A stretch of DNA of 64,000 nucleotides, taken from the IMG/VR virus record IMGVR_UViG_3300012000_000001, positions 111,553 to 175,552 of that record, one strand, 5' to 3'. Shown piece by piece: positions 1 through 64,000 of this stretch. Both the position numbers and the translations under genes were made by a program. The notes under the pieces are model-generated. The model did no database searches. It saw nothing but the letters and a program-made list of their open reading frames with translations, and was not told the DNA's origin. Numbering within the stretch: position 1 is the first letter of the stretch; the number at the start of each line of letters is the position of its first letter. The stretch comes from a virus.

Positions 1-315
1 TCCGTAACCCTTATAATTATTAATTTCATCAGCAATGGTTTCTTTAATAGATTCATCGGCCCAGTTTTGTCTAGCAATTTCTCTGTTTATTGTTCTTTGA
101 ACATGAAAAGCAAACTGTGCCAGCCTATATGATATTTGGGCACAGTCCTCTGGTGATAACTTTTCTATCTCGTCTCTCGACATAGTAAGATAGTTATTTA
201 TTTCCTGTTCGGATACACCATATGTCTGAGTATATTCAGGCAAAGCAATGCTCTTTTCATACTCATCCAGTATTTTGTCCCAATGCTGTAAATCTTCTTT
301 TGCTGTTCTAGTCAT
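1..315 (-). CDS. Conserved phage protein, C-terminus beyond the left edge
   Basis: An open frame starts with ATG at 315 and runs off the left end of the window (105 codons visible, no stop). The start overlaps the stop of the upstream nuclease gene (ATGACTAG), the same tight junction used throughout this operon. The product is acidic and predicted helical, with SRDEIEKLSPEDCAQ followed by ISYRLAQFAFHVQ. I recall similar helical proteins near recombination genes in T4-like phages, but I cannot assign a function. Confidence 0.75.
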   Translation of the reverse strand, partial: MTRTAKEDLQHWDKILDEYEKSIALPEYTQTYGVSEQEINNYLTMSRDEIEKLSPEDCAQISYRLAQFAFHVQRTINREIARQNWADESIKETIADEINNYKGYG

Positions 316-718
316 TCTGAGATATCCTTTTTCCCCATACGTCAGCTTCTTCCATATATCCGAATACTATATATTTAATACCATTTTTTTCACACCATTC
401 TTGCTTATCATGATCTCTTTTTTGAGCCTTGAGAAAAGACATTATAGAATTATGATAGAATGGTATAAATTTATAATGCTGTTCTCCATGCACTTCTATA
501 GCCATCTTTAACAAGGGAATGTAGAAATCCAGATACAGAGTTTCCGACCTTCTTAAAGGAACTGGTACTTCCTCTAAGATCTGCATAGTAGGATAGTTCT
601 GTACGATAACTTTCCTGGCCTGCAAATGAAGAGATGACTTGTTCTGTAGTTTACCCTTTGAGATGCATCCTGTCAAGTGCCAAGCAACCACATTGTTGTC
701 CAAATCGATAATATTCAT
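308..718 (-). CDS. Predicted PD-(D/E)XK / Vsr-like nuclease
   Basis: A 136-residue protein. The stretch LYLDFYIPLLKMAIEVHGEQH (about residues 60-81) has the D...ExH pattern of restriction-endonuclease-fold nucleases, where an Asp and a Glu on adjacent strands bind metal. It is followed by a conserved RDHDKQEWCEKNGIKY helix/strand, as in Vsr-like and very-short-patch-type nucleases. It lies directly downstream of the UvsX-like recombinase with a 4-base overlap, so a role in DNA repair or recombination is a reasonable inference. The exact substrate is unknown. Confidence 0.6.
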   Translation of the reverse strand: MNIIDLDNNVVAWHLTGCISKGKLQNKSSLHLQARKVIVQNYPTMQILEEVPVPLRRSETLYLDFYIPLLKMAIEVHGEQHYKFIPFYHNSIMSFLKAQKRDHDKQEWCEKNGIKYIVFGYMEEADVWGKRISQND

Positions 719-1737
719 TTCTTGATTCCAAGAACCTCTTTTACAGCATTTTCTACAATAGTATAGGACTCGGGATTTTCTAATAGATAATTTCTAACCT
801 TTTCAGCCCCTTGGAATTTTGGCTTATCTTCAAGAACTGTAATTGTGTACCAAGCACCACCCTTGTGAATTATACCAACATCAGAGGCTAAATTAATAAT
901 TTCTGTATATTTATCAATACCTTGTCCATATCGAATAAAACTGGTAGTTGTAGCTCCGGGCGGACCAAGAGCAGAGCATATTACTTGCCATTCTATTTCT
1001 TGTCCGATTTGTGTATTATCAGAACCTAGTAGCCAAGGCTTAAAGGTCTTAGCTCTAAGCTTAATGTCTGTTTGATAAGCAATAGCCTGTCCAGACTTTT
1101 CTTTAAATTCAGCACCATAGCCTGTAGGATTACCCATTAAATGAGTAATGCCAATAACTATATTTTTATTTACTGGAATAACATTAGCCACCTTGCGGCA
1201 AAATTTAGCTAATAACTTGGCACCGTCTGCTCTCTGCATTTTATCCATATCGGAAGTAATTTCAGCCTCTGTACACAATGCAGAATATGAGTCTATAATT
1301 AGAATACAACCAGGAACTTCATTAATAATTCTTTCAGCTATCTGTAAGTACTCTTCTCCATGTAGAATCTTTCCTTGTTGAGATCCAATCACATGAAATC
1401 GAGTTAAGTCCAAATTTGGTATACCTTCCAAATCTCTCTTTTTCAATCTACCTTCGATGTTAAGGTAGTACACTTGCCGACCATCTTTAAAAGATCCGTG
1501 AGCGTATTCTTTTTTTTGTGCTGTAGCGGCAAAGTCCAACGAGGATGTTGTTTTACCACACTTAGGCTGCCCCGTTAATACAACAAAACTACCCTCAGGT
1601 ATTCCTCCGTTCAGAGCTATATCCAATGCTGGACTAACTGGTATGGTCAAAACCTTTTTATCTACAAGAGCATTGCCCGATAAAATGATTTCATCACCAA
1701 AATTTTTAATCACATCTTCTTTAAGTGTAGTAGCCAT
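715..1737 (-). CDS. uvsX: RecA/UvsX-like recombinase
   Basis: A 340-residue ATP-dependent strand-exchange protein. Walker A is GQPKCGKTT (residues 56-64), Walker B is ILIIDS (145-150), and NIEGR near residue 95 carries the expected glutamate. The following THLMGNP and EKSGQAIAYQ segments match the L2 DNA-binding region of RecA-fold recombinases. Length fits phage UvsX (about 390) or bacterial RecA (about 350). It starts at a TAATG junction with the upstream gene and overlaps the nuclease downstream. The role would be homologous recombination and recombination-dependent replication. Confidence 0.9.
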   Translation of the reverse strand: MATTLKEDVIKNFGDEIILSGNALVDKKVLTIPVSPALDIALNGGIPEGSFVVLTGQPKCGKTTSSLDFAATAQKKEYAHGSFKDGRQVYYLNIEGRLKKRDLEGIPNLDLTRFHVIGSQQGKILHGEEYLQIAERIINEVPGCILIIDSYSALCTEAEITSDMDKMQRADGAKLLAKFCRKVANVIPVNKNIVIGITHLMGNPTGYGAEFKEKSGQAIAYQTDIKLRAKTFKPWLLGSDNTQIGQEIEWQVICSALGPPGATTTSFIRYGQGIDKYTEIINLASDVGIIHKGGAWYTITVLEDKPKFQGAEKVRNYLLENPESYTIVENAVKEVLGIKK

Positions 1738-2153
1738 TATTCTAAGTCCCGTAGTTTGGAAATGATATTAGGTTTATTTGTAGTTTTTCTGTGAACTACA
1801 TTTTCTTTACGATCATAATCTGTAGTCAACTCCGTATTCTCCTGCTCCACAGACTTCTGATATTGTTCTATAATAACTATCAGATGAGGAGCACGCAAAG
1901 AATAAATTTTCGCTGCTTTGTTATCGTTTAGTGCCTTGATAATGGCTCTAGGATGGTATTTTTGCAATAGTTTATTTGCTGAACTAATTTGATTTCTATA
2001 ATAGGCGGCCCATTCTTTAGTGACCCAAAACCTATAATGTAAATCAACCGAGTTTAATTGTGCTTTGTGTTCACAAATCAACTCGGTAATATACTGAGCA
2101 GCAGAAACGTCTTTGCCGTTAGAATACCGTGACGGGTATTTAGCTTTATGCAT
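1737..2153 (-). CDS. Hypothetical phage protein
   Basis: A 138-residue basic protein that I do not recognise. The central part, from WAAYYRNQISSANKLL to the IYSLRAPHLIVIIEQYQ segment (about residues 48-104), is predicted helical; the C-terminal 35 residues are polar and probably disordered. It lies directly upstream of uvsX with a one-base overlap. Co-translation with uvsX suggests an accessory role in replication or recombination, which is only a guess. Confidence 0.6.
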   Translation of the reverse strand: MHKAKYPSRYSNGKDVSAAQYITELICEHKAQLNSVDLHYRFWVTKEWAAYYRNQISSANKLLQKYHPRAIIKALNDNKAAKIYSLRAPHLIVIIEQYQKSVEQENTELTTDYDRKENVVHRKTTNKPNIISKLRDLE

Positions 2154-2476
2154 TACTTATTATTTGGTCGAAAGATATTCTTTTCTTGGTTACGACCCTG
2201 ACTAACAGATGCTTGTTTTCTGGTTTCATCGCCAATCGATGAAGCATCCTTTGTCATGATAGCTACATTATTTAGTTTTTTACCAGACGTATGCGTTATC
2301 ATTAAATTTTTAGGATTTGTTTTAGAAGTTGTTGCTGCAACCTTAGCATGATCAGCTAATACAGAACTAACCTGTTTTTCTGTAACGTCTAGTTCTTCAA
2401 CTATCTGATCTGTAGTATGGCCAGATTGATGTAGCCAAAGTATTGCGTATGTGTTGACTTTAGTAAGTTTAGCCAT
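2153..2476 (-). CDS. Small protein with predicted helix-turn-helix
   Basis: A 107-residue protein. Residues 10-42 (AILWLHQSGHTTDQIVEELD then VTEKQVSSVL) read as a helix-turn-helix of the type found in resolvase or sigma region 4 domains; the rest is Lys/Asn/Ser-rich and probably disordered. It overlaps its neighbours by one base on each side. DNA binding is inferred from the HTH pattern alone. Confidence 0.55.
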   Translation of the reverse strand: MAKLTKVNTYAILWLHQSGHTTDQIVEELDVTEKQVSSVLADHAKVAATTSKTNPKNLMITHTSGKKLNNVAIMTKDASSIGDETRKQASVSQGRNQEKNIFRPNNK

Positions 2477-2856
2477 CAGATCTTCTCTCTTTCTGCTTTA
2501 TTAAGCCATAATAAATTTTTTGAACTAAGAAATTGTAAATAATAATTAAATACAGTTTGATTTACAGCAGTAAAGCGATTAGTTGGGCGACATGTATTGT
2601 CTATAATGCTAGTAGACTTATCTTCTCCCACTTGAGATACAGGATTATATAACTTATTATTTGTTGCTAGACGAATCAAATATTGAGGAGGAGCGCTAAA
2701 CTTGGTAATAACTTTTGCCAAAACCTTATTATTGTCGGTCCTTGTCATAGGGTTGCCTTCTGCATCTAAATATTCTTCATCCCCTATTAAGCAATAGAAT
2801 TTATATTCTGGGGTGTCATTTTTGTTTTTATCGATTGTAAATATAAAATTATCCAT
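2476..2856 (-). CDS. Hypothetical protein, paralogue of the gene at 3553-3987
   Basis: A 126-residue protein of unknown function. It shares an architecture with the product of 3553-3987: an N-terminal FYCLIGDEEYLD segment (FFCLKGSEDFLD in the paralogue), a central YNP motif, and a C-terminal F..VN...F..Y..FL...N..WL...ER pattern. The two copies are separated by two other genes, so this looks like an old local duplication. Confidence 0.6.
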   Translation of the reverse strand: MDNFIFTIDKNKNDTPEYKFYCLIGDEEYLDAEGNPMTRTDNNKVLAKVITKFSAPPQYLIRLATNNKLYNPVSQVGEDKSTSIIDNTCRPTNRFTAVNQTVFNYYLQFLSSKNLLWLNKAEREKI

Positions 2857-3199
2857 TATTAATCTCCGATGCCGAATCTGTGGCTTCTTTATCTGACATC
2901 ATAATACATTTCTGTAAACGGTCAAAGAACCCCGCCATATACTCATGGTAGTGTTTGTTTTGAGGAACTGGAACGTGGTAGTTTTGTTTACAAATTTCAT
3001 TAACGCCTGTTGTGTTACCAGTATCGTCTTGTTCCAGAACCTTGGCAGTGACAGTAATAACAATTTCATGCCTACACTCTAAAAGCTTTTCATATTCTTG
3101 ACTAATTTCATTAGCTAGTGAATATTGTTTTAAAACACTATCTAATGCGTCGTGTATACTCTTCTTTTCTTCATCACTAATATTTGCACTATCACTCAT
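2849..3199 (-). CDS. Hypothetical acidic protein
   Basis: A 116-residue, acidic, mostly helical protein with no motif I recognise. It overlaps the gene at 2476-2856 by 8 bases and abuts the zinc-ribbon gene upstream by one base, so it is translated as part of the same operon. Confidence 0.55.
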   Translation of the reverse strand: MSDSANISDEEKKSIHDALDSVLKQYSLANEISQEYEKLLECRHEIVITVTAKVLEQDDTGNTTGVNEICKQNYHVPVPQNKHYHEYMAGFFDRLQKCIMMSDKEATDSASEINNG

Positions 3200-3549
3200 T
3201 ATTCAGTCCATTTGATTTTCGTTTTAGGTTTCTTCATTTTGGACATACCCTTTGGCAGATTAAGGGGTTCGTCTTTATCTTTGTAGTCGTTGTGCTTTGC
3301 ATGTAGGGCCATTTTTTGATCATCACTTAACATGTCCCTATTTCTATTTGCCAAATCTCCTATAGTTTTTAATTCACTAGAGTGTTTTTTAATAGCACAA
3401 GCAACACTTGTTACGTCGTCCTCATAAGATCGCTCTGTCTGTTTATTAGAGCAGTGTACGCATCGTGGACTCTCGGTATAATCCGAAAAATGAGCAAACA
3501 ATTCAAACTTACTGTTGCACTTATTACATTTATAAGTATATATTGGCAT
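3199..3549 (-). CDS. FmdB-type zinc-ribbon protein
   Basis: A 116-residue protein that opens with MPIYTYKCNKCNSKFE, the signature of the FmdB/CxxC-CxxC small zinc-ribbon family. The second pair is CVHC near residue 30. The C-terminal half is Lys-rich and low in complexity, ending PKTKIKW. Phage homologues are common but their role is not established; nucleic-acid or protein binding is likely. Confidence 0.7.
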   Translation of the reverse strand: MPIYTYKCNKCNSKFELFAHFSDYTESPRCVHCSNKQTERSYEDDVTSVACAIKKHSSELKTIGDLANRNRDMLSDDQKMALHAKHNDYKDKDEPLNLPKGMSKMKKPKTKIKWTE

Positions 3550-3552
3550 GAC

Positions 3553-3987
3553 TTATTTCGTATCTCTCTCAACTTCTCTTAACCAAGAAATATTTTGTGT
3601 ATTTAAAAACTCAACATATTTATCGAATAAAATTTTATTGACTTCTTTAAATGCCCACTCTGTTTTACAAACCTGATGAATTATGTTATGTTTTTTGTCT
3701 TTAAATGCACTGAGATATGGGATAGGATTATATGCTTCTCCTGTTGGAGAAATTTTAATAAAATACCTATAATGCTGACCCACACTATCAAAATGTTTGG
3801 GTTTTTTATTTTGGATGCATTTAGCTGCTATGTGTTTAGAGTTTGGGTCAGAAACTCTAGCTTTGTTATTCTCGTCTAGAAAATCCTCACTACCCTTTAA
3901 ACAAAAAAACATTTCAGTAGTAATATCTGGCTTAGTCCTAAAAATATGTTCCATTAGTCTTTCCGGTATTGAATAAATGGCTCCCAA
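3553..3987 (-). CDS. Hypothetical protein, paralogue of the gene at 2476-2856
   Basis: A 144-residue protein, the longer of the two paralogues. The shared blocks are FFCLKGSEDFLD near residue 27, AYNPIPYL in the middle and a C-terminal WAFKEVNKILFDKYVEFL segment followed by WLREVER. It overlaps the 3' end of the upstream HNH gene by 34 bases. Function unknown. Confidence 0.6.
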   Translation of the reverse strand: MGAIYSIPERLMEHIFRTKPDITTEMFFCLKGSEDFLDENNKARVSDPNSKHIAAKCIQNKKPKHFDSVGQHYRYFIKISPTGEAYNPIPYLSAFKDKKHNIIHQVCKTEWAFKEVNKILFDKYVEFLNTQNISWLREVERDTK

Positions 3988-4550
3988 TCAGACAATATGG
4001 GCGTACCACATATAGTAGTTAGTTCCTTGTACCAAGGCAAGTACTCCACAGAATATCTAGGCTCGACTGGAGACTGCAACAAAGTCATACCAGCTTCGTT
4101 AGGAGTTTTATTGCCCTTTTTATGATTACATTGTCTACAGGCAGTGACTATATTATACCAGTTGGTTGATGCTTTACGATTGGGCGAGTATCTGCTTTTA
4201 GGTATGATATGATCATATGTTAATTGTGAATTAGAACATTTTTGTCCACAATATTGACATGTAAAATTATCACGAATAAAAAGATTGTGTCTAGAAAAAT
4301 TAATCTTTCTATTGTAGAGATTAAAATATCTGATTGTTTTTGCTACAGAAGGTACGGGAAATCTTTTGTCATTAGGTCCATGAATAAATTTATCTTTATA
4401 ATAAGATATTATTTCTATACCATAACTGCTATCATTTTCATACTTCATAGACCAAACTATAGCACGTTGCCACGAGATTATCCTCAATGGCGTCATATCT
4501 GCATTTAATAATAAGCATTTACTGTGTTCAGCTTTGTTGCTCATAACCAT
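3954..4550 (-). CDS. HNH endonuclease
   Basis: A 198-residue HNH nuclease of the group with an N-terminal 'LLLNADMTPLRIISWQRAIV' module. The metal-binding and catalytic part follows: CQYCG (about 97), the DHIIPKS histidine (about 112) and CRQCNHKKGN (about 137). This layout is widespread in bacteria and phages. It starts inside the 3' end of phoH with a 23-base overlap. It may be a free-standing homing-type nuclease or serve in host DNA degradation; the sequence does not decide. Confidence 0.8.
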   Translation of the reverse strand: MVMSNKAEHSKCLLLNADMTPLRIISWQRAIVWSMKYENDSSYGIEIISYYKDKFIHGPNDKRFPVPSVAKTIRYFNLYNRKINFSRHNLFIRDNFTCQYCGQKCSNSQLTYDHIIPKSRYSPNRKASTNWYNIVTACRQCNHKKGNKTPNEAGMTLLQSPVEPRYSVEYLPWYKELTTICGTPILSDWEPFIQYRKD

Positions 4551-5259
4551 CTAATCTGGATAAAATCTTAGCAATTATAGGATTGCGTACTATATCACAA
4601 GACTCCAGTTTAGCACAGCCTATGCCTTCCAAGCCCTGCAATGCATTAATCATACCAGCAAATCCACCTTGCAAATGTCTATTTAAATCTGATTGTCCAG
4701 TATCTCCTGTTAATACCATTTTACTATCAGTGCCGGTACGAGTTAATAACATTTTAAGCTGCTCGTATGAAGCGTTCTGACACTCATCTGCGACAATAAA
4801 TGCGTTATGAAAGTTTCTGCCTCTCATCAACCCCAGTGGAACAACCTCTATTCTATTATTTAGTTTAAGTGTTGTATATTGGGCTGTTGATATGAAGTAA
4901 TTTATTTCATCAAGAACAGGTAAAAGATACGGATGTAATTTCTCTTCTGCTGATCCTGGTAAATAACCCATCTTTTCTCCTGCTTCCAATATGGGTCGAG
5001 TTATGATAATTTTCTTTACCTTCTCGTCAAGCAGATGCTCTATAGCCATACCAATTGCAATATGGGTCTTTCCACTACCCGCTAATCCTTGACAGAAGGT
5101 TATGGTATTTTCTGCTATCGTTCTAATATACTCTTTTTGATTTTCACTGCGAGGTTTTAATCTGTTGCGATAAGTTGAAAACGAATTATTGGGTTCTAGA
5201 GAATTGGTTAAATCGACTACTTTGGACTTCTTCTTGGAAGCTTTATTGTTTTTTCTCAA
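4528..5259 (-). CDS. phoH: PhoH-like ATPase
   Basis: A P-loop ATPase of the PhoH family, common in phages, thought to act on RNA. I place the start at a TTG at 5259 because AAGGA lies 6 bases upstream; there is no in-frame ATG before the Walker A. With that start, Walker A GLAGSGKTH is at 58-66, the ITRPILEAGEKMGYLPG block follows, and Walker B is FIVADECQN (155-160). The protein would have 243 residues. The GGTGTA motif at 5307-5318 lies 54 bases upstream. Confidence 0.88.
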   Translation of the reverse strand: MRKNNKASKKKSKVVDLTNSLEPNNSFSTYRNRLKPRSENQKEYIRTIAENTITFCQGLAGSGKTHIAIGMAIEHLLDEKVKKIIITRPILEAGEKMGYLPGSAEEKLHPYLLPVLDEINYFISTAQYTTLKLNNRIEVVPLGLMRGRNFHNAFIVADECQNASYEQLKMLLTRTGTDSKMVLTGDTGQSDLNRHLQGGFAGMINALQGLEGIGCAKLESCDIVRNPIIAKILSRLDGYEQQS

Positions 5260-5306
5260 GAGTATTCCTTTATAATGTGGGGGACTTATAATTACCAATT
5301 ATGCAT

Positions 5307-5318
5307 TAATAATACACC
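5307..5318 (-). promoter_or_regulatory. GGTGTA-type putative phage promoter (phoH)
   Basis: On the minus strand this reads GGTGTATTATTA. It lies in the 74-base gap between dut and phoH, 54 bases before the TTG start of phoH. It is one of eleven matching sites in gaps of this window. Confidence 0.55.
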
Positions 5319-5333
5319 ATTATGGGTATAATA

Positions 5334-5772
5334 TTATCTACCGCTGGAACCAAATCCACCCTCTGATCTTAAAGTATCTTCTAAAGAATCAACTTTTTGA
5401 AAATTTAGGCAATGAAAAGTTTCAAAAATAATTTGTGCTATTCTATCACCACATGTAATAGTAAATGTGCTATTTTGATCAGTATTATATAGCACTACCC
5501 CTATTTCTCCTCTATAGCCCGGATCTATAACTCCTGCTAGAACGTCGATTCCGTTTTTAAATGCTAGTCCAGAACGTGGTGCTATGCGGCCATAAATTCC
5601 ATCTGGTATAGCAAGAGACAACCCGGTTCGCACCAGTTTACGAGAGAGCGGAAGAATCTCAGTATTTTCTATTGAGTATAAAATCCGCTCCTGCGTCATT
5701 ATTATTGGCTCTGATTGGAGTCCGAGCCGAAGGGTCAAGCTTAATAAATTTGACACTTAGATTGGTATTCAT
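5334..5772 (-). CDS. dut: dUTPase, reading frame broken by one base
   Basis: A trimeric-type dUTP pyrophosphatase. The true N-terminus starts with ATG at 5772, right after the nrdJ stop, and runs to DAGAD at 5683 (motif 1). It then hits TGA within seven codons. The rest of motif 1 (LYSIENTEILPLS) and motifs 2-5 (PRSGL, VIDPGYRGEIGV, DRIAQ, EGGFGSSGR) continue in another frame. Dropping one T from the T4 run at 5680-5683 joins them perfectly. This is either a sequencing indel, a real mutation or a +1 frameshift site. The GTG at 5756 is not the natural start. Confidence 0.88.
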
Positions 5773-7971
5773 TTATAATAAACATGCTCCGCCAGCACAG
5801 CTAATTTCTTCTATACCTACAGTATTATCTTCTGACTCTGATAACTGTGTATAGTCAACTTTATTATAACTATTGTATAGGTCACAATAAATTTTCCAAT
5901 TATAAACATCTTTCATACAATATGTTAAACGACGCAAATCAGAATCAAAATATTTACCGGCAAAATTCTTCATTTTTGTCATAAACTTTAGTTTACTAGC
6001 ATCATCTGTTTCTTTGACTTGGTTCATGCTAACATAATCACATGCTGCCCATAAATTATTATTAAATGCATTTAATCCAAGCTCTATTAAGCCAGAGCAC
6101 CACAATGCAGCATCTCCGTATTCTTTAACAATTTCTCTACTAGTATAGACTGTAGTAAATGGAGCTTGTGGATAATCTTTATCTCCACTTTGAGGAATTA
6201 AACTAATTCCAGCAAAGTATTTGCGATTATTATAAATATATTTAGTTACCTCTTCCCACTCGTCCGGTTTTACTGTTACAGTATTACTCACATTATGACT
6301 AAGGTAGTCCTGTGTACATAGTGATCTATTTTTGCCAGAATAAACCCAATTTTTCTGAGTTTCTTTGACGACAGCTAACATCTCAGTAGCAGGTAATTGA
6401 TTCTTTAACTTGGCACCATCCGGCACCTCGATAGGGAACTTAATAACCTCGTCTGTATTATTAGCAGACCATGAAGACTTCTCACAAGCTTGAGGGTTGT
6501 GTTTCTTGAAGTGTTGATATGGTGCTTCTAAAATATTAGCCTGAACATGCCTAATGTATCTTTTAGCGTGATGTGGGTGGATACCTGAGCTTGTTCCCAA
6601 CATTGAGCTAGAAGTGCCTTCTGGTTTTAAGCAAGTTACTCTGGCCGCTTGATTTATGCCAATTTTTTCAGATATACTCTTATTGGTATCTACAGCGATC
6701 TTTGCCCCATTCTTTAATATTTTCTCTGTAAGAATAATATCATGCTTTTCCATAATACCAGTTAAGGATACGCCAAGTAAGGCTTCTCTGTCGAAAATTC
6801 TCTTACTAGTTGCGCCTAGATAATCTAAATTAGTAAATCCAGCTTGTAGTGTTCCGATGATGGCAGCGGCTCTGCATCTCTCATAAAAATCTTCTTCATC
6901 AGTAACTGACGAACAGTTAATGGTTGAAAGATTGCACCCTTGCCATCCGCTTTCTCCTGTGGTTTCATCAACTGGCCACATACCTACTTCTACACATGGA
7001 TTAAAAGTCATTTCTGTTGAATCGCTCCAGATAAATCCTGGCTCGCCAAATTCTTTGACAGATTCCATCAAAGCGTTGAATTCTTCGAAAGTAGTCGAGT
7101 CTTTAAGTAATAGGGCTGAGTTATTGCTTCTTGCTCTTTGAGGGTTATCAATATACCAATTGCCCGTTTTAGCCTTAGCCATCTCTTCATCATCCGCACT
7201 AAACAGAGCTAAAGAAGCACTGCGTCTAACACCACCAGACAGAACAGCATCACTGCTATGCATAATAATATCATATGCGTCAATAGGGCGAAGTTTCTTT
7301 TGTCCATTGGCGATACATCTATCTAATAGAGTTCTAATTTTTTCTAGACCATTTTGAAGTGGTTCGAAACCGGGTGCCTTGCCAACACCGGAAGATAATT
7401 TAGATCCCTTAGTTCTAATATTAGAATAATCAAACACTACATATTGGTCTTTATATTTTTTAAATGCTTCTTCACTAGGTTTAGTAAAGTATGAACTGAG
7501 TAATACTCCTAGAGCATCAGCCCAGCCTTCTATGCTATCTTCAATGATATATTTAACACCAACCTCTGGAGTTTTAGGATTTTGTGATAGTGTCGGTAAC
7601 TTAGATACATGGTGCTTTTGCACACTAAAGCCCGTACCACTACCGCACAATAATAACCAAAAACATTCTTGAAAAAATCTTAATCTGTCGCAATAAGAGC
7701 TTGTGCAATTATAAATTTTGGCATGTCTTTTTAGGATTGGCTCGCCGCCAAATTGTAAAGCTCTTTGTGAGCCTAATACTTTCTTTTTAAACATTAGCTC
7801 ATATGCCCAGTTAATATCTTCGGAGATATTCTTATCGGCATAGAAACTATGCATCATGTTTTTAACACGATCTACAGCTTCTTTCCATGTCTCTCTGCGG
7901 TTCTTATCTTCGATCCATCTTGCATACTTACTAACAAACGTGTAATTTTGTAATTCTTGCAGAGCTGACAT
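5773..7971 (-). CDS. nrdJ: Adenosylcobalamin-dependent (class II) ribonucleotide reductase
   Basis: A 732-residue monomeric class II enzyme (the Lactobacillus type is 739). It reduces ribonucleoside triphosphates to deoxy forms with a B12-generated thiyl radical. Visible residues are Cys89 in YNCTS, the NPCVE radical site (324-328, Cys326 and Glu328), Cys346 in QGCNLST, the LSGGVRRSA block near 245, and a C-terminal redox pair C-AGGA-C (725 and 730). AGGAG lies 6 bases before the ATG, inside the small upstream ORF. It feeds dUTPase and dCMP deaminase neighbours, so this is a dNTP supply block. Oxygen-independent but needs host cobalamin. Confidence 0.93.
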   Translation of the reverse strand: MSALQELQNYTFVSKYARWIEDKNRRETWKEAVDRVKNMMHSFYADKNISEDINWAYELMFKKKVLGSQRALQFGGEPILKRHAKIYNCTSSYCDRLRFFQECFWLLLCGSGTGFSVQKHHVSKLPTLSQNPKTPEVGVKYIIEDSIEGWADALGVLLSSYFTKPSEEAFKKYKDQYVVFDYSNIRTKGSKLSSGVGKAPGFEPLQNGLEKIRTLLDRCIANGQKKLRPIDAYDIIMHSSDAVLSGGVRRSASLALFSADDEEMAKAKTGNWYIDNPQRARSNNSALLLKDSTTFEEFNALMESVKEFGEPGFIWSDSTEMTFNPCVEVGMWPVDETTGESGWQGCNLSTINCSSVTDEEDFYERCRAAAIIGTLQAGFTNLDYLGATSKRIFDREALLGVSLTGIMEKHDIILTEKILKNGAKIAVDTNKSISEKIGINQAARVTCLKPEGTSSSMLGTSSGIHPHHAKRYIRHVQANILEAPYQHFKKHNPQACEKSSWSANNTDEVIKFPIEVPDGAKLKNQLPATEMLAVVKETQKNWVYSGKNRSLCTQDYLSHNVSNTVTVKPDEWEEVTKYIYNNRKYFAGISLIPQSGDKDYPQAPFTTVYTSREIVKEYGDAALWCSGLIELGLNAFNNNLWAACDYVSMNQVKETDDASKLKFMTKMKNFAGKYFDSDLRRLTYCMKDVYNWKIYCDLYNSYNKVDYTQLSESEDNTVGIEEISCAGGACLL

Positions 7972-8111
7972 TATGATCTCCTAGAGTTTAGAATAGCCGC
8001 TAATCCGATTATAACAACGGCGTGAAAAGAATAATTTATAGTGTCAATATTATCACTAAAAAAACGTTGATACATATATACTATTGTGGATATGTAAAAT
8101 GCTATAGACAT
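7971..8111 (-). CDS. Small membrane protein (46 aa) leading nrdJ
   Basis: A 46-codon ORF with ATG at 8111 and a stop that overlaps the nrdJ start (TAATG). It has two hydrophobic segments (residues 3-13 and 29-41). The dCMP deaminase stops two bases before it. Its last codons contain the AGGAG that serves nrdJ, so it may act mainly as a translational coupler. No family recognised. Confidence 0.45.
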   Translation of the reverse strand: MSIAFYISTIVYMYQRFFSDNIDTINYSFHAVVIIGLAAILNSRRS

Positions 8112-8113
8112 GA

Positions 8114-8578
8114 TTATACACCAGGAATGTTTTTGAGCCATGATAAATCTGGTTTGACTCGAACGATTTTTATGCCACTCATCTTAACAAATAAATCAAA
8201 TCTTGCTTTAGCATTTTCGTCAAATAAATGTGTACCGTGATCGTCCGACATAACAACAGTAGTCACACCCTCTTGCCACAAGGCCATAATACAATCATTG
8301 CAACTTTGACCTGTAACATAAGCTATTCCGTTATCCGGCCTAACAACACAATTGCTTAGAGCATTACGTTCGGCATGAATCATCCAAGGATATTTTTCTG
8401 GCCTAGTAGTAGGCAGTTTTGTATCGGATAAGCCTCTAGGAAAACCATTGTATCCTACACCCAATATTCTATTATTTGTATCTGTGATTACGCAGCCGTG
8501 CTGCGTGTGAATGTCGTGACTGCGTTGAGAAATCACACGAGCCAACCCAAGAAAATAATCAGTCCATTGTGGTCTCAT
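8114..8578 (-). CDS. dCMP deaminase
   Basis: A 154-residue zinc deaminase of the ComEB/dCMP type that makes dUMP for thymidylate synthesis. The zinc site is HAERNAL (about residue 74; His and catalytic Glu) and SCNDC near residue 92, where the usual PCxxC has Ser for Pro. A strong sigma70-type promoter lies 40 bases upstream. It heads the deaminase-nrdJ-dut run. Confidence 0.88.
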   Translation of the reverse strand: MRPQWTDYFLGLARVISQRSHDIHTQHGCVITDTNNRILGVGYNGFPRGLSDTKLPTTRPEKYPWMIHAERNALSNCVVRPDNGIAYVTGQSCNDCIMALWQEGVTTVVMSDDHGTHLFDENAKARFDLFVKMSGIKIVRVKPDLSWLKNIPGV

Positions 8579-8618
8579 AGTATAGTTGTCTCAAAAGCCG
8601 TGTATCGACGATGAGGTT

Positions 8619-8646
8619 ATTATATCACTACAGAACCCAAAGTCAA
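8619..8646 (-). promoter_or_regulatory. Sigma70-type promoter for the dCMP deaminase operon
   Basis: On the minus strand: TTGACT (8646-8641), a 16-base spacer, and TATAAT (8624-8619). It lies in the 137-base gap before the deaminase. The rest of the gap, to 8715, shows nothing else. Confidence 0.7.
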
Positions 8647-8715
8647 CCACCATTTCATAGAATCGTCCAATTCAAATAATCGACCGGCGTCTTGCACAAA
8701 TAAACATTATTACAC

Positions 8716-9369
8716 TTAATAAACTATAGATTGCAATAATTTTTCCATAATTTCAAATTTACTTTGATTAGTAGATACGCATGACACTTGAGGTATATGA
8801 ACTAACGACCCAATTAATGGATAATCAACCACAGCCATTATTGATCTATATATCAGTTTATGATAAGATAGCATGACCATATCAGAAGAATGTGCTTTAT
8901 CATCAATTTTGATATAAAATTCTTTTTGGTGCGCCATGTAAACAAAGTGATCTATTGCCTTTTGAAAATCTACATCTGTACCGGACACAACACAAGGCAC
9001 ATGGTTTTGGTATATCGTGAGGCCGTCTCTGTTAAACATATCCAGATCTGTCATACCTAGGTTTAATACATCGTAGTCAATCATTATTCCACCACCGACA
9101 ACAACCATAGCCACCCACCTCATAAAACAATGATAATCATACGGAATAGGATTGGCACTCGGTATACTCGCAAATATAGATTTATAAAAATCATATTTAG
9201 AATGTTGTCTAGCCATATCTTCTGATAAGACTTTAAAATCCCAACCGTGCCTATTCCAAGACCTTTGACACAATCCTATGAGTTGTTCTTGATCATAGTT
9301 TCTATTATTATTTATATCACTAATTAACTCATAATATGTATGGCATTTTTTATTCACGATAGTAGCCAA
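8716..9369 (-). CDS. Glycosyltransferase with DXD motif (GT32-like)
   Basis: A 217-residue nucleotide-sugar transferase. The segment RWVAMVVVGGGIMIDYDV (about 84-101) is the hallmark of the Gly-rich sugar-binding DXD group (GT32, Och1-like), in which the aspartates bind the metal-sugar-nucleotide. Upstream parts (SWNRHGWDFKVLSED) also fit. It ends the first sugar block and overlaps the next GT by 16 bases. Donor and acceptor are unknown. Confidence 0.72.
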   Translation of the reverse strand: MATIVNKKCHTYYELISDINNNRNYDQEQLIGLCQRSWNRHGWDFKVLSEDMARQHSKYDFYKSIFASIPSANPIPYDYHCFMRWVAMVVVGGGIMIDYDVLNLGMTDLDMFNRDGLTIYQNHVPCVVSGTDVDFQKAIDHFVYMAHQKEFYIKIDDKAHSSDMVMLSYHKLIYRSIMAVVDYPLIGSLVHIPQVSCVSTNQSKFEIMEKLLQSIVY

Positions 9370-10139
9370 TGATTGTTAATTTTCATATTAGATATTTTAT
9401 TTTTACCAGTAACGTAAGTATAATGTAGCATCCAATAATTTTTATTTTGTTTGTATAAATAATCTACAGATAAATTTGGAAATACAGATTTGGGCAAAGT
9501 CAATATTTTCAAATCGCTGGAAAGTAATTGTTTGTTAATGAACGATTGATTACCGCTATTTTCCGACATATCTTTGTGATTATAGGTAAATAAATCATCA
9601 ATAATTTTTTGATAATTTTTAGTATTCATGATCATGAAACCGGTGCAATAACTGTAACAATAATGTTTATACACTAATTTAGAGTCTATAATTTCTGTAC
9701 ACTCGTCGTGATTTAATAAGTAGTCCTCGCCATCTTGAAAAATAACATCATAATCGCTATTAGCTAAATACGTATTTAATAATGTTATAAAATTATTATT
9801 GATCCATATATCTGTATCTATATAAATAATGTTGTCATATATGTTATGAAACATTTTTAAGATTTTGGTTTTAATATTAAGCTTATAAAATACTAATGTT
9901 TTGTAGTCTGTGCTTTGCCACTCTAAAAATTTATCGGTAATCGAATCGTCACACTCGTCTACCAGCAAAATACAGCCATATTTAGTATATTTACCTAAAG
10001 CATTATAGCTAGTTTTGTCTAAGCACACTATAACTAAAGAATTAAGCAATATACTGTCTAATTCTATGCACCTCTGTAAAAAATTTTTTACAATATCTAG
10101 ATACCCATAGTTTGTAATTATAAAATATAAATTTTTCAT
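9354..10139 (-). CDS. Nucleotide-diphospho-sugar transferase (GT77-like)
   Basis: A 261-residue protein. The order of elements matches the Nucleotid_trans family: KLNIKTKILKMF, then IIYIDTDIW with the DXD aspartates (about 127-135), YDVIFQDGED, CTGFMIMNT and a C-terminal MLHYTYVTGKNKI. It overlaps its downstream neighbour and lies immediately after the fucosyltransferase-like gene. Substrate unknown. Confidence 0.72.
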   Translation of the reverse strand: MKNLYFIITNYGYLDIVKNFLQRCIELDSILLNSLVIVCLDKTSYNALGKYTKYGCILLVDECDDSITDKFLEWQSTDYKTLVFYKLNIKTKILKMFHNIYDNIIYIDTDIWINNNFITLLNTYLANSDYDVIFQDGEDYLLNHDECTEIIDSKLVYKHYCYSYCTGFMIMNTKNYQKIIDDLFTYNHKDMSENSGNQSFINKQLLSSDLKILTLPKSVFPNLSVDYLYKQNKNYWMLHYTYVTGKNKISNMKINNHWLLS

Positions 10140-10904
10140 TTATAAGATGCCTTTAATTTCTGAATCCGTCGGATTGTTTCGCAGCCAATTTATCATTATA
10201 GAAAAAGAACTTTCATTAGAACCAATAAAGACTTTGCACTTTTGCAAGATGTAAAAGTCTGCTACTGTGTGTAGATCTGTTGTGTATCTCGTAACATTCG
10301 ATCTGTTATAAGGACCATGAAATTTGGATTTGCCATTGTGTATTGTCTGATACACATGTAGTCTGTCTTGAAAAATTTTGAACCATTTGTTTTGAGTTTC
10401 TGCATTATCTGTAGCTAAAAAAATAGATTCTGTTTTTGATAATAATGTATCAATAATACTTTTTTCATCTATGGGCGGATGTCTATTTTTATCTTGTTCC
10501 AGTAGAGCTGTTTTGCATCCTGTTCTTAAATGTACTCCGATACACTGATTAATATTATTTTCTTTAATATATGACTCAAATAATTGTACTGGCATAGGTT
10601 TGTATTTTAATTTTTTATATGCCAATCTAATAATATCTTTAGCATTAAATTCTTTCACCATATTAGAAAAAGATTGTGTAATAATTGGATCATTATTAAT
10701 TGGCTTATCAGTAGGCTGTAAATGATATAAATATCTAAAAGGAAAGAAAAATTTATCAAATCGTACATTATTATGATTATTTATAATCCATTCTTGCTGT
10801 GCTGCTTGTGCTTCTCCAATACTAACTAAAAAATTAGCCGCTAGAGATAGTCTTAGTTGGTTAATAAAACCATCAGGACATTTAATTAAAATTGTTTTAT
10901 TCAT
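10140..10904 (-). CDS. Fucosyltransferase-like protein
   Basis: A 254-residue protein resembling GT-B O-fucosyl/alpha-1,6-fucosyl-type enzymes: IGVHLRTGC (about 136-144) corresponds to the HxRxGD-like GDP-fucose motif, followed by IFLATDN and a C-terminal CKVFIGSNESSFS. There is no signal or membrane segment. It abuts the GT77-like gene by one base. The fucose donor is inferred from the motif only. Confidence 0.62.
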   Translation of the reverse strand: MNKTILIKCPDGFINQLRLSLAANFLVSIGEAQAAQQEWIINNHNNVRFDKFFFPFRYLYHLQPTDKPINNDPIITQSFSNMVKEFNAKDIIRLAYKKLKYKPMPVQLFESYIKENNINQCIGVHLRTGCKTALLEQDKNRHPPIDEKSIIDTLLSKTESIFLATDNAETQNKWFKIFQDRLHVYQTIHNGKSKFHGPYNRSNVTRYTTDLHTVADFYILQKCKVFIGSNESSFSIMINWLRNNPTDSEIKGIL

Positions 10905-10987
10905 AATTAATAATATTTAAATTTTTAGTATAAAAAAGTTAATATTTTTTTAGAGTCGGTAAGAGTATTCGTCTATATTTTTTGGTA

Positions 10988-11176
10988 TCATATAATTTCG
11001 CCTAAGATAATATCTATATCATGCATAGAAATAATATTTGTTAATTCTAAGTTATTTTTATTGCTGAGGTCGGAATATAAATATGCTTTATTTATCTTGA
11101 TCTGACATTCTATCTATAATTCTGTAAATATATCTATCATATAGTTTCGATTATAATCATTGATATAACCATCCAT
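10988..11176 (-). pseudogene. Possible 62-residue ORF interrupted by an amber codon
   Basis: An ATG at 11176 overlaps the stop of the large GT (TAATG). It opens 20 codons, hits TAG, then continues in the same frame for 41 codons to TGA at 10988. A 20-residue product would be unusual, and the frame otherwise has coding-like composition. This may be a decayed gene. The 83 bases from 10905 to 10987 are AT-rich with nothing recognisable. Confidence 0.3.
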
Positions 11177-13206
11177 TAATGTCCTCTTAAAACCTCATTA
11201 TTATAACTATTGAATTGTTTGCTAGTTTTTGTTATATTATTTTTTTGTATACTATTTTGATAAAATCCCATAGTCTGACCATATAGTAGATAGTGATGAT
11301 ACGCTCTTTGTGCTGGACTATATTCGCTATATCCTTCTGGAGACATATAGTAATTTTGAACTATTGGGTATTCTGATAAATAAAAGTAGCTATCGAAATC
11401 TTCTGGGGGATTTAAACAGTTTTCTATCTTAATAATAGATAATTCTGTTATTTTTTTATGAATAATTGCCGGGTTATATTTTTTTATAATATCAGATACT
11501 TTTACATTGGTGTCATGTGAATCTTTAGTGCTATAATTATAAATTAAATTATTAATGCTATAATTTCGTTTAATAAATTGCCATAACAGCCTATGAGAAT
11601 CGTCAAAATTAAAATAATCTTCAATAATTTGATAAATAACATAATCATAAGGCATATGATCCATGACATTTAGAATATAGCTTGGTAGAAGATTAAAACA
11701 AAAATCCATGAACCGTATAAATGTAGAACAGCCGGTGGCATATAAACAAATCCCGCCATTAAGATGCTGATTTACAATATTGCTGTATGTGGCTTCATTA
11801 TATCCGTCATATATTGAACCAGATATCCAAAAAGACCCAGAGAATCTAGTATAATTATATATTCTTTCCAACCATTCATCTGTTAAATAGCAATCACACT
11901 CTAAAAATAAAGTAGTATTATATACTGTTAAAAATTTAAATGTTTGAAAAAAACTATAATTGGGTCCAGATTTATATCCATAGGTTAGGTCGCTATTCGT
12001 CTTTGTTGTATTATAAAAATTATATTTATCTGGAATATTAATATCTATGATTTCTACTTTTTTAAATAAACTAGATAATAAATTTATATCAATTAAACTA
12101 TAGTTGTCTGTTGTACAAAAAATCTTAAAATCCAATAGTTTTGCGAAGTGGGCGTTGATGGGGTTTTGAGCTATTGATTTTTGAATATTCTTTAAAAAAT
12201 AAGAGTATTGATTGTCTTGTAATTCAGACCCGGTTATAAGTAATGCTACGCATTCTAGTTTATTATCATAAGCTGATAAAAAATTATTATTTATATATGG
12301 ATCAATACTGAAAATAGGATTGTGACTAGGTTTGTCGTTCAACGAATAGCTGGTGCGTTGTTTGTTTGCTCTATAATCTATATGAATAGCATTAATTTCT
12401 GGATATAAATTTACGCAATTAATTTTTTGCTCTATTAACGCTTGTTTAAGTAGTCGGTCACAGTTACCATAACCTAGTTTAAAATTTAAAATTGAAATAT
12501 CAGATAGTCTGGGCGAATGTCTATAAATCCAGCAATCGTGAGAATAGAGTGGATTTGTTGGTGGAGCACTTTCGTCATAGTAATCTTTGCTTGGTATGAT
12601 TTTTTTAGTTTCATGGTGCAAATCTTTGCGGGTTACCATATAGAAAGTGTGCTGATCAAATGTTTGATTATTTAATTTATCTATTGTCTCATCTAAATAA
12701 ATATCAGAATTGATTAGTATTTTGATAGCATTAGCGTAATGTTCATTTGCATATTTTATCCAATCATAATAAGATAATCGATCTTTTATAAAAGAAATAG
12801 AAATTTTTGTAGAATTAAGTTCTTGTTGCAAATCTGAGATGGGGCCGATATTTTTAGTGTCTGAGAATATATGAATATGATCAATATAAGAATTATTAAT
12901 ATTTTTTTTTAAACATACAAGTCTATTTTCTTTAGTATTATCATCGCAATACCATTGAACAAACAATATCTTAAAATTATCATTGGTGTTCTGATATTTT
13001 TGTTGTTGGGCCACTATTTTTGAGGGAATAAAAAAAGCATTGCTCTGCTTATATACTCTATTTTCATATTGACCATAATGTAAATAATGTGTCCTACAGT
13101 GTGCTTCAGTTTTTAATCCGGCTTTCTGTAGATCAGGATGATTTTTTAAGTAGTATTCCCAATCAAAATCGTTTGGGATATTTTTATTATCGTATCGATT
13201 AGCCAT
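11176..13206 (-). CDS. Large glycosyltransferase-like protein with terminal repeat domains
   Basis: A 676-residue protein. I start it at 13206 (MANRYDN), 8 bases inside the epimerase; an upstream ATG at 13248 would lie deeper in that gene. An N-terminal module FDWEYYLKNHPDLQKAG with HYLHYGQYENR (about 14-50) recurs near the C-terminus (DSYFYLSEYP ... HYLLYGQ). Such modules flank sugar-transfer domains in surface-polysaccharide loci. The middle carries a GT-A-like LFLECDCYLTDEW (about residue 440). Substrate unknown. Confidence 0.65.
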   Translation of the reverse strand: MANRYDNKNIPNDFDWEYYLKNHPDLQKAGLKTEAHCRTHYLHYGQYENRVYKQSNAFFIPSKIVAQQQKYQNTNDNFKILFVQWYCDDNTKENRLVCLKKNINNSYIDHIHIFSDTKNIGPISDLQQELNSTKISISFIKDRLSYYDWIKYANEHYANAIKILINSDIYLDETIDKLNNQTFDQHTFYMVTRKDLHHETKKIIPSKDYYDESAPPTNPLYSHDCWIYRHSPRLSDISILNFKLGYGNCDRLLKQALIEQKINCVNLYPEINAIHIDYRANKQRTSYSLNDKPSHNPIFSIDPYINNNFLSAYDNKLECVALLITGSELQDNQYSYFLKNIQKSIAQNPINAHFAKLLDFKIFCTTDNYSLIDINLLSSLFKKVEIIDINIPDKYNFYNTTKTNSDLTYGYKSGPNYSFFQTFKFLTVYNTTLFLECDCYLTDEWLERIYNYTRFSGSFWISGSIYDGYNEATYSNIVNQHLNGGICLYATGCSTFIRFMDFCFNLLPSYILNVMDHMPYDYVIYQIIEDYFNFDDSHRLLWQFIKRNYSINNLIYNYSTKDSHDTNVKVSDIIKKYNPAIIHKKITELSIIKIENCLNPPEDFDSYFYLSEYPIVQNYYMSPEGYSEYSPAQRAYHHYLLYGQTMGFYQNSIQKNNITKTSKQFNSYNNEVLRGH

Positions 13207-14200
13207 GACTAAGTGTCCAATCAATAGTTTTTTTAAGAGACATATCAAAACAGAGTGGAGGTTCCCAGCCCATTTCTTTAAGTTTTTTACCGTTTAGTGC
13301 GTATCTTCTATCATGCCCTGGTCTAGTTTTATGAAAATCTATATATTCTATCTTATATGGTTTATTTAGAATAGATGCTATAGCTTCTACCATTTCATCG
13401 TTTTTTAGTTTTGTATCTCCAACTATATTATAATGCTCACCAGCAATACCATGTGTGAATAAAAAAACAGTAGCGTTAGCTGCATTTCTAGCATGTAACC
13501 AATGTCTTTCTCCAACATATTCAACTTTACCAAAATCATCTAATTTAGCATGTATCGGAATGGTTTTATCTTGTAAAATATAATCTATGCTTTTAGATAC
13601 AAGTTTTTCTTTATGCTGTCTTTCTCCGAATAAGTTCATAGTATAGGTGGTAATAATAGGCAATTTATATGTAATATGATAACTGATTCCAACAGCTCCT
13701 TGACCAGCCTTACTAGCGCTATATGGATTAGACGGTCTCCATCTGTCTGTTTCTACAAAGTCATAATCCGGTGGGGCTGGACCAAATACTTCATCAGTTA
13801 AATAATTGATAAAAATAGCTTCTGGAGAATATTGTCGATACCACTCTAAGAGATTGACTGTTCCCATTACATTGTCTTCAAAGAATTGCTTAGGATACAT
13901 AATGCTTCTGTCCACATGACTATTAGCCGCTATATGTGCTATATAGTTTACTTGTCCTATTTCTTCTATTAAGTGTGGAGGTAATGCAAATTTTAAATCA
14001 TGATAAACTAATTTAATTCTATTAGCATGCTTCTGAACATGTAGACTATCCATTAGTCTTCTTAGATCCCCTACATAGGTCATGCGACATAAACCTATAA
14101 TATTCCAATTAGTATTGACCAAAATTTCTTCTACCAAATGAGAACCCAAAAATCCAGCAGCACCAGTAATAAGAATTGTTGGTTTAGAAAATTTTGACAT
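13199..14200 (-). CDS. NAD-dependent sugar-nucleotide epimerase/dehydratase
   Basis: A 333-residue extended short-chain dehydrogenase like dTDP-glucose 4,6-dehydratase (RmlB). The Rossmann motif TGAAGFLG is near residues 13-20, HIAANSHVDRS follows, the TDEVFG block is near 132, and the catalytic YSASK is near 157. It would make or modify a nucleotide sugar for the flanking transferases. It is the only sugar-nucleotide biosynthesis gene in the window, so other donors must come from the host. Confidence 0.85.
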   Translation of the reverse strand: MSKFSKPTILITGAAGFLGSHLVEEILVNTNWNIIGLCRMTYVGDLRRLMDSLHVQKHANRIKLVYHDLKFALPPHLIEEIGQVNYIAHIAANSHVDRSIMYPKQFFEDNVMGTVNLLEWYRQYSPEAIFINYLTDEVFGPAPPDYDFVETDRWRPSNPYSASKAGQGAVGISYHITYKLPIITTYTMNLFGERQHKEKLVSKSIDYILQDKTIPIHAKLDDFGKVEYVGERHWLHARNAANATVFLFTHGIAGEHYNIVGDTKLKNDEMVEAIASILNKPYKIEYIDFHKTRPGHDRRYALNGKKLKEMGWEPPLCFDMSLKKTIDWTLSHG

Positions 14201-14206
14201 TGGGTA

Positions 14207-15133
14207 TTAATGCCCTATATAGCTTCTATTATTTAATTTTTTATAATTTCTAATGGTAGACTCAGATAGATGATGCCACTCTATAGTAAATGAGTTGGCG
14301 TCTCGCTGCAATAGCCGACCGTGTACAGAAAGATCTTCTTCCAAAAAAACAAAGTTATCGTATGCCATAGATAAATGTAATTTTTTAGTAGTAGATTTAG
14401 TATTTATGATTCTGATATTTGGGTATTTGGTAGACGCAATTTTATATCCATTATATTGAGAAATATATCCAAATATTCTTTCTATACTATGGCAATATTT
14501 TCCTTCTTTATAATCGATCACGTATCCTTTTTCTGTCTCTAGTCTAGGCTTTAGATAAGATAAAGACTGAGTATTAATAAACTTATGATATAAGTCACTT
14601 CTGGCCATAAACATTGTGCCAGCAGCGAACTTTCGTTTGTTAATCGGGGGTTTGGGCCATTCATAGTATTGTAATATTTCGTTAATTTTGGAGAAATTTA
14701 AAAACTCTTTATTATTTAATAGTAAATTAGCATGACTTATTAAGCCTATTTTGTTATATTTAGTCATGTATGTATAGTTATAATCAAAATTTTTACCACC
14801 GTTTCCTAGCAAGGAATGTAATAAAACGTGTCTCCATTCTATTTTAGACATTAATTTACTTTTTTTACTATGTATTTTTATAAAAAAAGATTGCTTGTTC
14901 ATATTATTAGCAAAATCAGAAAGAAAAGGTAATATATCTCCACCAACATTTTTATGATAATTAATTTGAAAGCTAGGAAAGTTATTTTTTACATCTGTCT
15001 CTATATTAGAAGCTAGAGACGTTTCTTCACATAATCCAAGATGTAAAACTATCCTGTTTTTAATAGGAGACAGTAAGTCATAAAACTCGGGCCACAAATC
15101 AATATGATATAGCCATAAATAGACATCAACCAT
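14207..15133 (-). CDS. Rhamnan-synthesis-like protein (RgpF family)
   Basis: A 308-residue protein that resembles RgpF-type polysaccharide proteins: an opening VDVYLWLYHIDLWPEFYDLL, NVGGDILPFL (about 61-70), FIKIHSKKS with a following WRHVLLHSLLG, AAGTMFMARSDL (about 170) and HSIERIFGYI. The family acts in rhamnose-containing polysaccharide assembly. It sits between the epimerase and the membrane-protein cluster. Confidence 0.72.
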   Translation of the reverse strand: MVDVYLWLYHIDLWPEFYDLLSPIKNRIVLHLGLCEETSLASNIETDVKNNFPSFQINYHKNVGGDILPFLSDFANNMNKQSFFIKIHSKKSKLMSKIEWRHVLLHSLLGNGGKNFDYNYTYMTKYNKIGLISHANLLLNNKEFLNFSKINEILQYYEWPKPPINKRKFAAGTMFMARSDLYHKFINTQSLSYLKPRLETEKGYVIDYKEGKYCHSIERIFGYISQYNGYKIASTKYPNIRIINTKSTTKKLHLSMAYDNFVFLEEDLSVHGRLLQRDANSFTIEWHHLSESTIRNYKKLNNRSYIGH

Positions 15134-15136
15134 AAA

Positions 15137-15394
15137 CTATTTAGGAGTAGGTGATGTTAGCTTATTGTATACCACTAAAGCGATTACTGAACCCACTACG
15201 CCCATAAATAATCCTGCTGGACTCACAGCTTCATACTTACCAAGCAGATATAATAGGGCTCCGCCAACATACGACCCTGCTATGCCCAAAGCAACAGTTT
15301 GTAAAAATCCAAATCTCTCTTCTCCCGGAACTATGCTTTTTGCAATACTGCCAACGAAAATTCCATAAACAGCCCATATTAATATGCTAAACAT
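15137..15394 (-). CDS. GlsB/YeaQ/YmgE-family membrane protein
   Basis: An 85-residue protein with three hydrophobic segments and the Gly-rich pattern GIFVGSIAKSIVPGEE, then LQTVALGIAGSYVGG, of the transglycosylase-associated (Transgly_assoc) family. In bacteria these are small stress-related inner-membrane proteins of unclear function. In this phage it heads a group of small envelope-directed genes. Confidence 0.75.
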   Translation of the reverse strand: MFSILIWAVYGIFVGSIAKSIVPGEERFGFLQTVALGIAGSYVGGALLYLLGKYEAVSPAGLFMGVVGSVIALVVYNKLTSPTPK

Positions 15395-15791
15395 TTGCAG
15401 CCTCCGCTAGTGTAATAATCTCCTCCTCCGTAAGAACCTCTCCTGTGTCTAACAAAGCAGTCAATATAGATAGACCATATTTGGCATAGTCTTCCCTACT
15501 CATTTCTTGCCTTAGAATTTTTTTGATACGCATTTTAGTAAACCAGCCCCTATTAGAACTAAAATACTTGATTTGTTCACCATATAGATTATATTTATCT
15601 TGTTGTGTTGACATCCCCACCAGTTTACTCTTATTGCATTCTTGTAAAATTCTAATACAAGTTAATATGACGCTTATAATCATTAAAATGGTAATAATAG
15701 CAAAACCATGATTACCATCAGTTGGCACTTGGGATTTATTTAATATTTTAACAGCTATGTCTTTAAGTTTTTCGCTTTGATGATTATTCAT
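15387..15791 (-). CDS. Single-pass membrane protein, unknown
   Basis: A 134-residue protein with a membrane segment at about 29-49 (AIITILMIISVILTCIRIL). It is followed by a basic stretch and an acidic C-terminus. It overlaps the GlsB-like gene by 8 bases. No family recognised. Confidence 0.55.
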   Translation of the reverse strand: MNNHQSEKLKDIAVKILNKSQVPTDGNHGFAIITILMIISVILTCIRILQECNKSKLVGMSTQQDKYNLYGEQIKYFSSNRGWFTKMRIKKILRQEMSREDYAKYGLSILTALLDTGEVLTEEEIITLAEAANV

Positions 15792-15811
15792 AAATTATAA
15801 ACTCTTTAATG

Positions 15812-16045
15812 TTAGGGTTCGCAATAATTGCAATCTATTTTTTTGATACCATCGCCGCTCATATACCAACCCTTGCCTTTACACACAGGACAATCTTTTC
15901 TTTTGTGTTTTATTGTTTCGGCCTGTACATGCTTGGCTTTAATAATGCCCCCAGCTATGACCACTGGAGCAAGCGTTGATCCATAATAATTTTGTTGAAA
16001 AAACAAAAAACCAACACACAATAATCCGATAGAAACTTTATTCAT
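15812..16045 (-). CDS. Small exported protein with DnaJ-type zinc motif
   Basis: A 77-residue protein. I choose ATG at 16045 because GGAG lies 6 bases upstream; this ATG overlaps the previous stop (ATGA). An N-terminal hydrophobic signal is followed by a short linker and CPVCKGKGWYMSGDG ... CNYC, the CxxCxGxG pattern of a DnaJ zinc centre. Two cysteine pairs suggest one zinc. It is probably membrane-anchored or periplasmic. Confidence 0.6.
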   Translation of the reverse strand: MNKVSIGLLCVGFLFFQQNYYGSTLAPVVIAGGIIKAKHVQAETIKHKRKDCPVCKGKGWYMSGDGIKKIDCNYCEP

Positions 16046-16257
16046 TTTTTTCTCCACGGTAATGGTATAACATTATCTATTGTATCTATCACCTTTTTAA
16101 GTGGTCTTGGTCTGCGTGGAGATGGAACATCGTCAGGAGGAGGAATATCTGGTTTGGTTTTGGGAGCAAGTTTTACTAAAATATTAGCTAATTTTTCTAT
16201 AATAGTAATTATTAAATTGATCAAAGCCCTGAGTTGTAATCTTTCTCTTAGATTCAT
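16042..16257 (-). CDS. Small proline-rich basic protein
   Basis: A 71-residue protein with a hydrophobic helix at about 12-29 (LINLIITIIEKLANILVKL) followed by a Pro/Arg/Lys-rich tail. It starts with an ATGA overlap on the papain-like gene. It could be a small membrane-active protein beside a lysis gene; this is a guess. Confidence 0.5.
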   Translation of the reverse strand: MNLRERLQLRALINLIITIIEKLANILVKLAPKTKPDIPPPDDVPSPRRPRPLKKVIDTIDNVIPLPWRKK

Positions 16258-17180
16258 AGATAATCCTCAAAACCGTAAGAAGGAAGCTTTTGTAATGGAA
16301 ATCCATCAAATCCACTAAAAGCATAAGACCCGTTTTGAGCAAGCATCCCTGCCGCCACATCGGTGTGTATTAAAAATGACCCGTCGGGTATCGGACCCCA
16401 TTCTGGATGTCCACCATCATTCCATTTACCCCAACTATTTTGCACTAAAAATGCTGGTTCTCCATTAGTATCATCGCAGGCTATCCAGGCCATACAATGA
16501 GCCCAATTACCAGATGCTCTAGCAAACCCCTTCTTGTCTCTTGTACTACTAAATCCATAATTAGAGCATACTGCTAAACCATAGCCATTATGAAGAGCGT
16601 CTCGCGCTTCTTCTACTGTTCTAATTAATGATGCTGTTTTAATTTGATGATCATTTGCTAAATCTAATACTTTATCTGGTAGACCTCTGCCGCCCCAACC
16701 GGCTCCTAAATTACCGTTGTATTTACTAAAGTCTACAATACCGGCATAATTTTTTCTTACTACTACTCCACCAACTTTACTAACAAACTCAGCCGCTCTA
16801 GCACAACTCATACCCTGACCAGAAAAGCCTCTATATCCATATATAGCTTCTGTAGCACCTCTAGCTATCCAATCCTCTCTTTCATTATGAACATCTATTT
16901 CTACTGCTCTGGAAACATCACAAGCGTTCCGTGTTCCATGAGATACACAATCTCCTGTAGTTTGTCGTTCATTATAAGGATTTTTATCAAATTTAAGAAC
17001 ACTTTTGTATGGTGTTGATAATTTTCCCTTACCAGTGCCGCGTATCTTCCCACTTGCTGCTCCAAATAATGGATACTTGGACTTCTCCATTAGGTTATTG
17101 AATACATGCTCTTCCCAAATGCATCCACTAAATCCTTGACGATAATTATCGTATAATTCTTTCGGAGTATATCTTGGCAT
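16254..17180 (-). CDS. Papain-like (C1 family) cysteine protease
   Basis: A 308-residue C1-type peptidase. The catalytic Cys78 is in TTGDCVSHG, His228 in NWAHCMAW and Asn248 in VQNSWGKW; the spacing is normal for the family. There is no obvious signal peptide. C1-like proteases are unusual in phages. Candidates for the substrate include virion proteins during maturation or host surface proteins; the sequence does not decide. It is translationally coupled to small membrane-protein genes on both sides. Confidence 0.82.
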   Translation of the reverse strand: MPRYTPKELYDNYRQGFSGCIWEEHVFNNLMEKSKYPLFGAASGKIRGTGKGKLSTPYKSVLKFDKNPYNERQTTGDCVSHGTRNACDVSRAVEIDVHNEREDWIARGATEAIYGYRGFSGQGMSCARAAEFVSKVGGVVVRKNYAGIVDFSKYNGNLGAGWGGRGLPDKVLDLANDHQIKTASLIRTVEEARDALHNGYGLAVCSNYGFSSTRDKKGFARASGNWAHCMAWIACDDTNGEPAFLVQNSWGKWNDGGHPEWGPIPDGSFLIHTDVAAGMLAQNGSYAFSGFDGFPLQKLPSYGFEDYL

Positions 17181-17671
17181 TATTTACTACCCTCATTACA
17201 AGCCCAAGCTAGTGCATTAAGTGCATCGGCTGTTTTTACCCTTAATTCTTTAGATAGTACAATATTATCGTCCCCAATTGCAGCAACTATAACCTCTTTG
17301 GCTTCTTTGGCAAGATTAGGATATTTATCTTTTATATCCAGTCTTAACATAACTCCAGTGAGACTATTGGCTTGACGAATTTCTTCTGTGTTTTTAATAA
17401 CCTCATCTTCACCATCCAAAGAGACTAACTTAGCCAAGTCCATATATAAGTCTCTTAATCTTCTAGCATCAGACTTAGCATCTGATCCTGCATGTTTAAA
17501 TATGGCCACCACATCATTTGCTTCTGCTTTCAGCTTATCATCAGATGGTTCGGCTAGCTCTAAGACATCTATGGCTATTGGTTTGTTGTTTATAAAACCC
17601 GGTATACTTGGTTTTAATAAACCAATACCAATCAACACTATTGCTATATTTAGTATTAAATTTTTGTTCAT
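17180..17671 (-). CDS. Exported or membrane-anchored helical protein, unknown
   Basis: A 163-residue protein. Residues 4-19 (NLILNIAIVLIGIGLL) form a signal anchor; the rest is predicted all-helical and acidic. It overlaps the papain-like protease by one base, which suggests a working partnership. No family recognised. Confidence 0.55.
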   Translation of the reverse strand: MNKNLILNIAIVLIGIGLLKPSIPGFINNKPIAIDVLELAEPSDDKLKAEANDVVAIFKHAGSDAKSDARRLRDLYMDLAKLVSLDGEDEVIKNTEEIRQANSLTGVMLRLDIKDKYPNLAKEAKEVIVAAIGDDNIVLSKELRVKTADALNALAWACNEGSK

Positions 17672-18060
17672 ACTACATCCTTTTTCTGATCATTGCATAC
17701 ATTGGGGCTGAGAAAAGGAAACATTTGATCTGCTACCTTAACAGCTTCAACACAACCACTTTGTACCGCTAAGTCTCTGGTTTGTTTCCAAGATACAACC
17801 AATTTGAAGAATACGTCCTCTGGCGTATCGGCAACTTTCTTAGAAGGACCAACAGAAGGTAATGTTACAACTGGTGTTGGTACTGCTCCCGAAGCTGATT
17901 TATTACTAACCTTGTCAATTAATCCCGCAATTAATGCCTGAACTGGGCTTAGTTTATCTTTAAACATAACCCATAGTACCAAACCAATACCAGCATAAAG
18001 AGCAAGATCCATTGTGCTTAATTTACTACTAAACTCTTGAAAACTTTCAGTAAAATTCAT
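17668..18060 (-). CDS. Membrane protein, unknown
   Basis: A 130-residue protein with one membrane segment (about 18-33, LALYAGIGLVLWVMF), a Pro/Ser/Val-rich linker and a C-terminal helical domain with two cysteines. It overlaps the next gene by 4 bases. Confidence 0.5.
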   Translation of the reverse strand: MNFTESFQEFSSKLSTMDLALYAGIGLVLWVMFKDKLSPVQALIAGLIDKVSNKSASGAVPTPVVTLPSVGPSKKVADTPEDVFFKLVVSWKQTRDLAVQSGCVEAVKVADQMFPFLSPNVCNDQKKDVV

Positions 18061-18072
18061 TTGTATATCCTC

Positions 18073-18501
18073 TTATTTATCAGAAATTCGTGGCTTAACA
18101 TCTATAAAAACATTAACTTTAGCGGCAGGGTCCACAAAAACGCCGGTATTTCTAAAGGTAGTTACCATGGCGTCAATTGTTGAACTGACTAAAATCATCA
18201 AAAGTGTTTTTACATACTTATGTATAATAGGCTCTAGTAGATTTGGAACAAAGGGAACATCAACAACTACAAAAACACTATCATAGAATTTGCTTAATAG
18301 CTCCATAGCAATAGCTTTTTTATTTTTTCCAGCTAAATCTGATGCTGTATTTTCTATAATTTGAATAACACTAGCTACAGCAAGCTGTAAAATTTTCCAT
18401 GCTTGGGCTAAAGCTACAACTTTAATTTCATTTAGCGATATTTTTGCTTGACTTATTAGTTTTTCTACTTCTGGTTTTATTGCTTCTTTGATTGTTTCCA
18501 T
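18073..18501 (-). CDS. Amphipathic helical protein, unknown
   Basis: A 142-residue protein with long hydrophobic/amphipathic helices. I choose METIKE at 18501 because GGAG lies 8 bases upstream. The first ~25 codons overlap the tail of the gene at 18428, which may itself be misread. Confidence 0.55.
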   Translation of the reverse strand: METIKEAIKPEVEKLISQAKISLNEIKVVALAQAWKILQLAVASVIQIIENTASDLAGKNKKAIAMELLSKFYDSVFVVVDVPFVPNLLEPIIHKYVKTLLMILVSSTIDAMVTTFRNTGVFVDPAAKVNVFIDVKPRISDK

Positions 18502-18784
18502 TGTTAGTTCTCCTGTCATTGGTTTTATTTGCCATCTTTCTTTCTTCTGGATTTGCTGTATCCCACCAAGTTTTTTTTATTTCTTTTCTGCTCTGTATAT
18601 ATTTCCAAAGAATTGCTAATTGACCACCAATTAAAATTATACTTTCCACCCCATGACTAACATCTCGTATGAGATCTTCTTTTTGAGTATTGTCTCCAAT
18701 TAATCCAACAAGATATAAACCACTAAAAACAAAACTAACAACAGTAAACCAGAATTCACTTGTGCGATAGCCGGGTTTTACCAT
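18428..18784 (-). CDS. Holin-like two-pass membrane protein, tail doubtful
   Basis: A 118-residue protein. The opening GYRTSEFWFTVVSFVFSGLY and a second segment VESIILIGGQLAILWKY make two membrane helices, like small phage proteins often called putative holins. The last 32 residues (Asn/Arg/Lys-rich) are read in the wrong frame of the next gene. If one A were added in the A-rich stretch near 18536-18546, the protein would end at KDGK just before the next ribosome site. A GGTGTA motif lies 24 bases upstream of the start. Confidence 0.6.
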   Translation of the reverse strand: MVKPGYRTSEFWFTVVSFVFSGLYLVGLIGDNTQKEDLIRDVSHGVESIILIGGQLAILWKYIQSRKEIKKTWWDTANPEERKMANKTNDRRTNNGNNQRSNKTRSRKTNKSSKNIAK

Positions 18785-18801
18785 AGAGTTTCTCCATAAT
18801 T

Positions 18802-18813
18802 AATTATTACACC
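18802..18813 (-). promoter_or_regulatory. GGTGTA-type putative phage promoter (holin-like gene)
   Basis: Minus strand GGTGTAATAATT, 24 bases before the ATG at 18784, followed by GGAGA as ribosome site. Confidence 0.45.
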
Positions 18814-18857
18814 AATATTAGTTAAGCTGATTATCTATATCAATGATTGTATTTTAT

Positions 18858-19067
18858 TTAACTGGTAACTGTTTCTACAAGTATGCCATTATAGAATTTA
18901 TCACCATATTTTTGTTGAATATTTTCTATAGTAAGATCACCAGGATAACTAGTTTTTGTAATTAATTTAGATGATCCGCCAGTAGGCAGAGTAGAGCATA
19001 TAGCAGCTATATTATTAATGTCTTTACTATTGTCAATTTTGCTAATATCAGTGAATGGCCTGGGCAT
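18858..19067 (-). CDS. Small hypothetical protein
   Basis: A 69-residue soluble protein (MPRPFTDISKIDNSKD...). GGAG precedes the ATG. No motif recognised. Confidence 0.5.
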   Translation of the reverse strand: MPRPFTDISKIDNSKDINNIAAICSTLPTGGSSKLITKTSYPGDLTIENIQQKYGDKFYNGILVETVTS

Positions 19068-19087
19068 ATATATTCTCCATTGTAAAA

Positions 19088-19408
19088 TTATTTATGTTCA
19101 ATACGATCTTCTAAAGCTTCTAATGTTTTACCCAATATCATAATTTGTATTTTTAATTCATTCATAACTTCTGTATTTCTTTGTAACGCAGCAGCAAACG
19201 CGGCCTGTGTTTCTTTATTGGTATTCAATCGCTCCATAATAAATTGTCTATCATGAACATACGGACTTTGTGTTTCTATCATAGCTAGAACATCTGCTTT
19301 TGTAGTCATGTTGCGACCAAACATTACCCAAAATCCACTCATTGTGATGATTATGCCAATGGCTGCACTTGCTATGCTTTCCCAGAAATGAATAAGGTTG
19401 TCTGACAT
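19088..19408 (-). CDS. Membrane-anchored coiled-coil protein
   Basis: A 106-residue protein with one N-terminal membrane segment (about 12-30, ASAAIGIIITMSGFWVMF) and a long predicted coiled coil to the C-terminus. AAAGG lies 6 bases before the ATG. The shape fits a spanin- or XhlA-like lysis accessory protein, but nothing specific shows this. Confidence 0.55.
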   Translation of the reverse strand: MSDNLIHFWESIASAAIGIIITMSGFWVMFGRNMTTKADVLAMIETQSPYVHDRQFIMERLNTNKETQAAFAAALQRNTEVMNELKIQIMILGKTLEALEDRIEHK

Positions 19409-19459
19409 AATCTAACCTTTAATATGTGATTAATAGAGAAAATAAATAAAGCTTCTTTA

Positions 19460-19471
19460 TACTAATACACC
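19460..19471 (-). promoter_or_regulatory. GGTGTA-type putative phage promoter (after terminator)
   Basis: Minus strand GGTGTATTAGTA, three bases after the T-tract of the terminator at 19475-19508 and 58 bases before the ATG at 19408. Confidence 0.55.
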
Positions 19472-19474
19472 TAT

Positions 19475-19508
19475 AAAAAAAGAACCAGAAATTTGCATTC
19501 CTGGTTCT
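19475..19508 (-). terminator. Rho-independent terminator after 19537-20064
   Basis: On the minus strand a GAACCAG/CTGGTTC stem (19507-19501 with 19488-19482) is followed by seven T residues (19481-19475). It ends the single-gene unit 19537-20064. Confidence 0.85.
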
Positions 19509-19536
19509 CTTCTTAAGCTATATTTATAGTTAATAA

Positions 19537-20064
19537 TTAGCCATTTTTAGCTGGATAGTTTTTGCTAACAGCTACAGGGGCACCGGTCTTGAAACGGAGT
19601 GTGCCGGGAGCACTTCTGGTTACAGAAGCGGCATTATCTGTTCCGGGTGTTTCTGTGGTGGCTGTTGGATTAACCGTCCATCTACCTGTATATAGATTAA
19701 AATAACCAGCTCTAAAAGCAGTAGCATAACCACTGGACCTGTAGCCTTCTCTCTTATTAATAGCTCTTAAATTAGCAGGAACATTGGCTCCGCTAAGTAA
19801 AACTCTATTACTAACAGTGGCTAAAGTTGTGCTATATCTTACAGCTACTGGCTTCCTTTGGTTATAGGCAAAAACACCGCCAGATAGAGCGGCATCTGCA
19901 TAAGCATCATTTATGACGGTTGAACCAAAGACGCCAACATTAACTGTACCTAAAACACTATTTTCTAGTACGCTAGATGCTGTTCCAACATTCTTAGCAG
20001 TACCTCTGTTATTGCTAGTGGATGTGCCTGTTACGGCACTACCGTTTTGTTGCATTGTGGCCAT
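19537..20064 (-). CDS. Ala/Thr/Ser/Val-rich protein, likely abundant virion protein
   Basis: A 175-residue protein rich in small residues, Asn and Val, with predicted beta structure, no cysteine and few acidic residues. It is alone between a putative promoter and terminator upstream and a strong terminator downstream, the layout expected of a highly expressed structural protein. I do not recognise a family. GGAGA precedes the start. A role as head decoration, tail or neck protein is an inference from composition and layout. Confidence 0.6.
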   Translation of the reverse strand: MATMQQNGSAVTGTSTSNNRGTAKNVGTASSVLENSVLGTVNVGVFGSTVINDAYADAALSGGVFAYNQRKPVAVRYSTTLATVSNRVLLSGANVPANLRAINKREGYRSSGYATAFRAGYFNLYTGRWTVNPTATTETPGTDNAASVTRSAPGTLRFKTGAPVAVSKNYPAKNG

Positions 20065-20084
20065 TGTTTATCTCCATGAAGATT

Positions 20085-20113
20085 AAAAAGAAACAAGTAT
20101 ACTTATGTTTCTT
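20085..20113 (-). terminator. Hairpin terminator after the DeoC-like gene
   Basis: On the minus strand an 8-bp stem, AAGAAACA with TGTTTCTT, is followed by T residues. It overlaps the adjacent GGTGTA motif, so new transcripts from that site would lack the 5' arm of the hairpin. Confidence 0.65.
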
Positions 20114-20120
20114 ATACACC
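20109..20120 (-). promoter_or_regulatory. GGTGTA-type putative phage promoter (virion-like gene)
   Basis: Minus strand GGTGTATAAGAA, 51 bases before the ATG at 20064. It overlaps the terminator of the previous gene. Confidence 0.6.
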
Positions 20121-20133
20121 TAAAAATTAGTAA

Positions 20134-20775
20134 TTAACTATTTATTAGTTTTAGGCCGTTTATTGAATTTACTCTTAATCCGTAGAGTTGATTATTTTTG
20201 ACCAGTTTTATTTGATTACTATTCCATAGATTTCCATTACAAATAATGTTGATATTAGGTACTTTTTTATTAATTAAAGCTGAAGCAATTATATTATCAC
20301 TAATATCATCTAAAGAGTAGCCGGTTGATGGATAGACTGTGTTTATATTGAAATCATATAAAATTTGAGCAACTTTATATAATAATTCGTAAGAATATTG
20401 TCTATATTCTAATATATATCTTAGTTCTACATTTAGATTAGCACATAAAGAGGATAATTGTCTAATGTCTTCACGAAACTTATCATACTTTCTATTGCAT
20501 AATAGCTGTGCTGGACAGACAGCTTCTATAATGTCTATATTATTTTTAAGACAAAAATCAACAGCACTTAGTCTAGACTTTAAATCTAGAACACCCATTG
20601 GATAGTCAATGGGGCAAGAAATTTTAACTGCTGGCGATGTTAGAGACTTTGCCAGTTTTGCATACGGGGGTAGAACTGATATGGCTTGAATATTATACTT
20701 AAGAGTTTCTGTTAAATTGTTTTGAATCTCTGTGTCATTTGAAGCTATATCATAGTAAGAATATTCTAATAGCAT
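20134..20775 (-). CDS. DeoC-like TIM-barrel protein lacking the catalytic lysine
   Basis: A 213-residue protein resembling deoxyribose-phosphate aldolase: KISCPIDYPMG (51-61), a central ELRYILEYRQ (117-126) and TVYPSTGYSLDD (146-157). In DeoC the last block reads IKTSTGF and the lysine forms the Schiff base. Here Tyr148 stands in that place. Aldolase activity is therefore doubtful. It is in a probable structural region beside the ClpP-like gene and ends at a terminator. Confidence 0.7.
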   Translation of the reverse strand: MLLEYSYYDIASNDTEIQNNLTETLKYNIQAISVLPPYAKLAKSLTSPAVKISCPIDYPMGVLDLKSRLSAVDFCLKNNIDIIEAVCPAQLLCNRKYDKFREDIRQLSSLCANLNVELRYILEYRQYSYELLYKVAQILYDFNINTVYPSTGYSLDDISDNIIASALINKKVPNINIICNGNLWNSNQIKLVKNNQLYGLRVNSINGLKLINS

Positions 20776-20780
20776 TTATG

Positions 20781-21449
20781 TTACTTTTTGAGTGAATCTA
20801 TGTTAGGATATTTTTTACTGCCAAGAATACCATCGGCAAAACCATAATACACGGCTTCTTCGGCCGTTAATATCCAATCGCATTTGTTAGCAAGTTGTGA
20901 CATTATATGTTTTTTGGCCATCATTTTTTTCCAATTTTTTTCTTTAGCAATTATACTATCCATACACCTATCTGTAAAAATATCAATCATCTTATCGCTC
21001 TCTTTTTCATTCCATTGGACGTTACTAGACGCGGCCTTGCTGTGCTCTGCATCCAAACTAATAGAACCATAATGTATTAACATGTTCACATTTGGCATCA
21101 GTATTCTGGTTTTAAATGCTTGAAAAATTACGCTGCTTGATGATTGTACTTTTCCATAGGCTAGTGCTACTGTTTTAGATCTAGAATGTTTTATAGTATC
21201 ATAAATAGCTAAACAATCCTCCCAGTCACCTCCACACAAATGCATATGAATTAATATAGGCTCATTAGATGCAAGATTAAGATATCTTAAATTTTTTTCT
21301 AAATTCACAGCGGACCTATAGTCAACCCCACCTTCTTCTATGCCTTCTATATGAGAATGTAAATAAATTTCTCTATTTTTAGGATCTATGTTGTAACCAT
21401 GAATTGACTGCAATTCACTATCTAATTCATTAAAGGGTTTGGTGGACAT
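20781..21449 (-). CDS. ClpP-like serine protease (S14 fold)
   Basis: A 222-residue protein with the ClpP/crotonase-like order: LIHMHLCGGDWEDCLAIYD (66-84, oxyanion Gly-Gly), a serine cluster GKVQSSSSVIFQAF (99-112, nucleophile among Ser104-106) and PNVNMLIHYG with His126. In phages this fold often serves as prohead protease. Position among late-type genes supports that reading over a host-proteolysis role. Confidence 0.72.
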   Translation of the reverse strand: MSTKPFNELDSELQSIHGYNIDPKNREIYLHSHIEGIEEGGVDYRSAVNLEKNLRYLNLASNEPILIHMHLCGGDWEDCLAIYDTIKHSRSKTVALAYGKVQSSSSVIFQAFKTRILMPNVNMLIHYGSISLDAEHSKAASSNVQWNEKESDKMIDIFTDRCMDSIIAKEKNWKKMMAKKHIMSQLANKCDWILTAEEAVYYGFADGILGSKKYPNIDSLKK

Positions 21450-21889
21450 TATTCAGATAGCTCCGAGTATACTCTGCGATTAACATCTCTCATAACAGAC
21501 GAATCATCAAATGCTTTACCTATAGCAATTCGGAATCTATATCTGGTAAAAATATCTAAAGTTTCAACACCGTCAGTGGTCTCAATCACATCCGCTACTT
21601 TCTGCGTGATATCAAAATTAGTATGACCAATCCAAAAATTAAAAATTTTACCACTCATGGTATTGTCTGTGACAGGTATCATGCCCATAGGAGTGGCTAT
21701 AACTCTTACACGGTGTGCTTTATGTAATTCTTCTTTCTCTGAATCTGTTTCTTCATGACTATCGTTGTATTTAGACTTATCCGATTCCGAGTCCTCGTAG
21801 TCTCCCAAATATGGGTCATGATCAACATCTTCAATATCATCAGATCCGAATGGATCGAACCATTTTTGCCAGGATATAAGGTTGGTCAT
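21449..21889 (-). CDS. Conserved phage protein, acidic N-terminus
   Basis: A 146-residue protein. Residues 12-60 are very acidic and disordered. The C-terminal domain (RVRVIATPMGMIPVTDNT, IFNFWIGHTNFDIT, then DGVETLDIFTRYRFRIAIG) is compact and of a type I associate with T4-like late regions. Function unknown. It abuts the ClpP-like gene. Confidence 0.6.
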   Translation of the reverse strand: MTNLISWQKWFDPFGSDDIEDVDHDPYLGDYEDSESDKSKYNDSHEETDSEKEELHKAHRVRVIATPMGMIPVTDNTMSGKIFNFWIGHTNFDITQKVADVIETTDGVETLDIFTRYRFRIAIGKAFDDSSVMRDVNRRVYSELSE

Positions 21890-21930
21890 AGTTGATACTT
21901 ATTTCTTAGGTAAGAACAGACAGATATACT

Positions 21931-21942
21931 ATACTATACACC
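21931..21942 (-). promoter_or_regulatory. GGTGTA-type putative phage promoter (21889 operon)
   Basis: Minus strand GGTGTATAGTAT, 48 bases before the ATG at 21889, in a 91-base gap that would start the ClpP-like/DeoC-like operon. Confidence 0.55.
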
Positions 21943-21980
21943 CACAATATAGTAAGGAAAACTTGGCCAATAAACAAGAG

Positions 21981-22421
21981 CTATTTCAGACTAAACGCTG
22001 CTCTTGGCCTGACTACGGGACCATTATCACCTAGGTTTTTTTCGAATTCGGCTTTTACTAAGCGATAGTAGGTAATTACATTATCGTAGAATAAATGCTC
22101 TTTGGTGGTCGTATCTTTTTTCTTTGTTTTATTTGTTATAGTCGTCAATAATTTCGGTTCTACTAAAGGATTGGTTATATAAACTAATAACTCAGCAAAT
22201 TTTTCTGCCTCAAAAGCAATTTCTGTTAATGACAAGTTCTCTAAATTTGGATGCATCATAATAATATCTACGTTATCATTTGGATGCAGGACTATGCTAA
22301 GAGTGTGGATATTATTTATTATGACATTATTATTTATTGATAGTTCCCCATCTTCTTTATGATTTGACGAGGAGCGAAATAATTTTTTTAGCATTCGATG
22401 GAAATATGTTTGTATTGACAT
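21981..22421 (-). CDS. Hypothetical phage protein
   Basis: A 146-residue protein. A basic start (FHRMLKKLFRSSS) is followed by a beta-rich middle and a helical segment with YYRLVKAEFEKNL. It ends VRPRAAFSLK. The ATG at 22421 overlaps the tail of the gene upstream, which may be misread. Function unknown. Confidence 0.5.
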   Translation of the reverse strand: MSIQTYFHRMLKKLFRSSSNHKEDGELSINNNVIINNIHTLSIVLHPNDNVDIIMMHPNLENLSLTEIAFEAEKFAELLVYITNPLVEPKLLTTITNKTKKKDTTTKEHLFYDNVITYYRLVKAEFEKNLGDNGPVVRPRAAFSLK

Positions 22422-22710
22422 CTATATTTTTTAGCACTCCGTTGATAGTTTTTATTTCATAGTTAACAAAACATAAATAATAAATAGTTAATATGTCATC
22501 TATTTTAACATCAGTTAATTTGGGCGTAACCCCATCAGATTCTTTCAAATACCTACTCAGTAATACTGGTATAGTCTCGTCTATGTTTTGATTCACAGAT
22601 ATTTCAATAGACGGAAAATTGATATCATAGTCTATTGTTGAAAGTATCTGATATGTATTAAGTGATGGTATAAATATTGGTACAATGAGACTAAGCTGTG
22701 CATTTATCAT
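22357..22710 (-). CDS. Hypothetical beta-rich protein
   Basis: A 117-residue protein; I start it at 22710 (MINAQLSLIVPIFIP), 20 bases inside the sigma gene. The last 21 codons overlap the next gene. Dropping one A from the A6 run at 22427-22432 would end it at TAG exactly at the next ATG. Function unknown. Confidence 0.5.
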   Translation of the reverse strand: MINAQLSLIVPIFIPSLNTYQILSTIDYDINFPSIEISVNQNIDETIPVLLSRYLKESDGVTPKLTDVKIDDILTIYYLCFVNYEIKTINGVLKNIDVNTNIFPSNAKKIISLLVKS

Positions 22711-23290
22711 AAGATCTAATAATATCCAGTGCTCGTTTAATGTTTTGTCGAATAGCTTCTCTAGACACTCCAAACTTTTTACCAATATAAGACAACGTAT
22801 GATTTTCTAGATAATACATTTTAATTTGTATTTTTTGTTTTTCGGACAAGATACTATTATTCAGCAATTGATCTATGTTTGTACTCAAGCACTCTGATTC
22901 TTCCTTAGCAATCAGCACATCTACTGGGTCTGCTGCCTTATTATCGGGTATAGAGGAATAAAAAGAAGAGTCAGCACCATCTTCGCTGAAGTTTAAGCTA
23001 ATATTTGTATCAATATGCTTTTTATATTTATTAGTTACATAGGTTTTAATAGCCCATATAGCACATTGATTACGATAAGAATATAGAGTTTTCTTTTGTC
23101 CGCTTTTACCAGACCTATTAGGATCAAAGCGCCAATCTGCATACATGATAGCGGTAGCAACATCTGATACCGCATCTGTATTTTTTAACATTTCTGCCGA
23201 CAGACCATTATAAAATCTTGGTCCAAATTTCGCAATCGTTTTTTTAGCTAAATTTATATACGAGTCCAAACTGTCATATGTTCTTTGCAT
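22691..23290 (-). CDS. Sigma factor, probably late-type (gp55-like)
   Basis: A 199-residue RNA-polymerase sigma factor. Residues about 40-90 (DVATAIMYADWRFDPNRSG, then LYSYRNQCAIWAIKTYVTNKY) form a region 2-like core- and -10-binding helix bundle. Residues about 145-195 are region 4 with an HTH (LSYIGKKFGVSREAIRQNIKRA). Size and the short region 2 fit T4 gp55-type late sigma factors. It may read the GGTGTA motif seen across the window. Confidence 0.82.
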   Translation of the reverse strand: MQRTYDSLDSYINLAKKTIAKFGPRFYNGLSAEMLKNTDAVSDVATAIMYADWRFDPNRSGKSGQKKTLYSYRNQCAIWAIKTYVTNKYKKHIDTNISLNFSEDGADSSFYSSIPDNKAADPVDVLIAKEESECLSTNIDQLLNNSILSEKQKIQIKMYYLENHTLSYIGKKFGVSREAIRQNIKRALDIIRSYDKCTA

Positions 23291-23324
23291 TATGTGTCCT
23301 TTTTAGAATCCTAAAACTTGAAAA

Positions 23325-23930
23325 TTACTTAGTTAACTTTTTCCACTGATCAGAATCTGGACGGTCCTTATCTCCAGGTTTTGCTGGTCGATATTTCTTG
23401 CCCATGCGTTCTTTCTTTTTACGAATATTTTCCCATAATCCAGGTCGCTCCGCAGACTTAGTATCGGCAGCGTCTGAGACAAACATGACAAAATCGTGAA
23501 TAGTACGCATGTAATCCTCAGTAATGGCGATTTTACCCTGTAACCAGCTCTCTGTCAAGTTCTCTGATACCGATGGGTTTTCCAATGCTGCTAAAATCTC
23601 TTGAGCATGAGTCATGATGGCTCTGATAGAGCCGACGCTCATCTCATAAAAGTCTTTCTTATACTCCATCATTTCTTGCTCAATGGTTTCGACTTCCATG
23701 TCTTCTACTTCGAGAAAATCTCCGTCTTCTGCTTTAGTTTTTCGGAGTTCTTTGAGCTTTCTCTTAATCATTTCTAGTTCTAATTCATCTTCTAAATCTT
23801 CTTTGCGCTGTTCAGTAGAAGAATCCTCTGTTTCCATATCGTGTTCATATTCTCCACAGTTACCTCCACAGCCCATGCTTGCTTTAATGCTTTCATTAAG
23901 TGAATTTAAAAGATCATGAAATCTGCTCAT
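23325..23930 (-). CDS. Acidic coiled-coil structural-region protein
   Basis: A 201-residue protein. The N-terminus has GCGGNCGEYEHD cysteines, then a long acidic coiled coil (about 33-85), then a conserved helical domain with ENLTESWLQGKIAITEDYMR (about 125-145). I recall this last domain from T4-like head/neck regions; function unknown. The C-terminus is basic. AAGGAG precedes the ATG. Scaffold- or chaperone-like use is a guess. Confidence 0.6.
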   Translation of the reverse strand: MSRFHDLLNSLNESIKASMGCGGNCGEYEHDMETEDSSTEQRKEDLEDELELEMIKRKLKELRKTKAEDGDFLEVEDMEVETIEQEMMEYKKDFYEMSVGSIRAIMTHAQEILAALENPSVSENLTESWLQGKIAITEDYMRTIHDFVMFVSDAADTKSAERPGLWENIRKKKERMGKKYRPAKPGDKDRPDSDQWKKLTK

Positions 23931-23953
23931 TGGTAAAACTCCTTATTCTTTAT

Positions 23954-24517
23954 TTATACTAAAATGCTTAAAAAGTTTTGTAGACTCATTTGTTCTGCTT
24001 GTTTCAGATATGCTTGCATCTCTATGATGCCTTTCTCAGACCCCTGTAGCAAAGGTATCGTTATATTAGCCGTAAGTTCATCTCCAGCATTTCTAGCAGA
24101 CGTTATGAGTGCTCTTTCGTTTACAGCAGCTTTAACCACCGAAGCTAATATTGCATTTAATATACCTAACATATCATGTCTGGGCCACACTACTTGAGGA
24201 GCATTGTAGACCACTGTAGTGTCAAAAAACTCTAGCCTATTTAAAACTATTCTGGCATGGTCATGCTCTTCTTCTGCATCTTTCTTGATAATATCTGCTA
24301 TTTTTTTATAGCCCCACCTATCAAGATGCTCACCTATTGCAGTAAGCATTTGTGTTTGTTCCCAGTGAATAACAAGAGCTTCTTTCAGTAATTCAATAAC
24401 TGAATCTTGAGCCATATTCTTAAAGGTTTCATCTGCTACATATTCAGCAGCTTTTGTTTTTTCATGATTCATGTTCTGTTGTTCCTTAATTAATTCTTCT
24501 AAACTTTTTAAAGACAT
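23954..24517 (-). CDS. Ferritin-like / bacterioferritin-type protein
   Basis: A 187-residue four-helix protein. Glutamates and histidines in the pattern EALVIHWEQTQ (about 46-56) and DAEEEHDHARIVL (about 80-92) match a ferritin/rubrerythrin di-iron site. The C-terminal half (about 110-187) is also helical. It may store or oxidise iron, or be a phage structural protein that borrowed the fold. GGAG precedes the ATG. Confidence 0.7.
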   Translation of the reverse strand: MSLKSLEELIKEQQNMNHEKTKAAEYVADETFKNMAQDSVIELLKEALVIHWEQTQMLTAIGEHLDRWGYKKIADIIKKDAEEEHDHARIVLNRLEFFDTTVVYNAPQVVWPRHDMLGILNAILASVVKAAVNERALITSARNAGDELTANITIPLLQGSEKGIIEMQAYLKQAEQMSLQNFLSILV

Positions 24518-24533
24518 CGTATAATTACTCCTA

Positions 24534-25070
24534 TCACCATGCTCTGCAAGACCAATATCTTGCTTTCCACTTTGGTCCCGGATTATCGCAGTTGTGTCTG
24601 GCTCTAAAACTTTTTCGTCGTTCTGGGATATTCTTCTTAATTTTCATGTTTGGATCACCAAAATTAACTTTTACAACATTACCCTTTTCGTTTTTAACAT
24701 ATACGCTAAATTTTTTAGGCCCACCCGGAGTTCTAAAGGGTTTATTTAAAGTTACTTTACGACCTTGATATTCGGATGATATTGCATATAGATCGAATTC
24801 CTCTGTCAGCTCGGCAATATCTACATAATCATTATCATTTGGTATTACTAAATTTGATTTTGTTAATTCTTCGCCGTCTTCATCTTGGGTCGCATCAGAG
24901 TAATTTAAAATTTCACAGACCTGCTCTATAAGGGATGACTTTGTTTGACCAAGACAGATAGCCACTCTTTGTCCTGAGTCTGGATATTCTTTTTGCATTG
25001 TTTCATTACTCATGCAACGAGCAACAAAATCTTTAGATTTTTCATCTGAATTTGGCTTAGGAATTGGCAT
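24534..25070 (-). CDS. Conserved phage protein of capsid regions (two domains)
   Basis: A 178-residue protein. The N-terminus (MPIPKPNSDEKSKDFVARCM, then EYPDSGQRVAICLGQ) is common in phage prohead regions, usually fused or next to head proteins. The C-terminal half holds KKFSVYVKN, KVNFGDPNMKIK, RRKSFRARHNCDNPGPKWKA and ends YWSCRAW, another domain widespread in phages. Function unknown, probably virion assembly. Confidence 0.7.
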   Translation of the reverse strand: MPIPKPNSDEKSKDFVARCMSNETMQKEYPDSGQRVAICLGQTKSSLIEQVCEILNYSDATQDEDGEELTKSNLVIPNDNDYVDIAELTEEFDLYAISSEYQGRKVTLNKPFRTPGGPKKFSVYVKNEKGNVVKVNFGDPNMKIKKNIPERRKSFRARHNCDNPGPKWKARYWSCRAW

Positions 25071-25072
25071 AA

Positions 25073-26140
25073 TTAATTACCGTTAATATGATTTAAAATG
25101 GTTTGTGCTGTATTAGTCCAGGAAAGTTGTCTAGCTGTATTTACACCAGCATTATTATTAACTATGTTATTATTGACCATATATCGCATGTGGTCTATAA
25201 ACTGGTCTTTTTCTGAAGCTCCAATTTTAGCCCAATTACCTTGGCCAACAAAAGCCTTACCATCATTAGCCTTTTCAGTATTTAGGATATCTACTAAATA
25301 TGAGTTGTCCGTATTACAAAATTCAGTATGGGCAGAGTAATTAGTCGCGATAACCGGCTTGTTCATAGCCATACACTCTAATAGCTCCATATTCCAACCC
25401 TCTGCTCTAGAAGGAAAAATTCCACAATTAGCTTGAGAAATTAATTTTGCAATATCTGCGTGATTATTAAAACCTGAAAATATTTTTATATTATCGTGTT
25501 TATACATATTTTTCCATTGCTGTATTTCTGTCGGTGAAGAATAGGAATTTGTTGTTTCTGAAGCTAAAATCCATAATTCTACATTATTATTATTTGGAAA
25601 AGCATTCGTAAATAATTCTAATAAAATATCATGACCTTTACGAACTTCCCATTTTCCTATGTTGATAAACACATATTTATCTGATGATGGTGAAACATTG
25701 TTATATTTGACCGGATCGAATAAAGACAAGTCCACCCCTAGCGGAGCCACAAATGTAGGAGTATTAACGTGATTGGATATTATATTTGCTGCCCATTTAC
25801 TGGTAGCGAAAATTCCATTGGGGACTCTAAGACTATTGATTTCTATATCATTAAAAGTGTCTAATTCAAAAAAAGGAAAAGCAAAATATTTTCCACGACC
25901 AACGTGTTCTAATAAATCAAATTGGTGCCAAATTTTAAGAAAGGGCGCATTGATATCACATAAATATCTTTGCTTTAATATTTGTATTACATAGTCATGA
26001 TCTGATTGAGACTCGACTGAAGGTTGTCCTATAGGAAAATAAGATATTGTATTTCCCGATGCGTTTAAAGCCTTAATTATATTAAATGAAGCAATACCGT
26101 AGCCGGTACTGTTTATGGGCGCTGCTAAGTTAATATTCAT
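25073..26140 (-). CDS. GT4-family glycosyltransferase
   Basis: A 355-residue GT-B enzyme. Typical signs: STGYGIASFNIIKAL at the N-terminus, YVFINIGKWEVRKGHDILLE (about 195-215) and the donor-binding GIFPSRAEGWNMELLECMA (about 275-293, with the E-x7-E pair). It opens the second sugar block and lies directly after guaC. Donor and acceptor unknown. Confidence 0.85.
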   Translation of the reverse strand: MNINLAAPINSTGYGIASFNIIKALNASGNTISYFPIGQPSVESQSDHDYVIQILKQRYLCDINAPFLKIWHQFDLLEHVGRGKYFAFPFFELDTFNDIEINSLRVPNGIFATSKWAANIISNHVNTPTFVAPLGVDLSLFDPVKYNNVSPSSDKYVFINIGKWEVRKGHDILLELFTNAFPNNNNVELWILASETTNSYSSPTEIQQWKNMYKHDNIKIFSGFNNHADIAKLISQANCGIFPSRAEGWNMELLECMAMNKPVIATNYSAHTEFCNTDNSYLVDILNTEKANDGKAFVGQGNWAKIGASEKDQFIDHMRYMVNNNIVNNNAGVNTARQLSWTNTAQTILNHINGN

Positions 26141-27240
26141 TAAACACCTAAAATTGGATTGTTGTTATTATGTATTTTATTGACTTTACAGAATTGGCTG
26201 CATTTAGCCATGTATTTGATATGAGAGGCTCCTACATAGCAACAACATGAGCGGATTCCTCCCAATAACTCTTGCGTAACTTCACCGATTGTTCCTTTGT
26301 AATTAACTGTTATTTTTGTTCCTTCGGATGCTCTGTAGTCTTTTGTTCCATCTTCAAATGTGTCTTGTGAATGATGCGTGCTCATCCCATAATACGTAAA
26401 TCTGCCCTTGGTTTTTTTATCAGTTCCAACTATTGTTGAATAATCTCCGCCTAATTCCCACTCTCCTTCGCACGGCTCGCTACCAGCAAAATATCCTCCG
26501 AGCATCACAAAGTCACTACCAGCACATAAAGCCTTACATACATCTCCAACAGTTCTATGTCCTCCATCAGAACATATTAATCCAAGCTTTTTAGCTCCGT
26601 TTTGAAGACCGTGGGCTACATAGGCATTTTCTAAACAACAGGACAATTGAGGCACTCCGCAGCCTGTCAAGAACCTTGTAGTACAAGCTGACCCTCCTCC
26701 TATTCCGGTTTTTACAATATCAACACCACCATATATCAATAATTCCTGAGTAGATGAGGTATTCGTAACATTACCAGCTATGATAATAGACTCAGAGAAT
26801 TGATCCCTAACTTTTTTGCAATATTTTACAAACACATCCATGTGTCCATTAGGAACATCTATGCAAATATTAGGTTGTTTTCCAAGTTTGTCCTTGAGTT
26901 CTAGCAGGTGATTGAGGTCGCTTTTCTTGTATCCAATAGAGACAAAAGTATAGTCAAGATTATTAGGATGGTCGGTAAAATACTGCAACAAACTATCAAC
27001 CGAATGATACTTGTGTAAACAGGCTATCATTTTTAGTTTTGCCAGTTCTTGAGCTAATCCAAATGAGCAGAAACTCATATTCGCACACATAATGGGTATT
27101 CCCGTCCATTGTCTGGGAGAATGATAAAAATTAAATGTGCGTTCCAAATGAATTTCTGAACGACTAGTCAGTGTTGATCTTTGAGGTACTATTAAAACAT
27201 CATCAAAATCAAGCTTAAGTTCATCAATAATTTTTTGCAT
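26140..27240 (-). CDS. guaC: GMP reductase
   Basis: A 366-residue IMPDH/GMPR-family TIM barrel. The opening LDFDDVLIVPQRST, GNVTNTSSTQ, and the catalytic loop GIGGGSACTTRFLTGCGVPQ with Cys186 all match; SDGGHRTVGDVCKAL and MLGGYFAGSE complete the barrel. No CBS domains are present and the length fits GuaC (347 in E. coli). It would convert GMP to IMP, rebalancing purine pools. It overlaps the glycosyltransferase gene by one base. Confidence 0.85.
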   Translation of the reverse strand: MQKIIDELKLDFDDVLIVPQRSTLTSRSEIHLERTFNFYHSPRQWTGIPIMCANMSFCSFGLAQELAKLKMIACLHKYHSVDSLLQYFTDHPNNLDYTFVSIGYKKSDLNHLLELKDKLGKQPNICIDVPNGHMDVFVKYCKKVRDQFSESIIIAGNVTNTSSTQELLIYGGVDIVKTGIGGGSACTTRFLTGCGVPQLSCCLENAYVAHGLQNGAKKLGLICSDGGHRTVGDVCKALCAGSDFVMLGGYFAGSEPCEGEWELGGDYSTIVGTDKKTKGRFTYYGMSTHHSQDTFEDGTKDYRASEGTKITVNYKGTIGEVTQELLGGIRSCCCYVGASHIKYMAKCSQFCKVNKIHNNNNPILGV

Positions 27241-27242
27241 AG

Positions 27243-27446
27243 TTATATTTTCTTTAAAAACTCGTCTGTATTATAACACTTCCATGTTTGATGGCTATCA
27301 AATCCACATTCGCTAACACAAATTTTGGGTCCGGTGATCATACCCCGGCCTTTAAAATGATAAAGAGCGGATAAGATTGCAGATATTGGGTCATTACAAT
27401 CTATAATATATTTTATCTGACCAGATTTAACATAGTATTTGGGCAT
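27243..27446 (-). CDS. Small conserved phage protein
   Basis: A 67-residue protein: MPKYYVKSGQIKYIIDCNDP, then an Ile/Ala helix and a C-terminal CGFDSHQTWKCYNT. I recall similar short proteins in T4-like phages, without function. Confidence 0.55.
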   Translation of the reverse strand: MPKYYVKSGQIKYIIDCNDPISAILSALYHFKGRGMITGPKICVSECGFDSHQTWKCYNTDEFLKKI

Positions 27447-27447
27447 A

Positions 27448-27978
27448 TTAAACCGAAAAAAAATACCATCGTTTGTATGTGTCTATATTTTCGGAAGTAT
27501 TAATATGAGACAGATAGTCCTTTATATCACCCCATGAAGAAAAAATGGTTTGATGAGGAATGGTGCCGAACAACCAGTCTGGGGCATTGATTTTGCCTTG
27601 CTCCATATGAATGATTATTGGTTTTTTTTGTCGATTAGCCCAAAAAATTTCTTCATATGTGCCGCAAGGATGAATATCTAGATTTAGATTAACTATTAAA
27701 AAATCACTAATGTCTACGAGTCTTAAATCCACCCTACGAATAACTTTCATCATTTCTGATAATTCGTCATATCGTTCTTTTTGCTTTAGTTTAGTTTTAA
27801 CAACATGAGAATCTCTATCTTCCATCCCTGTGTTAGTGGGTTTTGTTATAGGATTGAAAACTACAACACCCATTTCTTCCAAAAACGGCGTAATATTATC
27901 TCTCCAAGTCGCACCCCTGTCAGCAACCCTATCCATCGCACCGGCCAAATAAACTCTTTGATTTTGGAGTCTGTTCAT
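27448..27978 (-). CDS. Nucleoside 2-deoxyribosyltransferase-like protein
   Basis: A protein of 176 residues if started at 27978 (MNRLQNQRVYLAGAMD). The fold is of the nucleoside deoxyribosyltransferase type: VYLAGAMD at the start, WRDNITPFLEEMG, VVFNPI, DFLIVNLNL, and GTYEEIFWANRQKKPII with the catalytic Glu. The longer frame to 28098 adds a hydrophobic stretch that probably belongs to another reading frame. A role in nucleotide salvage next to guaC is plausible. Confidence 0.7.
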   Translation of the reverse strand: MNRLQNQRVYLAGAMDRVADRGATWRDNITPFLEEMGVVVFNPITKPTNTGMEDRDSHVVKTKLKQKERYDELSEMMKVIRRVDLRLVDISDFLIVNLNLDIHPCGTYEEIFWANRQKKPIIIHMEQGKINAPDWLFGTIPHQTIFSSWGDIKDYLSHINTSENIDTYKRWYFFSV

Positions 27979-27991
27979 AAGTTTAGTAAAA

Positions 27992-28135
27992 TTAATTATC
28001 GGTAAATAAAAAAGTAAATAAATTTTTTGATGAATATAGCCTACTACAACTAGACCTATCACTAAGCCTATATTGACCATCGACCATACCAAATACAATT
28101 GCCAAAGCCAAGAACATTAATATAATTTCAACCAT
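27992..28135 (-). CDS. Possible 47-residue membrane protein
   Basis: ATG at 28135 overlaps the stop of the GT2 gene and opens MVEIILMFLALAIVFGMV, a membrane segment; the remaining residues are polar. In another frame the same DNA continues with a second hydrophobic stretch (NIGLVIGLVVVGYIH), so a frame change in the middle is possible. Confidence 0.35.
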   Translation of the reverse strand: MVEIILMFLALAIVFGMVDGQYRLSDRSSCSRLYSSKNLFTFLFTDN

Positions 28136-28862
28136 TTTTAAAATATCCAATATATTTTTGTCTCATACTATTTACTTCATCAATCATTTGCTGTAGATGC
28201 TCTGGATTTGTTGACCTACCAGTAGGATTGTGATAGTAAAGGCCAACCGGGTGGTTGACCATCTTTATTCTAGCACCTCCGACCGCACAACGCAACCACA
28301 TATCTCCATCGGAAGCCGTCTTATAGTTTTCATCGAACCAACCAAATCTATCATGCAAATTCTTTTTCCATAGAGGCATACAGTGAGGACTATTGTTTAG
28401 GAATAGATTATTAAATGAGTGTGGCAAACAAGGATAGATCGAATCATATGTATTGTCTTCATATTTTTCATTAGCAATATTAGATATATAAGTGATTCCA
28501 TATGCAATATCCAGTAAATCATCTCTTTCAAAAGCTTTAAGTAAAATTTCTGTACTGTGTATGTTTTTTCGATCATCTATATTCCAGTTGCCAATTATAG
28601 GAGCTGTACATAATTGAATAGCTTTATTCCAACCAGCATACAGTCCAGGATCTGAATCTAGTCTATAATATTTGATATTCTCATATCTTTTTACTAATGG
28701 TTCGATATATCTGTGTTCTGATTCTGGAGAATTACAATCTAAAAAAATAAATTCAATATTTTCAAAAATAGACTGTCTGAGAACATCGTATAGGTAGCCG
28801 TCAATAAATTTTTCTCCTTTATAGAGAGAACAAAATAATGAACACTTATAATTATCGGTCAT
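28128..28862 (-). CDS. GT2-family glycosyltransferase
   Basis: A 244-residue GT-A enzyme: CSLFCSLYKGEKFIDGYL at the start, IEFIFLDCNSPE, DPGLYAGWNKAIQLC (about 72-86) and IIGNWNIDDRKN with the metal-binding DD (about 95). The late block TASDGDMWLRCA is the usual acceptor-side aspartate. Donor unknown. It overlaps both neighbours. Confidence 0.85.
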   Translation of the reverse strand: MTDNYKCSLFCSLYKGEKFIDGYLYDVLRQSIFENIEFIFLDCNSPESEHRYIEPLVKRYENIKYYRLDSDPGLYAGWNKAIQLCTAPIIGNWNIDDRKNIHSTEILLKAFERDDLLDIAYGITYISNIANEKYEDNTYDSIYPCLPHSFNNLFLNNSPHCMPLWKKNLHDRFGWFDENYKTASDGDMWLRCAVGGARIKMVNHPVGLYYHNPTGRSTNPEHLQQMIDEVNSMRQKYIGYFKNG

Positions 28863-29505
28863 GCTTTCTTCCTTGCCAGTGGGTGCCTATTAAACCACAA
28901 TGTACAGCATATACATCTGGTAGATAAATTTTTTTGTTTGGTTTATTTTGCCAGTATTTTGATACAAACATCATATCATGCTGTGAAACATCAATATTCT
29001 CTGGCAAAGGATATATTTTGTTTTGTAATTCGGGCATTATGATATTCTTATGAAAGAATTGAAAATACCCAAAAAAACCAATATTTTCTACGGTATTATC
29101 CCCATTAGGATAGTCCGTATGGTTATTGTAAATTTTACGCGGACAAGAGACTATGTTGCTTTCGTTAATTAACTTATCATCTAACAAAGACTTTATACGA
29201 TTAATAGGATCTGTAAAAATAATATCTGCATCTGTAAATAAAATCCAATCATCATCTTGAAATCTTTCTGGATGGGTTAATAAAAATTCATTGGTTGCTG
29301 CGGCTCTATTAAGAGGGTTGTTATTTTTAAAAAATGTATCTGTTTGGTATAAAAAGATATTATTGTTTAAACAAAATTTTTCTGTATCTTTATCTGAGGT
29401 TGATGATAAAATACTTAAATTATGAATAATATCTTTATTGTAGGAGTAGACAAATTCTAGGTAATCTACAAAATTAATACAAGTAATTATTGTATGATAT
29501 TTCAT
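28852..29505 (-). CDS. Glycosyltransferase (GT-A type)
   Basis: A 217-residue protein. LFTDADIIF (about 89-97) gives the DXD aspartates, preceded by NRAAATNEFLL and followed by NIGFFGYFQFFHK. It overlaps the GT2 gene by 11 bases. Family not certain. Confidence 0.65.
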   Translation of the reverse strand: MKYHTIITCINFVDYLEFVYSYNKDIIHNLSILSSTSDKDTEKFCLNNNIFLYQTDTFFKNNNPLNRAAATNEFLLTHPERFQDDDWILFTDADIIFTDPINRIKSLLDDKLINESNIVSCPRKIYNNHTDYPNGDNTVENIGFFGYFQFFHKNIIMPELQNKIYPLPENIDVSQHDMMFVSKYWQNKPNKKIYLPDVYAVHCGLIGTHWQGRKHDR

Positions 29506-30080
29506 TATTTCACCTCATAGATCCAACAATATTCTTGAGTTTTAATATTGTGAACACCTAGTATTTCGTTAACAGCAGTATTAACTCCAGGCCATCCGTG
29601 ATTATAGTCATGTCCAGCCAATATTCCACCCTTCTTAACTTTAGGTAGCCATGCTAATATATCTTCATGAACACAGCTATATTCGTGACAAGCATCTATA
29701 AAAACTATATCAACAGATTCGTTCTCAAATAATTTTGATGCTTCTATTGAGTTAGATTTTATATTACGAATATATTGGCTTACGCTTGATGTATTATTAA
29801 GATAAGTAGAGTATAGCTCACTAATATTAGTGTTAAAATGCGGGGATGATTTATCAATGTTTTCAGCTGATCCTTCCCAAGTATCTATGGCATAGAATTC
29901 TATGGTTTTATTAGAATTAGCTATCTCTACTGCCATATATGCTGTACTTTGTCCTTTATAACTGCCTATTTCTACTATTGATCCGCCATCATTTAGTCTA
30001 TGAACAAAAGATGTGTATAGCATAGGAAACGTGAACCAGTTCTCTGGAAATTTATTGCGATCATAATAAAAATGATTTAT
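29505..30080 (-). CDS. SAM-dependent methyltransferase with probable non-ATG start
   Basis: A class I methyltransferase: GGSIVEIGSYKGQSTAYMA (SAM site), FYAIDTWEG, VDIVFIDACHEY and GGILAGHDYNH. The ATG at 30023 would drop FPENWFTFP, which I recall as part of this family's N-terminus. The frame is open up to a TAA at about 30092. In that space the only start-like codon with a good ribosome site (AAGGAG, 8 bases) is ATA at 30080. Either ATA is used, or the base is a G in the real genome. Confidence 0.72.
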   Translation of the reverse strand: MNHFYYDRNKFPENWFTFPMLYTSFVHRLNDGGSIVEIGSYKGQSTAYMAVEIANSNKTIEFYAIDTWEGSAENIDKSSPHFNTNISELYSTYLNNTSSVSQYIRNIKSNSIEASKLFENESVDIVFIDACHEYSCVHEDILAWLPKVKKGGILAGHDYNHGWPGVNTAVNEILGVHNIKTQEYCWIYEVK

Positions 30081-30850
30081 ATTATGGTCTCCTTAAATAC
30101 GTTTGCGTCTAATTGATTAGAGTCAAAATTATGCCATAAAGAGTTATACAGTTCTGGCGTGAAGTGTATATTTTTAATATCACTCCAATGCTCTATAGTA
30201 TAAATAGGTAATTGGTGTTTCTCTTTGAGATATCTAATATTATATGTGTTTTCTGCAATCGGTATTGCTTTTAAATATAAGGATTCCCAAATTCTATGGG
30301 AGTCTATTCCGTTCCCGAGTGGACATACATTAAAATAAGTCTTAGCTAGTTTTGTTGTATATTCATGAAAAGATATATTGTTTTCAAAATATTGTGAATC
30401 TATATTTTGTAAACACAAACTTCGCTGTTTTAGATTTGTGTGTACATTAAAGTTAGCATATAATATAAACTCTTTATTATAATTAATATTGAAGGTGTTT
30501 TGTAATATATCTACATCACCGTGTGGCCATTCGATATTGGCTATACCTATTGGTATGGGAACTAATTTAGAATGAGCATAGTCAACGTTTTGAGCATACC
30601 ACGTTTTTAGATAAGAATACTCTAAATAGTGTTTATGATTATGGTTGATACCATGATCACTATTGTGAGTAATTAAATTAAATTCATAATTAGGTAATTG
30701 ATTACTATTAAAAAATAAATGAATATAGTCTGTTTTAACAAAAAATGTTGGACAATTATTACTTTTTACAGATTGGTTTTCTCGAAAGCCATGTTCATCT
30801 AAGACATAGTCACAGATCGATTTGAAAAAATGCCCAGTAATAAAATTCAT
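30077..30850 (-). CDS. Exostosin-like glycosyltransferase
   Basis: A 257-residue GT-B-like protein. The block YFNVCPLGNGIDSHRIWESL with KAIPIAEN (about 173-203) is typical of exostosin/GT47-like proteins. Earlier, PIPIGIANIEWPHGD is also family-like. It overlaps both neighbours by four bases. Confidence 0.68.
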   Translation of the reverse strand: MNFITGHFFKSICDYVLDEHGFRENQSVKSNNCPTFFVKTDYIHLFFNSNQLPNYEFNLITHNSDHGINHNHKHYLEYSYLKTWYAQNVDYAHSKLVPIPIGIANIEWPHGDVDILQNTFNINYNKEFILYANFNVHTNLKQRSLCLQNIDSQYFENNISFHEYTTKLAKTYFNVCPLGNGIDSHRIWESLYLKAIPIAENTYNIRYLKEKHQLPIYTIEHWSDIKNIHFTPELYNSLWHNFDSNQLDANVFKETII

Positions 30851-31698
30851 AGAATCTCTGCAAAATTTTTGGAATGTATGTGGGCATTGTAAATGGGTAC
30901 AAATTGATTGTTATAATGAATAAATAATTTTTTATTAATTAAATGAATATTAAATTGTGAAAAATTCACTACACAAGTTTCATTAATAAAGCCTTTTGTA
31001 TTATTGGGCTGAGTAGAGTCTAGAATATCTATTCCATATAAATATTGGCCTATGGCAGCACCGTCGAATACCCCAGCAAAGTCCTGATGCATATTTCCAA
31101 AATTGATATTTAATTGAGGATCAACCAAATCGAATGTAATAATAGGTAGATTAGTAACAACATCTCTATGTTTCTGAAAATATAATGCCAAATTTCTCAT
31201 ATCGTCTAGATTGTTATTTGTATAAACAAAATTTGCTATTCTATTCGAAGCAATAGTGTTTCTATACCATATGATAGAGGGCACGCATCTAAACGAATGA
31301 TCCAATACTATTGCCGTATCATATTGAGATTTTTCTAATATATCGGTAGAATTTTGCAGGTTAGAGAGGGTGGCGATGTCGTTTTCTATATGCCAAAAAG
31401 AATACAGTTTTTCTTTTCTAGCATAGTTATCTATTAAAATAAATCTGGAAGAGGTTCTGGGAAAAAATCCATCTCTAAAAGATGTATCATAATTATTAAT
31501 ACTATATGTTGCATATCGTTCGTCTGTTATAGAATCTAAATCTATTAAAATTACGTCGGGACTGAGTATTAGATGATGAAACTTTGTTTCTAAGATCAGA
31601 TGAACACGAAAGCCTTCTCTGTGGGCTAGGGCTATACAGTCGTTTATATGGAAAGGAAACTGTGATCCACTATGAACCAAAATTAAATCTGTAGCCAT
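30847..31698 (-). CDS. Putative glycosyltransferase of the sugar block
   Basis: A 283-residue protein. LILVHSGSQFPFHINDCI at the N-terminus looks like a GT-B N-terminal strand. The middle has YSFWHIENDIATL and FVYTNNNLDDMRN, and the last third contains FDGAAIGQYLYGID. I think it belongs with the surrounding transferases but cannot name a family. Confidence 0.5.
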   Translation of the reverse strand: MATDLILVHSGSQFPFHINDCIALAHREGFRVHLILETKFHHLILSPDVILIDLDSITDERYATYSINNYDTSFRDGFFPRTSSRFILIDNYARKEKLYSFWHIENDIATLSNLQNSTDILEKSQYDTAIVLDHSFRCVPSIIWYRNTIASNRIANFVYTNNNLDDMRNLALYFQKHRDVVTNLPIITFDLVDPQLNINFGNMHQDFAGVFDGAAIGQYLYGIDILDSTQPNNTKGFINETCVVNFSQFNIHLINKKLFIHYNNQFVPIYNAHIHSKNFAEIL

Positions 31699-32535
31699 TT
31701 AAAACGTATCCGTTATTCGGTTGTTGAGATATAGCTTTTGATGAAAGTATTTGATATCATTAAAAAAATACAGATTACTAGAAGACAATAAAGAATTTAA
31801 TCCTATATAACGAATACTGGCATCGCCCCATCGATACATATATATGCCACCAGAATTATCAATAAAATTATAAAAGTTTTGATAATCTTCTCCTCTAAAC
31901 CAATCCATATCAAAAATTTCAAAATTAGTATAAAAAACTCTGTTTTTATGAAATTGTAGGTTTTGAGATTTAAATATGTCGTCTTTATGAATATTTTTAA
32001 AATACTGTTCACTTAGTTCCCAGAGATTACAGACTACCCCAGGATGATCATGTTGAATATTAATATAACCATATATAGCTTTTTCATTGTTCATTCTATC
32101 AAAAACATTATATGGTATTTCGTCTAATATAAATGAATCTGTATCTAGTCTCCATATGTATCTATATTGCATAAGTCTTGATTGCTTAAAAATTTCTCCA
32201 GCAAAAAATCTACACATATGCCTATAGCCAAGAGAAAACCCTTGAGCCGCTGGGAAGTCTGGGTGGGGAAAATACTCTGGGATTTGTGCAATTATTTCTG
32301 ATGAATAATTTGGAGTACTAAAAGTAATTGGCTCAAAATATATAGAAATATTTTGTAAACTATTCTTTAATAAAGCTAATTCTGAAAAGGGAAAATCTGG
32401 CTCATAGAAACAAATAATATCACATGAATGTTTAAGATAATAATTATTTATTAATAATGGAATAGATTTTCTAAAATTAAGAATATCTTTGCTATTATTA
32501 TTAAGCAAGTAGACTATTGCTGAGGGGCATCCCAT
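31699..32535 (-). CDS. GT15 / KRE2-like mannosyltransferase
   Basis: A 278-residue protein with the signature of fungal alpha-1,2-mannosyltransferases: GYRHMCRFFAGEIF (about 101-114), YIWRLDTDSFIL (about 125-136, DXD), YTNFEIFDMDWFR (about 193) and SGGIYMYRWGDASIRYIGL (about 227-245). This family is mainly eukaryotic. It has no signal or membrane anchor, unlike the Golgi enzymes. Manganese- and GDP-mannose-dependence is expected from the family. Confidence 0.75.
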   Translation of the reverse strand: MGCPSAIVYLLNNNSKDILNFRKSIPLLINNYYLKHSCDIICFYEPDFPFSELALLKNSLQNISIYFEPITFSTPNYSSEIIAQIPEYFPHPDFPAAQGFSLGYRHMCRFFAGEIFKQSRLMQYRYIWRLDTDSFILDEIPYNVFDRMNNEKAIYGYINIQHDHPGVVCNLWELSEQYFKNIHKDDIFKSQNLQFHKNRVFYTNFEIFDMDWFRGEDYQNFYNFIDNSGGIYMYRWGDASIRYIGLNSLLSSSNLYFFNDIKYFHQKLYLNNRITDTF

Positions 32536-32536
32536 A

Positions 32537-33106
32537 TTATTCTCTATGTTTAGGTGGATAATTATATACTATGACGTTGAACTGTCCCCATATGTCATTA
32601 ATGAGATCAGACACGAATGGCCAATTACCACCAGCTAGTCCGCTACCAAATTTTGGACAATGTATTTCAATTTTCTCTGTTTTATTTACATAACCGGTTT
32701 TAGTAGCTATATACTGAGATAACGAATTCATAGACTTAACTAGAGCTAGATAGTTTAAAGGTCTCATGTTATTTTGACTCTTAATACCATTTTGGGCTAT
32801 CATATTAACAAAAAATAACTTATGTCTAAATTTATTGTCTTCATATACTTTTAGTATTTGACTATAGCCCAAATTATTTTTTAGAAAATGCTTACCAAGT
32901 AAATGATAGTCTTGCTTGACTGTTGGGTATTTTTCGGCGATTTGAGCTGCAAATCCTGCACCAAATAAGTCTATATTGTTACATACATGCGGCACAAAGA
33001 CTGTACAGCCATTATTTCCGCAGGTTACGCGGTCTCTAATAACATCAAATAAGTTGTGATTTGAAGAAATATAATTGGGTAAGGTTTTATTAATTTTGGT
33101 TGACAT
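32537..33106 (-). CDS. Macro-domain protein
   Basis: A 189-residue ADP-ribose-binding macro domain: VFVPHVCNNIDLFGAGFA (about 38-55), FFVNMIAQNG (about 98) and CPKFGSGLAGGNW (about 150-162), the binding loops of Poa1-like members. It could hydrolyse ADP-ribose 1''-phosphate or remove ADP-ribose from proteins or DNA, which would counter some host defences. It is in the middle of a sugar-transfer block. Confidence 0.8.
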   Translation of the reverse strand: MSTKINKTLPNYISSNHNLFDVIRDRVTCGNNGCTVFVPHVCNNIDLFGAGFAAQIAEKYPTVKQDYHLLGKHFLKNNLGYSQILKVYEDNKFRHKLFFVNMIAQNGIKSQNNMRPLNYLALVKSMNSLSQYIATKTGYVNKTEKIEIHCPKFGSGLAGGNWPFVSDLINDIWGQFNVIVYNYPPKHRE

Positions 33107-33110
33107 TATA

Positions 33111-33362
33111 TTACCTTTGAATTTTTGGCCATTTGCCCATAGGACACTCTTGATCGGCCCAGGCTAATTTATTTAAAAACTTTTTTTGTTGACTGATAAA
33201 ACACCCACAAATATTACATTGACTTTTAATTTTATTAAATTCTTCGCAACCTAAGCATATATTGTGTCTATAAAGAATTTCCTGTTTGGTGCTTTTAGGA
33301 AAACCACCATAAATATGAAATAATAAAGACTTAATAAATGTTTTTAGTCTAATTAACCACAT
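33111..33362 (-). CDS. Small cysteine-rich (zinc) protein
   Basis: An 83-residue protein with four cysteines in CLGCEEF ... CNICGCF and a closing CPMGKW. Short phage and bacterial proteins of this type probably bind one zinc. Function unknown. It overlaps the next gene by 14 bases. Confidence 0.6.
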   Translation of the reverse strand: MWLIRLKTFIKSLLFHIYGGFPKSTKQEILYRHNICLGCEEFNKIKSQCNICGCFISQQKKFLNKLAWADQECPMGKWPKIQR

Positions 33363-33582
33363 CTTTTTTTCTTTCTTTTATGGCAACAATATTAGATTCT
33401 TTATCTACGGTAAAAATATCTATAGGGTCTATCATCGTATCCGGAGCCACCCAATGAGTAGTGCCGTCTATTAACGAGACACATAAGCGAGAACCATTCT
33501 GCTTATAGTCTGTGGTGACTATGTATTGTTTACCATTATATTGATAACAATCACCAATTAATAATTCTTCTATATATTTCAT
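33349..33582 (-). CDS. Small conserved phage protein
   Basis: A 77-residue protein started at the ATG 33582 (a TTG at 33591 also is in frame). LIGDCYQYNGKQYIVTTDYK and LCVSLIDGTTHWV form a small beta barrel-like pattern that I recall from other phages. Function unknown. Confidence 0.55.
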   Translation of the reverse strand: MKYIEELLIGDCYQYNGKQYIVTTDYKQNGSRLCVSLIDGTTHWVAPDTMIDPIDIFTVDKESNIVAIKERKKDVVN

Positions 33583-33587
33583 ATTAA

Positions 33588-33782
33588 TCAATGATTGTAA
33601 TATCTATCCCAGTCTTCCCACTCTTCGTCTTGGTAGTTCGCTTTTTTTCTTTTGATTTGATTATTAATATCTTTTGCAGAAAAATCGGAATCCTCGTAAC
33701 TTTTTTTGTTACGCTTATTCTTATTTTTTTCTCTCTTAGAGCTTTTTCTGTCGTTATCGAAAAATTCGTTGTTGTGTTTCAT
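33588..33782 (-). CDS. Small highly charged protein
   Basis: A 64-residue protein dominated by Lys, Arg, Asn, Asp and Glu, without hydrophobic core, so probably disordered; it may bind nucleic acid. It is the first gene of the leftward unit at the strand switch. Confidence 0.5.
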   Translation of the reverse strand: MKHNNEFFDNDRKSSKREKNKNKRNKKSYEDSDFSAKDINNQIKRKKANYQDEEWEDWDRYYNH

Positions 33783-33814
33783 TTAAGTGATAGTCGCCAA
33801 AAGTATCTGATGGT

Positions 33815-33842
33815 ATAGTAATGCACCAAGTGGACGTGTCAA
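33815..33842 (-). promoter_or_regulatory. Sigma70-like promoter for the leftward unit
   Basis: Minus strand TTGACA (33842-33837), a 16-base spacer and TACTAT (33820-33815), a weaker -10. It faces the plus-strand promoter-like sequence at 33868-33896. Confidence 0.45.
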
Positions 33843-33867
33843 CTCTTTTTTTAGCATGGTACGCAAC

Positions 33868-33896
33868 TTGACCAACCCTCCAGACTGGATTAATAT
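33868..33896 (+). promoter_or_regulatory. Sigma70-like promoter for the plus-strand island
   Basis: Plus strand TTGACC (33868-33873), a 17-base spacer and TAATAT (33891-33896). Transcription would start near 33903, after two upstream in-frame ATGs of the next gene, which supports a start at 33952. Confidence 0.45.
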
Positions 33897-33951
33897 TATG
33901 CAGGCCGGTGGACAATATCTATTATTCTTACTTACACCTCCTCTCTACCAC

Positions 33952-35613
33952 ATGCTTAAAACAACTATCGTTACTGGAATATGGGATCTTGGTAGAGATT
34001 CTCTAGGTGAGGGCTGGAGTAGGTCTTTCGAACACTACAAAGATAAGTTCTCACAACTGCTACAATCTTTAAAAGATGTTCAGCTAATAGTATTTATAGA
34101 CCCGAAGCATGAAGATATAGTCTGGAAATATAGATCTCCAACTAATACTGTTGTTTATCATCATTCAGCAGATAATTTTGATAACAATTTTTTCCCATTC
34201 AGGCCACAAATAGAAAAAATAAGAACAAATGAGCAGTGGTTGTCTCAAGCTGGATGGTTAAAGGATAGTACGCAAGCTAAATTACCACTTTACAATCCGA
34301 TGGTAATGAGTAAAATGTTCCTTCTGCATAATGCGAAAATATTCAATCCATTTAATAGTGAATATATGTATTGGCTAGATGGTGGAATATGCAATACTGT
34401 TCACCCTGGATATTTTAGCCATGACAACGTAATAGAAAAAATACAAAATTTAACTAAAAAGTTTCTATTTATATGTTTCCCATATGAAACTAATAGCGAG
34501 ATACATGGATTCGATATCTCTAAAATGAGAGAATATTCGAAAAATGATAATGTTAATCGGGTTGCTCGCGGTGGGTTTTTCGGTGGGCATATAGATTATA
34601 TTTCTGAAGCCAATAATTTATACTACTCTCTTTTAGCGGATACCCTATCTAATGGACTAATGGGTACTGAAGAAAGTATTTTTACTATTATGACCTATTT
34701 ACAACCAGAAGTATATCAATACGAAAGCATTAATGGTGATGGGTTAATTTCTACATTTTTTGAAAAAGTCAAAAATCGTGAAACAACAATAGAGCAGGCT
34801 CAGCAAAGTAATCCTAGAAAAAAGCATACCAATAGCGATACTGTGCTCTACATTAATGCTTTTAATTCACCAGAACAATTGCAAATGGTTTTGGATAGTT
34901 TTGAAAAATATGACAATTCATTTATTGCCCAAACTAAAAAGATATTAATTAACAATACAACAAATAATGAATTATTTCCGCAATACGACGCTATATGCTC
35001 AAAATATTCATTTGCAGAACATATAAAAAAGGGAAATCTTGGAGTATGTAGGGCAAGACAATTTGCAGCCGAGCATTTCGCCGATTTGGGTTCCAAATAT
35101 ATGATATTTTTTGAAGACGATATGTTGCTGGATTATTCTAGGGCTAAATGTGATTTTGGTTTCTGCAAACCAGCCCAAAATCTACTGCACTCTTTAATTC
35201 GTATAATGGATAATGAAGAATATGATTTTCTTAAATTTAGCTTTAGTGAGTTTTATGGACACAACGGAGAACAGTGGAGTTGGCATAATGTTCCATCTGA
35301 TTTGAGGGTTAAATATTTTGGTGGAACGACTAAAAGACCTCTAACCAAGTTCACAGTGATAAAATCTTATAATGGTCTTCCATATGCTGAAGGAGAGATT
35401 TACTATTCTAACTGGCCCCATATTATAGATCAAGAAGGTAATCAAAAGCTGTTTTTAGACACTAAATGGGATAGACCATTTGAACAAACTTGGATGAGTC
35501 ACATATATACCCTAACAGTTAATGGTGTTGTTAAGCCCGCTATATTACTAGCTAGTCCAATTACACATAATAGAGTACATTTTTATGAAGCGACAGAACG
35601 TAAAGAAAACTAA
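33952..35613 (+). CDS. Two-domain glycosyltransferase (HtrL/YibB-like plus GT-A)
   Basis: About 553 residues when started at 33952 (MLKTTIVTGIWDLGRD); ATGs at 33856 and 33898 extend it with an unlikely hydrophobic leader, and none of the three has a clear ribosome site. The first domain has TIVTGIWDLGRD, PMVMSKMFLL and NSEYMYWLDGGI, as in HtrL/YibB proteins. The second domain has LGVCRARQFAAEHF and MIFFEDDMLLD (DXD-type). It opens the only plus-strand operon of the window and overlaps the next gene by 29 bases. Confidence 0.72.
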   Translation: MLKTTIVTGIWDLGRDSLGEGWSRSFEHYKDKFSQLLQSLKDVQLIVFIDPKHEDIVWKYRSPTNTVVYHHSADNFDNNFFPFRPQIEKIRTNEQWLSQAGWLKDSTQAKLPLYNPMVMSKMFLLHNAKIFNPFNSEYMYWLDGGICNTVHPGYFSHDNVIEKIQNLTKKFLFICFPYETNSEIHGFDISKMREYSKNDNVNRVARGGFFGGHIDYISEANNLYYSLLADTLSNGLMGTEESIFTIMTYLQPEVYQYESINGDGLISTFFEKVKNRETTIEQAQQSNPRKKHTNSDTVLYINAFNSPEQLQMVLDSFEKYDNSFIAQTKKILINNTTNNELFPQYDAICSKYSFAEHIKKGNLGVCRARQFAAEHFADLGSKYMIFFEDDMLLDYSRAKCDFGFCKPAQNLLHSLIRIMDNEEYDFLKFSFSEFYGHNGEQWSWHNVPSDLRVKYFGGTTKRPLTKFTVIKSYNGLPYAEGEIYYSNWPHIIDQEGNQKLFLDTKWDRPFEQTWMSHIYTLTVNGVVKPAILLASPITHNRVHFYEATERKEN

Positions 35614-36898
35614 GGTTATCAAACCGAAGTCCAAATTAAATAACCAAGAAACTATATTTGTGCAAATAGCGGCTTATAGAGACCCTCAACTATTACCGAC
35701 TCTAAGGGATTTATTTAACAAAGCCAAATATCCACAAAATATTACCGTGGGCATATGCTGGCAACATTGTTCTTCCGATGAGTGGGACACACTTGAAGAG
35801 TTTCGTGATGATCCAAGAGTTAAAATTATTGATATAGATTATAAAACTAGCCAAGGAGTATGTTGGGCTAGAAATTTAGTTCAGTCTTTATACAATAATG
35901 AAACATATACATTACAATTAGACAGCCATCATAGGTTTGTACAAAATTGGGATGCCACACTTATAGATATGCTAAAATATCTACAAAATAAGGGTCACCA
36001 AAAACCATTAATCACAGCCTATATACCAAGTTTTGATCCAGATAATGACCCAGCAAGCAGGGTACAAGAACCATGGAAAATGAACTTTGATAGGTTCATA
36101 CCAGAAGGAGCGGTTTTCTTTCTTCCTGCATCATTTGATGAGTGGGATGATAAAACGCAACCTCTACCAGCTAGATTTTATAGTGCCCATTTTGCCTTTA
36201 GTGTTGGCGCTTTTTGTACAGAAGTTCCACATGATCCAGAATATTACTTTCATGGAGAGGAAATAAGCATAGCTGCTAGAGCATATACTCATGGATATGA
36301 TCTTTTTCATCCTCATAAAGTGGTGTGTTGGCACGAATATACGCGAAAAGGTAGAACAAAACAATGGGATGATGATAAGAAATGGTTTGAGAAAAATAAT
36401 CTTTGTCATCTTAAAAATCGTAAATTGTTTGAAATGGATGGAGAAAAAAGAGATATAGATTTTGGAAAATATGGATTCGGTTCAGTGAGAACTTTAAGAG
36501 ACTATGAAAAATATAGCGGCTTATCCTTTGGAAAAAGAGCAATCCAAAAAAGAGTTCAGGAACATAAAGCTCCCCCAGATCCAGAAACCTCAAATTTATC
36601 AGACGAAGAATTTGATAAAAAATTAATGAAAATTTTCAAACATTGTATAGATATTCAGTACGGACAAGTTCCAGAAAATGATTATGATTTTTGGGCCGTT
36701 GCTTTTAAAGATCAAAACGGAGTAGATATTTATCGGCAAGATGCTGATAAAGATGAAATATTGCGAATGAAGAATGATCCCGATGGTTATTGTAAAGTAT
36801 GGAGAGAATTTCAAACAGAAATTAAGCCATCTAGCTGGATTGTTTGGCCACATAGTATTAGTAAAGGATGGGCTGATCCAATTATTGGTGGCCTATAA
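35585..36898 (+). CDS. GlcNAc-transferase-like glycosyltransferase
   Basis: A 437-residue protein. The first ~290 residues match the Skp1-type GlcNAc transferase family: IFVQIAAYRDPQLLPTLRDL (about 24-43), QGVCWARNLVQSL, LQLDSHHRFVQNWD (the DxH metal site, about 115-128) and YYFHGEEISIAARAYTHGYD (about 220-240). The last ~130 residues form an extra domain of unknown role (QYGQVPENDYDFWAVAFKDQ). In eukaryotes the family modifies a prolyl-hydroxylated protein; here the acceptor is unknown. Confidence 0.75.
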   Translation: MKRQNVKKTKVIKPKSKLNNQETIFVQIAAYRDPQLLPTLRDLFNKAKYPQNITVGICWQHCSSDEWDTLEEFRDDPRVKIIDIDYKTSQGVCWARNLVQSLYNNETYTLQLDSHHRFVQNWDATLIDMLKYLQNKGHQKPLITAYIPSFDPDNDPASRVQEPWKMNFDRFIPEGAVFFLPASFDEWDDKTQPLPARFYSAHFAFSVGAFCTEVPHDPEYYFHGEEISIAARAYTHGYDLFHPHKVVCWHEYTRKGRTKQWDDDKKWFEKNNLCHLKNRKLFEMDGEKRDIDFGKYGFGSVRTLRDYEKYSGLSFGKRAIQKRVQEHKAPPDPETSNLSDEEFDKKLMKIFKHCIDIQYGQVPENDYDFWAVAFKDQNGVDIYRQDADKDEILRMKNDPDGYCKVWREFQTEIKPSSWIVWPHSISKGWADPIIGGL

Positions 36899-36904
36899 TA
36901 GACT

Positions 36905-37684
36905 ATGATACTATGGCATAACAAGCCTCTGTGCTCGGCTGGTTTTGTTATTAATTTAGCTTCAAGACCAGACAGAAAAGCATCAGCCATTAAGGAACTA
37001 GAACAATCTGGTATTAGTGGATTTGAATTCTATAATGCTACAACCTTATCGGATCCAGACTGGCAAGCGTATGGATGTACTCAAAGTCATCTAGATTTGT
37101 TTAAAATACAAATAGAAAATAATATTGATTATTTATTAATATTAGAAGATGATATACATACATCTTATACTTATAGCACGCTTAATAAGATTACAAAAAT
37201 AGATAAACAAATTAAGTATGCTCATAATTGTATTGATAGCTTTCATCATCTGAAACCCGATTTGCTATGGCTTGGCTCCAGAGTGGAACAAGATGTAGAT
37301 TATTATGATGACTATATATCTTTTTCTAATAAAACTTTAACAGCCCATGCGTATATCAGTTCTTTGTCGTTGGCAAAGTTCTGTGTTGAAAACTTTAAAT
37401 ATAACGAGCATGGTCACCTGTCTTATAGATATCCTATAGACTTTTTCTTATCACAACTTAAAATTAAAACAGATCATCAAATTATCAACAATATAAATAA
37501 TAAAGCATTTGTCACCAATAATCTAGTTACTTCAGTTAGCAACTGTTTAATTTTTAATCAAAAACCCGGCTATTCTAATATTATTCATAAAGATATTGAT
37601 TATGGGATATGGATAGCTGGTTGCCATGAACACTATTGTTTTAATCCGTTAAAAAATAAGATTAATTACCATGAATACATTTGA
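36905..37684 (+). CDS. GT25-family glycosyltransferase
   Basis: A 259-residue protein: AGFVINLASRPDRKASAIK (about 11-29), GCTQSHLDLFKI (about 58-69) and LLILEDDIHTSY (about 77-88) are the GT25 landmarks of LPS galactosyltransferase-like enzymes. It overlaps the FkbM-type gene by 14 bases. Confidence 0.8.
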   Translation: MILWHNKPLCSAGFVINLASRPDRKASAIKELEQSGISGFEFYNATTLSDPDWQAYGCTQSHLDLFKIQIENNIDYLLILEDDIHTSYTYSTLNKITKIDKQIKYAHNCIDSFHHLKPDLLWLGSRVEQDVDYYDDYISFSNKTLTAHAYISSLSLAKFCVENFKYNEHGHLSYRYPIDFFLSQLKIKTDHQIINNINNKAFVTNNLVTSVSNCLIFNQKPGYSNIIHKDIDYGIWIAGCHEHYCFNPLKNKINYHEYI

Positions 37685-38366
37685 TATTATTAAACATTGG
37701 GATGATAATTTAGTACAGTCTCATATTATGTCTGAATTAAATTATCTTATAAATTACTTTAAAAAGAGAAGCACGACTAACATCAGATATTTGGATATTG
37801 GAGCCAATTGTGGAAGATATTGGAATGTTTTATCTCAGCATTTTACCGTTGATTATGCTATAATGGTCGAACCCTCAACAGAACTCCACAAGTATTTGTT
37901 GCATAAATTTAGAGATACTAATTTTTCTATATATAATTTTGTACTATCTGATCACGATAGTATGGTTAGTCTAGCAGATATTGATTTTAGTTTTTATACA
38001 CAATTAGACAATAATATTAATTTAGGATTATCTAAATCTTACTTATCAGATAATAATAATAAAACACAATTATCAGCTGAAAATTTCTTTAATGACTATA
38101 TATATTTTAATAATATTTATAAATTAGATCTCATTAAAATAGACACAGAAAATCGTGACTACCACATATTGAAATCAATGACAAATGTACTCTCTAAATT
38201 AGAATCTAAACCTATAATTTGTTTTGAAAACAATTATCATAACGACATGACACAAGACGAGGCTCAGGCTATATTAAACAATTTTACTAGTATCAATTTA
38301 TATGAGCCAATTAATATTGCAGATATCAACTGGAGTAGTGTATTTTTATGCCCAATTCAAGCTTAA
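37671..38366 (+). CDS. FkbM-family methyltransferase
   Basis: A 231-residue SAM methyltransferase: YLDIGANCGRYWNVLSQ (about 42-58) is the SAM loop, AIMVEPSTELHKYL follows, and LIKIDTENRDYHILKSM (about 152-168) is the FkbM signature. Such enzymes O-methylate sugars, which fits its neighbours. Confidence 0.8.
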   Translation: MNTFDIIKHWDDNLVQSHIMSELNYLINYFKKRSTTNIRYLDIGANCGRYWNVLSQHFTVDYAIMVEPSTELHKYLLHKFRDTNFSIYNFVLSDHDSMVSLADIDFSFYTQLDNNINLGLSKSYLSDNNNKTQLSAENFFNDYIYFNNIYKLDLIKIDTENRDYHILKSMTNVLSKLESKPIICFENNYHNDMTQDEAQAILNNFTSINLYEPINIADINWSSVFLCPIQA

Positions 38367-39052
38367 TATTACTTAATAGTATTTTATACAATTTTAAAAT
38401 TAATAAAAAATATTGGACTTATGATAACTTAACTGGAGAAGACTATGATACTAGACGATCTAAGCCAGCTCCATACATAAGAACAGCAATAAATATAGCT
38501 AAATTATTAAATATGACAACAGTAGTCGAAATAGGCTCAACTAGATTTGCTGTAACTCAACCATGCGTTGATTATTTTGATGATACTAATTCAGACCCAT
38601 ATATTTCGCCACCTTGTTGCTGCGATGGTCATGCTACTTATTTTTGGGCTAGGGCAGGCTTTATAACTCATACGGTGGACATAGACACCAACTGTTTAAA
38701 TGGTGTGCAGTGGTCATACGGAAATTTAAACCAACCACAACCATCAAATCTAAAATTACATATTCCAGAGGACGGTATATCGTTTTTGAATAATTTTTCA
38801 GATAAAATAGATGTATTATATCTAGACGGATGGGATAAAGGAACTATGAATTATGCAGAAAAGCATTTGGAGGCTTTCCAAGCAGCTAAAAATAAATTAT
38901 CTAATATTCATTTAATTCTTATAGATGATACAGATTATCTTACTAAAGAGGGGGGGAAAGACCAGCTGTTATCTCCATTTTTAATTGAACAAAATTATTA
39001 TTTATTGTTTAATGGCAGACAAACTCTTTTTATCAATAGGTTTCCAACATGA
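38348..39052 (+). CDS. Methyltransferase-like protein
   Basis: A 234-residue protein with VVEIGSTRFAVTQ (about 58-70; SAM-like loop), THTVDIDTNCLNGVQW and IDVLYLDGWDKGTMN (about 151-165). The order and the acidic residues resemble class I methyltransferases of sugar blocks. A CCCCDGH-like cysteine run (PPCCCDGHATYF) near residue 89 is unusual. It overlaps its neighbours by 19 and 4 bases. Confidence 0.6.
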   Translation: MPNSSLILLNSILYNFKINKKYWTYDNLTGEDYDTRRSKPAPYIRTAINIAKLLNMTTVVEIGSTRFAVTQPCVDYFDDTNSDPYISPPCCCDGHATYFWARAGFITHTVDIDTNCLNGVQWSYGNLNQPQPSNLKLHIPEDGISFLNNFSDKIDVLYLDGWDKGTMNYAEKHLEAFQAAKNKLSNIHLILIDDTDYLTKEGGKDQLLSPFLIEQNYYLLFNGRQTLFINRFPT

Positions 39053-39819
39053 ATATTATTGTAACTTTAACAACCGTACCCAATAGACTACTAGAGCATC
39101 ATGGTTCTTGTTCAGCCAGATTAGCCATAACCACATTATTGGAACAGTCTTATCAGTCGTATGAGGTCCACTTTAATATTCCACTATATTATCGTAATAA
39201 CCCAATTATTTTACCCGAATGGATCGATGAGTATGCTAAAAAATATAATCATCTAAAAGTTTTTAGAACCGATGACTATGGTCCCATTACTAAAATATTC
39301 CCAACCCTAGAGAGGGTTACTGATCTAGAAACCATGATTATTGTTGCCGACGATGATTTGTATTATATGGACGGTATGATATCCTCCCATGTAGAAGCCA
39401 GATCTAGATATCCTGAAGCCGCTTTGGGTTTTGCTGGATTATCCTCAATAGACGGATCGTGCCATTTCTGTACAACTATACAAAAGGACACAAGAGTTAA
39501 AATTTTAGAAGGATACAAAACAGTATCGTATTTAAGAAAATTTTTCGACACAGAAGAACTTAAGAGTCAGTTTATGGACAAGTCTTGGAGAGATGACGAG
39601 ACATTATCTGCTTACATGGGATATAAGAATATTCCAAAAATAGTTCTTGCTTACTCAGGAGATACGGACTATAATCCTAGAGTAGAGTCTTTTCCTGTGA
39701 TTGGTCATGTTCCTACACAACAGGGTGGTTGCCATGTATTTAGAAATTGTGATGAAGCACAAAAGAGATCAGATGATAATATACAAAAATTTTATAAGCT
39801 TGGTTATCTAGAAAGATAA
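39049..39819 (+). CDS. Glycosyltransferase (GT-A type)
   Basis: A 256-residue protein. IIVTLTTVPNRLLEHHG starts it, and LETMIIVADDDLYYMDGM (about 93-110) has the DDD metal site; WRDDETLSAYMGYKNIP is the late acidic block. I recall this type from LPS and phage sugar loci. Donor unknown. Confidence 0.72.
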   Translation: MNIIVTLTTVPNRLLEHHGSCSARLAITTLLEQSYQSYEVHFNIPLYYRNNPIILPEWIDEYAKKYNHLKVFRTDDYGPITKIFPTLERVTDLETMIIVADDDLYYMDGMISSHVEARSRYPEAALGFAGLSSIDGSCHFCTTIQKDTRVKILEGYKTVSYLRKFFDTEELKSQFMDKSWRDDETLSAYMGYKNIPKIVLAYSGDTDYNPRVESFPVIGHVPTQQGGCHVFRNCDEAQKRSDDNIQKFYKLGYLER

Positions 39820-39823
39820 TATC

Positions 39824-40207
39824 ATGAAGTATGTAGCCGTAATACTAGTATTGGGATTATTTGTTTGTAAAAATTCTGCTAATGCCCAGCAGTGGCCTAA
39901 TCCAGAAAATGCCAGACTAACTAATACCATGACAAATTTTATGAACCAGTTTGGCGGAGGAGGACTCCCGATTCCTGTTCCAGTGCCTGTGGACTATAAT
40001 TATTACTCTGACTATCAAAATGGATACCAACAGCATCTTCAAAATAGCGTGACACAAGTTGAAGTATATTTTAGACGCAGACAATTTAATATGTATTATC
40101 GACAATTAGAAGAGTTGCAGAAACAAGAGATCAAAGATCTAAAAAGATCTAAGCAACTAACTATTCCGGAACTTAATCGTATTTTTAATAGAGAGTCATC
40201 ATTTTAG
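39824..40207 (+). CDS. Small secreted protein
   Basis: A 127-residue protein with a clean signal peptide (MKYVAVILVLGLFVCKNSANA, cut expected before QQW). The mature part has a Gly/Pro/Val stretch and a charged helical C-terminus. It ends convergently with the subtilase gene with a 4-base overlap. Function unknown. Confidence 0.6.
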   Translation: MKYVAVILVLGLFVCKNSANAQQWPNPENARLTNTMTNFMNQFGGGGLPIPVPVPVDYNYYSDYQNGYQQHLQNSVTQVEVYFRRRQFNMYYRQLEELQKQEIKDLKRSKQLTIPELNRIFNRESSF

Positions 40208-41136
40208 AATACGGGATTGATAATACCATAGCCCTCAAATTTTCTAATTCCTTTATATCTAGAATCTTTTAGAGATATAGTATTTTGCTTGAAAGCATCA
40301 ATATAGTCTTCAAATGTATTTAGTTTATATTTTTTGTGTTTAAGATTATAACTTAGTAATAATGCAGCACAACCAACAGCAAACGGATTGCTCATACTTG
40401 TGCCGCTCATGCTTGCATATCTATTTCCTGGCACACATCCGATAATATCATGACCCGGAGCCAGAAAGTCCAGATCTTCACCACTGCAAGTAAAAGATGT
40501 GCGATTTAAATTTTCGTCTATAGCCCCAATAGATATAGTATTTTTATATTTAGCAGGGTACATTATCTCAGAGTTTTCTCCACTGTTCCCAGCCGCACAA
40601 AAAACTATACAACCTTTACTATTAGCATAGCTAATTGCGTTTTCTATAGACTTGGCTGGATTTGGAGAACCTAAACTCATAGTAATAAAATTTACTCCAT
40701 CATAGTCAGCCGCCCAATAAATTGCATCAGCTACGGCACTCATAGATCCAGATCCATCATCTCCCAGAGCTTTTACTGGTACGATTTTTGCAGCGGGTGC
40801 CACACCAACCATTCCGAATCCATTATCTGATGCTGCTATTGTGGATGATACGTGAGTACCGTGACCCGCACCGTCTATTGGGTCTCTTCCACTATTAACA
40901 AAGTTTTTACCGGGTAATAAATTATCTACCAAGTCTTTGTGCTTAAGGTCGCAGCCAGTGTCTATTACTGCCACGATAACCCCATCACCCTTACTTTTAC
41001 TCCATAATTTTGGAATATTAAATTTCTTTAATTCCCATCCTTCTGATTGAGAATCGTCAACAGATAAACCATATACATCTTCTTTAATATATGGTAATAA
41101 GCTAATATTGTCTTTATTAAATCTTTTTCTTATCAT
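40204..41136 (-). CDS. Subtilisin-like serine protease without signal peptide
   Basis: A 310-residue S8 peptidase; I start it at 41136 because AAGGA lies 6 bases upstream and the ATG overlaps the previous stop. Catalytic residues are Asp59 (VIDTGCD), His92 (GHGTHVSS), Asn183 (AAGNSGE) and Ser246 (GTSMSNP). It resembles intracellular subtilisins: short N-terminal extension, no signal. It is coupled to the trypsin-like gene, so the two proteases are probably made together. Confidence 0.88.
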   Translation of the reverse strand: MIRKRFNKDNISLLPYIKEDVYGLSVDDSQSEGWELKKFNIPKLWSKSKGDGVIVAVIDTGCDLKHKDLVDNLLPGKNFVNSGRDPIDGAGHGTHVSSTIAASDNGFGMVGVAPAAKIVPVKALGDDGSGSMSAVADAIYWAADYDGVNFITMSLGSPNPAKSIENAISYANSKGCIVFCAAGNSGENSEIMYPAKYKNTISIGAIDENLNRTSFTCSGEDLDFLAPGHDIIGCVPGNRYASMSGTSMSNPFAVGCAALLLSYNLKHKKYKLNTFEDYIDAFKQNTISLKDSRYKGIRKFEGYGIINPVF

Positions 41137-41888
41137 TTTGATTCCTTGATAGTAGAAATGGTGTTTGTAATCCATTCAACATGATCACTAATTCTGGTAT
41201 GGCCACTAAATGTTCCATAGGCCGATTTTATCATCCCCTTGTCATGTATAACACAAGAGTTTATGCCTGCTAGTTTATTTCCGATAAATAAGCCGCCCCC
41301 GCTATCACCACTAGCAATACAATATTCTAATTCTGTTCTGTTTGTTCTAGAAGGGGAACACACCAACAATCCCCTATCTATAGAGTCTATAGTATTAGAA
41401 CCGGCTCTTAGTTTATCGTCCAGTTTATTAACGCCCACCAAAAAATTTCCAGTAGCGCCATATCCAGCTATGGAACATATTTTTCCTACCTCGTTTTTAT
41501 TGGTATATAATTCAGGATACCATTCCAAACCTATATCGTCTTCTAAAATGCATATAGCAATATCATAATATCCAAATTGGTCCATTTTATAATTAGGATG
41601 GACTATGATTTTTGATACATTAATTGTTTTGCTATTGATAGTCGCTCTACAGGTTCCCACATCTTGCACAATATGCGCGGCTGTTATTATAACATTAGAT
41701 TGGTGTGCTATTCCAGAACCAAAATAAGGCTTGGTATCAGGAGTGGTACCATGCACTTTAGCAATATATACAAATTTTGATCCGTACTCTATATGCTTAG
41801 AGTCTGGGGTATTGGGGTCTATCGTGCCCGAAAAACCTACGACACAAGCCAACGACAACGCTATAAATATAACTACTTTTTGTATCAT
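41133..41888 (-). CDS. Trypsin-like serine protease, exported
   Basis: A 251-residue S1-type protease with a signal peptide (VVIFIALSLACVVGFSG). Catalytic His72 (TAAHIVQ), Asp109 (YYDIAIC) and Ser196 (SGDSGGGLF) are in place. Mature cysteines could form disulfides. It would act outside the cytoplasm or in the virion. A GGTGTA motif lies 45 bases upstream of the start. Confidence 0.85.
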   Translation of the reverse strand: MIQKVVIFIALSLACVVGFSGTIDPNTPDSKHIEYGSKFVYIAKVHGTTPDTKPYFGSGIAHQSNVIITAAHIVQDVGTCRATINSKTINVSKIIVHPNYKMDQFGYYDIAICILEDDIGLEWYPELYTNKNEVGKICSIAGYGATGNFLVGVNKLDDKLRAGSNTIDSIDRGLLVCSPSRTNRTELEYCIASGDSGGGLFIGNKLAGINSCVIHDKGMIKSAYGTFSGHTRISDHVEWITNTISTIKESK

Positions 41889-42192
41889 TTTGAACTTTTA
41901 AGTTATATGGTCTATTTCGTACCTTAGTATAATACACCCTTGCATCATCAACAACTGTTGTATTCCAACTAGTATAGTCCATCAAGTGACCAAATACTAA
42001 ATGACACTTGGTACACAAAGTAATTAAATTTGCGGGATCTAATTCTCTTTCTGGATTTATATGAAACGGCTCTATATGATGAACCTCTAGTTTTTGTGAC
42101 GTTCCGCACGCAGCGCACAGTGGTTGTTGTTCAAGATGTTTTTTTCTACACGATGACCATTGAGATGATCTATCAGATAATATTTGCCACAT
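41797..42192 (-). CDS. HNH endonuclease
   Basis: A 131-residue protein with a standard HNH core: CAACGTSQKLEVHHIEPFH (about 27-45) and NLITLCTKCHLVFGH (about 55-70). The natural end is probably near RNRP; the last 30 residues overlap the protease gene and look like out-of-frame sequence. Free-standing HNH genes are common in phages. Confidence 0.75.
   Translation of the reverse strand: MWQILSDRSSQWSSCRKKHLEQQPLCAACGTSQKLEVHHIEPFHINPERELDPANLITLCTKCHLVFGHLMDYTSWNTTVVDDARVYYTKVRNRPYNLKVQNDTKSSYIYSVVVGLCRRFFGHDRPQYPRL
41927..41938 (-). promoter_or_regulatory. GGTGTA-type putative phage promoter (protease pair)
   Basis: Minus strand GGTGTATTATAC, 45 bases before the trypsin-like ATG, inside the HNH frame. 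Confidence 0.45.
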
Positions 42193-42198
42193 ATGACC

Positions 42199-42342
42199 TT
42201 AACCACCCCCTCCGCCGCCTCCGCTCAGTATGGTTCTGCTTGGTGTTATAGTAACAGTTGGAGTAACTGTTGGTGTTGGGGTCACACTAGTAAGGGGTTT
42301 TTGAGTAGGTACTGGACAGCAATTAATATTAATTATAGTCAT
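42199..42342 (-). CDS. Small Thr/Pro- and Gly-rich protein
   Basis: A 47-residue ORF starting with AAAAGG upstream of ATG at 42342. It has CCPVPTQ, a Thr-Pro repeat like those of the two large proteins upstream, and ends in seven glycines. The poly-Gly tail recalls short phage virion proteins. It is probably part of the same surface-protein unit. Confidence 0.5.
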   Translation of the reverse strand: MTIININCCPVPTQKPLTSVTPTPTVTPTVTITPSRTILSGGGGGGG

Positions 42343-42366
42343 TATAATACCTTTTATTTATAAATT

Positions 42367-43863
42367 TCAAATGATTGAAGGGATAGGTGTTGGCGTGGGA
42401 GTTGGTGTAGGTGTTGGTGATGGCGAAATTGCAGTAGCATTATTATTACATAATTTTACAACCACATTATCTATAGCCGCCCCAACAACGCCACAATCCG
42501 TACAGGTGCTTTCAAATTTTACAAGTGTAATCGTACTATCTGCTGTAAAAACAAGAGTTTTAGTAACCCAGCCCATAGACTCATATGTTCCAAATGTAGT
42601 AGACGATGGATCGAAAGAATAATCTTTTGTAATTGTTGACGAACCAATAATCGATAATCTGCATGTTTTTACGATATTTTTTTCTGTAATATTATGTGCA
42701 GCCAAATTAAAAGTTACTGAATATGTGCTTCCAATAATTGTATTAATACTTTGTTGAATATATCCTGCACTTAAAGCATTCAAATCTATCCATTTATTAA
42801 CAGGCTGAGTATCATCATATTGTGAAAGTGAATGAATATCCACATTAGATATAGTCCAATAATCTAATGCCCCAACTGGGGATGTTCCAACATCTGGAGC
42901 AGATCCTGGCGTTCCAGACTCAAAATCTCCATTTAAAACCAAATTGGTTGAACCCTCATCATCAATACAAACACAAACATTAAAATGTCCAGTATTATCT
43001 TGAGGCTGCGGATCATAAAAGAATAAATATAGTTTGCCTGTTTCGTTTGCTATAGCACTATAAGATGATCCAACAAAAAATACCGTACCAGATTCACCAA
43101 TACGGCCAAGCAAACTAACATAAGGAAATCCAGAAAGTGGATCATTGCCTGTTCCTGGTATTCCATCAGGACCATATGCTCCAGGATGATCTGACCATCC
43201 TACATTAATATTGCCATCAGCCGATATTGTTAATAGAGATCCAGCATTTACTTGTATATTTGTATTTAGTGCATTGGCTGAACTATTATGAGTAGGTCCT
43301 AAAACTTTGGGAGAAGGACATATAAAACCACCAACGACAATATCGTTAGGCATACAAAGGGCTAACACTATATTATTAGCTGGATCTTTGATCGTAACTC
43401 TTCCGATGCCGTTATGGCAATCTGATAAATTACATTCTAGTCGTAATGTAGTAGACTGACTGCTAAGAATATGTTCATTAATTGTAAATACTGTTTCTCT
43501 ATACCTCCCATCAGGAAAATTATTTAAATTTGCTTCGCCTATCAAATTGTTGTCAATATAAAAATTAAAAATAGCCCTATTACATGAGTGACCAGCAGAA
43601 CAATTGACCGGATCATATGATACAATTGCGGTGTATCCATACAGATCAACACCTTCCCCTAAACAAATATCTGGCACTGGCGTAGGAGGTGGTGGGGGTG
43701 GGGGCGGTAATGGAATATCTATGATATTAGATTTGTCACAACAGCCGCTGCCTCCAATACGCAACTGAATACTAGAAGCCCTAGATCCTCCTGGAGACAA
43801 TATACTACCAGGAACATATAATTTAATTATTTTTTTGTCGCAATTAATTAGGGGAGTTGTCAT
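42367..43863 (-). CDS. Surface lectin-like protein (LecA-like plus DUF642-like)
   Basis: A 498-residue protein; ATG at 43863 overlaps the previous stop (ATGA). After a Pro-rich linker come a beta-sandwich domain (about 60-180), a PA-IL/LecA-like galactose-binding domain ([20 protein letters not shown] with a later GKLYLFFYD, about 205-290) and a DUF642/choice-of-anchor-like carbohydrate-binding domain ([14 protein letters not shown] to [10 protein letters not shown], about 305-475). The tail is Pro-Thr repeats. It probably binds host or self glycans as part of a fibre or decoration. Confidence 0.68.
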
Positions 43864-45890
43864 GGTATTATATCTCCAAAACACGTTGAATTAATAGAAT
43901 ATGAATATCCCGGATTAACTGTGTCGCAATCTATAGCAGATACTGGTAGTGGGTTCCATGAATTACTATTATTTAATGAATATTCAATAGAACAACAACA
44001 TTCGCTATTCTTCTCTACCTGCAATTCTACAATTATACCATTATTAATAAGAGCGCCGTCAATAAATCCATCACAAATTATAATTTCATTACACGACTCC
44101 CAGCAGTACTCCTCCGTAAAACTAGACCAAGCACTATCTAATGCAGACTCTTGGCAATAGTTTAAAGAAATAGTTTTGATTCTAAATTTAACATAGCCGT
44201 TGGAACATTCTTGAGAGGCTGCTATATTGTCTGGTCTAGGTCCCAATAGACTTGTTAAAGAAAAATTGTATGAATTAATAAGAGTATTGAATATACAAAC
44301 CTGATCTAATAATTGTCCATTATGGTCTACCGCTTGAATCATATAGCCTGTAGCGCAGCTTTGATTATTTGGAGAAGATAATCCTGACCATGACCAATTC
44401 AAAGAGACTAATGTATCATTTGCGCCAGCCACCCCATCATCAAAACACGCACAACCAGATTCTACAATAGTAGGAGGAGATAACTGACAATTCACAGACG
44501 GTGTTGGTGTTGGTGTGCTTGAAGGTGACGGTGTGCAACAATTACAATTATTGGTATCTCCATCAAATACCCATACTGGAGGCACATCACACTGACAAGC
44601 AGTAGATGTTCCTGAAATATTTAGACCATTAACACAAGATATATTGGCGGTAGCTGTCCATTTATTAGCGCATGATGATGATCCCGTATATGGTACGCTG
44701 GGATCACATGTTACTGCCATAAAATATGTGTCGCCACATGATAATGTTCCACTACTAGTCCAATAATTAGGCATGACTTTAGTGAAGAATAAATCTAATG
44801 TTATCGTTCTACTCATATTACTACAGTTTAATACAAATGTAGTCAAACCATTCCAATCACAACATGTTCTGGGCGAAATAGATGGTGTTGGAGTACTAGT
44901 GGCAGTTGGTGTTGGTTTAGGAGTTTGGGTTTTAGTTACTGTGGGTGTTGGACTAGATGTTGGTGTTGGAGTACAGCAACTACAATTAGAAAAATCTGCA
45001 ATAAAACTCCAAATAGGAGGAGCATTACACTGACATACTTCTCTAACCCCTGTAATTATTAAGCCAGTAGCGCATGACATTGTGAGTGAAAAAGACCACT
45101 TATTGATACACGAGTTTGCTCCAGCGTATCTAATATCTGGATTACAAGTTATTGTAGACGTAAAAGTGTCTCCACAATTTAATGTCCCGTTTGCAGTCCA
45201 TGTAGATGGTCCCGTCTTTGTATACTGCACTGGTAATATTAAATTATTACAGGTTTCTCCAAACTGAATAAATGTATTACCATCCCATTCACAACAAGTT
45301 TGTCTCGACGGGGTAGGTGTTATAGTTGCTGTTGGCGTTGCTGTTGGAGTTATTGTATTTGTCGGAGTGGTTGTTGGTGTGGATGTTTTGGTTGGGGTGA
45401 TAGTATTTGTTGGAGTAACAGTAATAGTTGGTGTTACTGTTGGTGTTTTTGTTTGTGTAGGAGTTACAGTTGGTGTTTGAGTCTTAGTAGCAGTTATGCT
45501 TGGTGTTGGAGTTGGTGTTCTTGTACTAGTAACTGTCATTGTTGGAGTGACAGTAGGAGTACTAGTTATGGTCGGTGTGACAGTAGGAGTTCTAGTTACT
45601 GTTGGGGTTTGTGTTTTTGTAGGTGTTCTAGTTGGTGTTCTTGTAGGGGTTTTTGTAGGGGTTTTAGTTATAGTCGGAGTTATTGATGGAGTGATTGTAG
45701 GAGTAGGTGTAGGTGTTTTTTTAGGAGTTTTAGTAGGTGTAGGCGTTTTGGTTAAAGTTCTAGTTGGTGTAGGAGTGACCAAAGAACGATCAATTATAAT
45801 ACATGTTTCATCCGACCTAATTTTAGGCGGTTTAGGCGTAGGACTTGGTGTTCTTGTGGGTGTTGGAGATGGAGGTATTATCTTTGACAT
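43860..45890 (-). CDS. Thr/Pro-repeat, cysteine-rich surface protein
   Basis: A 676-residue protein. Residues ~1-200 are almost pure Pro-Thr repeats. Two ~105-residue cysteine-rich domains follow (RQTCCEWDG... and PRTCCDWNG..., about 200-310 and 340-450), each ending CQC.(A/V)PP.W and NC.CC; they are clear tandem duplicates. A third part (about 465-600) looks like a fibronectin-type fold. No signal peptide. The Cys count is high for a phage protein. A tail-fibre or head-fibre role is likely. Confidence 0.6.
45306..45870. repeat. Degenerate 6-bp Thr-Pro-encoding repeat tract
   Basis: The plus strand is built of GGTGTT/GGAGTT-like hexamers that encode Thr-Pro on the minus strand. Shorter tracts of the same kind occur at about 44490-44535, 44885-44970, 42385-42425 and 42245-42295. 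Plus-strand open frames here are shadows. Confidence 0.8.
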
Positions 45891-45908
45891 ATTATAATCT
45901 GTTCTAAC

Positions 45909-46910
45909 TTAAAGCACTTTAGCGGCAATAAGACATCCTTTAGATACAGCGTGCAATGGATCCGCAGCATGTTTAAATTCTTTAATTGGTAATGGAAACT
46001 CATTATCAATTAATTTTTGTTTAAAATATTCAATATATCCTTTGGCTTGAGATGTTCCTCCCGCCACAACAATCGTCAATGGTTCTTTAAATTTGGGAAG
46101 AGACTTATGATTACTTAATGCTGATGATAACTGTTTAGTAGTATAGTCTATTAATCTATCATAATAAGAAGCAACTGCTGCTAATATAGGGTTGTCATTA
46201 TGTTCACCCACAGAAAAGTTTCCGCCCTCTTTTTCTGCTTGTACAACACTGTCCGGCTCTCCTGTAGCAACTGCACTCATTCTATCAACCCAGTCTCCAG
46301 ATTTAGTTGTTGAAAATACAACAGTTGGCTCACCGTTTAACATAACGCACACATTAGTCATTCCCGCCCCACAACTGATGCCTATGCCAGTATAATCGTT
46401 ATCATCTAATTCAGCATAACACAGAGCCTCTGCTTCATTAACAGACCTAGCAGAATACCCACAACTATTTAAAATGGTTTTTACAACATCTTCATGATAG
46501 CTGACATCAAAGTCTTCATCTTCTTGGTCTACTGGTTGTGCAGGTACGCAGAATACTATTTTTTCATTAGGCTCAGATGCTTGTCCGACTACTTCCTTTA
46601 AAATAAAAGCGAGCACTCTTTTTGCATCTTTTTCTTTGGCAGAAACTACGCCCTTAAACATTGGTCTTTTTGCCGTGTCATTTCTTTCGATGGCTTTTTC
46701 TATGGCGTCTTGACCTAAAATAATAAATGAACCGTCTGTGTCTTTTATAAAAGTTTTACCAGTCAATCCTTTTTCTATCATCTTTGTTGCAACTGGTGTT
46801 GAGGGCTTAATAATATAAAAAGCGTCTCTGAAATCTTTATATTGCACTTTATCATTATTGTCTTCTGATAATACTATAAAGCTTGTTCCTACGTCAAGAC
46901 CCTTTGCCAT
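45909..46910 (-). CDS. Actin-like ATPase (ParM/MreB/Hsp70 superfamily)
   Basis: A 333-residue protein with actin-fold motifs: phosphate-1 AKGLDVGTSFIVLS (2-15), phosphate-2 YTGIGISCGAGMTNVCVML (about 170-190) and the adenosine motif TIVVAGGTSQAKGYIEYF (about 275-293). Length and the lack of Hsp70 substrate domain fit ParM/Alp-type filament proteins, used for DNA segregation or positioning. A small membrane protein gene lies directly upstream. GAGG precedes the ATG. Confidence 0.78.
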   Translation of the reverse strand: MAKGLDVGTSFIVLSEDNNDKVQYKDFRDAFYIIKPSTPVATKMIEKGLTGKTFIKDTDGSFIILGQDAIEKAIERNDTAKRPMFKGVVSAKEKDAKRVLAFILKEVVGQASEPNEKIVFCVPAQPVDQEDEDFDVSYHEDVVKTILNSCGYSARSVNEAEALCYAELDDNDYTGIGISCGAGMTNVCVMLNGEPTVVFSTTKSGDWVDRMSAVATGEPDSVVQAEKEGGNFSVGEHNDNPILAAVASYYDRLIDYTTKQLSSALSNHKSLPKFKEPLTIVVAGGTSQAKGYIEYFKQKLIDNEFPLPIKEFKHAADPLHAVSKGCLIAAKVL

Positions 46911-46913
46911 AAT

Positions 46914-47231
46914 TTACCTCTTTAAATTTTGTAATTTATTAACAGACAAAGAAATATTCTCATCTGTTTGCTGAACTTTTCCAAATTCTTGGTATTTTTT
47001 TTCGATCCCATCTGTGTTAATATCCGTAACAAATTTTCTATCGTCTATAATAATTTTATTTTGTGGTTGTTCATTATTAGTATGGTTCTTATTATTTTTA
47101 ATAACTGACTGGGCCCCAAAAATAGTCTGACTATTACTAGTATGCAGTCTGCCAATGATATAGCCAATACCACAACTAATAATATTTAATACGGTCAAAA
47201 TTATGATCAAAATATATATCATTTCAGACAT
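46914..47231 (-). CDS. Small membrane protein upstream of the actin-like gene
   Basis: A 105-residue protein with one membrane segment (about 4-26, IYILIIILTVLNIISCGIGY) and a polar tail with NKIIIDDRKFVTD. AGGAGG precedes the ATG. Its position three bases before the actin-like gene suggests an anchor or adaptor; this is inferred from position only. Confidence 0.55.
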   Translation of the reverse strand: MSEMIYILIIILTVLNIISCGIGYIIGRLHTSNSQTIFGAQSVIKNNKNHTNNEQPQNKIIIDDRKFVTDINTDGIEKKYQEFGKVQQTDENISLSVNKLQNLKR

Positions 47232-47249
47232 AAGCCTACAGCCTCCTAC

Positions 47250-47261
47250 CAGATTTACACC
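47250..47261 (-). promoter_or_regulatory. GGTGTA-type putative phage promoter (actin-like unit)
   Basis: Minus strand GGTGTAAATCTG, just after the terminator at 47274-47297 and 25 bases before the ATG at 47231. Confidence 0.55.
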
Positions 47262-47273
47262 ATAGACTAAAAG

Positions 47274-47297
47274 AAAAAAGGAGCGATTACTCGCTCC
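47274..47297 (-). terminator. Rho-independent terminator after ruvB
   Basis: Minus strand GGAGCGA (47297-47291), loop GTAA, TCGCTCC (47286-47280) and six T residues (47279-47274). Confidence 0.88.
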
Positions 47298-47337
47298 TTA
47301 GCTTAAATAAATGTCGTGTAATGAAGAAAGAAATGGT

Positions 47338-48228
47338 CTAGATAGAGCCTATAACCCTGCCCTTTTGGGTTCTTACAACATACCCTTTACGCACTAGAAA
47401 TGGCTCAATACTATTTTCAATAGTGTCTAAAGCAATCCCGGTCATTGCCGAAATAGACTTTAGACCCAAAGGATTGCCCTTGCTCCGCTTTAGTGCATCA
47501 ATATACATTCTATCATATAGATCAAGACCCTTACCGTCGATACCTTGGATCGTAAAAATCTCATCAACAGTAGCATCTGCCGTATGACAAGCCATATAGT
47601 TTTTGTACCAGGCCAGTCTAGCATTTAAGATTCTTGGTGTGCCTTTGCTTCTTTTAGCAATCTCCAACAGATCATCGTCTGTAATATCAATACCTAGCTT
47701 AGTGGCGATCAATCTTGCTACTTTAGCTAGATCATCATCACTATAAAAAGACAAATGCTCCTTAATTGTAAAACGATCATAAAATGGCTGACTTAAACTA
47801 CCACCGCTTGTTGTTGCGCCAATGAGCGTAAACATTGGTAGATCAATATGTTCTGGTTCATCTTCCATAGTAATATGCAGAACAAAGTCTTCCATAATCG
47901 GATATAGAAATTCTTCAACAATTTTTGGAAGTCTATGAATTTCATCAATAAACAATACCGACCGTGCAGTAACACCCATAATATATGGTAGAATACTTTT
48001 TACATTACGAATGTTTGCAGCATTGAGCGTTCGCAGATCAACACCCATTTCATTCGCTATAGCACTGGCTATGGTTGTTTTACCAAGCCCAGGAGGCCCA
48101 TCAATTAAAACATGCGGCAATACACCACCAGACATTTTACAGCCTGTGGCTGAAATTCGCAGCCTATCGATAACGTCTTTTTGTCCGATAATTTCATCAA
48201 AAGTGGTTGGTCGTGAAATATTAGCCAT
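47338..48228 (-). CDS. ruvB: RuvB-like branch-migration helicase
   Basis: A 296-residue AAA+ ATPase: RPTTFDEIIGQKDVIDRL (6-23), Walker A GPPGLGKTT (44-52), Walker B VLFIDEIHR (about 90-98), the TSGGSLSQPFYDRF sensor/arginine block (about 140-153) and a C-terminal winged helix (GLKSISAMTGIALDTIENS). It is about 40 residues shorter than bacterial RuvB (about 335). It would drive Holliday-junction branch migration. No RuvA or RuvC is seen, but the preceding gene may substitute for part of RuvA. Confidence 0.9.
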   Translation of the reverse strand: MANISRPTTFDEIIGQKDVIDRLRISATGCKMSGGVLPHVLIDGPPGLGKTTIASAIANEMGVDLRTLNAANIRNVKSILPYIMGVTARSVLFIDEIHRLPKIVEEFLYPIMEDFVLHITMEDEPEHIDLPMFTLIGATTSGGSLSQPFYDRFTIKEHLSFYSDDDLAKVARLIATKLGIDITDDDLLEIAKRSKGTPRILNARLAWYKNYMACHTADATVDEIFTIQGIDGKGLDLYDRMYIDALKRSKGNPLGLKSISAMTGIALDTIENSIEPFLVRKGYVVRTQKGRVIGSI

Positions 48229-48231
48229 GAT

Positions 48232-48633
48232 TTACATTCCTCCAAAAATTTTCATTGCGTCTTTTACCAAAATTACAGGATCATTACATTCCGTTATGTT
48301 ATGAACCTTGTTTATAAGATCAACTGCTTCTTGTTTTGAGAAGCCATAATGTTCTAATATTTTGTATGCCCTATTTAAGTATTGTGGACTAGAATCTGAT
48401 TGTTTTTCTGTTGTCGGTATGGCAATTGGTTGGCTTTTTTTAGCGTAAATAGATTTAATATTTTCTATACGACGTATTCTATATATATTACCACAATCGC
48501 ATACCCATTTAAAGTTCTTAACCTGTACTTGATTCAAGAAGAGCCAATGCTCTGCTTCGCACTCTGTGTTAGTGCATTTATATTTAAACTGTGCATCTAG
48601 ACTAATCGGTTTCAGGCTTTTCTGTTTTGTCAT
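48232..48633 (-). CDS. Zinc-finger protein with RuvA-domain-III-like C-terminus
   Basis: A 133-residue protein ending 4 bases before ruvB. The N-terminus has CTNTEC and CDC cysteines, a probable zinc site (about 20-48). The C-terminal ~50 residues (YLNRAYKILEHYGFSKQEAV, then LINKVHNI ... LVKDAMKIF) match the pattern of RuvA domain III, the helical part that grips RuvB. The similarity is by pattern and modest. AAAGGA precedes the ATG. Confidence 0.6.
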   Translation of the reverse strand: MTKQKSLKPISLDAQFKYKCTNTECEAEHWLFLNQVQVKNFKWVCDCGNIYRIRRIENIKSIYAKKSQPIAIPTTEKQSDSSPQYLNRAYKILEHYGFSKQEAVDLINKVHNITECNDPVILVKDAMKIFGGM

Positions 48634-49033
48634 TTTGTTCCTTTAACCAAAAAATAAAATCGCCAACCTCGGCATCATACCCACTCTCCAGTATACCCTT
48701 GTTGACCAGATGATGCAAGATGTTGCTAACCATTCTAGAATTTAATGCCTCAATTATAGTATACAAGATTTCATCATTAATATAGTATTTAACCATTTCA
48801 TTTGGTTTGCGTTTTTGTTTTGTGTGTTCCTGTACTATTAGTAATGATTCATTGTATGGTAATGCTTGTTCCATTTCTTCTAATTCTTCGTTAGATATAT
48901 TGTATAATGTAGAATCTAATAGGTGAGCTGGTTTAACATCAGTATTTTCCTCTCCAAAAAAACGAAATACTAGTTTTCTAGCACTATTTACAAAATCTTC
49001 TATATTATTAATTTCATACCATGATTTGCTCAT
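48602..49033 (-). CDS. Conserved phage protein with DNA-binding-like domain
   Basis: A 143-residue protein: an N-terminal helical region with ARKLVFRFFGEE, a middle NEMVKYYINDEILYTIIEAL and a winged-helix-like end (SRMVSNILHHLVNKGILESG, then FIFWLKEQ). It may regulate or load other proteins. It overlaps the zinc-finger gene by 32 bases. Confidence 0.55.
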   Translation of the reverse strand: MSKSWYEINNIEDFVNSARKLVFRFFGEENTDVKPAHLLDSTLYNISNEELEEMEQALPYNESLLIVQEHTKQKRKPNEMVKYYINDEILYTIIEALNSRMVSNILHHLVNKGILESGYDAEVGDFIFWLKEQNDKTEKPETD

Positions 49034-49043
49034 TTTTATACTA

Positions 49044-49475
49044 TTAATTCAATATGTCGAATAGCCCCTTATAGTATGTTGGTTGTCTTAAAAAGTGTGT
49101 AGCATGAGTTTGAATATGCTTTTTATACATTTGATCTATCGGATTAGAAACAAAATATTTATATTTCCAAACTTCAGAACCTTGATAGTTATTCCCCAAA
49201 TACTGGAAAGCATTACCTTTACCAGTACTGGAGAAGTAACTATTCACAGGAAACGACATATCTTTATTTGAACCAAAAAACCCAGTCTTTGGTGAAATAT
49301 ACCATACATTTGAGGTATATTCAACTATATCATTTAGAGCATCTTGTAGCCATTTACCCCAAGTATCCCAAGCATTAGGATCAAACTTGAAGTAATGTTT
49401 ATACTTGTTCTCTAAATCATCCTGACTATCATCATAGTCATGATCATCATCATAGTTGTCATATTCTTCGTGCAT
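49044..49475 (-). CDS. Hypothetical acidic protein
   Basis: A 143-residue protein. The first ~20 residues are Asp/Tyr-rich; the rest has many aromatic residues (WDTWGKWLQDALN, WYISPKTGFFG, FLRQPTYYKGLF). No family recognised. Confidence 0.5.
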   Translation of the reverse strand: MHEEYDNYDDDHDYDDSQDDLENKYKHYFKFDPNAWDTWGKWLQDALNDIVEYTSNVWYISPKTGFFGSNKDMSFPVNSYFSSTGKGNAFQYLGNNYQGSEVWKYKYFVSNPIDQMYKKHIQTHATHFLRQPTYYKGLFDILN

Positions 49476-49480
49476 AGAAT

Positions 49481-49732
49481 TTACCTATAAAATCTATTTT
49501 GAGGAACTCCATTACGGGGACGACCTCTATTACCTTTAAATCCTAGTCTCCTTATTATATTTCTAATAGTCTGCCCACTAAGGTAATACTTTTTACCATA
49601 GAAGGAGTTTTCTTCAAAATAATAGTAAAGACTTTTTGCCGACCCTAATTCACCCATTAGTTCAATAAACTTTTTCTTTGCTTCTTCATTAGTCAATAAA
49701 AACTGCAAAAGAGGATTAGTGTGTCTACCCAT
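49481..49732 (-). CDS. Small HTH-like DNA-binding protein
   Basis: An 83-residue basic protein. The middle (ELGSAKSLYYYFEENSFYG, SGQTIRNIIRRLGFKGN) reads as a helix-turn-helix, followed by an Arg/Gly tail (RGRPRNG) like an AT-hook. AAGGAG precedes the ATG. Confidence 0.55.
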   Translation of the reverse strand: MGRHTNPLLQFLLTNEEAKKKFIELMGELGSAKSLYYYFEENSFYGKKYYLSGQTIRNIIRRLGFKGNRGRPRNGVPQNRFYR

Positions 49733-49753
49733 TTGTTTTCTCCTTATATGGTT

Positions 49754-49790
49754 GTGTCAAAGGGTATAGATGATTCCATACCCCTGACAC
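49754..49790 (-). other. Strong hairpin between the primase-like and HTH genes
   Basis: A two-part stem: GTGTCA/TGACAC outside and GGGTAT/ATACCC inside, with a 10-base loop. It has no T-tract. It could be an mRNA processing or attenuation element, or a weak terminator. Confidence 0.55.
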
Positions 49791-49797
49791 AGAACCC

Positions 49798-50961
49798 TCA
49801 TCCAATACAAAACTTATCACTAATTTGAGAAGCAAGGTCTTTAGCAGCATTAGAGAGGAATCTGTTGTTACTAAAGTAGAGCGGTGTTGAGACTTGATTA
49901 AGGAACTCCACGACCGTCTTTAAAAGTTTGGTCTGCTGACCATCAAGGCTCATATCCTCGTCAGGCAGAGCATCCTGTACATCCATAGACCCATCCCCAT
50001 CGTCTACGAGCGTATCATCGTCAACCGGATGAACTGGCATAGGATCACCATAAGCCTTTTGACCATAGCGACCAGAAGCATATCCATATACAGCTTTAGT
50101 AGCTAGATCTTCCGTACTATTGGTATATGTTTCAGGATTTAAAGCCCTCATCTGATTCAGAATGTTCGTTGCAACATTAACTGATACTGGAACTCCGGTG
50201 GTATCAGACTGCTTATAAGCCTTAGCATAACCCTTATACCATTCATCACTGCACTTCTCAGGAATAATCTGGAGAGTAGCAGGTTGACCAGTAAGAGCAG
50301 ACTTTAGATCAGCAACATTAATTGGTTGACCAGTGCTACCGGGAAGCAGACTCGTAAAATAAGGAGCCTTCTTCTCCCACTCCTTACGCCACCAAGTATA
50401 AGGAACACGATAAATCTGATTTGGCTTGATAGCTCGCGGATCACCACCAAAGTAGTTTACCAGTTTTTTCTGTAAGCCATTCCAGAAAGTCTTGTTCGAT
50501 CCAACAATATTTCTTGAAGCATCATCGAAAATCCAGTAACACTGATAACCATTACGAGTATCAACTACCCAGCTAGGCTTAACAGGAAACTCATTGATCT
50601 TCTTAAGAAACTTTTTCTTGTGCTGCATAACAACGCTGGGCTTAAAATAAGTACCATCAGCATTTCTGCCAGCATCCATATCACAGAAACAGCAAGTAAA
50701 TTGCTTGATAGCATAAAGCTTGCGACCACCATTTACATAGAAGTAAGCATCAGAATGATTATTTACATTAGCATCAAGCGTCTCATTAAGATCATTAGTA
50801 TGATTCATACTACTAATCTTCTTACGAGGATTACCATTATAAACGAAAATGTTGCTTTGATTAAAAGAACCAAGAAATGCAGACCTCTCATGTGCATACT
50901 TATTTGCATAGACATTATTGTTCTTATCAAACGGGTTGAAACCAAGATTATCGTTAAACAT
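49798..50961 (-). CDS. Primase-polymerase-like replication protein
   Basis: A 387-residue protein; I start it at 50961 (MFNDNLG) with AAGGA 6 bases upstream; a GTG at 50979 is in frame. The segment CCFCDMDAGRNADG (about 89-102), PSWVVDTRNGYQCYWIFDD (about 130-148), and PNQIYRVPYTWWRKEW (about 186) follow the order of archaeo-eukaryotic primase/RepB-type domains, where acidic residues and a histidine or Gln pair bind metal and nucleotide. The C-terminal third is acidic and disordered. It is upstream of nothing else of replication in the window, but is next to rIIAB. Confidence 0.6.
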   Translation of the reverse strand: MFNDNLGFNPFDKNNNVYANKYAHERSAFLGSFNQSNIFVYNGNPRKKISSMNHTNDLNETLDANVNNHSDAYFYVNGGRKLYAIKQFTCCFCDMDAGRNADGTYFKPSVVMQHKKKFLKKINEFPVKPSWVVDTRNGYQCYWIFDDASRNIVGSNKTFWNGLQKKLVNYFGGDPRAIKPNQIYRVPYTWWRKEWEKKAPYFTSLLPGSTGQPINVADLKSALTGQPATLQIIPEKCSDEWYKGYAKAYKQSDTTGVPVSVNVATNILNQMRALNPETYTNSTEDLATKAVYGYASGRYGQKAYGDPMPVHPVDDDTLVDDGDGSMDVQDALPDEDMSLDGQQTKLLKTVVEFLNQVSTPLYFSNNRFLSNAAKDLASQISDKFCIG

Positions 50962-51043
50962 ATTTTTTCCTTTTCCCACTACTTACTACCTACACAAATG
51001 ATATTGGGACAGTAAACACTACCATCAAAAGCAATATCTAAAA

Positions 51044-51123
51044 GATGGTGTTGGAATCGAACCAACCTATAACTAGTATCCGCCCAGCGGCCCACCTTCA
51101 TCCTAGTGCCTATTGCTAGGCAC
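51044..51123 (-). other. tRNA-like fragment with hairpin, unassigned RNA
   Basis: On the minus strand a perfect T-arm (GTTGG TTCGATT CCAAC, 51066-51050) lies 40 bases after a perfect 7-bp hairpin (GTGCCTA/TAGGCAC, 51123-51106). I cannot fold a complete tRNA: the acceptor partner, D-arm and anticodon loop are not found. It lies in the 153-base gap after rIIB. It may be a decayed tRNA or a structured leader for the primase-like gene. Confidence 0.35.
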
Positions 51124-51133
51124 AAATCCTCAA

Positions 51134-51982
51134 TCAATAATCTTGATCTGGATCGTATTCCTCATCTTCATCTTCATATTGATCCCAGTAAGCATCGTCA
51201 TACTCATCATAAAGATCTTCTTCCTCATCATAGTATTCATCTTCATTGAATTCACTCTTATAAAGAGGCTTAAGCAATTCTCCTTGATATTCACCAACTA
51301 CCTCATACTTACAAGTACGAAGTTTTTCATGGTTACAATCGCTTGGAACACTAACAACATCTTTTGGATGAATCTTAACAATCACAATACGATCACCAGC
51401 ATCAGCATTGCCATAACCAGCAACGTAGTTCAATGCACCAGCATGAAGTCCTTGTGAACAACCGACCGAACGATTGTCATCCACTTTTGCCCTTTGCATT
51501 TCGCAAATCTTGCCAACATGATTGTCAAACTTACCAGCATACTTATCCATATAGTCTGACCTAACAGCCTTATACGCAAGGAAACAACCATCCTCAGTAA
51601 TCGGAAGCAGTTCATGCTCCAAGAAATCATACAGTTCCTTTTGACTCTGCATACTTGGATTTTCCATAAGATTATTCAGGAAATTAACAAGAGGCTGAAA
51701 CGGCAGTCCCTTGCTCATAAACTCCAGAATACGCTTACTGATACTACCATGAACTTCTTCATTTTGATAATAAACCTTACCATTCTTAACCTCTACCAGA
51801 CCATCACTAAAATTAGAAACAGCCTTCTCAATATCAACCAGTTCTGCCAATTCATCATTTGTGGCAGTTGGAAGAGCCTCAAGAATCAGTCTGTAATTAA
51901 TATGATCTGGAAGAACCTGATGCGCCTTATTATTAATAATCAGCGTCAAGTTACCATCAACCCACATAAAAGGAACACTCAT
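51134..51982 (-). CDS. rIIB: rIIB-like protein
   Basis: A 282-residue homologue of T4 rIIB. The conserved central part is FLEHELLPITEDGCFLAYKA (about 120-139), then MQRAKVDDNRSVGCSQGLHA (about 162-181) and IVKIHPKDVVSVPSD (about 200-214). The C-terminus is very acidic (EDEDEEYDPDQD). In T4 the rII proteins affect lysis inhibition and survival of lambda RexAB exclusion; biochemical role unknown. It follows rIIA by 25 bases; AGGAGA precedes the ATG. Confidence 0.85.
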   Translation of the reverse strand: MSVPFMWVDGNLTLIINNKAHQVLPDHINYRLILEALPTATNDELAELVDIEKAVSNFSDGLVEVKNGKVYYQNEEVHGSISKRILEFMSKGLPFQPLVNFLNNLMENPSMQSQKELYDFLEHELLPITEDGCFLAYKAVRSDYMDKYAGKFDNHVGKICEMQRAKVDDNRSVGCSQGLHAGALNYVAGYGNADAGDRIVIVKIHPKDVVSVPSDCNHEKLRTCKYEVVGEYQGELLKPLYKSEFNEDEYYDEEEDLYDEYDDAYWDQYEDEDEEYDPDQDY

Positions 51983-52007
51983 TTTAAATCTCCTATATCC
52001 TGTGAAA

Positions 52008-54677
52008 TTAAATCAAATTACCCAAAGTTTGTCTAAACGTAACCACACCTGCCTCACCACCCAAATTTGTATACCAATCACCCTTGCTTCGATAAGAATC
52101 ATCAAAAGTCTTCAAAGGATTACTACTAGAGATTCTTCTGATGTTCCCGTCGTTTGCGTTGCTACCAACAATATACTTGAGTATCGGACTCTTGTCAACC
52201 TCGACTTTAAGAGTTTTTCTGATATCGGACATTTTTGGCAAATTGTCTACGACAGAACCTACTGTACTAGTCTTATTAAGACTTTCGGTAATTGGATTAG
52301 TATTCTGTTCATCATCATAAAGATTATTTAGCGTTGAGTTCATAGAATTTAGAGAAATATGACTTTCTCTAATCTTGTCTGGATCGATACCATTAAGATT
52401 ATATCTCGCAAGAATAGTCGCTATTTTTGCAAAATACTCGTCTTTATTCAGTCTTGGAATATCGAAAGTTACTCTATGAATTGTTACGGCAAAAAACTCA
52501 ATGAGTAGCCATTGATCTATTGTTTCACACATAACCTTATTAGAGATATACTTATCGTAATCCAAGCCGAACAAATTAATAATATGATACATAATCTGAC
52601 TATCTGATGATGCTGTACTGTAGTAGTAGTTGTCCGACCTGCCTTCCTTACTACCATATTGTGTACCACAGTACTCTATAATATTCTTATAGATAGATAC
52701 TTGGTCATTAAGCTTATTTAGCATTTTTGTAGCACACTTTTGAAACCAGTCATTGAAAGATACCAGATTGACCCCATCCTTTTTGAGTTTTTCAACAGCA
52801 TTTTGCTTGATTGCAAAAATCTTTTGATCATTAAAAAGTTTAGTTCCAAGAACCGTCTTATCGTTTTGAGCCAAGGAAACAATTTTATTAATCTTAGGAT
52901 ATCCTGCAACAGAGCCGTATCTAAGAATCGGGACATAAATGATTTCATTCTCTTCGTCTTCAATATAGGACATTAGATCGTCTGACAACTCATTAAGCAA
53001 ATAGGAGTCATTGATATCATTACCACCAAGTGCTTTGCACTCTTTGTCGGCACCAAGATTCTTGATGGCAAAGATTTCATCCTTACTAATGGTTCCAGAA
53101 GAACCCCTACTCTTACGAGTACCAGTAGAGAGCAGACTACGATAGGTAGAAACATTAACTACGTTAGTTTCTCCACCAATATGCTTGATAAGATTTTCAA
53201 AACCTTCAGTAGAATCCTCTGGAGTATCGCTATCAATCATTAGATATGCAAAACAATCATTTTGATTGCAATACTTTGTGACAATCTTTTTTGCTGTTTC
53301 TGCACCCTTAACATCACATCTGAAAAATACCATTTTACCGGACTTCTTTTCTGAAGACCAATAATATGCTGGTTTACCCTGTAGTGTTTCATGATGAATC
53401 TTATCGGTAAGATAAATCATTCTGCGAGAACGATATCCTGCGGTTCTCCAGTTAAAGACATACAACTGCTTATTTTTCTTGAACTTATATTCAAGATCCT
53501 TACCACTACTCAATTCATGGACAATACCATCTGGATCGGTCCACGATGCACCGGCAGTCCATCCTCCAGCAAGATCACTCAGATTATAATATGTGGTATA
53601 TGCATCAACAAGATTTGTGCAAGACTCAAGTTTCTTACTCATGTCTTCCTTAAGAGAAAGATAAATATGCTGAGTTTTTTCCTTGAGAGTCTTTATGACT
53701 TGCTTAGTATATTGCAAACCTTCTCTTGAAACATCCATTTCCAATTCACCAATACCGAAATGAATTTCAAGATATAGGCCGGACCCCAAAATCTCTCTGA
53801 CTAGATGCTTCCAGTTATCAACATCGGCTTTCTTAAATGCACGATTCCATCTCTGGATATTATCATTATCGATATCTTTTTCTTCTCCAACAATCTTATT
53901 AGCATCGATGGGATATGCAATATTACCCATGATAGCCACAAGTCCGCTACCGGGGCCATTATAAGCACTTGGGTACTGATTATTATTACTAGATACTCTA
54001 CCAATACGCCAACCCTCACCATCAATAACAACATTGGTATGAGAGTAGGAGTGATCAGAAATACTATCGTCAGTACCACCATCAATAATCGGCTTCATCT
54101 TAAAATAGTGGAAAATGCGCTTACTCTTGATGGTAAACTCATGAAAATCATGTTGCTTAACAGCGAAACTAATCTCCAAACCGTTTGGTTCAGACGTATC
54201 GGTAATACCAAACAGATTCAGACTAGGCACACCACTTTCATCCATAGCAGCAATATAAGAATACTTTTTGCCATTATGATACGATGTCGTACTAAAACTC
54301 TTTGTATAAGCAAATGGACTCTTGCTCCCCAAGCCCAAACATCCGACAAAATCATTGCTATCATTTTTATTGGATGCACCATACGTTGTATACAGTTCTT
54401 CCATATCTTTTTGGCTAAGACCGGTGCCATAATCACGCACAGTAAAAGACGGGGAAGCCTGAGTAGGCAGACTAATCTTAAAAGGATTTTTGTTACCGGC
54501 AGCGATATGAGCATCATAAGCATTAGTAGAAAGCTCACGAATAACTGCCATTACCTTATCAGAGTACAAAGAATCTGAAAGGATCTTAAACATTTTGCTT
54601 GTTTGAGCAATAGTAAACTGATTTGTGCTATCCAAACCGCGACTGTGAATCTCAACCGTTCTATCTGCCAACTTCAT
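52008..54677 (-). CDS. rIIA: rIIA-like GHKL ATPase
   Basis: An 889-residue protein. The GHKL ATP-binding site is clear: N-box IRELSTNAYDAH (46-57, Glu48 and Asn52), G1 box RDYGTGLS (81-88) and G2 box GCLGLGSKSPFAY (112-124). The fold is shared with Hsp90 and topoisomerase VI. The rest is long and family-specific. It is driven by the most perfect sigma70 promoter in the window and has a hairpin in its leader. It pairs with rIIB. Confidence 0.88.
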   Translation of the reverse strand: MKLADRTVEIHSRGLDSTNQFTIAQTSKMFKILSDSLYSDKVMAVIRELSTNAYDAHIAAGNKNPFKISLPTQASPSFTVRDYGTGLSQKDMEELYTTYGASNKNDSNDFVGCLGLGSKSPFAYTKSFSTTSYHNGKKYSYIAAMDESGVPSLNLFGITDTSEPNGLEISFAVKQHDFHEFTIKSKRIFHYFKMKPIIDGGTDDSISDHSYSHTNVVIDGEGWRIGRVSSNNNQYPSAYNGPGSGLVAIMGNIAYPIDANKIVGEEKDIDNDNIQRWNRAFKKADVDNWKHLVREILGSGLYLEIHFGIGELEMDVSREGLQYTKQVIKTLKEKTQHIYLSLKEDMSKKLESCTNLVDAYTTYYNLSDLAGGWTAGASWTDPDGIVHELSSGKDLEYKFKKNKQLYVFNWRTAGYRSRRMIYLTDKIHHETLQGKPAYYWSSEKKSGKMVFFRCDVKGAETAKKIVTKYCNQNDCFAYLMIDSDTPEDSTEGFENLIKHIGGETNVVNVSTYRSLLSTGTRKSRGSSGTISKDEIFAIKNLGADKECKALGGNDINDSYLLNELSDDLMSYIEDEENEIIYVPILRYGSVAGYPKINKIVSLAQNDKTVLGTKLFNDQKIFAIKQNAVEKLKKDGVNLVSFNDWFQKCATKMLNKLNDQVSIYKNIIEYCGTQYGSKEGRSDNYYYSTASSDSQIMYHIINLFGLDYDKYISNKVMCETIDQWLLIEFFAVTIHRVTFDIPRLNKDEYFAKIATILARYNLNGIDPDKIRESHISLNSMNSTLNNLYDDEQNTNPITESLNKTSTVGSVVDNLPKMSDIRKTLKVEVDKSPILKYIVGSNANDGNIRRISSSNPLKTFDDSYRSKGDWYTNLGGEAGVVTFRQTLGNLI

Positions 54678-54691
54678 TATTCTTCTCCAAA

Positions 54692-54719
54692 AGTGTCGTT
54701 ATCGAACCTGTGATGTTCG
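54692..54719 (-). promoter_or_regulatory. Leader hairpin element before rIIA
   Basis: CGAAC/GTTCG stem (54719-54703) with the adjoining 17-base element (54708-54692) that matches 14 of 17 bases of the element at 58456-58472, in front of another sigma70-promoter gene. Confidence 0.4.
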
Positions 54720-54720
54720 T

Positions 54721-54749
54721 ATTATAACATCGGCAATCAGTGCTGTCAA
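54721..54749 (-). promoter_or_regulatory. Consensus sigma70 promoter for rIIA-rIIB
   Basis: Minus strand TTGACA (54749-54744), 17-base spacer, TATAAT (54726-54721). A perfect match to the bacterial consensus, so probably used early by host polymerase. Confidence 0.88.
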
Positions 54750-54752
54750 GCC

Positions 54753-54989
54753 TTAATTATTTTTCTCAACTGTCGTTATGGCAACATAGCCACAATAGAT
54801 GGGTATCAATCCTATATACCATACCGGAATTCCTATTGAACAAAACCAGATACCCGAAATAAAAGATATAGTAGATAATATATAAACTATAATTTTTGGA
54901 AATTTTATTTTTGCTAGTATAATTGTTATCGGACCAATCAAAATAATAAATATCAGAATGATAGATACTAATAAAGCTAAACTAGCCAT
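54753..54989 (-). CDS. Small integral membrane protein
   Basis: A 78-residue protein with three hydrophobic segments (about 3-27, 31-52 and 55-72). No family recognised. The stop is followed within a few bases by the rIIA promoter. It abuts the coiled-coil gene by one base. Confidence 0.5.
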   Translation of the reverse strand: MASLALLVSIILIFIILIGPITIILAKIKFPKIIVYILSTISFISGIWFCSIGIPVWYIGLIPIYCGYVAITTVEKNN

Positions 54990-55288
54990 TATTCATCATC
55001 CGAGTCATAATTATCATATTCTTCCGGCTCGTAATCTTCGTCGTAAGGACTCCATTCTGTATTATATTTTTCTTGTTCTTCATCCTGATATTCTTCTAGT
55101 ATTTCGGCAGCATCCATGATAACTTCTAGTTGTTGAATCTTTTCTATCAATAGACTCATTTTAGCGTCTAAACTTTTTATTGCTTTTTTGATATCTCCAA
55201 TATCTTTTGATAGATGACTGTCTACTCTATGAATTTCTTGATTGGATTTTGCGATTTGCTTTAGAATATTATCAAAATCTTTTGACAT
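54989..55288 (-). CDS. Coiled-coil protein with acidic tail
   Basis: A 99-residue protein. Residues ~1-60 form a coiled coil (SNQEIHRVDSHLSKDIGDIK and AKMSLLIEKIQQLE); the last 35 residues are almost all Asp, Glu and Tyr. Function unknown. Confidence 0.5.
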   Translation of the reverse strand: MSKDFDNILKQIAKSNQEIHRVDSHLSKDIGDIKKAIKSLDAKMSLLIEKIQQLEVIMDAAEILEEYQDEEQEKYNTEWSPYDEDYEPEEYDNYDSDDE

Positions 55289-55300
55289 CCATTGTACCCA

Positions 55301-55621
55301 TTATAATTTTTTGTATTCTTTGATATCTCCGTTTTCAGCAATTTTCTTATCTTCATACTGACTACCAACACGACGATAAAATTCTTGCTTTATATTCTCT
55401 AATACACCAGTTATCATAGCAATTTTACTGTATGATACCGGCATCATTAACTGCCCTAAAATACGACTAAAAGTATAGTTAATATCCCCTACTATTTGTA
55501 GGAATTCTTCATTTGAGAGAGTAGATGTTGAGTCCTTATTCAAGTTAGACTTTAAGCATACCACCATATCCTCTATACAGTTGTCTAAATTTTGTCGATT
55601 ATCTTCACTAATATATGGCAT
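55301..55621 (-). CDS. Hypothetical helical protein
   Basis: A 106-residue protein, started at 55621 (MPYISEDNRQNLDN) because GAGG lies 6 bases upstream. A longer frame to 55696 runs into the kinase-like gene. Helical, with FSRILGQLMMPVSYSKIAM. Function unknown. Confidence 0.55.
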   Translation of the reverse strand: MPYISEDNRQNLDNCIEDMVVCLKSNLNKDSTSTLSNEEFLQIVGDINYTFSRILGQLMMPVSYSKIAMITGVLENIKQEFYRRVGSQYEDKKIAENGDIKEYKKL

Positions 55622-55622
55622 T

Positions 55623-56150
55623 TTAATCCTCGCATTTACATAGGTATTTGTTACAGTAGGTACATTTTGGGCCTGGGTCTGGATTACCCCACGCATTACT
55701 ATAACCGTTAAAACTCTCTTTGCCAGTGTCTATACATACCAATTTTTTAGATCGCCCCCTCTTGACAAAGCCGATATTATACCAATGACAATCCCAAAAT
55801 TTTAACTTTGTTTTTGCTGTTATGTTCTCTACTAAGTCTTGTAGTAGTATCATTGTTTTTCTGGTATGATTAACTGGCAGTGCTTTTTCTGTAACATATC
55901 CCCATGAGCTTTTTTCATTAGTGAAAGATAACCATGAAACTGGAGAATAATCTAATTTACAAATCTTCCCATATACATTGGGGGCAAAACCATATTTAGC
56001 CAATACTTGTTGGTATTCTAATGCTTCTTTTGCTTTCTTTTTTGAACAAAACTGCTTGAATACTATATTATCATAACCAACTAAACTGGCTACGTTACAA
56101 TATCCCCCTTCATAGTAGTCTTTAGATATGTCTATTAATAGATTATCCAT
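55623..56150 (-). CDS. Protein-kinase-like phage protein
   Basis: A 175-residue compact kinase-like fold: Lys32 in NIVFKQF, a helix with EALEYQQVLAKYG, a hinge YVTEKALPV (about 85-93), a catalytic loop FWDCHWYNIGF (Asp120 and Asn125) and a metal-binding VCIDTGKESF (Asp141, DFG-like). The C-terminus has a CTYCNKYLCKC zinc-like knot. Activity cannot be proved from sequence. If active, it could phosphorylate host proteins or small molecules. Confidence 0.6.
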   Translation of the reverse strand: MDNLLIDISKDYYEGGYCNVASLVGYDNIVFKQFCSKKKAKEALEYQQVLAKYGFAPNVYGKICKLDYSPVSWLSFTNEKSSWGYVTEKALPVNHTRKTMILLQDLVENITAKTKLKFWDCHWYNIGFVKRGRSKKLVCIDTGKESFNGYSNAWGNPDPGPKCTYCNKYLCKCED

Positions 56151-56152
56151 GA

Positions 56153-56470
56153 TTAATATGATATAATTTGAGGGATTTCCCCGGTAATATTATACAAGAA
56201 TTCTTTGGCCTTATCTAAGGAGTAGAACTCTCCTAAAAAGATAACTGAATATCTATCATCGTATTCATATCTCTTGCCATATATTTGGTAGAATGGCTCA
56301 TCAAGAGCCTCTTCTTCTGTATCTAGAAATTGTTCGGCACTTTTAATTTGGTCTATAAATGTACCGCCTTCGTAATCTGGAAATTCTCTTACAGTTACTA
56401 GTTCAAAATATTCTATCGGAGATTTTGGATTAGTATTTCTAATCAAACCATTACACAGAGTATTAGTCAT
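56153..56470 (-). CDS. Hypothetical acidic protein
   Basis: A 105-residue protein: YFELVTVREFPDYEGG, YGKRYEYDDRYSVIFLGEFY, then DKAKEFLYNITGE. No family recognised. The C-terminal part looks like a small alpha-beta domain. Overlaps its neighbour by 8 bases. Confidence 0.5.
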   Translation of the reverse strand: MTNTLCNGLIRNTNPKSPIEYFELVTVREFPDYEGGTFIDQIKSAEQFLDTEEEALDEPFYQIYGKRYEYDDRYSVIFLGEFYSLDKAKEFLYNITGEIPQIISY

Positions 56471-56771
56471 TGGTTTTCCTATATAGTGGAACTACTGTAG
56501 TTTGATCAACATAAGGATTATTTTGAATTCTAAGATCGAATAAATCCCCACGATCATTTATCCTAGCCCAAGCGACAGGACTAGCAAAATTTTGCCCTCT
56601 CAGTTTTTTGAGTTCATCCTTTGCATTATTTACCCAAAACAGATCAGCACCGGATGCCCAAGCAAAATCAATGATAGACTCAAGAGGATCAGCATTTTTA
56701 TCCATATAGCCTGCCAGTTCTATAAAAGTCTTTCGTATACTATCTTCCCAATTTTCATATTCTTCGATCAT
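56463..56771 (-). CDS. Hypothetical protein
   Basis: A 102-residue protein with WEDSIRKTFIELAGYMDK and a C-terminal VAWARINDRGDLFDLRIQNN segment of a kind I recall in phage accessory genes. Function unknown. Confidence 0.5.
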   Translation of the reverse strand: MIEEYENWEDSIRKTFIELAGYMDKNADPLESIIDFAWASGADLFWVNNAKDELKKLRGQNFASPVAWARINDRGDLFDLRIQNNPYVDQTTVVPLYRKTND

Positions 56772-56994
56772 TTTGTAGTTTCGCTACTTTTTCTTCCAGA
56801 ATCCTGACTCGCTCATAGATATCATAATTAGCTAATGGTAGTAAATCTTTTGCTGGGGTTTTACCATCGCCAATTCTAGTGTCCCATATTTGTTGGATAG
56901 GATCTTTTTCGTATAGAAATACTTCTCCCGGTCTAGGAATATATTCAGAGCCGTGTTTAGCTTTTCCAATACCAAAATATGCGGTCATGCTCAA
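56755..56994 (-). CDS. Tail-fibre-repeat-like small protein
   Basis: A 79-residue protein. YIPRPGEVFLYEKD, then TRIGDGKTPAKDLLPLANY is the GDGKT fibre repeat often seen at phage tail fibres and receptor-binding proteins; the end is a short coiled coil. It may be a fibre fragment or accessory protein. Confidence 0.6.
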   Translation of the reverse strand: MSMTAYFGIGKAKHGSEYIPRPGEVFLYEKDPIQQIWDTRIGDGKTPAKDLLPLANYDIYERVRILEEKVAKLQNDRRI

Positions 56995-57206
56995 ACAAAT
57001 CCTATGCGAGTCTTTTCGCTCATAGTAACTTCAATTTCATTTTCATGAAACCGTTTACTGTCGTGAGAGCGACCGTTCCACCAAGAACATTCATAGGTTA
57101 CATGATTGTTTCCGCGAATACATACAGCAGAAATCACACCATAAACATCTTCTGCCAACTTAACCTTACTTCCAATCTTAAATGTTTCCAGAGAATTTTT
57201 AGTCAT
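56991..57206 (-). CDS. Small hypothetical protein
   Basis: A 71-residue protein (TFKIGSKVKLAEDVYGVISA and VTYECSWWNGRSHDSKRFHE), probably a small beta barrel similar to KOW or SH3-like folds. Function unknown. Confidence 0.5.
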   Translation of the reverse strand: MTKNSLETFKIGSKVKLAEDVYGVISAVCIRGNNHVTYECSWWNGRSHDSKRFHENEIEVTMSEKTRIGFV

Positions 57207-57217
57207 ATATTTCCTTA

Positions 57218-57418
57218 TTAAGTTAATCCAGCTTCTTCTGAAGCATCATAATATCCAGTATCGTATCCTTGACCATGACCAACAGTATAAGCTGCCATGA
57301 GCCACTTTATAATCTCGTCAGTTGTGTTTTCTGCAACATCAAGCTTTATATCACCTATAATTCGATCTATTCTTGGACCGAATTTTTCATCTTGATATAA
57401 CCATTTGTCGAATGTCAT
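57218..57418 (-). CDS. Small hypothetical protein
   Basis: A 66-residue protein started at ATG 57418, which overlaps the stop of the HNH gene (ATGA). FDKWLYQDEKFGPRIDR and a Gly/Tyr-rich end (GHGQGYDTGYYDASEEAG). Function unknown. Confidence 0.5.
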   Translation of the reverse strand: MTFDKWLYQDEKFGPRIDRIIGDIKLDVAENTTDEIIKWLMAAYTVGHGQGYDTGYYDASEEAGLT

Positions 57419-57885
57419 AAGATTTCTTTTCTGTGAAGTTTCATATGGCAATTAGCACACAATAGTATACATTTCTTGATTTCTTTTAATATTGTTATCC
57501 AAGCTTTATGCCAATTACTACATAAGTTGAATTTTTTTGTATTTGGGTTTTTATGATGAAAAGTTAAAACATCATGGTCACAATTTCCACAATTATTGCA
57601 TTTACCCCCAAGAATATTTATAGCTTTCGCTCTTTGATTGCCTCTTCTTTTAAAGGTTCTACAAGTAGGACAAACATTATTTTTTGTCCATTTGAAATCT
57701 CTACTACATTCAGTGCAATGTTTTTTACTATTTTTATTTCTTTGTGGAAGATGCAGTCTTTTTGTATTGCGTTTACCAAATGGCGAACATCCTAGACAAT
57801 ATATTCTTTTATTTATGTTTCTTTCTATTCCATCAATTACAACACGATTTTTAAATTTTTTTGAACACTTTAAGCATTTTTTCAT
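57415..57885 (-). CDS. Zinc-finger HNH endonuclease
   Basis: A 156-residue protein. Three zinc pairs come first: CLKCSKKF, CLGCSPFG and CTECSRDF with CPTCRTF. The HNH core follows: CNNCGNCDHDVLTFHHKNP (about 95-113) and CILLCANCHMKLHRKE. The layout is that of T7/T4-type HNH homing nucleases with DNA-binding zinc fingers. A GGTGTA motif lies 35 bases upstream. Confidence 0.82.
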   Translation of the reverse strand: MKKCLKCSKKFKNRVVIDGIERNINKRIYCLGCSPFGKRNTKRLHLPQRNKNSKKHCTECSRDFKWTKNNVCPTCRTFKRRGNQRAKAINILGGKCNNCGNCDHDVLTFHHKNPNTKKFNLCSNWHKAWITILKEIKKCILLCANCHMKLHRKEIL

Positions 57886-57913
57886 CTTTCCATCTCCTGA
57901 ATGTAGTCTAATT

Positions 57914-57925
57914 ATGATTTACACC
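57914..57925 (-). promoter_or_regulatory. GGTGTA-type putative phage promoter (HNH gene)
   Basis: Minus strand GGTGTAAATCAT, 35 bases before the ATG at 57885, right after the tRNA gene. Confidence 0.45.
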
Positions 57926-57959
57926 GAAAATGAAAATATCTACCATTTATCCTACATAG

Positions 57960-58044
57960 TGCCGGGGGCGGGATTCGAACCCGCAGCGTTTCTAATGTGG
58001 GGGATTTTAAGTCCCCTGTGTTTCGCCAATTTCACCACCCCGGC
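57960..58044 (-). tRNA. tRNA-Leu(UAA)
   Basis: An 85-base tRNA on the minus strand. The acceptor is GCCGGGG paired with CCCCGGC, discriminator A; the anticodon arm is GGGGA-CTTAAAA-TCCCC with anticodon UAA (58009-58007); a long variable arm fits leucine; the T-arm is GCGGG-TTCGAAT-CCCGC. The 3' CCA is not encoded. UUA is a very common leucine codon in this AT-rich genome, so it could lift translation. Confidence 0.93.
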
Positions 58045-58143
58045 ATGATACCCCTGATTACCCAAACTAGTGACTTGAGGTTGATTATTGAATGTTGTAG
58101 CCTCATAGTTTAGTTTGAGTAGCAGGGATACTTTGGATTTAAA

Positions 58144-58428
58144 TCAGCCGTTGCTATGAGCAGCCCTGAGTTTCTGTACGATCTCAGCCATAGCCTCAAC
58201 ATTATCCACGGTCTTAGTAGGCTTCTTTCGCTCCATCTCAGGAAGCGTAATGCCCTTTTCGGCAAGAGCCTTCTTTGTACGCGAATAACGAGCCATCGTA
58301 CTCGCAACCTTCTGACCAGTCTTTGACGCAATTTCAGCATAAGTCTTGCTGGAAAAAACAGCCTCAAGGAACTGCTCATCACTGCAACGAACTCTAGTCT
58401 GCTTATCTGTAGTAGAAACTTCAGCCAT
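58144..58428 (-). CDS. Small HTH-like phage protein
   Basis: A 94-residue protein started at 58428 with GGAGG 6 bases upstream; a longer frame to 58476 lacks a ribosome site. The centre (SKTYAEIASKTGQKVASTMA) is a helix-turn-helix. It is expressed from a strong sigma70-type promoter. A role as regulator or as early host-takeover protein is plausible. The bases between it and the tRNA (58045-58143) show nothing. Confidence 0.62.
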   Translation of the reverse strand: MAEVSTTDKQTRVRCSDEQFLEAVFSSKTYAEIASKTGQKVASTMARYSRTKKALAEKGITLPEMERKKPTKTVDNVEAMAEIVQKLRAAHSNG

Positions 58429-58455
58429 AATCAACCTCCAAATCATATCCAAGTT

Positions 58456-58485
58456 AGTGTCACTGTCGAACCCCACGCGGGATTC
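58456..58485 (-). promoter_or_regulatory. Leader hairpin shared with rIIA
   Basis: Stem GAATCCC/GGGGTTC (58485-58468, one G-T pair), whose 3' arm runs into a 17-base element (58472-58456) matching 14 of 17 bases of the rIIA leader element. Confidence 0.4.
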
Positions 58486-58505
58486 ATGTCACAGTTGACT
58501 CTTTC

Positions 58506-58534
58506 ATTCTACAACACTGTATCGGCTATGTCAA
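58506..58534 (-). promoter_or_regulatory. Sigma70-type promoter for the HTH gene
   Basis: Minus strand TTGACA (58534-58529), 17-base spacer, TAGAAT (58511-58506). Confidence 0.82.
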
Positions 58535-58586
58535 CTAGCGTCCTTGAAATTTTTTTTGATTCCTGTTCTGGTGCTGAACCTTGCAA

Positions 58587-59432
58587 CTAGTCAACAAATA
58601 TTCCTTGAAATTCCTTTAACAAAAATTCGCGGAGTTCCTTAGCATCTTTGTGGTTTCTTAAATGTTCTAGCAACTTATCCTGTTCTGCAAACGGGAATTT
58701 TTCCTGTCCTTTAAAAAAAATTCTTTCTGATTTAATCAAATAATATTGAATAGCATTTTTAAATTGTATATTTTTATCCCAATACTCAGTATCGTTATTT
58801 TTAACGGCCAATGCTAATGCTGTGCAGTAAATGCCAAACTCTAATGCTCCAGATACGCAGTCTGATTTTTCAGTTCCTATCCCCATCTCGCTATCATCCA
58901 CAGCACTTTCAGCGCCAGCAATATATGCTGACCATTCATCTATGGGATATGTAGGAACATCATCCCAATGTCCCAGTTGTTTTACAAAATAAAGATTATA
59001 TCTATAGCCCCTTAAAATAGTTGGAATATATGGAACAATGTCTCTCATATGAATAGATGGATTGAGGACAACTATCCCCTTGCCGTCACCCGCATAAAAA
59101 CCATTAACATTTTTTTTGAGCAATTTTTTATAAGAATTTCTTAATTCACTATTGATACCATGTACAGTCTCATGGGCAGATGTACTTCGTCCATGAATAT
59201 CTTCAAAAGATTTTTCTTTAGAATAAGATAATATTTGATTATATGTCAAGGTATCAGGCAGTATCTCTCTATATTTTTCTAAATCCACTAGAACTAAACC
59301 AACAGAGATAACTCTTGTGCTAGATTTTACAGTGTAAGATACGTTAAAAGTATGGAAACGGCCCTCTGCCATAGATACACACGGCATTAAACATAAAAAC
59401 AACACCACGATTTTAATTAATTGGTTGATCAT
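58587..59432 (-). CDS. Exported protein with HExxH motif, putative metalloprotease
   Basis: A 281-residue protein with a signal peptide (IVVLFLCLMPCVSMAEG). HETVH (87-91) in STSAHETVHGINSELRN is a zinc-binding HExxH; a glutamate in IDEWSAYIAGAE (about 166) is at the right distance for a third ligand. The rest is helical. I know no such family in phages; gluzincin-type fold is inferred. It overlaps the thioredoxin-like gene by 4 bases, so the two may act together outside the cytoplasm. Confidence 0.6.
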   Translation of the reverse strand: MINQLIKIVVLFLCLMPCVSMAEGRFHTFNVSYTVKSSTRVISVGLVLVDLEKYREILPDTLTYNQILSYSKEKSFEDIHGRSTSAHETVHGINSELRNSYKKLLKKNVNGFYAGDGKGIVVLNPSIHMRDIVPYIPTILRGYRYNLYFVKQLGHWDDVPTYPIDEWSAYIAGAESAVDDSEMGIGTEKSDCVSGALEFGIYCTALALAVKNNDTEYWDKNIQFKNAIQYYLIKSERIFFKGQEKFPFAEQDKLLEHLRNHKDAKELREFLLKEFQGIFVD

Positions 59433-59893
59433 GGTAAATTACCATTCAACCAAGTTTCGTAGTCTGGGCGTTTGTATCCGCTTTTTCGTGCGGACTCAGC
59501 TCCATCTGTCAAAATTACAGAAGTAGGCAATCCTTTAATTTTATATTTATTTACCAGTTCTTTTTGTTTATCAGTATCTAAAAAACAAACAATATATTGT
59601 TTTAAAAGATCAATGTTCTTTGAATCTTTTTTAAGGTCTTTGCAATAAGGACACCACGAAGCACCAAAAATTAAAACTATTGGTTTTTTAACTTTTTTAC
59701 TTAATGCTATGGCTTTGTCATATTCATCGTATAGCACATAGTCGATAACCACAGGAACTTCTGGCTGCGGTTTCGGAATAATATTTGGTACAACTACTGG
59801 AACTGTTGGTGCTGGTATTGGCTTTGTATTATTGATATAATATGCAACTAAAGACATACCAACCATTAGTATCAATTGATCTATTTTTTTCAT
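59429..59893 (-). CDS. Membrane-anchored thioredoxin-like protein
   Basis: A 154-residue protein. An N-terminal anchor (about 6-20) is followed by a Pro/Val-rich linker and a thioredoxin fold: VLIFGASWCPYCKDLKKD with Cys81 and Cys84, then KGLPTSVI with the cis-Pro. It would act in the periplasm or on the outer membrane face, perhaps on the disulfides of the neighbouring exported protein or the Cys-rich surface proteins. Confidence 0.78.
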   Translation of the reverse strand: MKKIDQLILMVGMSLVAYYINNTKPIPAPTVPVVVPNIIPKPQPEVPVVIDYVLYDEYDKAIALSKKVKKPIVLIFGASWCPYCKDLKKDSKNIDLLKQYIVCFLDTDKQKELVNKYKIKGLPTSVILTDGAESARKSGYKRPDYETWLNGNLP

Positions 59894-59937
59894 TGATACT
59901 TTTCCTTTGATGAAGAGGAGAAAATAATTTAGTCATT

Positions 59938-59949
59938 ATATTTTACACC
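59938..59949 (-). promoter_or_regulatory. GGTGTA-type putative phage promoter (thioredoxin-like gene)
   Basis: Minus strand GGTGTAAAATAT, 51 bases before the ATG at 59893. Confidence 0.5.
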
Positions 59950-59963
59950 AAGTTGGTAATAAT

Positions 59964-60149
59964 TTATTGATCCTCTGATGGTAAGATAATGGCTAATAAT
60001 ATATATATCCACAGCAATAAGCTGCCAGTAAAAATAGCCCCTAAAATAAACAATAATCTGACTATAACAACATCTAGGCCCAATGCTTTAGAAAGGCCAC
60101 AGCAAACTCCAAATAATTTACCCTTAGAGGACTTTATTAATTTAGACAT
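59964..60149 (-). CDS. PspC-domain membrane protein
   Basis: A 61-residue protein that is one PspC domain: LIKSSKGKLFGVCCGLSKAL, then VIVRLLFILGAIFTG and LLWIYILLAIILP. Bacterial PspC senses or stabilises the inner membrane under stress. In a phage it may protect the membrane during infection or interfere with host phage-shock signalling. Confidence 0.8.
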   Translation of the reverse strand: MSKLIKSSKGKLFGVCCGLSKALGLDVVIVRLLFILGAIFTGSLLLWIYILLAIILPSEDQ

Positions 60150-60150
60150 T

Positions 60151-60273
60151 CTAGTTTCTCTCTTGCGTGAGTATTGTTATGTTGGATATAAGATTCTCAA
60201 TAGTGGACGGATTGTATCCAGATACTAGATAGGAGTTATATAGTCCTAAAACCGGAATAAGTTCATTGATCAT
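60151..60273 (-). CDS. Small ORF (40 aa) before pspC-like gene
   Basis: A 40-codon ORF with AAGGA 7 bases before ATG at 60273, ending one base before the PspC-domain gene. The product is weakly hydrophobic (INELIPVLGLYNSYL...). No family recognised. Confidence 0.5.
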   Translation of the reverse strand: MINELIPVLGLYNSYLVSGYNPSTIENLISNITILTQERN

Positions 60274-60292
60274 ATGGAGTCCTTTTGGTAGA

Positions 60293-60559
60293 TTAAGACA
60301 CTGTTACCTTTAATATAATACAGTCATCCTGATCACAAGCAATATTTTGAATGCTTACTATCCTCCCTTTGCCCAAGAAAGAATCACCAACAACCAGAAA
60401 AGGTCCGCCTTGCATATTGGCGGAGGTAATACAAGACTCATCAAACTGACAACCAAATCTCACCCAATCGCACTGACCCTCTAAAAAATATTCTTTTTCG
60501 CTAATTTGTGTAATTATTATTTGATTTTTACCCTTAACAGATCGGGAACACTGGCTCAT
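60293..60559 (-). CDS. Small hypothetical protein
   Basis: An 88-residue beta-rich protein with five cysteines (about 4, 30, 37, 43, 76-81). GGPFLVVGDSFLGKGRIVSI is a likely loop. Overlaps the upstream gene by 26 bases. Function unknown. Confidence 0.5.
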   Translation of the reverse strand: MSQCSRSVKGKNQIIITQISEKEYFLEGQCDWVRFGCQFDESCITSANMQGGPFLVVGDSFLGKGRIVSIQNIACDQDDCIILKVTVS

Positions 60560-60752
60560 TCACAGCCTCGCTATCAATCGCATAACCTTCTTTATTTTCT
60601 GACGCTAGGCTATTAAAAACGTCTTTTAGTCTTGTGTTTTCTTCTTCAAGCTTACGCATTATTAACTCTGCTTCATTTAAAGCCTTTTGCAGATATCTGA
60701 TTCGATTAATAAACTCTCCGGCCATATATTCGTTAGCAGTTTTTACTACCAT
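60534..60752 (-). CDS. Small coiled-coil protein
   Basis: A 72-residue protein, mostly one coiled coil (INRIRYLQKALNEAELIMRK and LEEENTRL). GGAGG precedes the ATG. Function unknown. Confidence 0.5.
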   Translation of the reverse strand: MVVKTANEYMAGEFINRIRYLQKALNEAELIMRKLEEENTRLKDVFNSLASENKEGYAIDSEAVNEPVFPIC

Positions 60753-60792
60753 AGGTTGGCCTCCATATTACTGGCGAAGGTTGAGAATAGAA

Positions 60793-60804
60793 TATTTATA
60801 CACC
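60793..60804 (-). promoter_or_regulatory. GGTGTA-type putative phage promoter
   Basis: Minus strand GGTGTATAAATA, 47 bases before the ATG at 60752. This copy contains TATAAATA, the T4 late-promoter consensus. Confidence 0.6.
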
Positions 60805-60805
60805 T

Positions 60806-61090
60806 TTAGCGGTCTAAATTTATCATATTCAAAAAACTTTTAAGATCTTTTAGTTGTTTATGGTCCATCATTATCTGATCAGCATAAGGTTTTTTATGCC
60901 ACAAAACCTGCCAGCAATATCGCAGTCTCTGCCATAATGACATCTTGTATCTAAATGCTACGTCTGTTTGATAAATGGCAACGTCAGCCATTTTCCATTC
61001 ATGGTCATATTCAATCATTAAAATCTCACTACGACAACCACAAGGCATAAATAATGTTTTATTATTGTTTAGGTCGCTTACAATTCCCAT
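60806..61090 (-). CDS. Conserved small phage protein
   Basis: A 94-residue protein: FMPCGCRSEILMIEYDHE, then WQRLRYCWQVLWHKKPYADQI. I recall this CGC...KPYAD pattern in many phages; function unknown. Overlaps the small ORF upstream by 29 bases. Confidence 0.6.
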   Translation of the reverse strand: MGIVSDLNNNKTLFMPCGCRSEILMIEYDHEWKMADVAIYQTDVAFRYKMSLWQRLRYCWQVLWHKKPYADQIMMDHKQLKDLKSFLNMINLDR

Positions 61091-61178
61091 GTTTAAAAAT
61101 CCTGTCGTAATTTTTAGCCCAGGTTTTATTGTCTACCGATTTTGATCTTGGCTTATCACCCTTCCCATTCTGACTCAT
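61062..61178 (-). CDS. Small conserved phage protein (GKGD...YDRIF)
   Basis: A 38-residue ORF found by reading the gap: GKGDKPRSKSVDNKTWAKNY followed by DRIF. I recall the GKGD.PR...N.DRIFG pattern as one of the commonest tiny proteins in T4-like and other phages, so I believe it is a real gene although both ends overlap other genes. No function known. Confidence 0.65.
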   Translation of the reverse strand: MSQNGKGDKPRSKSVDNKTWAKNYDRIFKHGNCKRPKQ

Positions 61179-61353
61179 CTTCTACCTCATCAGTACCATA
61201 ATGAAATTCATTTTTTTTTAAAATATAAGTTCTACCGGAATCACCAAAGATTTCATATAAATAAGTGTCATCACCTTGTGTCATCATTTTATTGAGCCAA
61301 CCTTTTTCTTGTGTTTCCAACACGGTGACTCTATGAAATCTCATTGGACTCAT
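61156..61353 (-). CDS. Small hypothetical protein
   Basis: A 65-residue acidic protein (FHRVTVLETQEKGWLNKM and YEIFGDSGRTYILKKNEF). The C-terminus is acidic. Overlaps HNH gene upstream by 23 bases. Function unknown. Confidence 0.5.
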   Translation of the reverse strand: MSPMRFHRVTVLETQEKGWLNKMMTQGDDTYLYEIFGDSGRTYILKKNEFHYGTDEVEDESEWEG

Positions 61354-61975
61354 GATTATATCTGCCAGATTTTTTCAAATTATCTATTGCCCATAGCGGT
61401 TGTAAATTGGTATAGTGAAAGCAAATTTTTTGTTGTTTTATATCAGTTAAATCAAAACTACAGCATGGCTTGATATGATCTATATGCCACTGCCCATAAT
61501 TGTCCCAATTCATACCGTCTGAAAACTGTCTCTCTAAGTATAGTTTCAAGTCCTCCCAAGAGCAACCCAATAAATTATACGAAATGCTATTTTTCGATCC
61601 TCTAGACAAAGCCATTCTGATACGATTACTAATGACAGTTCTTAATCTGAAATTAATATTTCCTTTACGTTTTTCTCTTCGTTTTTTATTAATTTTGTCT
61701 CTATATTTTTCTCGATATTTTTTAGCATTTATAGCAACTTTGTCTAGATTGTCTTGTCCCCATTGTTTTCTGTTTTCGTTTAATCGTTCTTTATATTTAG
61801 ATCTATATTCTTGTTGTTGTTTTTGAATTTTCCTTTTATTCTTTTGTCTCCTTATAGCATTATATTCTTTTTGACAAGATTTGCAATAAGGAGATTTTCC
61901 ATCTTTTGATGCTTTCTGATTATGAAAATTAATAGGATCTTGTTTTTTGTTACATTTTATACATTGTTTTTTCAT
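61331..61975 (-). CDS. HNH endonuclease with zinc ribbon
   Basis: A 214-residue protein; I start it at 61975 (MKKQCIKCNKKQ). A zinc ribbon (CIKC ... CKSC) is followed by a long basic helical region (about 40-100) and the HNH core: WDNYGQWHIDHIKPCCSFDL (about 157-176) and HYTNLQPLWAIDNLKK. This is a classic phage homing-type layout. A GGTGTA motif lies 26 bases upstream. Confidence 0.82.
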   Translation of the reverse strand: MKKQCIKCNKKQDPINFHNQKASKDGKSPYCKSCQKEYNAIRRQKNKRKIQKQQQEYRSKYKERLNENRKQWGQDNLDKVAINAKKYREKYRDKINKKRREKRKGNINFRLRTVISNRIRMALSRGSKNSISYNLLGCSWEDLKLYLERQFSDGMNWDNYGQWHIDHIKPCCSFDLTDIKQQKICFHYTNLQPLWAIDNLKKSGRYNHESNEIS

Positions 61976-61994
61976 AGTGTATACCTTTTCGCTT

Positions 61995-62006
61995 ATTGTA
62001 TACACC
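61995..62006 (-). promoter_or_regulatory. GGTGTA-type putative phage promoter (HNH gene)
   Basis: Minus strand GGTGTATACAAT, 26 bases before the ATG at 61975. Confidence 0.45.
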
Positions 62007-62017
62007 AGAAAGTAGAA

Positions 62018-62713
62018 TTAATCTTCAAAAACGTATGACCAGTATCTACTGTCAGACTTACCTTGTAAAGCATCCCAATAAATACATCTGGCTATATAGC
62101 AAGGAACGCCAATCTTTCCGCAGTTAATACTCCAGTGTTGTTCAGCCTTTCTGTATTGACCAAAGCCTTTGTTGCTACCATAGGTCAAATGCTCCATACC
62201 ATATAGTCGCAACATATGGACATCCAAACAAACTGCCTTACATTCTAGAGGATGAATTTGCTCCAAAGTAAATGCCACTTTGGCGGAACCTAGTCCCGTG
62301 ATTTTATTGACAATCTCATTCCTCTTTTTAATATGATATTTCTTAGTAGTCAAATAAAAGTCCGTAGGCTTTGCCCAAAACTGGTCTTTGAAAGCCCACA
62401 GATATTTGGTACGATTGTTGTACAATCCTACTCCAGAGTTTTTAAGTTTTTCTCTCAGAAGTTCTTTGTCATTGACCCACTCTTCATAATTTTTAATTGC
62501 TTCGTAGCCACGAACATTACCTTTCCAACTAGTATGCACAGACATGAAACTAAAGAGATACCTTCTAAAGATATCGGCAGTATTTTGCGGTCGCACACTC
62601 TCCCAATAGTCTTTATAAGCAACTACCTTATCTTTTGGAAAGTTTCTAAAAAACTCGTCGGCCTTGCTGGTACTCATAACAATCGGCTTTTTCTCAATAA
62701 CTATGTCTGTCAT
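62018..62713 (-). CDS. HhH-GPD-type DNA glycosylase-like protein
   Basis: A 231-residue protein. KITGLGSAKVAFTLEQ (about 137-152) is the helix-hairpin-helix; Asp164 in AVCLDVHMLRLYG is the catalytic aspartate of the endonuclease III/OGG superfamily. There is no iron-sulphur cysteine cluster. It probably removes damaged or modified bases. It is expressed from a strong sigma70-type promoter and precedes an HNH gene. Confidence 0.75.
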   Translation of the reverse strand: MTDIVIEKKPIVMSTSKADEFFRNFPKDKVVAYKDYWESVRPQNTADIFRRYLFSFMSVHTSWKGNVRGYEAIKNYEEWVNDKELLREKLKNSGVGLYNNRTKYLWAFKDQFWAKPTDFYLTTKKYHIKKRNEIVNKITGLGSAKVAFTLEQIHPLECKAVCLDVHMLRLYGMEHLTYGSNKGFGQYRKAEQHWSINCGKIGVPCYIARCIYWDALQGKSDSRYWSYVFED

Positions 62714-62751
62714 AGTGTCCTCAAAAGGTTTGTTTCAAAGTGTATGCTGCG

Positions 62752-62780
62752 ATTCTACACTAGAGGTATCGACTTGTCAA
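62752..62780 (-). promoter_or_regulatory. Sigma70-type promoter for the DNA glycosylase gene
   Basis: Minus strand TTGACA (62780-62775), 17-base spacer, TAGAAT (62757-62752). The bases from 62781 to 62848 show nothing else. Confidence 0.82.
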
Positions 62781-62848
62781 GACCTGTATCTTTAAACCGT
62801 TCCAGCAGCCCCATGTAAAACTTAACAATATTTCCAATAATCTACTTT

Positions 62849-63610
62849 TTATTCTAGTTGAAATTTTATCATCAAGTCTCTTTGTTCTTTTGTATTTTTC
62901 CAATCCCCAGGCTTAATATATTTTTCTAAATCTAACTTGATTTCATCTATATAAACCGATGCTGAAAGTTTTTTAATCATTTTCATATGAGACACAAGAT
63001 TAGTCACATGAAGTTTTTTTATTTTATTGGAAAGCACAGAACAAACCGGACCCAAAGTACCCACCCCACTCAAACATAAATTACTAGCACCTAAAATAAT
63101 ACCCAAATCAGTTGCAAAATCATTTGATTCTATTTTAATATTTCTATTTTTTATAAGCTCATCTATAATAGGATTATTATTATTTTCATAAATAACAATT
63201 GTTTCTTTATATTGATCTATTATTTTTAAAAAATAATTCAAAGGATTTTGAATATAATAACTATTAATTCTTGCTGTATCAAATATATCTCCAGATCTTA
63301 TATGAACTACTAAAGTTTCTTCATTAATATTTTTTATATTAATTTGTTTAAGATTTAATTTTATAATATTTTGTATAATATCAAATTTTTCTTCTGGGGT
63401 AGCTGTAGCAGGACCATAAAAAAAATTATGATTTTGAATAATTTCAGAATATTTTATATGATTATTAAATATAAACCTATTTATAAGTGGGTGATCTGAT
63501 GATTCAAAAACAAAATTGTTTTTTTTACAATACTGTATAGCATTACATAATTGAAATACATTATTTCCAAATCTTCCGCACCATTTTGATAACATTATTT
63601 TTTTACTCAT
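62849..63610 (-). CDS. GT11-like fucosyltransferase
   Basis: A 253-residue protein: KWCGRFGNNVFQLCNAIQY (about 9-27) and LVVHIRSGDIFDT (about 99-111) match the GRLGNQ and HxRRGD blocks of alpha-1,2-fucosyltransferases. CLSGVGTLGPVCSVLS (about 178) is the late donor-side loop. It lies apart from the other sugar blocks, directly after DNA ligase. Confidence 0.68.
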   Translation of the reverse strand: MSKKIMLSKWCGRFGNNVFQLCNAIQYCKKNNFVFESSDHPLINRFIFNNHIKYSEIIQNHNFFYGPATATPEEKFDIIQNIIKLNLKQINIKNINEETLVVHIRSGDIFDTARINSYYIQNPLNYFLKIIDQYKETIVIYENNNNPIIDELIKNRNIKIESNDFATDLGIILGASNLCLSGVGTLGPVCSVLSNKIKKLHVTNLVSHMKMIKKLSASVYIDEIKLDLEKYIKPGDWKNTKEQRDLMIKFQLE

Positions 63611-63623
63611 AATGTATTTAATT

Positions 63624-64000
63624 TTATATGTCTCTAATATTAGAGTATAAATATTTAAATGTAGGAAAACGTAAACTTATACCACCATCTTGGTTTTCAC
63701 TCTCGCTAAAATACTGTACAGTTATGATTTTACCAAGAATCTTTTTAGGGTGTTTATAAAAGTCTTTTCTTTGGTCTATTGTAAAACCACTACCTACTCT
63801 AACATCATAACCTTTATGTTTAATTGTTACGCAACTTAGCATAGTTTCTTCTGTCTCTTGACCATCCTTAACATATCTAAATGGTCCCATTTCAACATCG
63901 ACTACTTCATATTCATCGTCGTTGAAACTCTTATATTTCAATAGGTCTTTGCTACGCTTACCTTTATACGGTTCATCTGCACGGAGCATCAATCCTTCCC
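63624..64000 (-). CDS. ATP-dependent DNA ligase, C-terminal part
   Basis: The gene enters from the right edge. Visible are motif IV EGLMLR (63998-63981), LLKYKSF with motif V Lys-x-Lys, and the OB-fold end (GSGFTIDQRKDF, GKIITVQYF, SLRFPTFKYL). The N-terminal adenylation lysine lies outside. It seals nicks in replication and recombination. Confidence 0.88.
   Translation of the reverse strand, partial: EGLMLRADEPYKGKRSKDLLKYKSFNDDEYEVVDVEMGPFRYVKDGQETEETMLSCVTIKHKGYDVRVGSGFTIDQRKDFYKHPKKILGKIITVQYFSESENQDGGISLRFPTFKYLYSNIRDI

What the first reader, a model, noticed from the sequence alone, without database searches (positions are those of the whole stretch)
47338..48633. RuvB without RuvA, but with a zinc protein whose end resembles RuvA domain III
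The gene directly before ruvB encodes a Cys4-type N-terminus and a helical C-terminus with the pattern A..IL...GFS..EAV.LI.KV...LVKDAMK, as in RuvA domain III that binds RuvB. The DNA-binding RuvA domains are missing. This could be a phage loader that brings RuvB to a different DNA or protein target.
Basis: partly seen in the sequence, partly recalled or inferred. Interest (0 to 1): 0.66.

Follow-up and report, generated by a model that had tools for sequence, protein, structure and literature searches.

The report
Phage RuvB motor with non-RuvA adaptor
Large environmental phages carry the bacterial DNA motor RuvB without its usual guide RuvA, and encode beside it a small zinc protein that keeps only RuvA's motor-gripping domain, which suggests the motor is steered to something other than an ordinary Holliday junction.

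Summary
A 133-residue protein ends 3 bp before a complete RuvB gene. It has an invariant four-cysteine zinc-ribbon module and a C-terminal three-helix domain homologous to RuvA domain III (D3): best PDB profile hits 1ixs/1ixr, HHalign against RuvA E=6.6e-8, and AlphaFold/Foldseek matches to RuvA D3 at 1.2-1.4 A. RuvA domain I (RuvA_N) and RuvC were not found in 18 related phage records. The pair recurs in hundreds of IMG/VR loci (291 loci with a full-length RuvB and the partner, 52 with RuvB alone; some contigs counted more than once). Every partner locus with enough sequence has RuvB directly downstream. In lineages that lack the partner, RuvB's motor motifs stay conserved, but alpha3 and, more weakly, the presensor-1 hairpin lose conservation. 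These are the two elements that bind RuvA D3 in bacteria (0 of 1000 phylogeny-matched draws). This is strong indirect evidence that the partner grips this RuvB at the canonical RuvA site. Best reading: a RuvB adaptor and ATPase modulator in which a basic zinc ribbon replaces RuvA's junction-binding domains. The target of the zinc ribbon is unknown, and the predicted complex could not be examined here. It is a new variant of a known system (RuvAB).

The parts
48232..48633 (-). Partner gene, 133 aa: N-terminal zinc ribbon, linker, C-terminal RuvA-D3-like domain
48454..48633 (-). Zinc-ribbon module (residues 1-60): C20-x4-C25 ... C45-x-C47 invariant; strongly basic (mean net charge +7.5)
48235..48390 (-). 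RuvA-domain-III-like three-helix domain (residues 82-133); L93 and Y96 correspond to E. coli RuvA L167 and L170
47338..48228 (-). RuvB (296 aa), complete AAA+ motor with lid and winged helix
47977..48003 (-). RuvB alpha3 (residues 76-84), part of the canonical RuvA-D3 binding site; relaxed in partner-less lineages
47839..47880 (-). RuvB presensor-1 beta-hairpin (residues 117-130), 4 residues shorter than in bacteria; I119 is the column with the largest loss of conservation in partner-less lineages in the first set
47356..47373 (-). RuvB C-terminal DNA-binding wing RTQKGR (residues 286-291), conserved
48602..49033 (-). Gene X, 143 aa, unknown family, always directly upstream; overlaps the partner gene by 32 nt
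49044..49475 (-). Gene Y, 143 aa, unknown family, conserved C-terminus PxYYKGLFDILN, upstream of X
49798..50979 (-). Gene V, 393 aa, conserved upstream neighbour (weak PHROG hits, no Pfam hit)
46914..47231 (-). Gene U, 105 aa, conserved downstream neighbour
45909..46910 (-). Volactin-family actin, conserved downstream neighbour of the cluster

Best explanation
The 133-residue protein is a 'mini-RuvA': a RuvB adaptor that keeps only RuvA's RuvB-binding domain III and carries a basic zinc ribbon where RuvA has its junction-binding and tetramerising domains I and II. Its D3 docks on the alpha3 plus presensor-1-hairpin surface of the phage RuvB. Shown here: homology to D3, co-conservation of the pair, and relaxation of exactly that RuvB surface when the partner is missing. 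By analogy with bacterial D3 it would tether RuvB and speed its nucleotide cycle (inferred). The zinc ribbon would deliver or anchor the intact dsDNA-translocating RuvB ring to a target other than a RuvA-bound four-way junction, most likely a DNA intermediate or protein of the phage's own recombination and replication machinery, which includes a RecA/UvsX-like recombinase, DnaB helicase, a split DnaE polymerase and a PD-(D/E)XK nuclease (inferred; target unknown). The adaptor is modulatory, because RuvB keeps its full motor without it in some lineages.
For: (1) D3 homology from four directions: PDB profile, Pfam RuvA_C in 9 of 43 members, AlphaFold plus Foldseek, HHalign E=6.6e-8 covering exactly D3 to the C-terminus. 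(2) Positions of RuvA L167 and L170, whose alanine mutants abolish RuvB function (PMC2628435), are hydrophobic in all 43 relatives. (3) Linkage: the partner always lies directly upstream of RuvB, the slot that ruvA holds in E. coli. (4) Interface relaxation: with no partner, alpha3 and hairpin lose conservation relative to the rest of RuvB, 0/1000 phylogeny-grouped null draws and 0/2000 with one row per lineage; in a larger set alpha3 0/1000 and combined interface 0/1000; catalytic and DNA-contact motifs unchanged. The D3 site is defined by PMC9477746. (5) RuvA_N and RuvC not found in 18 records.
Against: No physical contact was shown: the fusion model gave pTM 0.64 and no coordinates or PAE. 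The hairpin part of the relaxation signal is weaker in the larger set (5/1000; 51/1000 with one row per lineage), and the four newly found partner-less lineages on their own (5 sequences) show no relaxation. The hairpin is 4 residues shorter than in bacteria, so the contact cannot be identical. RuvB persists without the partner in about 10-15 lineages, so it is not essential to the motor. Nothing identifies what the zinc ribbon binds. Foldseek E-values for so small a domain are not significant by themselves (0.33), although the probability is 0.99-1.0.
Confidence: 0.74

Rival explanations
1. The partner is a host-directed decoy: its D3 occupies the host RuvB and blocks host RuvAB, while the phage RuvB works alone or does something else.
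For: D3 without DNA-binding domains is what a dominant-negative RuvA would look like; bacterial RuvA and RuvB from different species can complement (PMC9477746).
Against: It is genetically tied to the phage RuvB in every case, and the D3 surface of the phage RuvB itself relaxes when the partner is lost, which a host-only target would not cause.
Confidence: 0.08
2. The phage RuvB works with host RuvA on Holliday junctions, and the zinc protein is only an accessory that competes with or assists RuvA D3.
For: RuvA itself is missing from the phage while the motor is complete; RuvA was found in all 80 genomes searched of one bacterial phylum.
Against: If host RuvA D3 were the main user of the RuvB surface, that surface should stay constrained in partner-less lineages; it does not.
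Confidence: 0.1
3. RuvB plus partner act as the phage's sliding-clamp loader (an analogue of T4 gp44/gp62), since no other clamp-loader-like ATPase is found.
For: Best PHROG hits of the RuvB are clamp loaders; it is the only clamp-loader-family match in each of ten large records.
Against: It has the RuvB-specific lid, winged helix and RTxxGR DNA wing rather than a clamp-loader collar; no beta clamp found in ten records; the partner carries RuvA D3.
Confidence: 0.04
4. The three-helix domain is only a generic UBA-like bundle that resembles RuvA D3 by convergence, and the protein is an unrelated zinc-ribbon regulator.
For: Single-sequence searches do not reach RuvA for the window protein; the domain is about 50 residues.
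Against: RuvA D3 is preferred over every other bundle by profile, HHalign and fold; invariant pairing with RuvB; specific relaxation of the D3 site.
Confidence: 0.04

Closest known systems
Bacterial RuvA (RuvAB branch-migration complex)
   Same: C-terminal domain III fold and sequence, position directly upstream of ruvB, and probably the same RuvB surface.
   Different: Domain I (OB, RuvA_N) and domain II (HhH) are absent; a four-cysteine zinc ribbon and linker replace them; 133 aa instead of about 200; no junction-binding or tetramer-forming parts visible.
Bacterial RuvB
   Same: All domains and motor motifs, including the Arg finger and the DNA wing RTxxGR, conserved in 123 representative phage RuvBs.
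   Different: About 37% identity to bacterial RuvB; presensor-1 hairpin 4 residues shorter; no RuvA_N or RuvC partner found in the records.
Jumbo-phage recombination gene sets (Iyer et al. 2021, PMC7824862)
   Same: Large phages with their own recombinase and junction-processing enzymes; split DNA polymerase III core also known there.
   Different: That survey reports RuvC without a RuvB-like ATPase in jumbo phages; here RuvB occurs without RuvC or RuvA.
T4 gp44/gp62 clamp loader (phrog_168)
   Same: AAA+ relative with a small partner protein.
   Different: RuvB lid, winged helix and DNA wing; partner is zinc ribbon plus RuvA D3; no clamp found.

Membership tests
RuvA | Domain III (RuvA_C) that binds RuvB | tested here: met
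   HHalign E=6.6e-8, PDB best hit 1ixs_A, Foldseek 1.2-1.4 A; below Pfam's curated cut-off for single sequences
RuvA | Domain I, OB fold (PF01330) | tested here: not met
   HHalign to RuvA covers D3 only; no PF01330 match in 18 records while 10 of 14 control genomes ring
RuvA | Domain II, HhH junction binding | tested here: not met
   Residues 1-60 fold as a zinc ribbon, followed by a disordered linker; no alignment to domain II
RuvA | Tetramer that sandwiches a Holliday junction | not testable with these tools
   needs biochemistry
RuvB | RuvB_N, RuvB lid and RuvB_C domains above Pfam cut-offs | tested here: met
   153.1, 35.8 and 62.9 bits against cut-offs 27, 27 and 24.7
RuvB | Walker A/B, sensor 1, Arg finger, sensor 2, RTxxGR DNA wing | tested here: met
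   nearly invariant in 101 partner-bearing and 22 partner-less representatives
RuvB | Presensor-1 hairpin that binds RuvA D3 | tested here: met
   Present in sequence and model (strands at RuvB 116-121 and 124-129), shortened by 4 residues
RuvB | Branch migration with RuvA | not testable with these tools
   needs biochemistry
Clamp loader (gp44/gp62) | A sliding clamp to load | tested here: not met
   No beta-clamp (PF02767) match in ten records; T4-type clamp models were not run

The most novel reading that the evidence does not exclude
A natural rewiring of RuvB: phages have detached the motor from Holliday-junction recognition and use a zinc-ribbon/D3 adaptor to run RuvB as a dsDNA translocase at another site, such as replication forks, recombination ends, or a phage protein on DNA. 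The partner-less lineages would show that the motor can be freed from D3 control altogether.
Probability: 0.45. Interest if true: 0.78.

Novelty: new variant of a known kind. Interest (0 to 1): 0.64.

Why it matters
RuvB is treated as a motor that works only under RuvA at four-way junctions. This family offers RuvB with RuvA's coupling domain but without its junction-recognition domains, and sister lineages with RuvB but no D3 at all. That makes separable, testable questions out of what D3 does (tether, nucleotide exchange) and what RuvA domains I and II do (target choice). It also gives a recurrent phage operon with unknown genes X and Y to explore, and contrasts with a survey that found no RuvB-like ATPase coupled to RuvC in jumbo phages.

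Tried and rejected
Clamp-loader reading: tested and disfavoured. Pfam hit of the partner to the T7 capsid assembly protein (E 0.0042, below cut-off, seen in 1 of 43 members): rejected as chance. Search for the partner in isolated phages: none. Of the RuvB-like records in the isolate collection I opened two, and both look like host DNA: ruvAB among housekeeping genes, and a ruvB at the end of a prophage record. Viral fold library: no convincing relative of the partner model. First fusion alignment (A2) misplaced the partner helices and was discarded; A3 was used instead, but the tool returned no contacts, so the complex test is inconclusive. Functions of X and Y by profile: no significant hit. 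Zinc-ribbon identity: only generic zinc-ribbon hits; phrog_1500 (49 positions, best E 6e-6 in one member) is an unannotated family and was not resolved. Phylogenetic sign test for single hairpin columns lacked power.

Full report
What is there. The window lies at 111553-175552 of a 197 kb virus record. On the minus strand, genes X (48602-49033), partner (48232-48633) and RuvB (47338-48228) follow one another: X overlaps the partner by 32 nt, and the partner ends 3 bp before RuvB. RuvB matches RuvB_N, the RuvB lid and RuvB_C above Pfam cut-offs and is about 37% identical to bacterial RuvB of known structure over its whole length. In 123 representative phage RuvBs, Walker A, Walker B, sensor 1, the Arg finger, sensor 2 and the DNA wing RTxxGR are nearly invariant. 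The presensor-1 hairpin is present but 4 residues shorter than in bacteria.

The partner. In 43 relatives Cys20, Cys25, Cys45 and Cys47 are invariant. The N-terminal 60 residues are basic (mean net charge +7.5) and are predicted as a small beta zinc-ribbon, joined by a disordered linker to three helices at 84-95, 100-114 and 119-130. A profile of the family against all PDB sequences gives RuvA domain III first (1ixs_A, E=2.4e-4; 1ixr_A, 0.002), and five further RuvA chains among the ten listed. RuvA_C is the Pfam family matched by most members (9 of 43, best 0.0027), although no single sequence passes the curated cut-off. Foldseek of the model puts RuvA chains, matched over D3, in the first nine ranks (probability 0.85-1.0, about 1.1-1.4 A for the cleanest alignments), with modest E-values because the domain is small. 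HHalign against a family of bacterial RuvAs (E. coli plus about 30 others) aligns only domain III, C-terminus to C-terminus, at 94.6% probability and E=6.6e-8; genes X and Y used as controls give 0.6% and 0.2%. Positions of E. coli RuvA L167 and L170, whose alanine mutants abolish RuvB activity in vivo (PMC2628435), correspond to partner L93 and Y96 and are hydrophobic in all 43 relatives. RuvA domain I (PF01330) and RuvC (PF02075) were not found in 18 phage records, while most bacterial controls ring. The records may be incomplete.

The pair. The first RuvB scan gave 80 loci; 66 of these, plus the window's own locus, had the partner by BLAST. Scanning with the partner profile instead gave loci that all have RuvB directly downstream, including the contigs cut within RuvB, which were checked by tblastn. 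Scans with X, Y and a divergent RuvB brought 343 loci with a full-length RuvB: 291 with partner and 52 without; some contigs are counted more than once. In most partner-less loci X runs straight into RuvB with 0-56 bp between, and in the rest the two genes overlap; where whole contigs were searched, no partner lies elsewhere. No X locus with more than 435 bp of sequence beyond X lacks RuvB. The order V-(Z)-Y-X-[partner]-RuvB-U-volactin is conserved. On the RuvB tree, presence of the partner changes at least 7 times on well-supported branches and 10 times on the best tree. Presence on both sides of the midpoint root suggests repeated loss (inference). In E. coli ruvA sits in the same place, directly upstream of ruvB.

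Does the partner bind RuvB? In bacteria, RuvA D3 binds a composite hydrophobic site made of RuvB alpha3 and the presensor-1 hairpin, and acts as nucleotide exchange factor and ATPase activator (PMC9477746; hairpin L135-L152 in E. coli, PMC2628435). If the partner uses this site, losing the partner should relax it. I compared column entropy in 19 partner-less and 85 partner-bearing RuvBs. I noticed the high rank of I119 before running the formal test, but the site itself was defined from the literature and from the model's secondary structure (alpha3 76-84, hairpin 117-130). The excess entropy at the site over the rest of the protein was 0.387, against a null of -0.041 +/- 0.100 from partner-bearing sequences drawn with the same clade structure: 0/1000 for the site, for alpha3 and for the hairpin. 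With one sequence per lineage it was 0/2000, 2/2000 and 2/2000. In a larger set (22 against 101 at 95% identity, 15 lineages) alpha3 remains 0/1000 and the combined site 0/1000; the hairpin alone weakens to 5/1000, and to 51/1000 with one row per lineage. Leaving out any one lineage does not abolish the signal. The four new lineages alone (5 sequences) show none, being few. Motor motifs stay fixed in both groups. I take this as strong indirect evidence for canonical docking, with alpha3 the firmer half.

The direct contact test failed for technical reasons. The stop codon between the two genes is in frame, so a read-through fusion was folded with partly paired rows. All domains are confident but pTM is 0.64, and no coordinates or PAE are returned.

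How it most likely works. The record encodes a RecA/UvsX-like recombinase, DnaB helicase, a Toprim primase, a split C-family DNA polymerase and a PD-(D/E)XK nuclease. No beta clamp was found in ten large records, and RuvB is the only clamp-loader-like ATPase there. I infer a RuvB ring acting on dsDNA in phage recombination or replication, tethered and stimulated by the D3 of the adaptor, with the zinc ribbon choosing the target. Relaxation of the D3 site in partner-less lineages also argues that these RuvBs do not depend on host RuvA. The zinc-ribbon target and the loading step are unproven.

Known or new. No partner was found among 50,697 phage records, and the one hit in 84,980 bacterial and archaeal species is a Chitinophagia MAG contig that also carries the phage RuvB, so it is probably a binned phage. 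[quoted passage not shown] I found no paper describing a RuvA-D3 adaptor without domains I and II, in a library that lacks most subscription journals. I therefore file it as a new variant of RuvAB. It is not a RuvA, because two defining domains are absent, but it probably works like RuvA's third domain.

Noticed in passing
window 45909-46910 (-): Actin-like protein of the Volactin family (PF25216, E=3.6e-64), a family named after an archaeal actin, conserved next to RuvB in about 97 related loci.
   Followed up: partly
record G000 179032-179382 (-), i.e. L089 4033-4383, outside the window: A tmRNA gene with tag GETQLALAA predicted in the phage record.
   Followed up: no
record G000 102217-106585 (-), L088: C-family DNA polymerase split into two genes (PHP plus NTPase half, finger plus HHH half) with an exonuclease gene between; no beta clamp or clamp loader found.
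   Followed up: partly
window 48602-49033 and 49044-49475 (-): Two unknown protein families (X and Y) that accompany RuvB in nearly all loci; X may be a winged helix (only insignificant MarR-type hits), Y ends in an invariant-rich PxYYKGLFDILN.
   Followed up: partly
window 43860-45890 (-): 676-aa protein with long Thr-Pro-rich repeats (TPTPTKTPT...) between cysteine-rich repeated domains.
   Followed up: no
window 51134-51982 (-): RIIB lysis-inhibitor homologue (phrog_609, 2.3e-73) in a phage otherwise far from isolated relatives.
   Followed up: no
record G000 40435-58407 (+): Single 5990-aa open reading frame, by position and size a candidate tape-measure protein.
   Followed up: no
L177 (RFVO01000059.1, Chitinophagia MAG): The only bacterial-genome contig with the partner; it also carries the start of the phage RuvB, so it may be a misbinned phage contig and a weak host hint.
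   Followed up: partly
L448 (CAKLQF020000007.1) and L449 (MK448681.1): The two 'phage' RuvB records opened look like host DNA: a ruvAB locus among housekeeping genes, and a host-like ruvB at a prophage end.
   Followed up: partly
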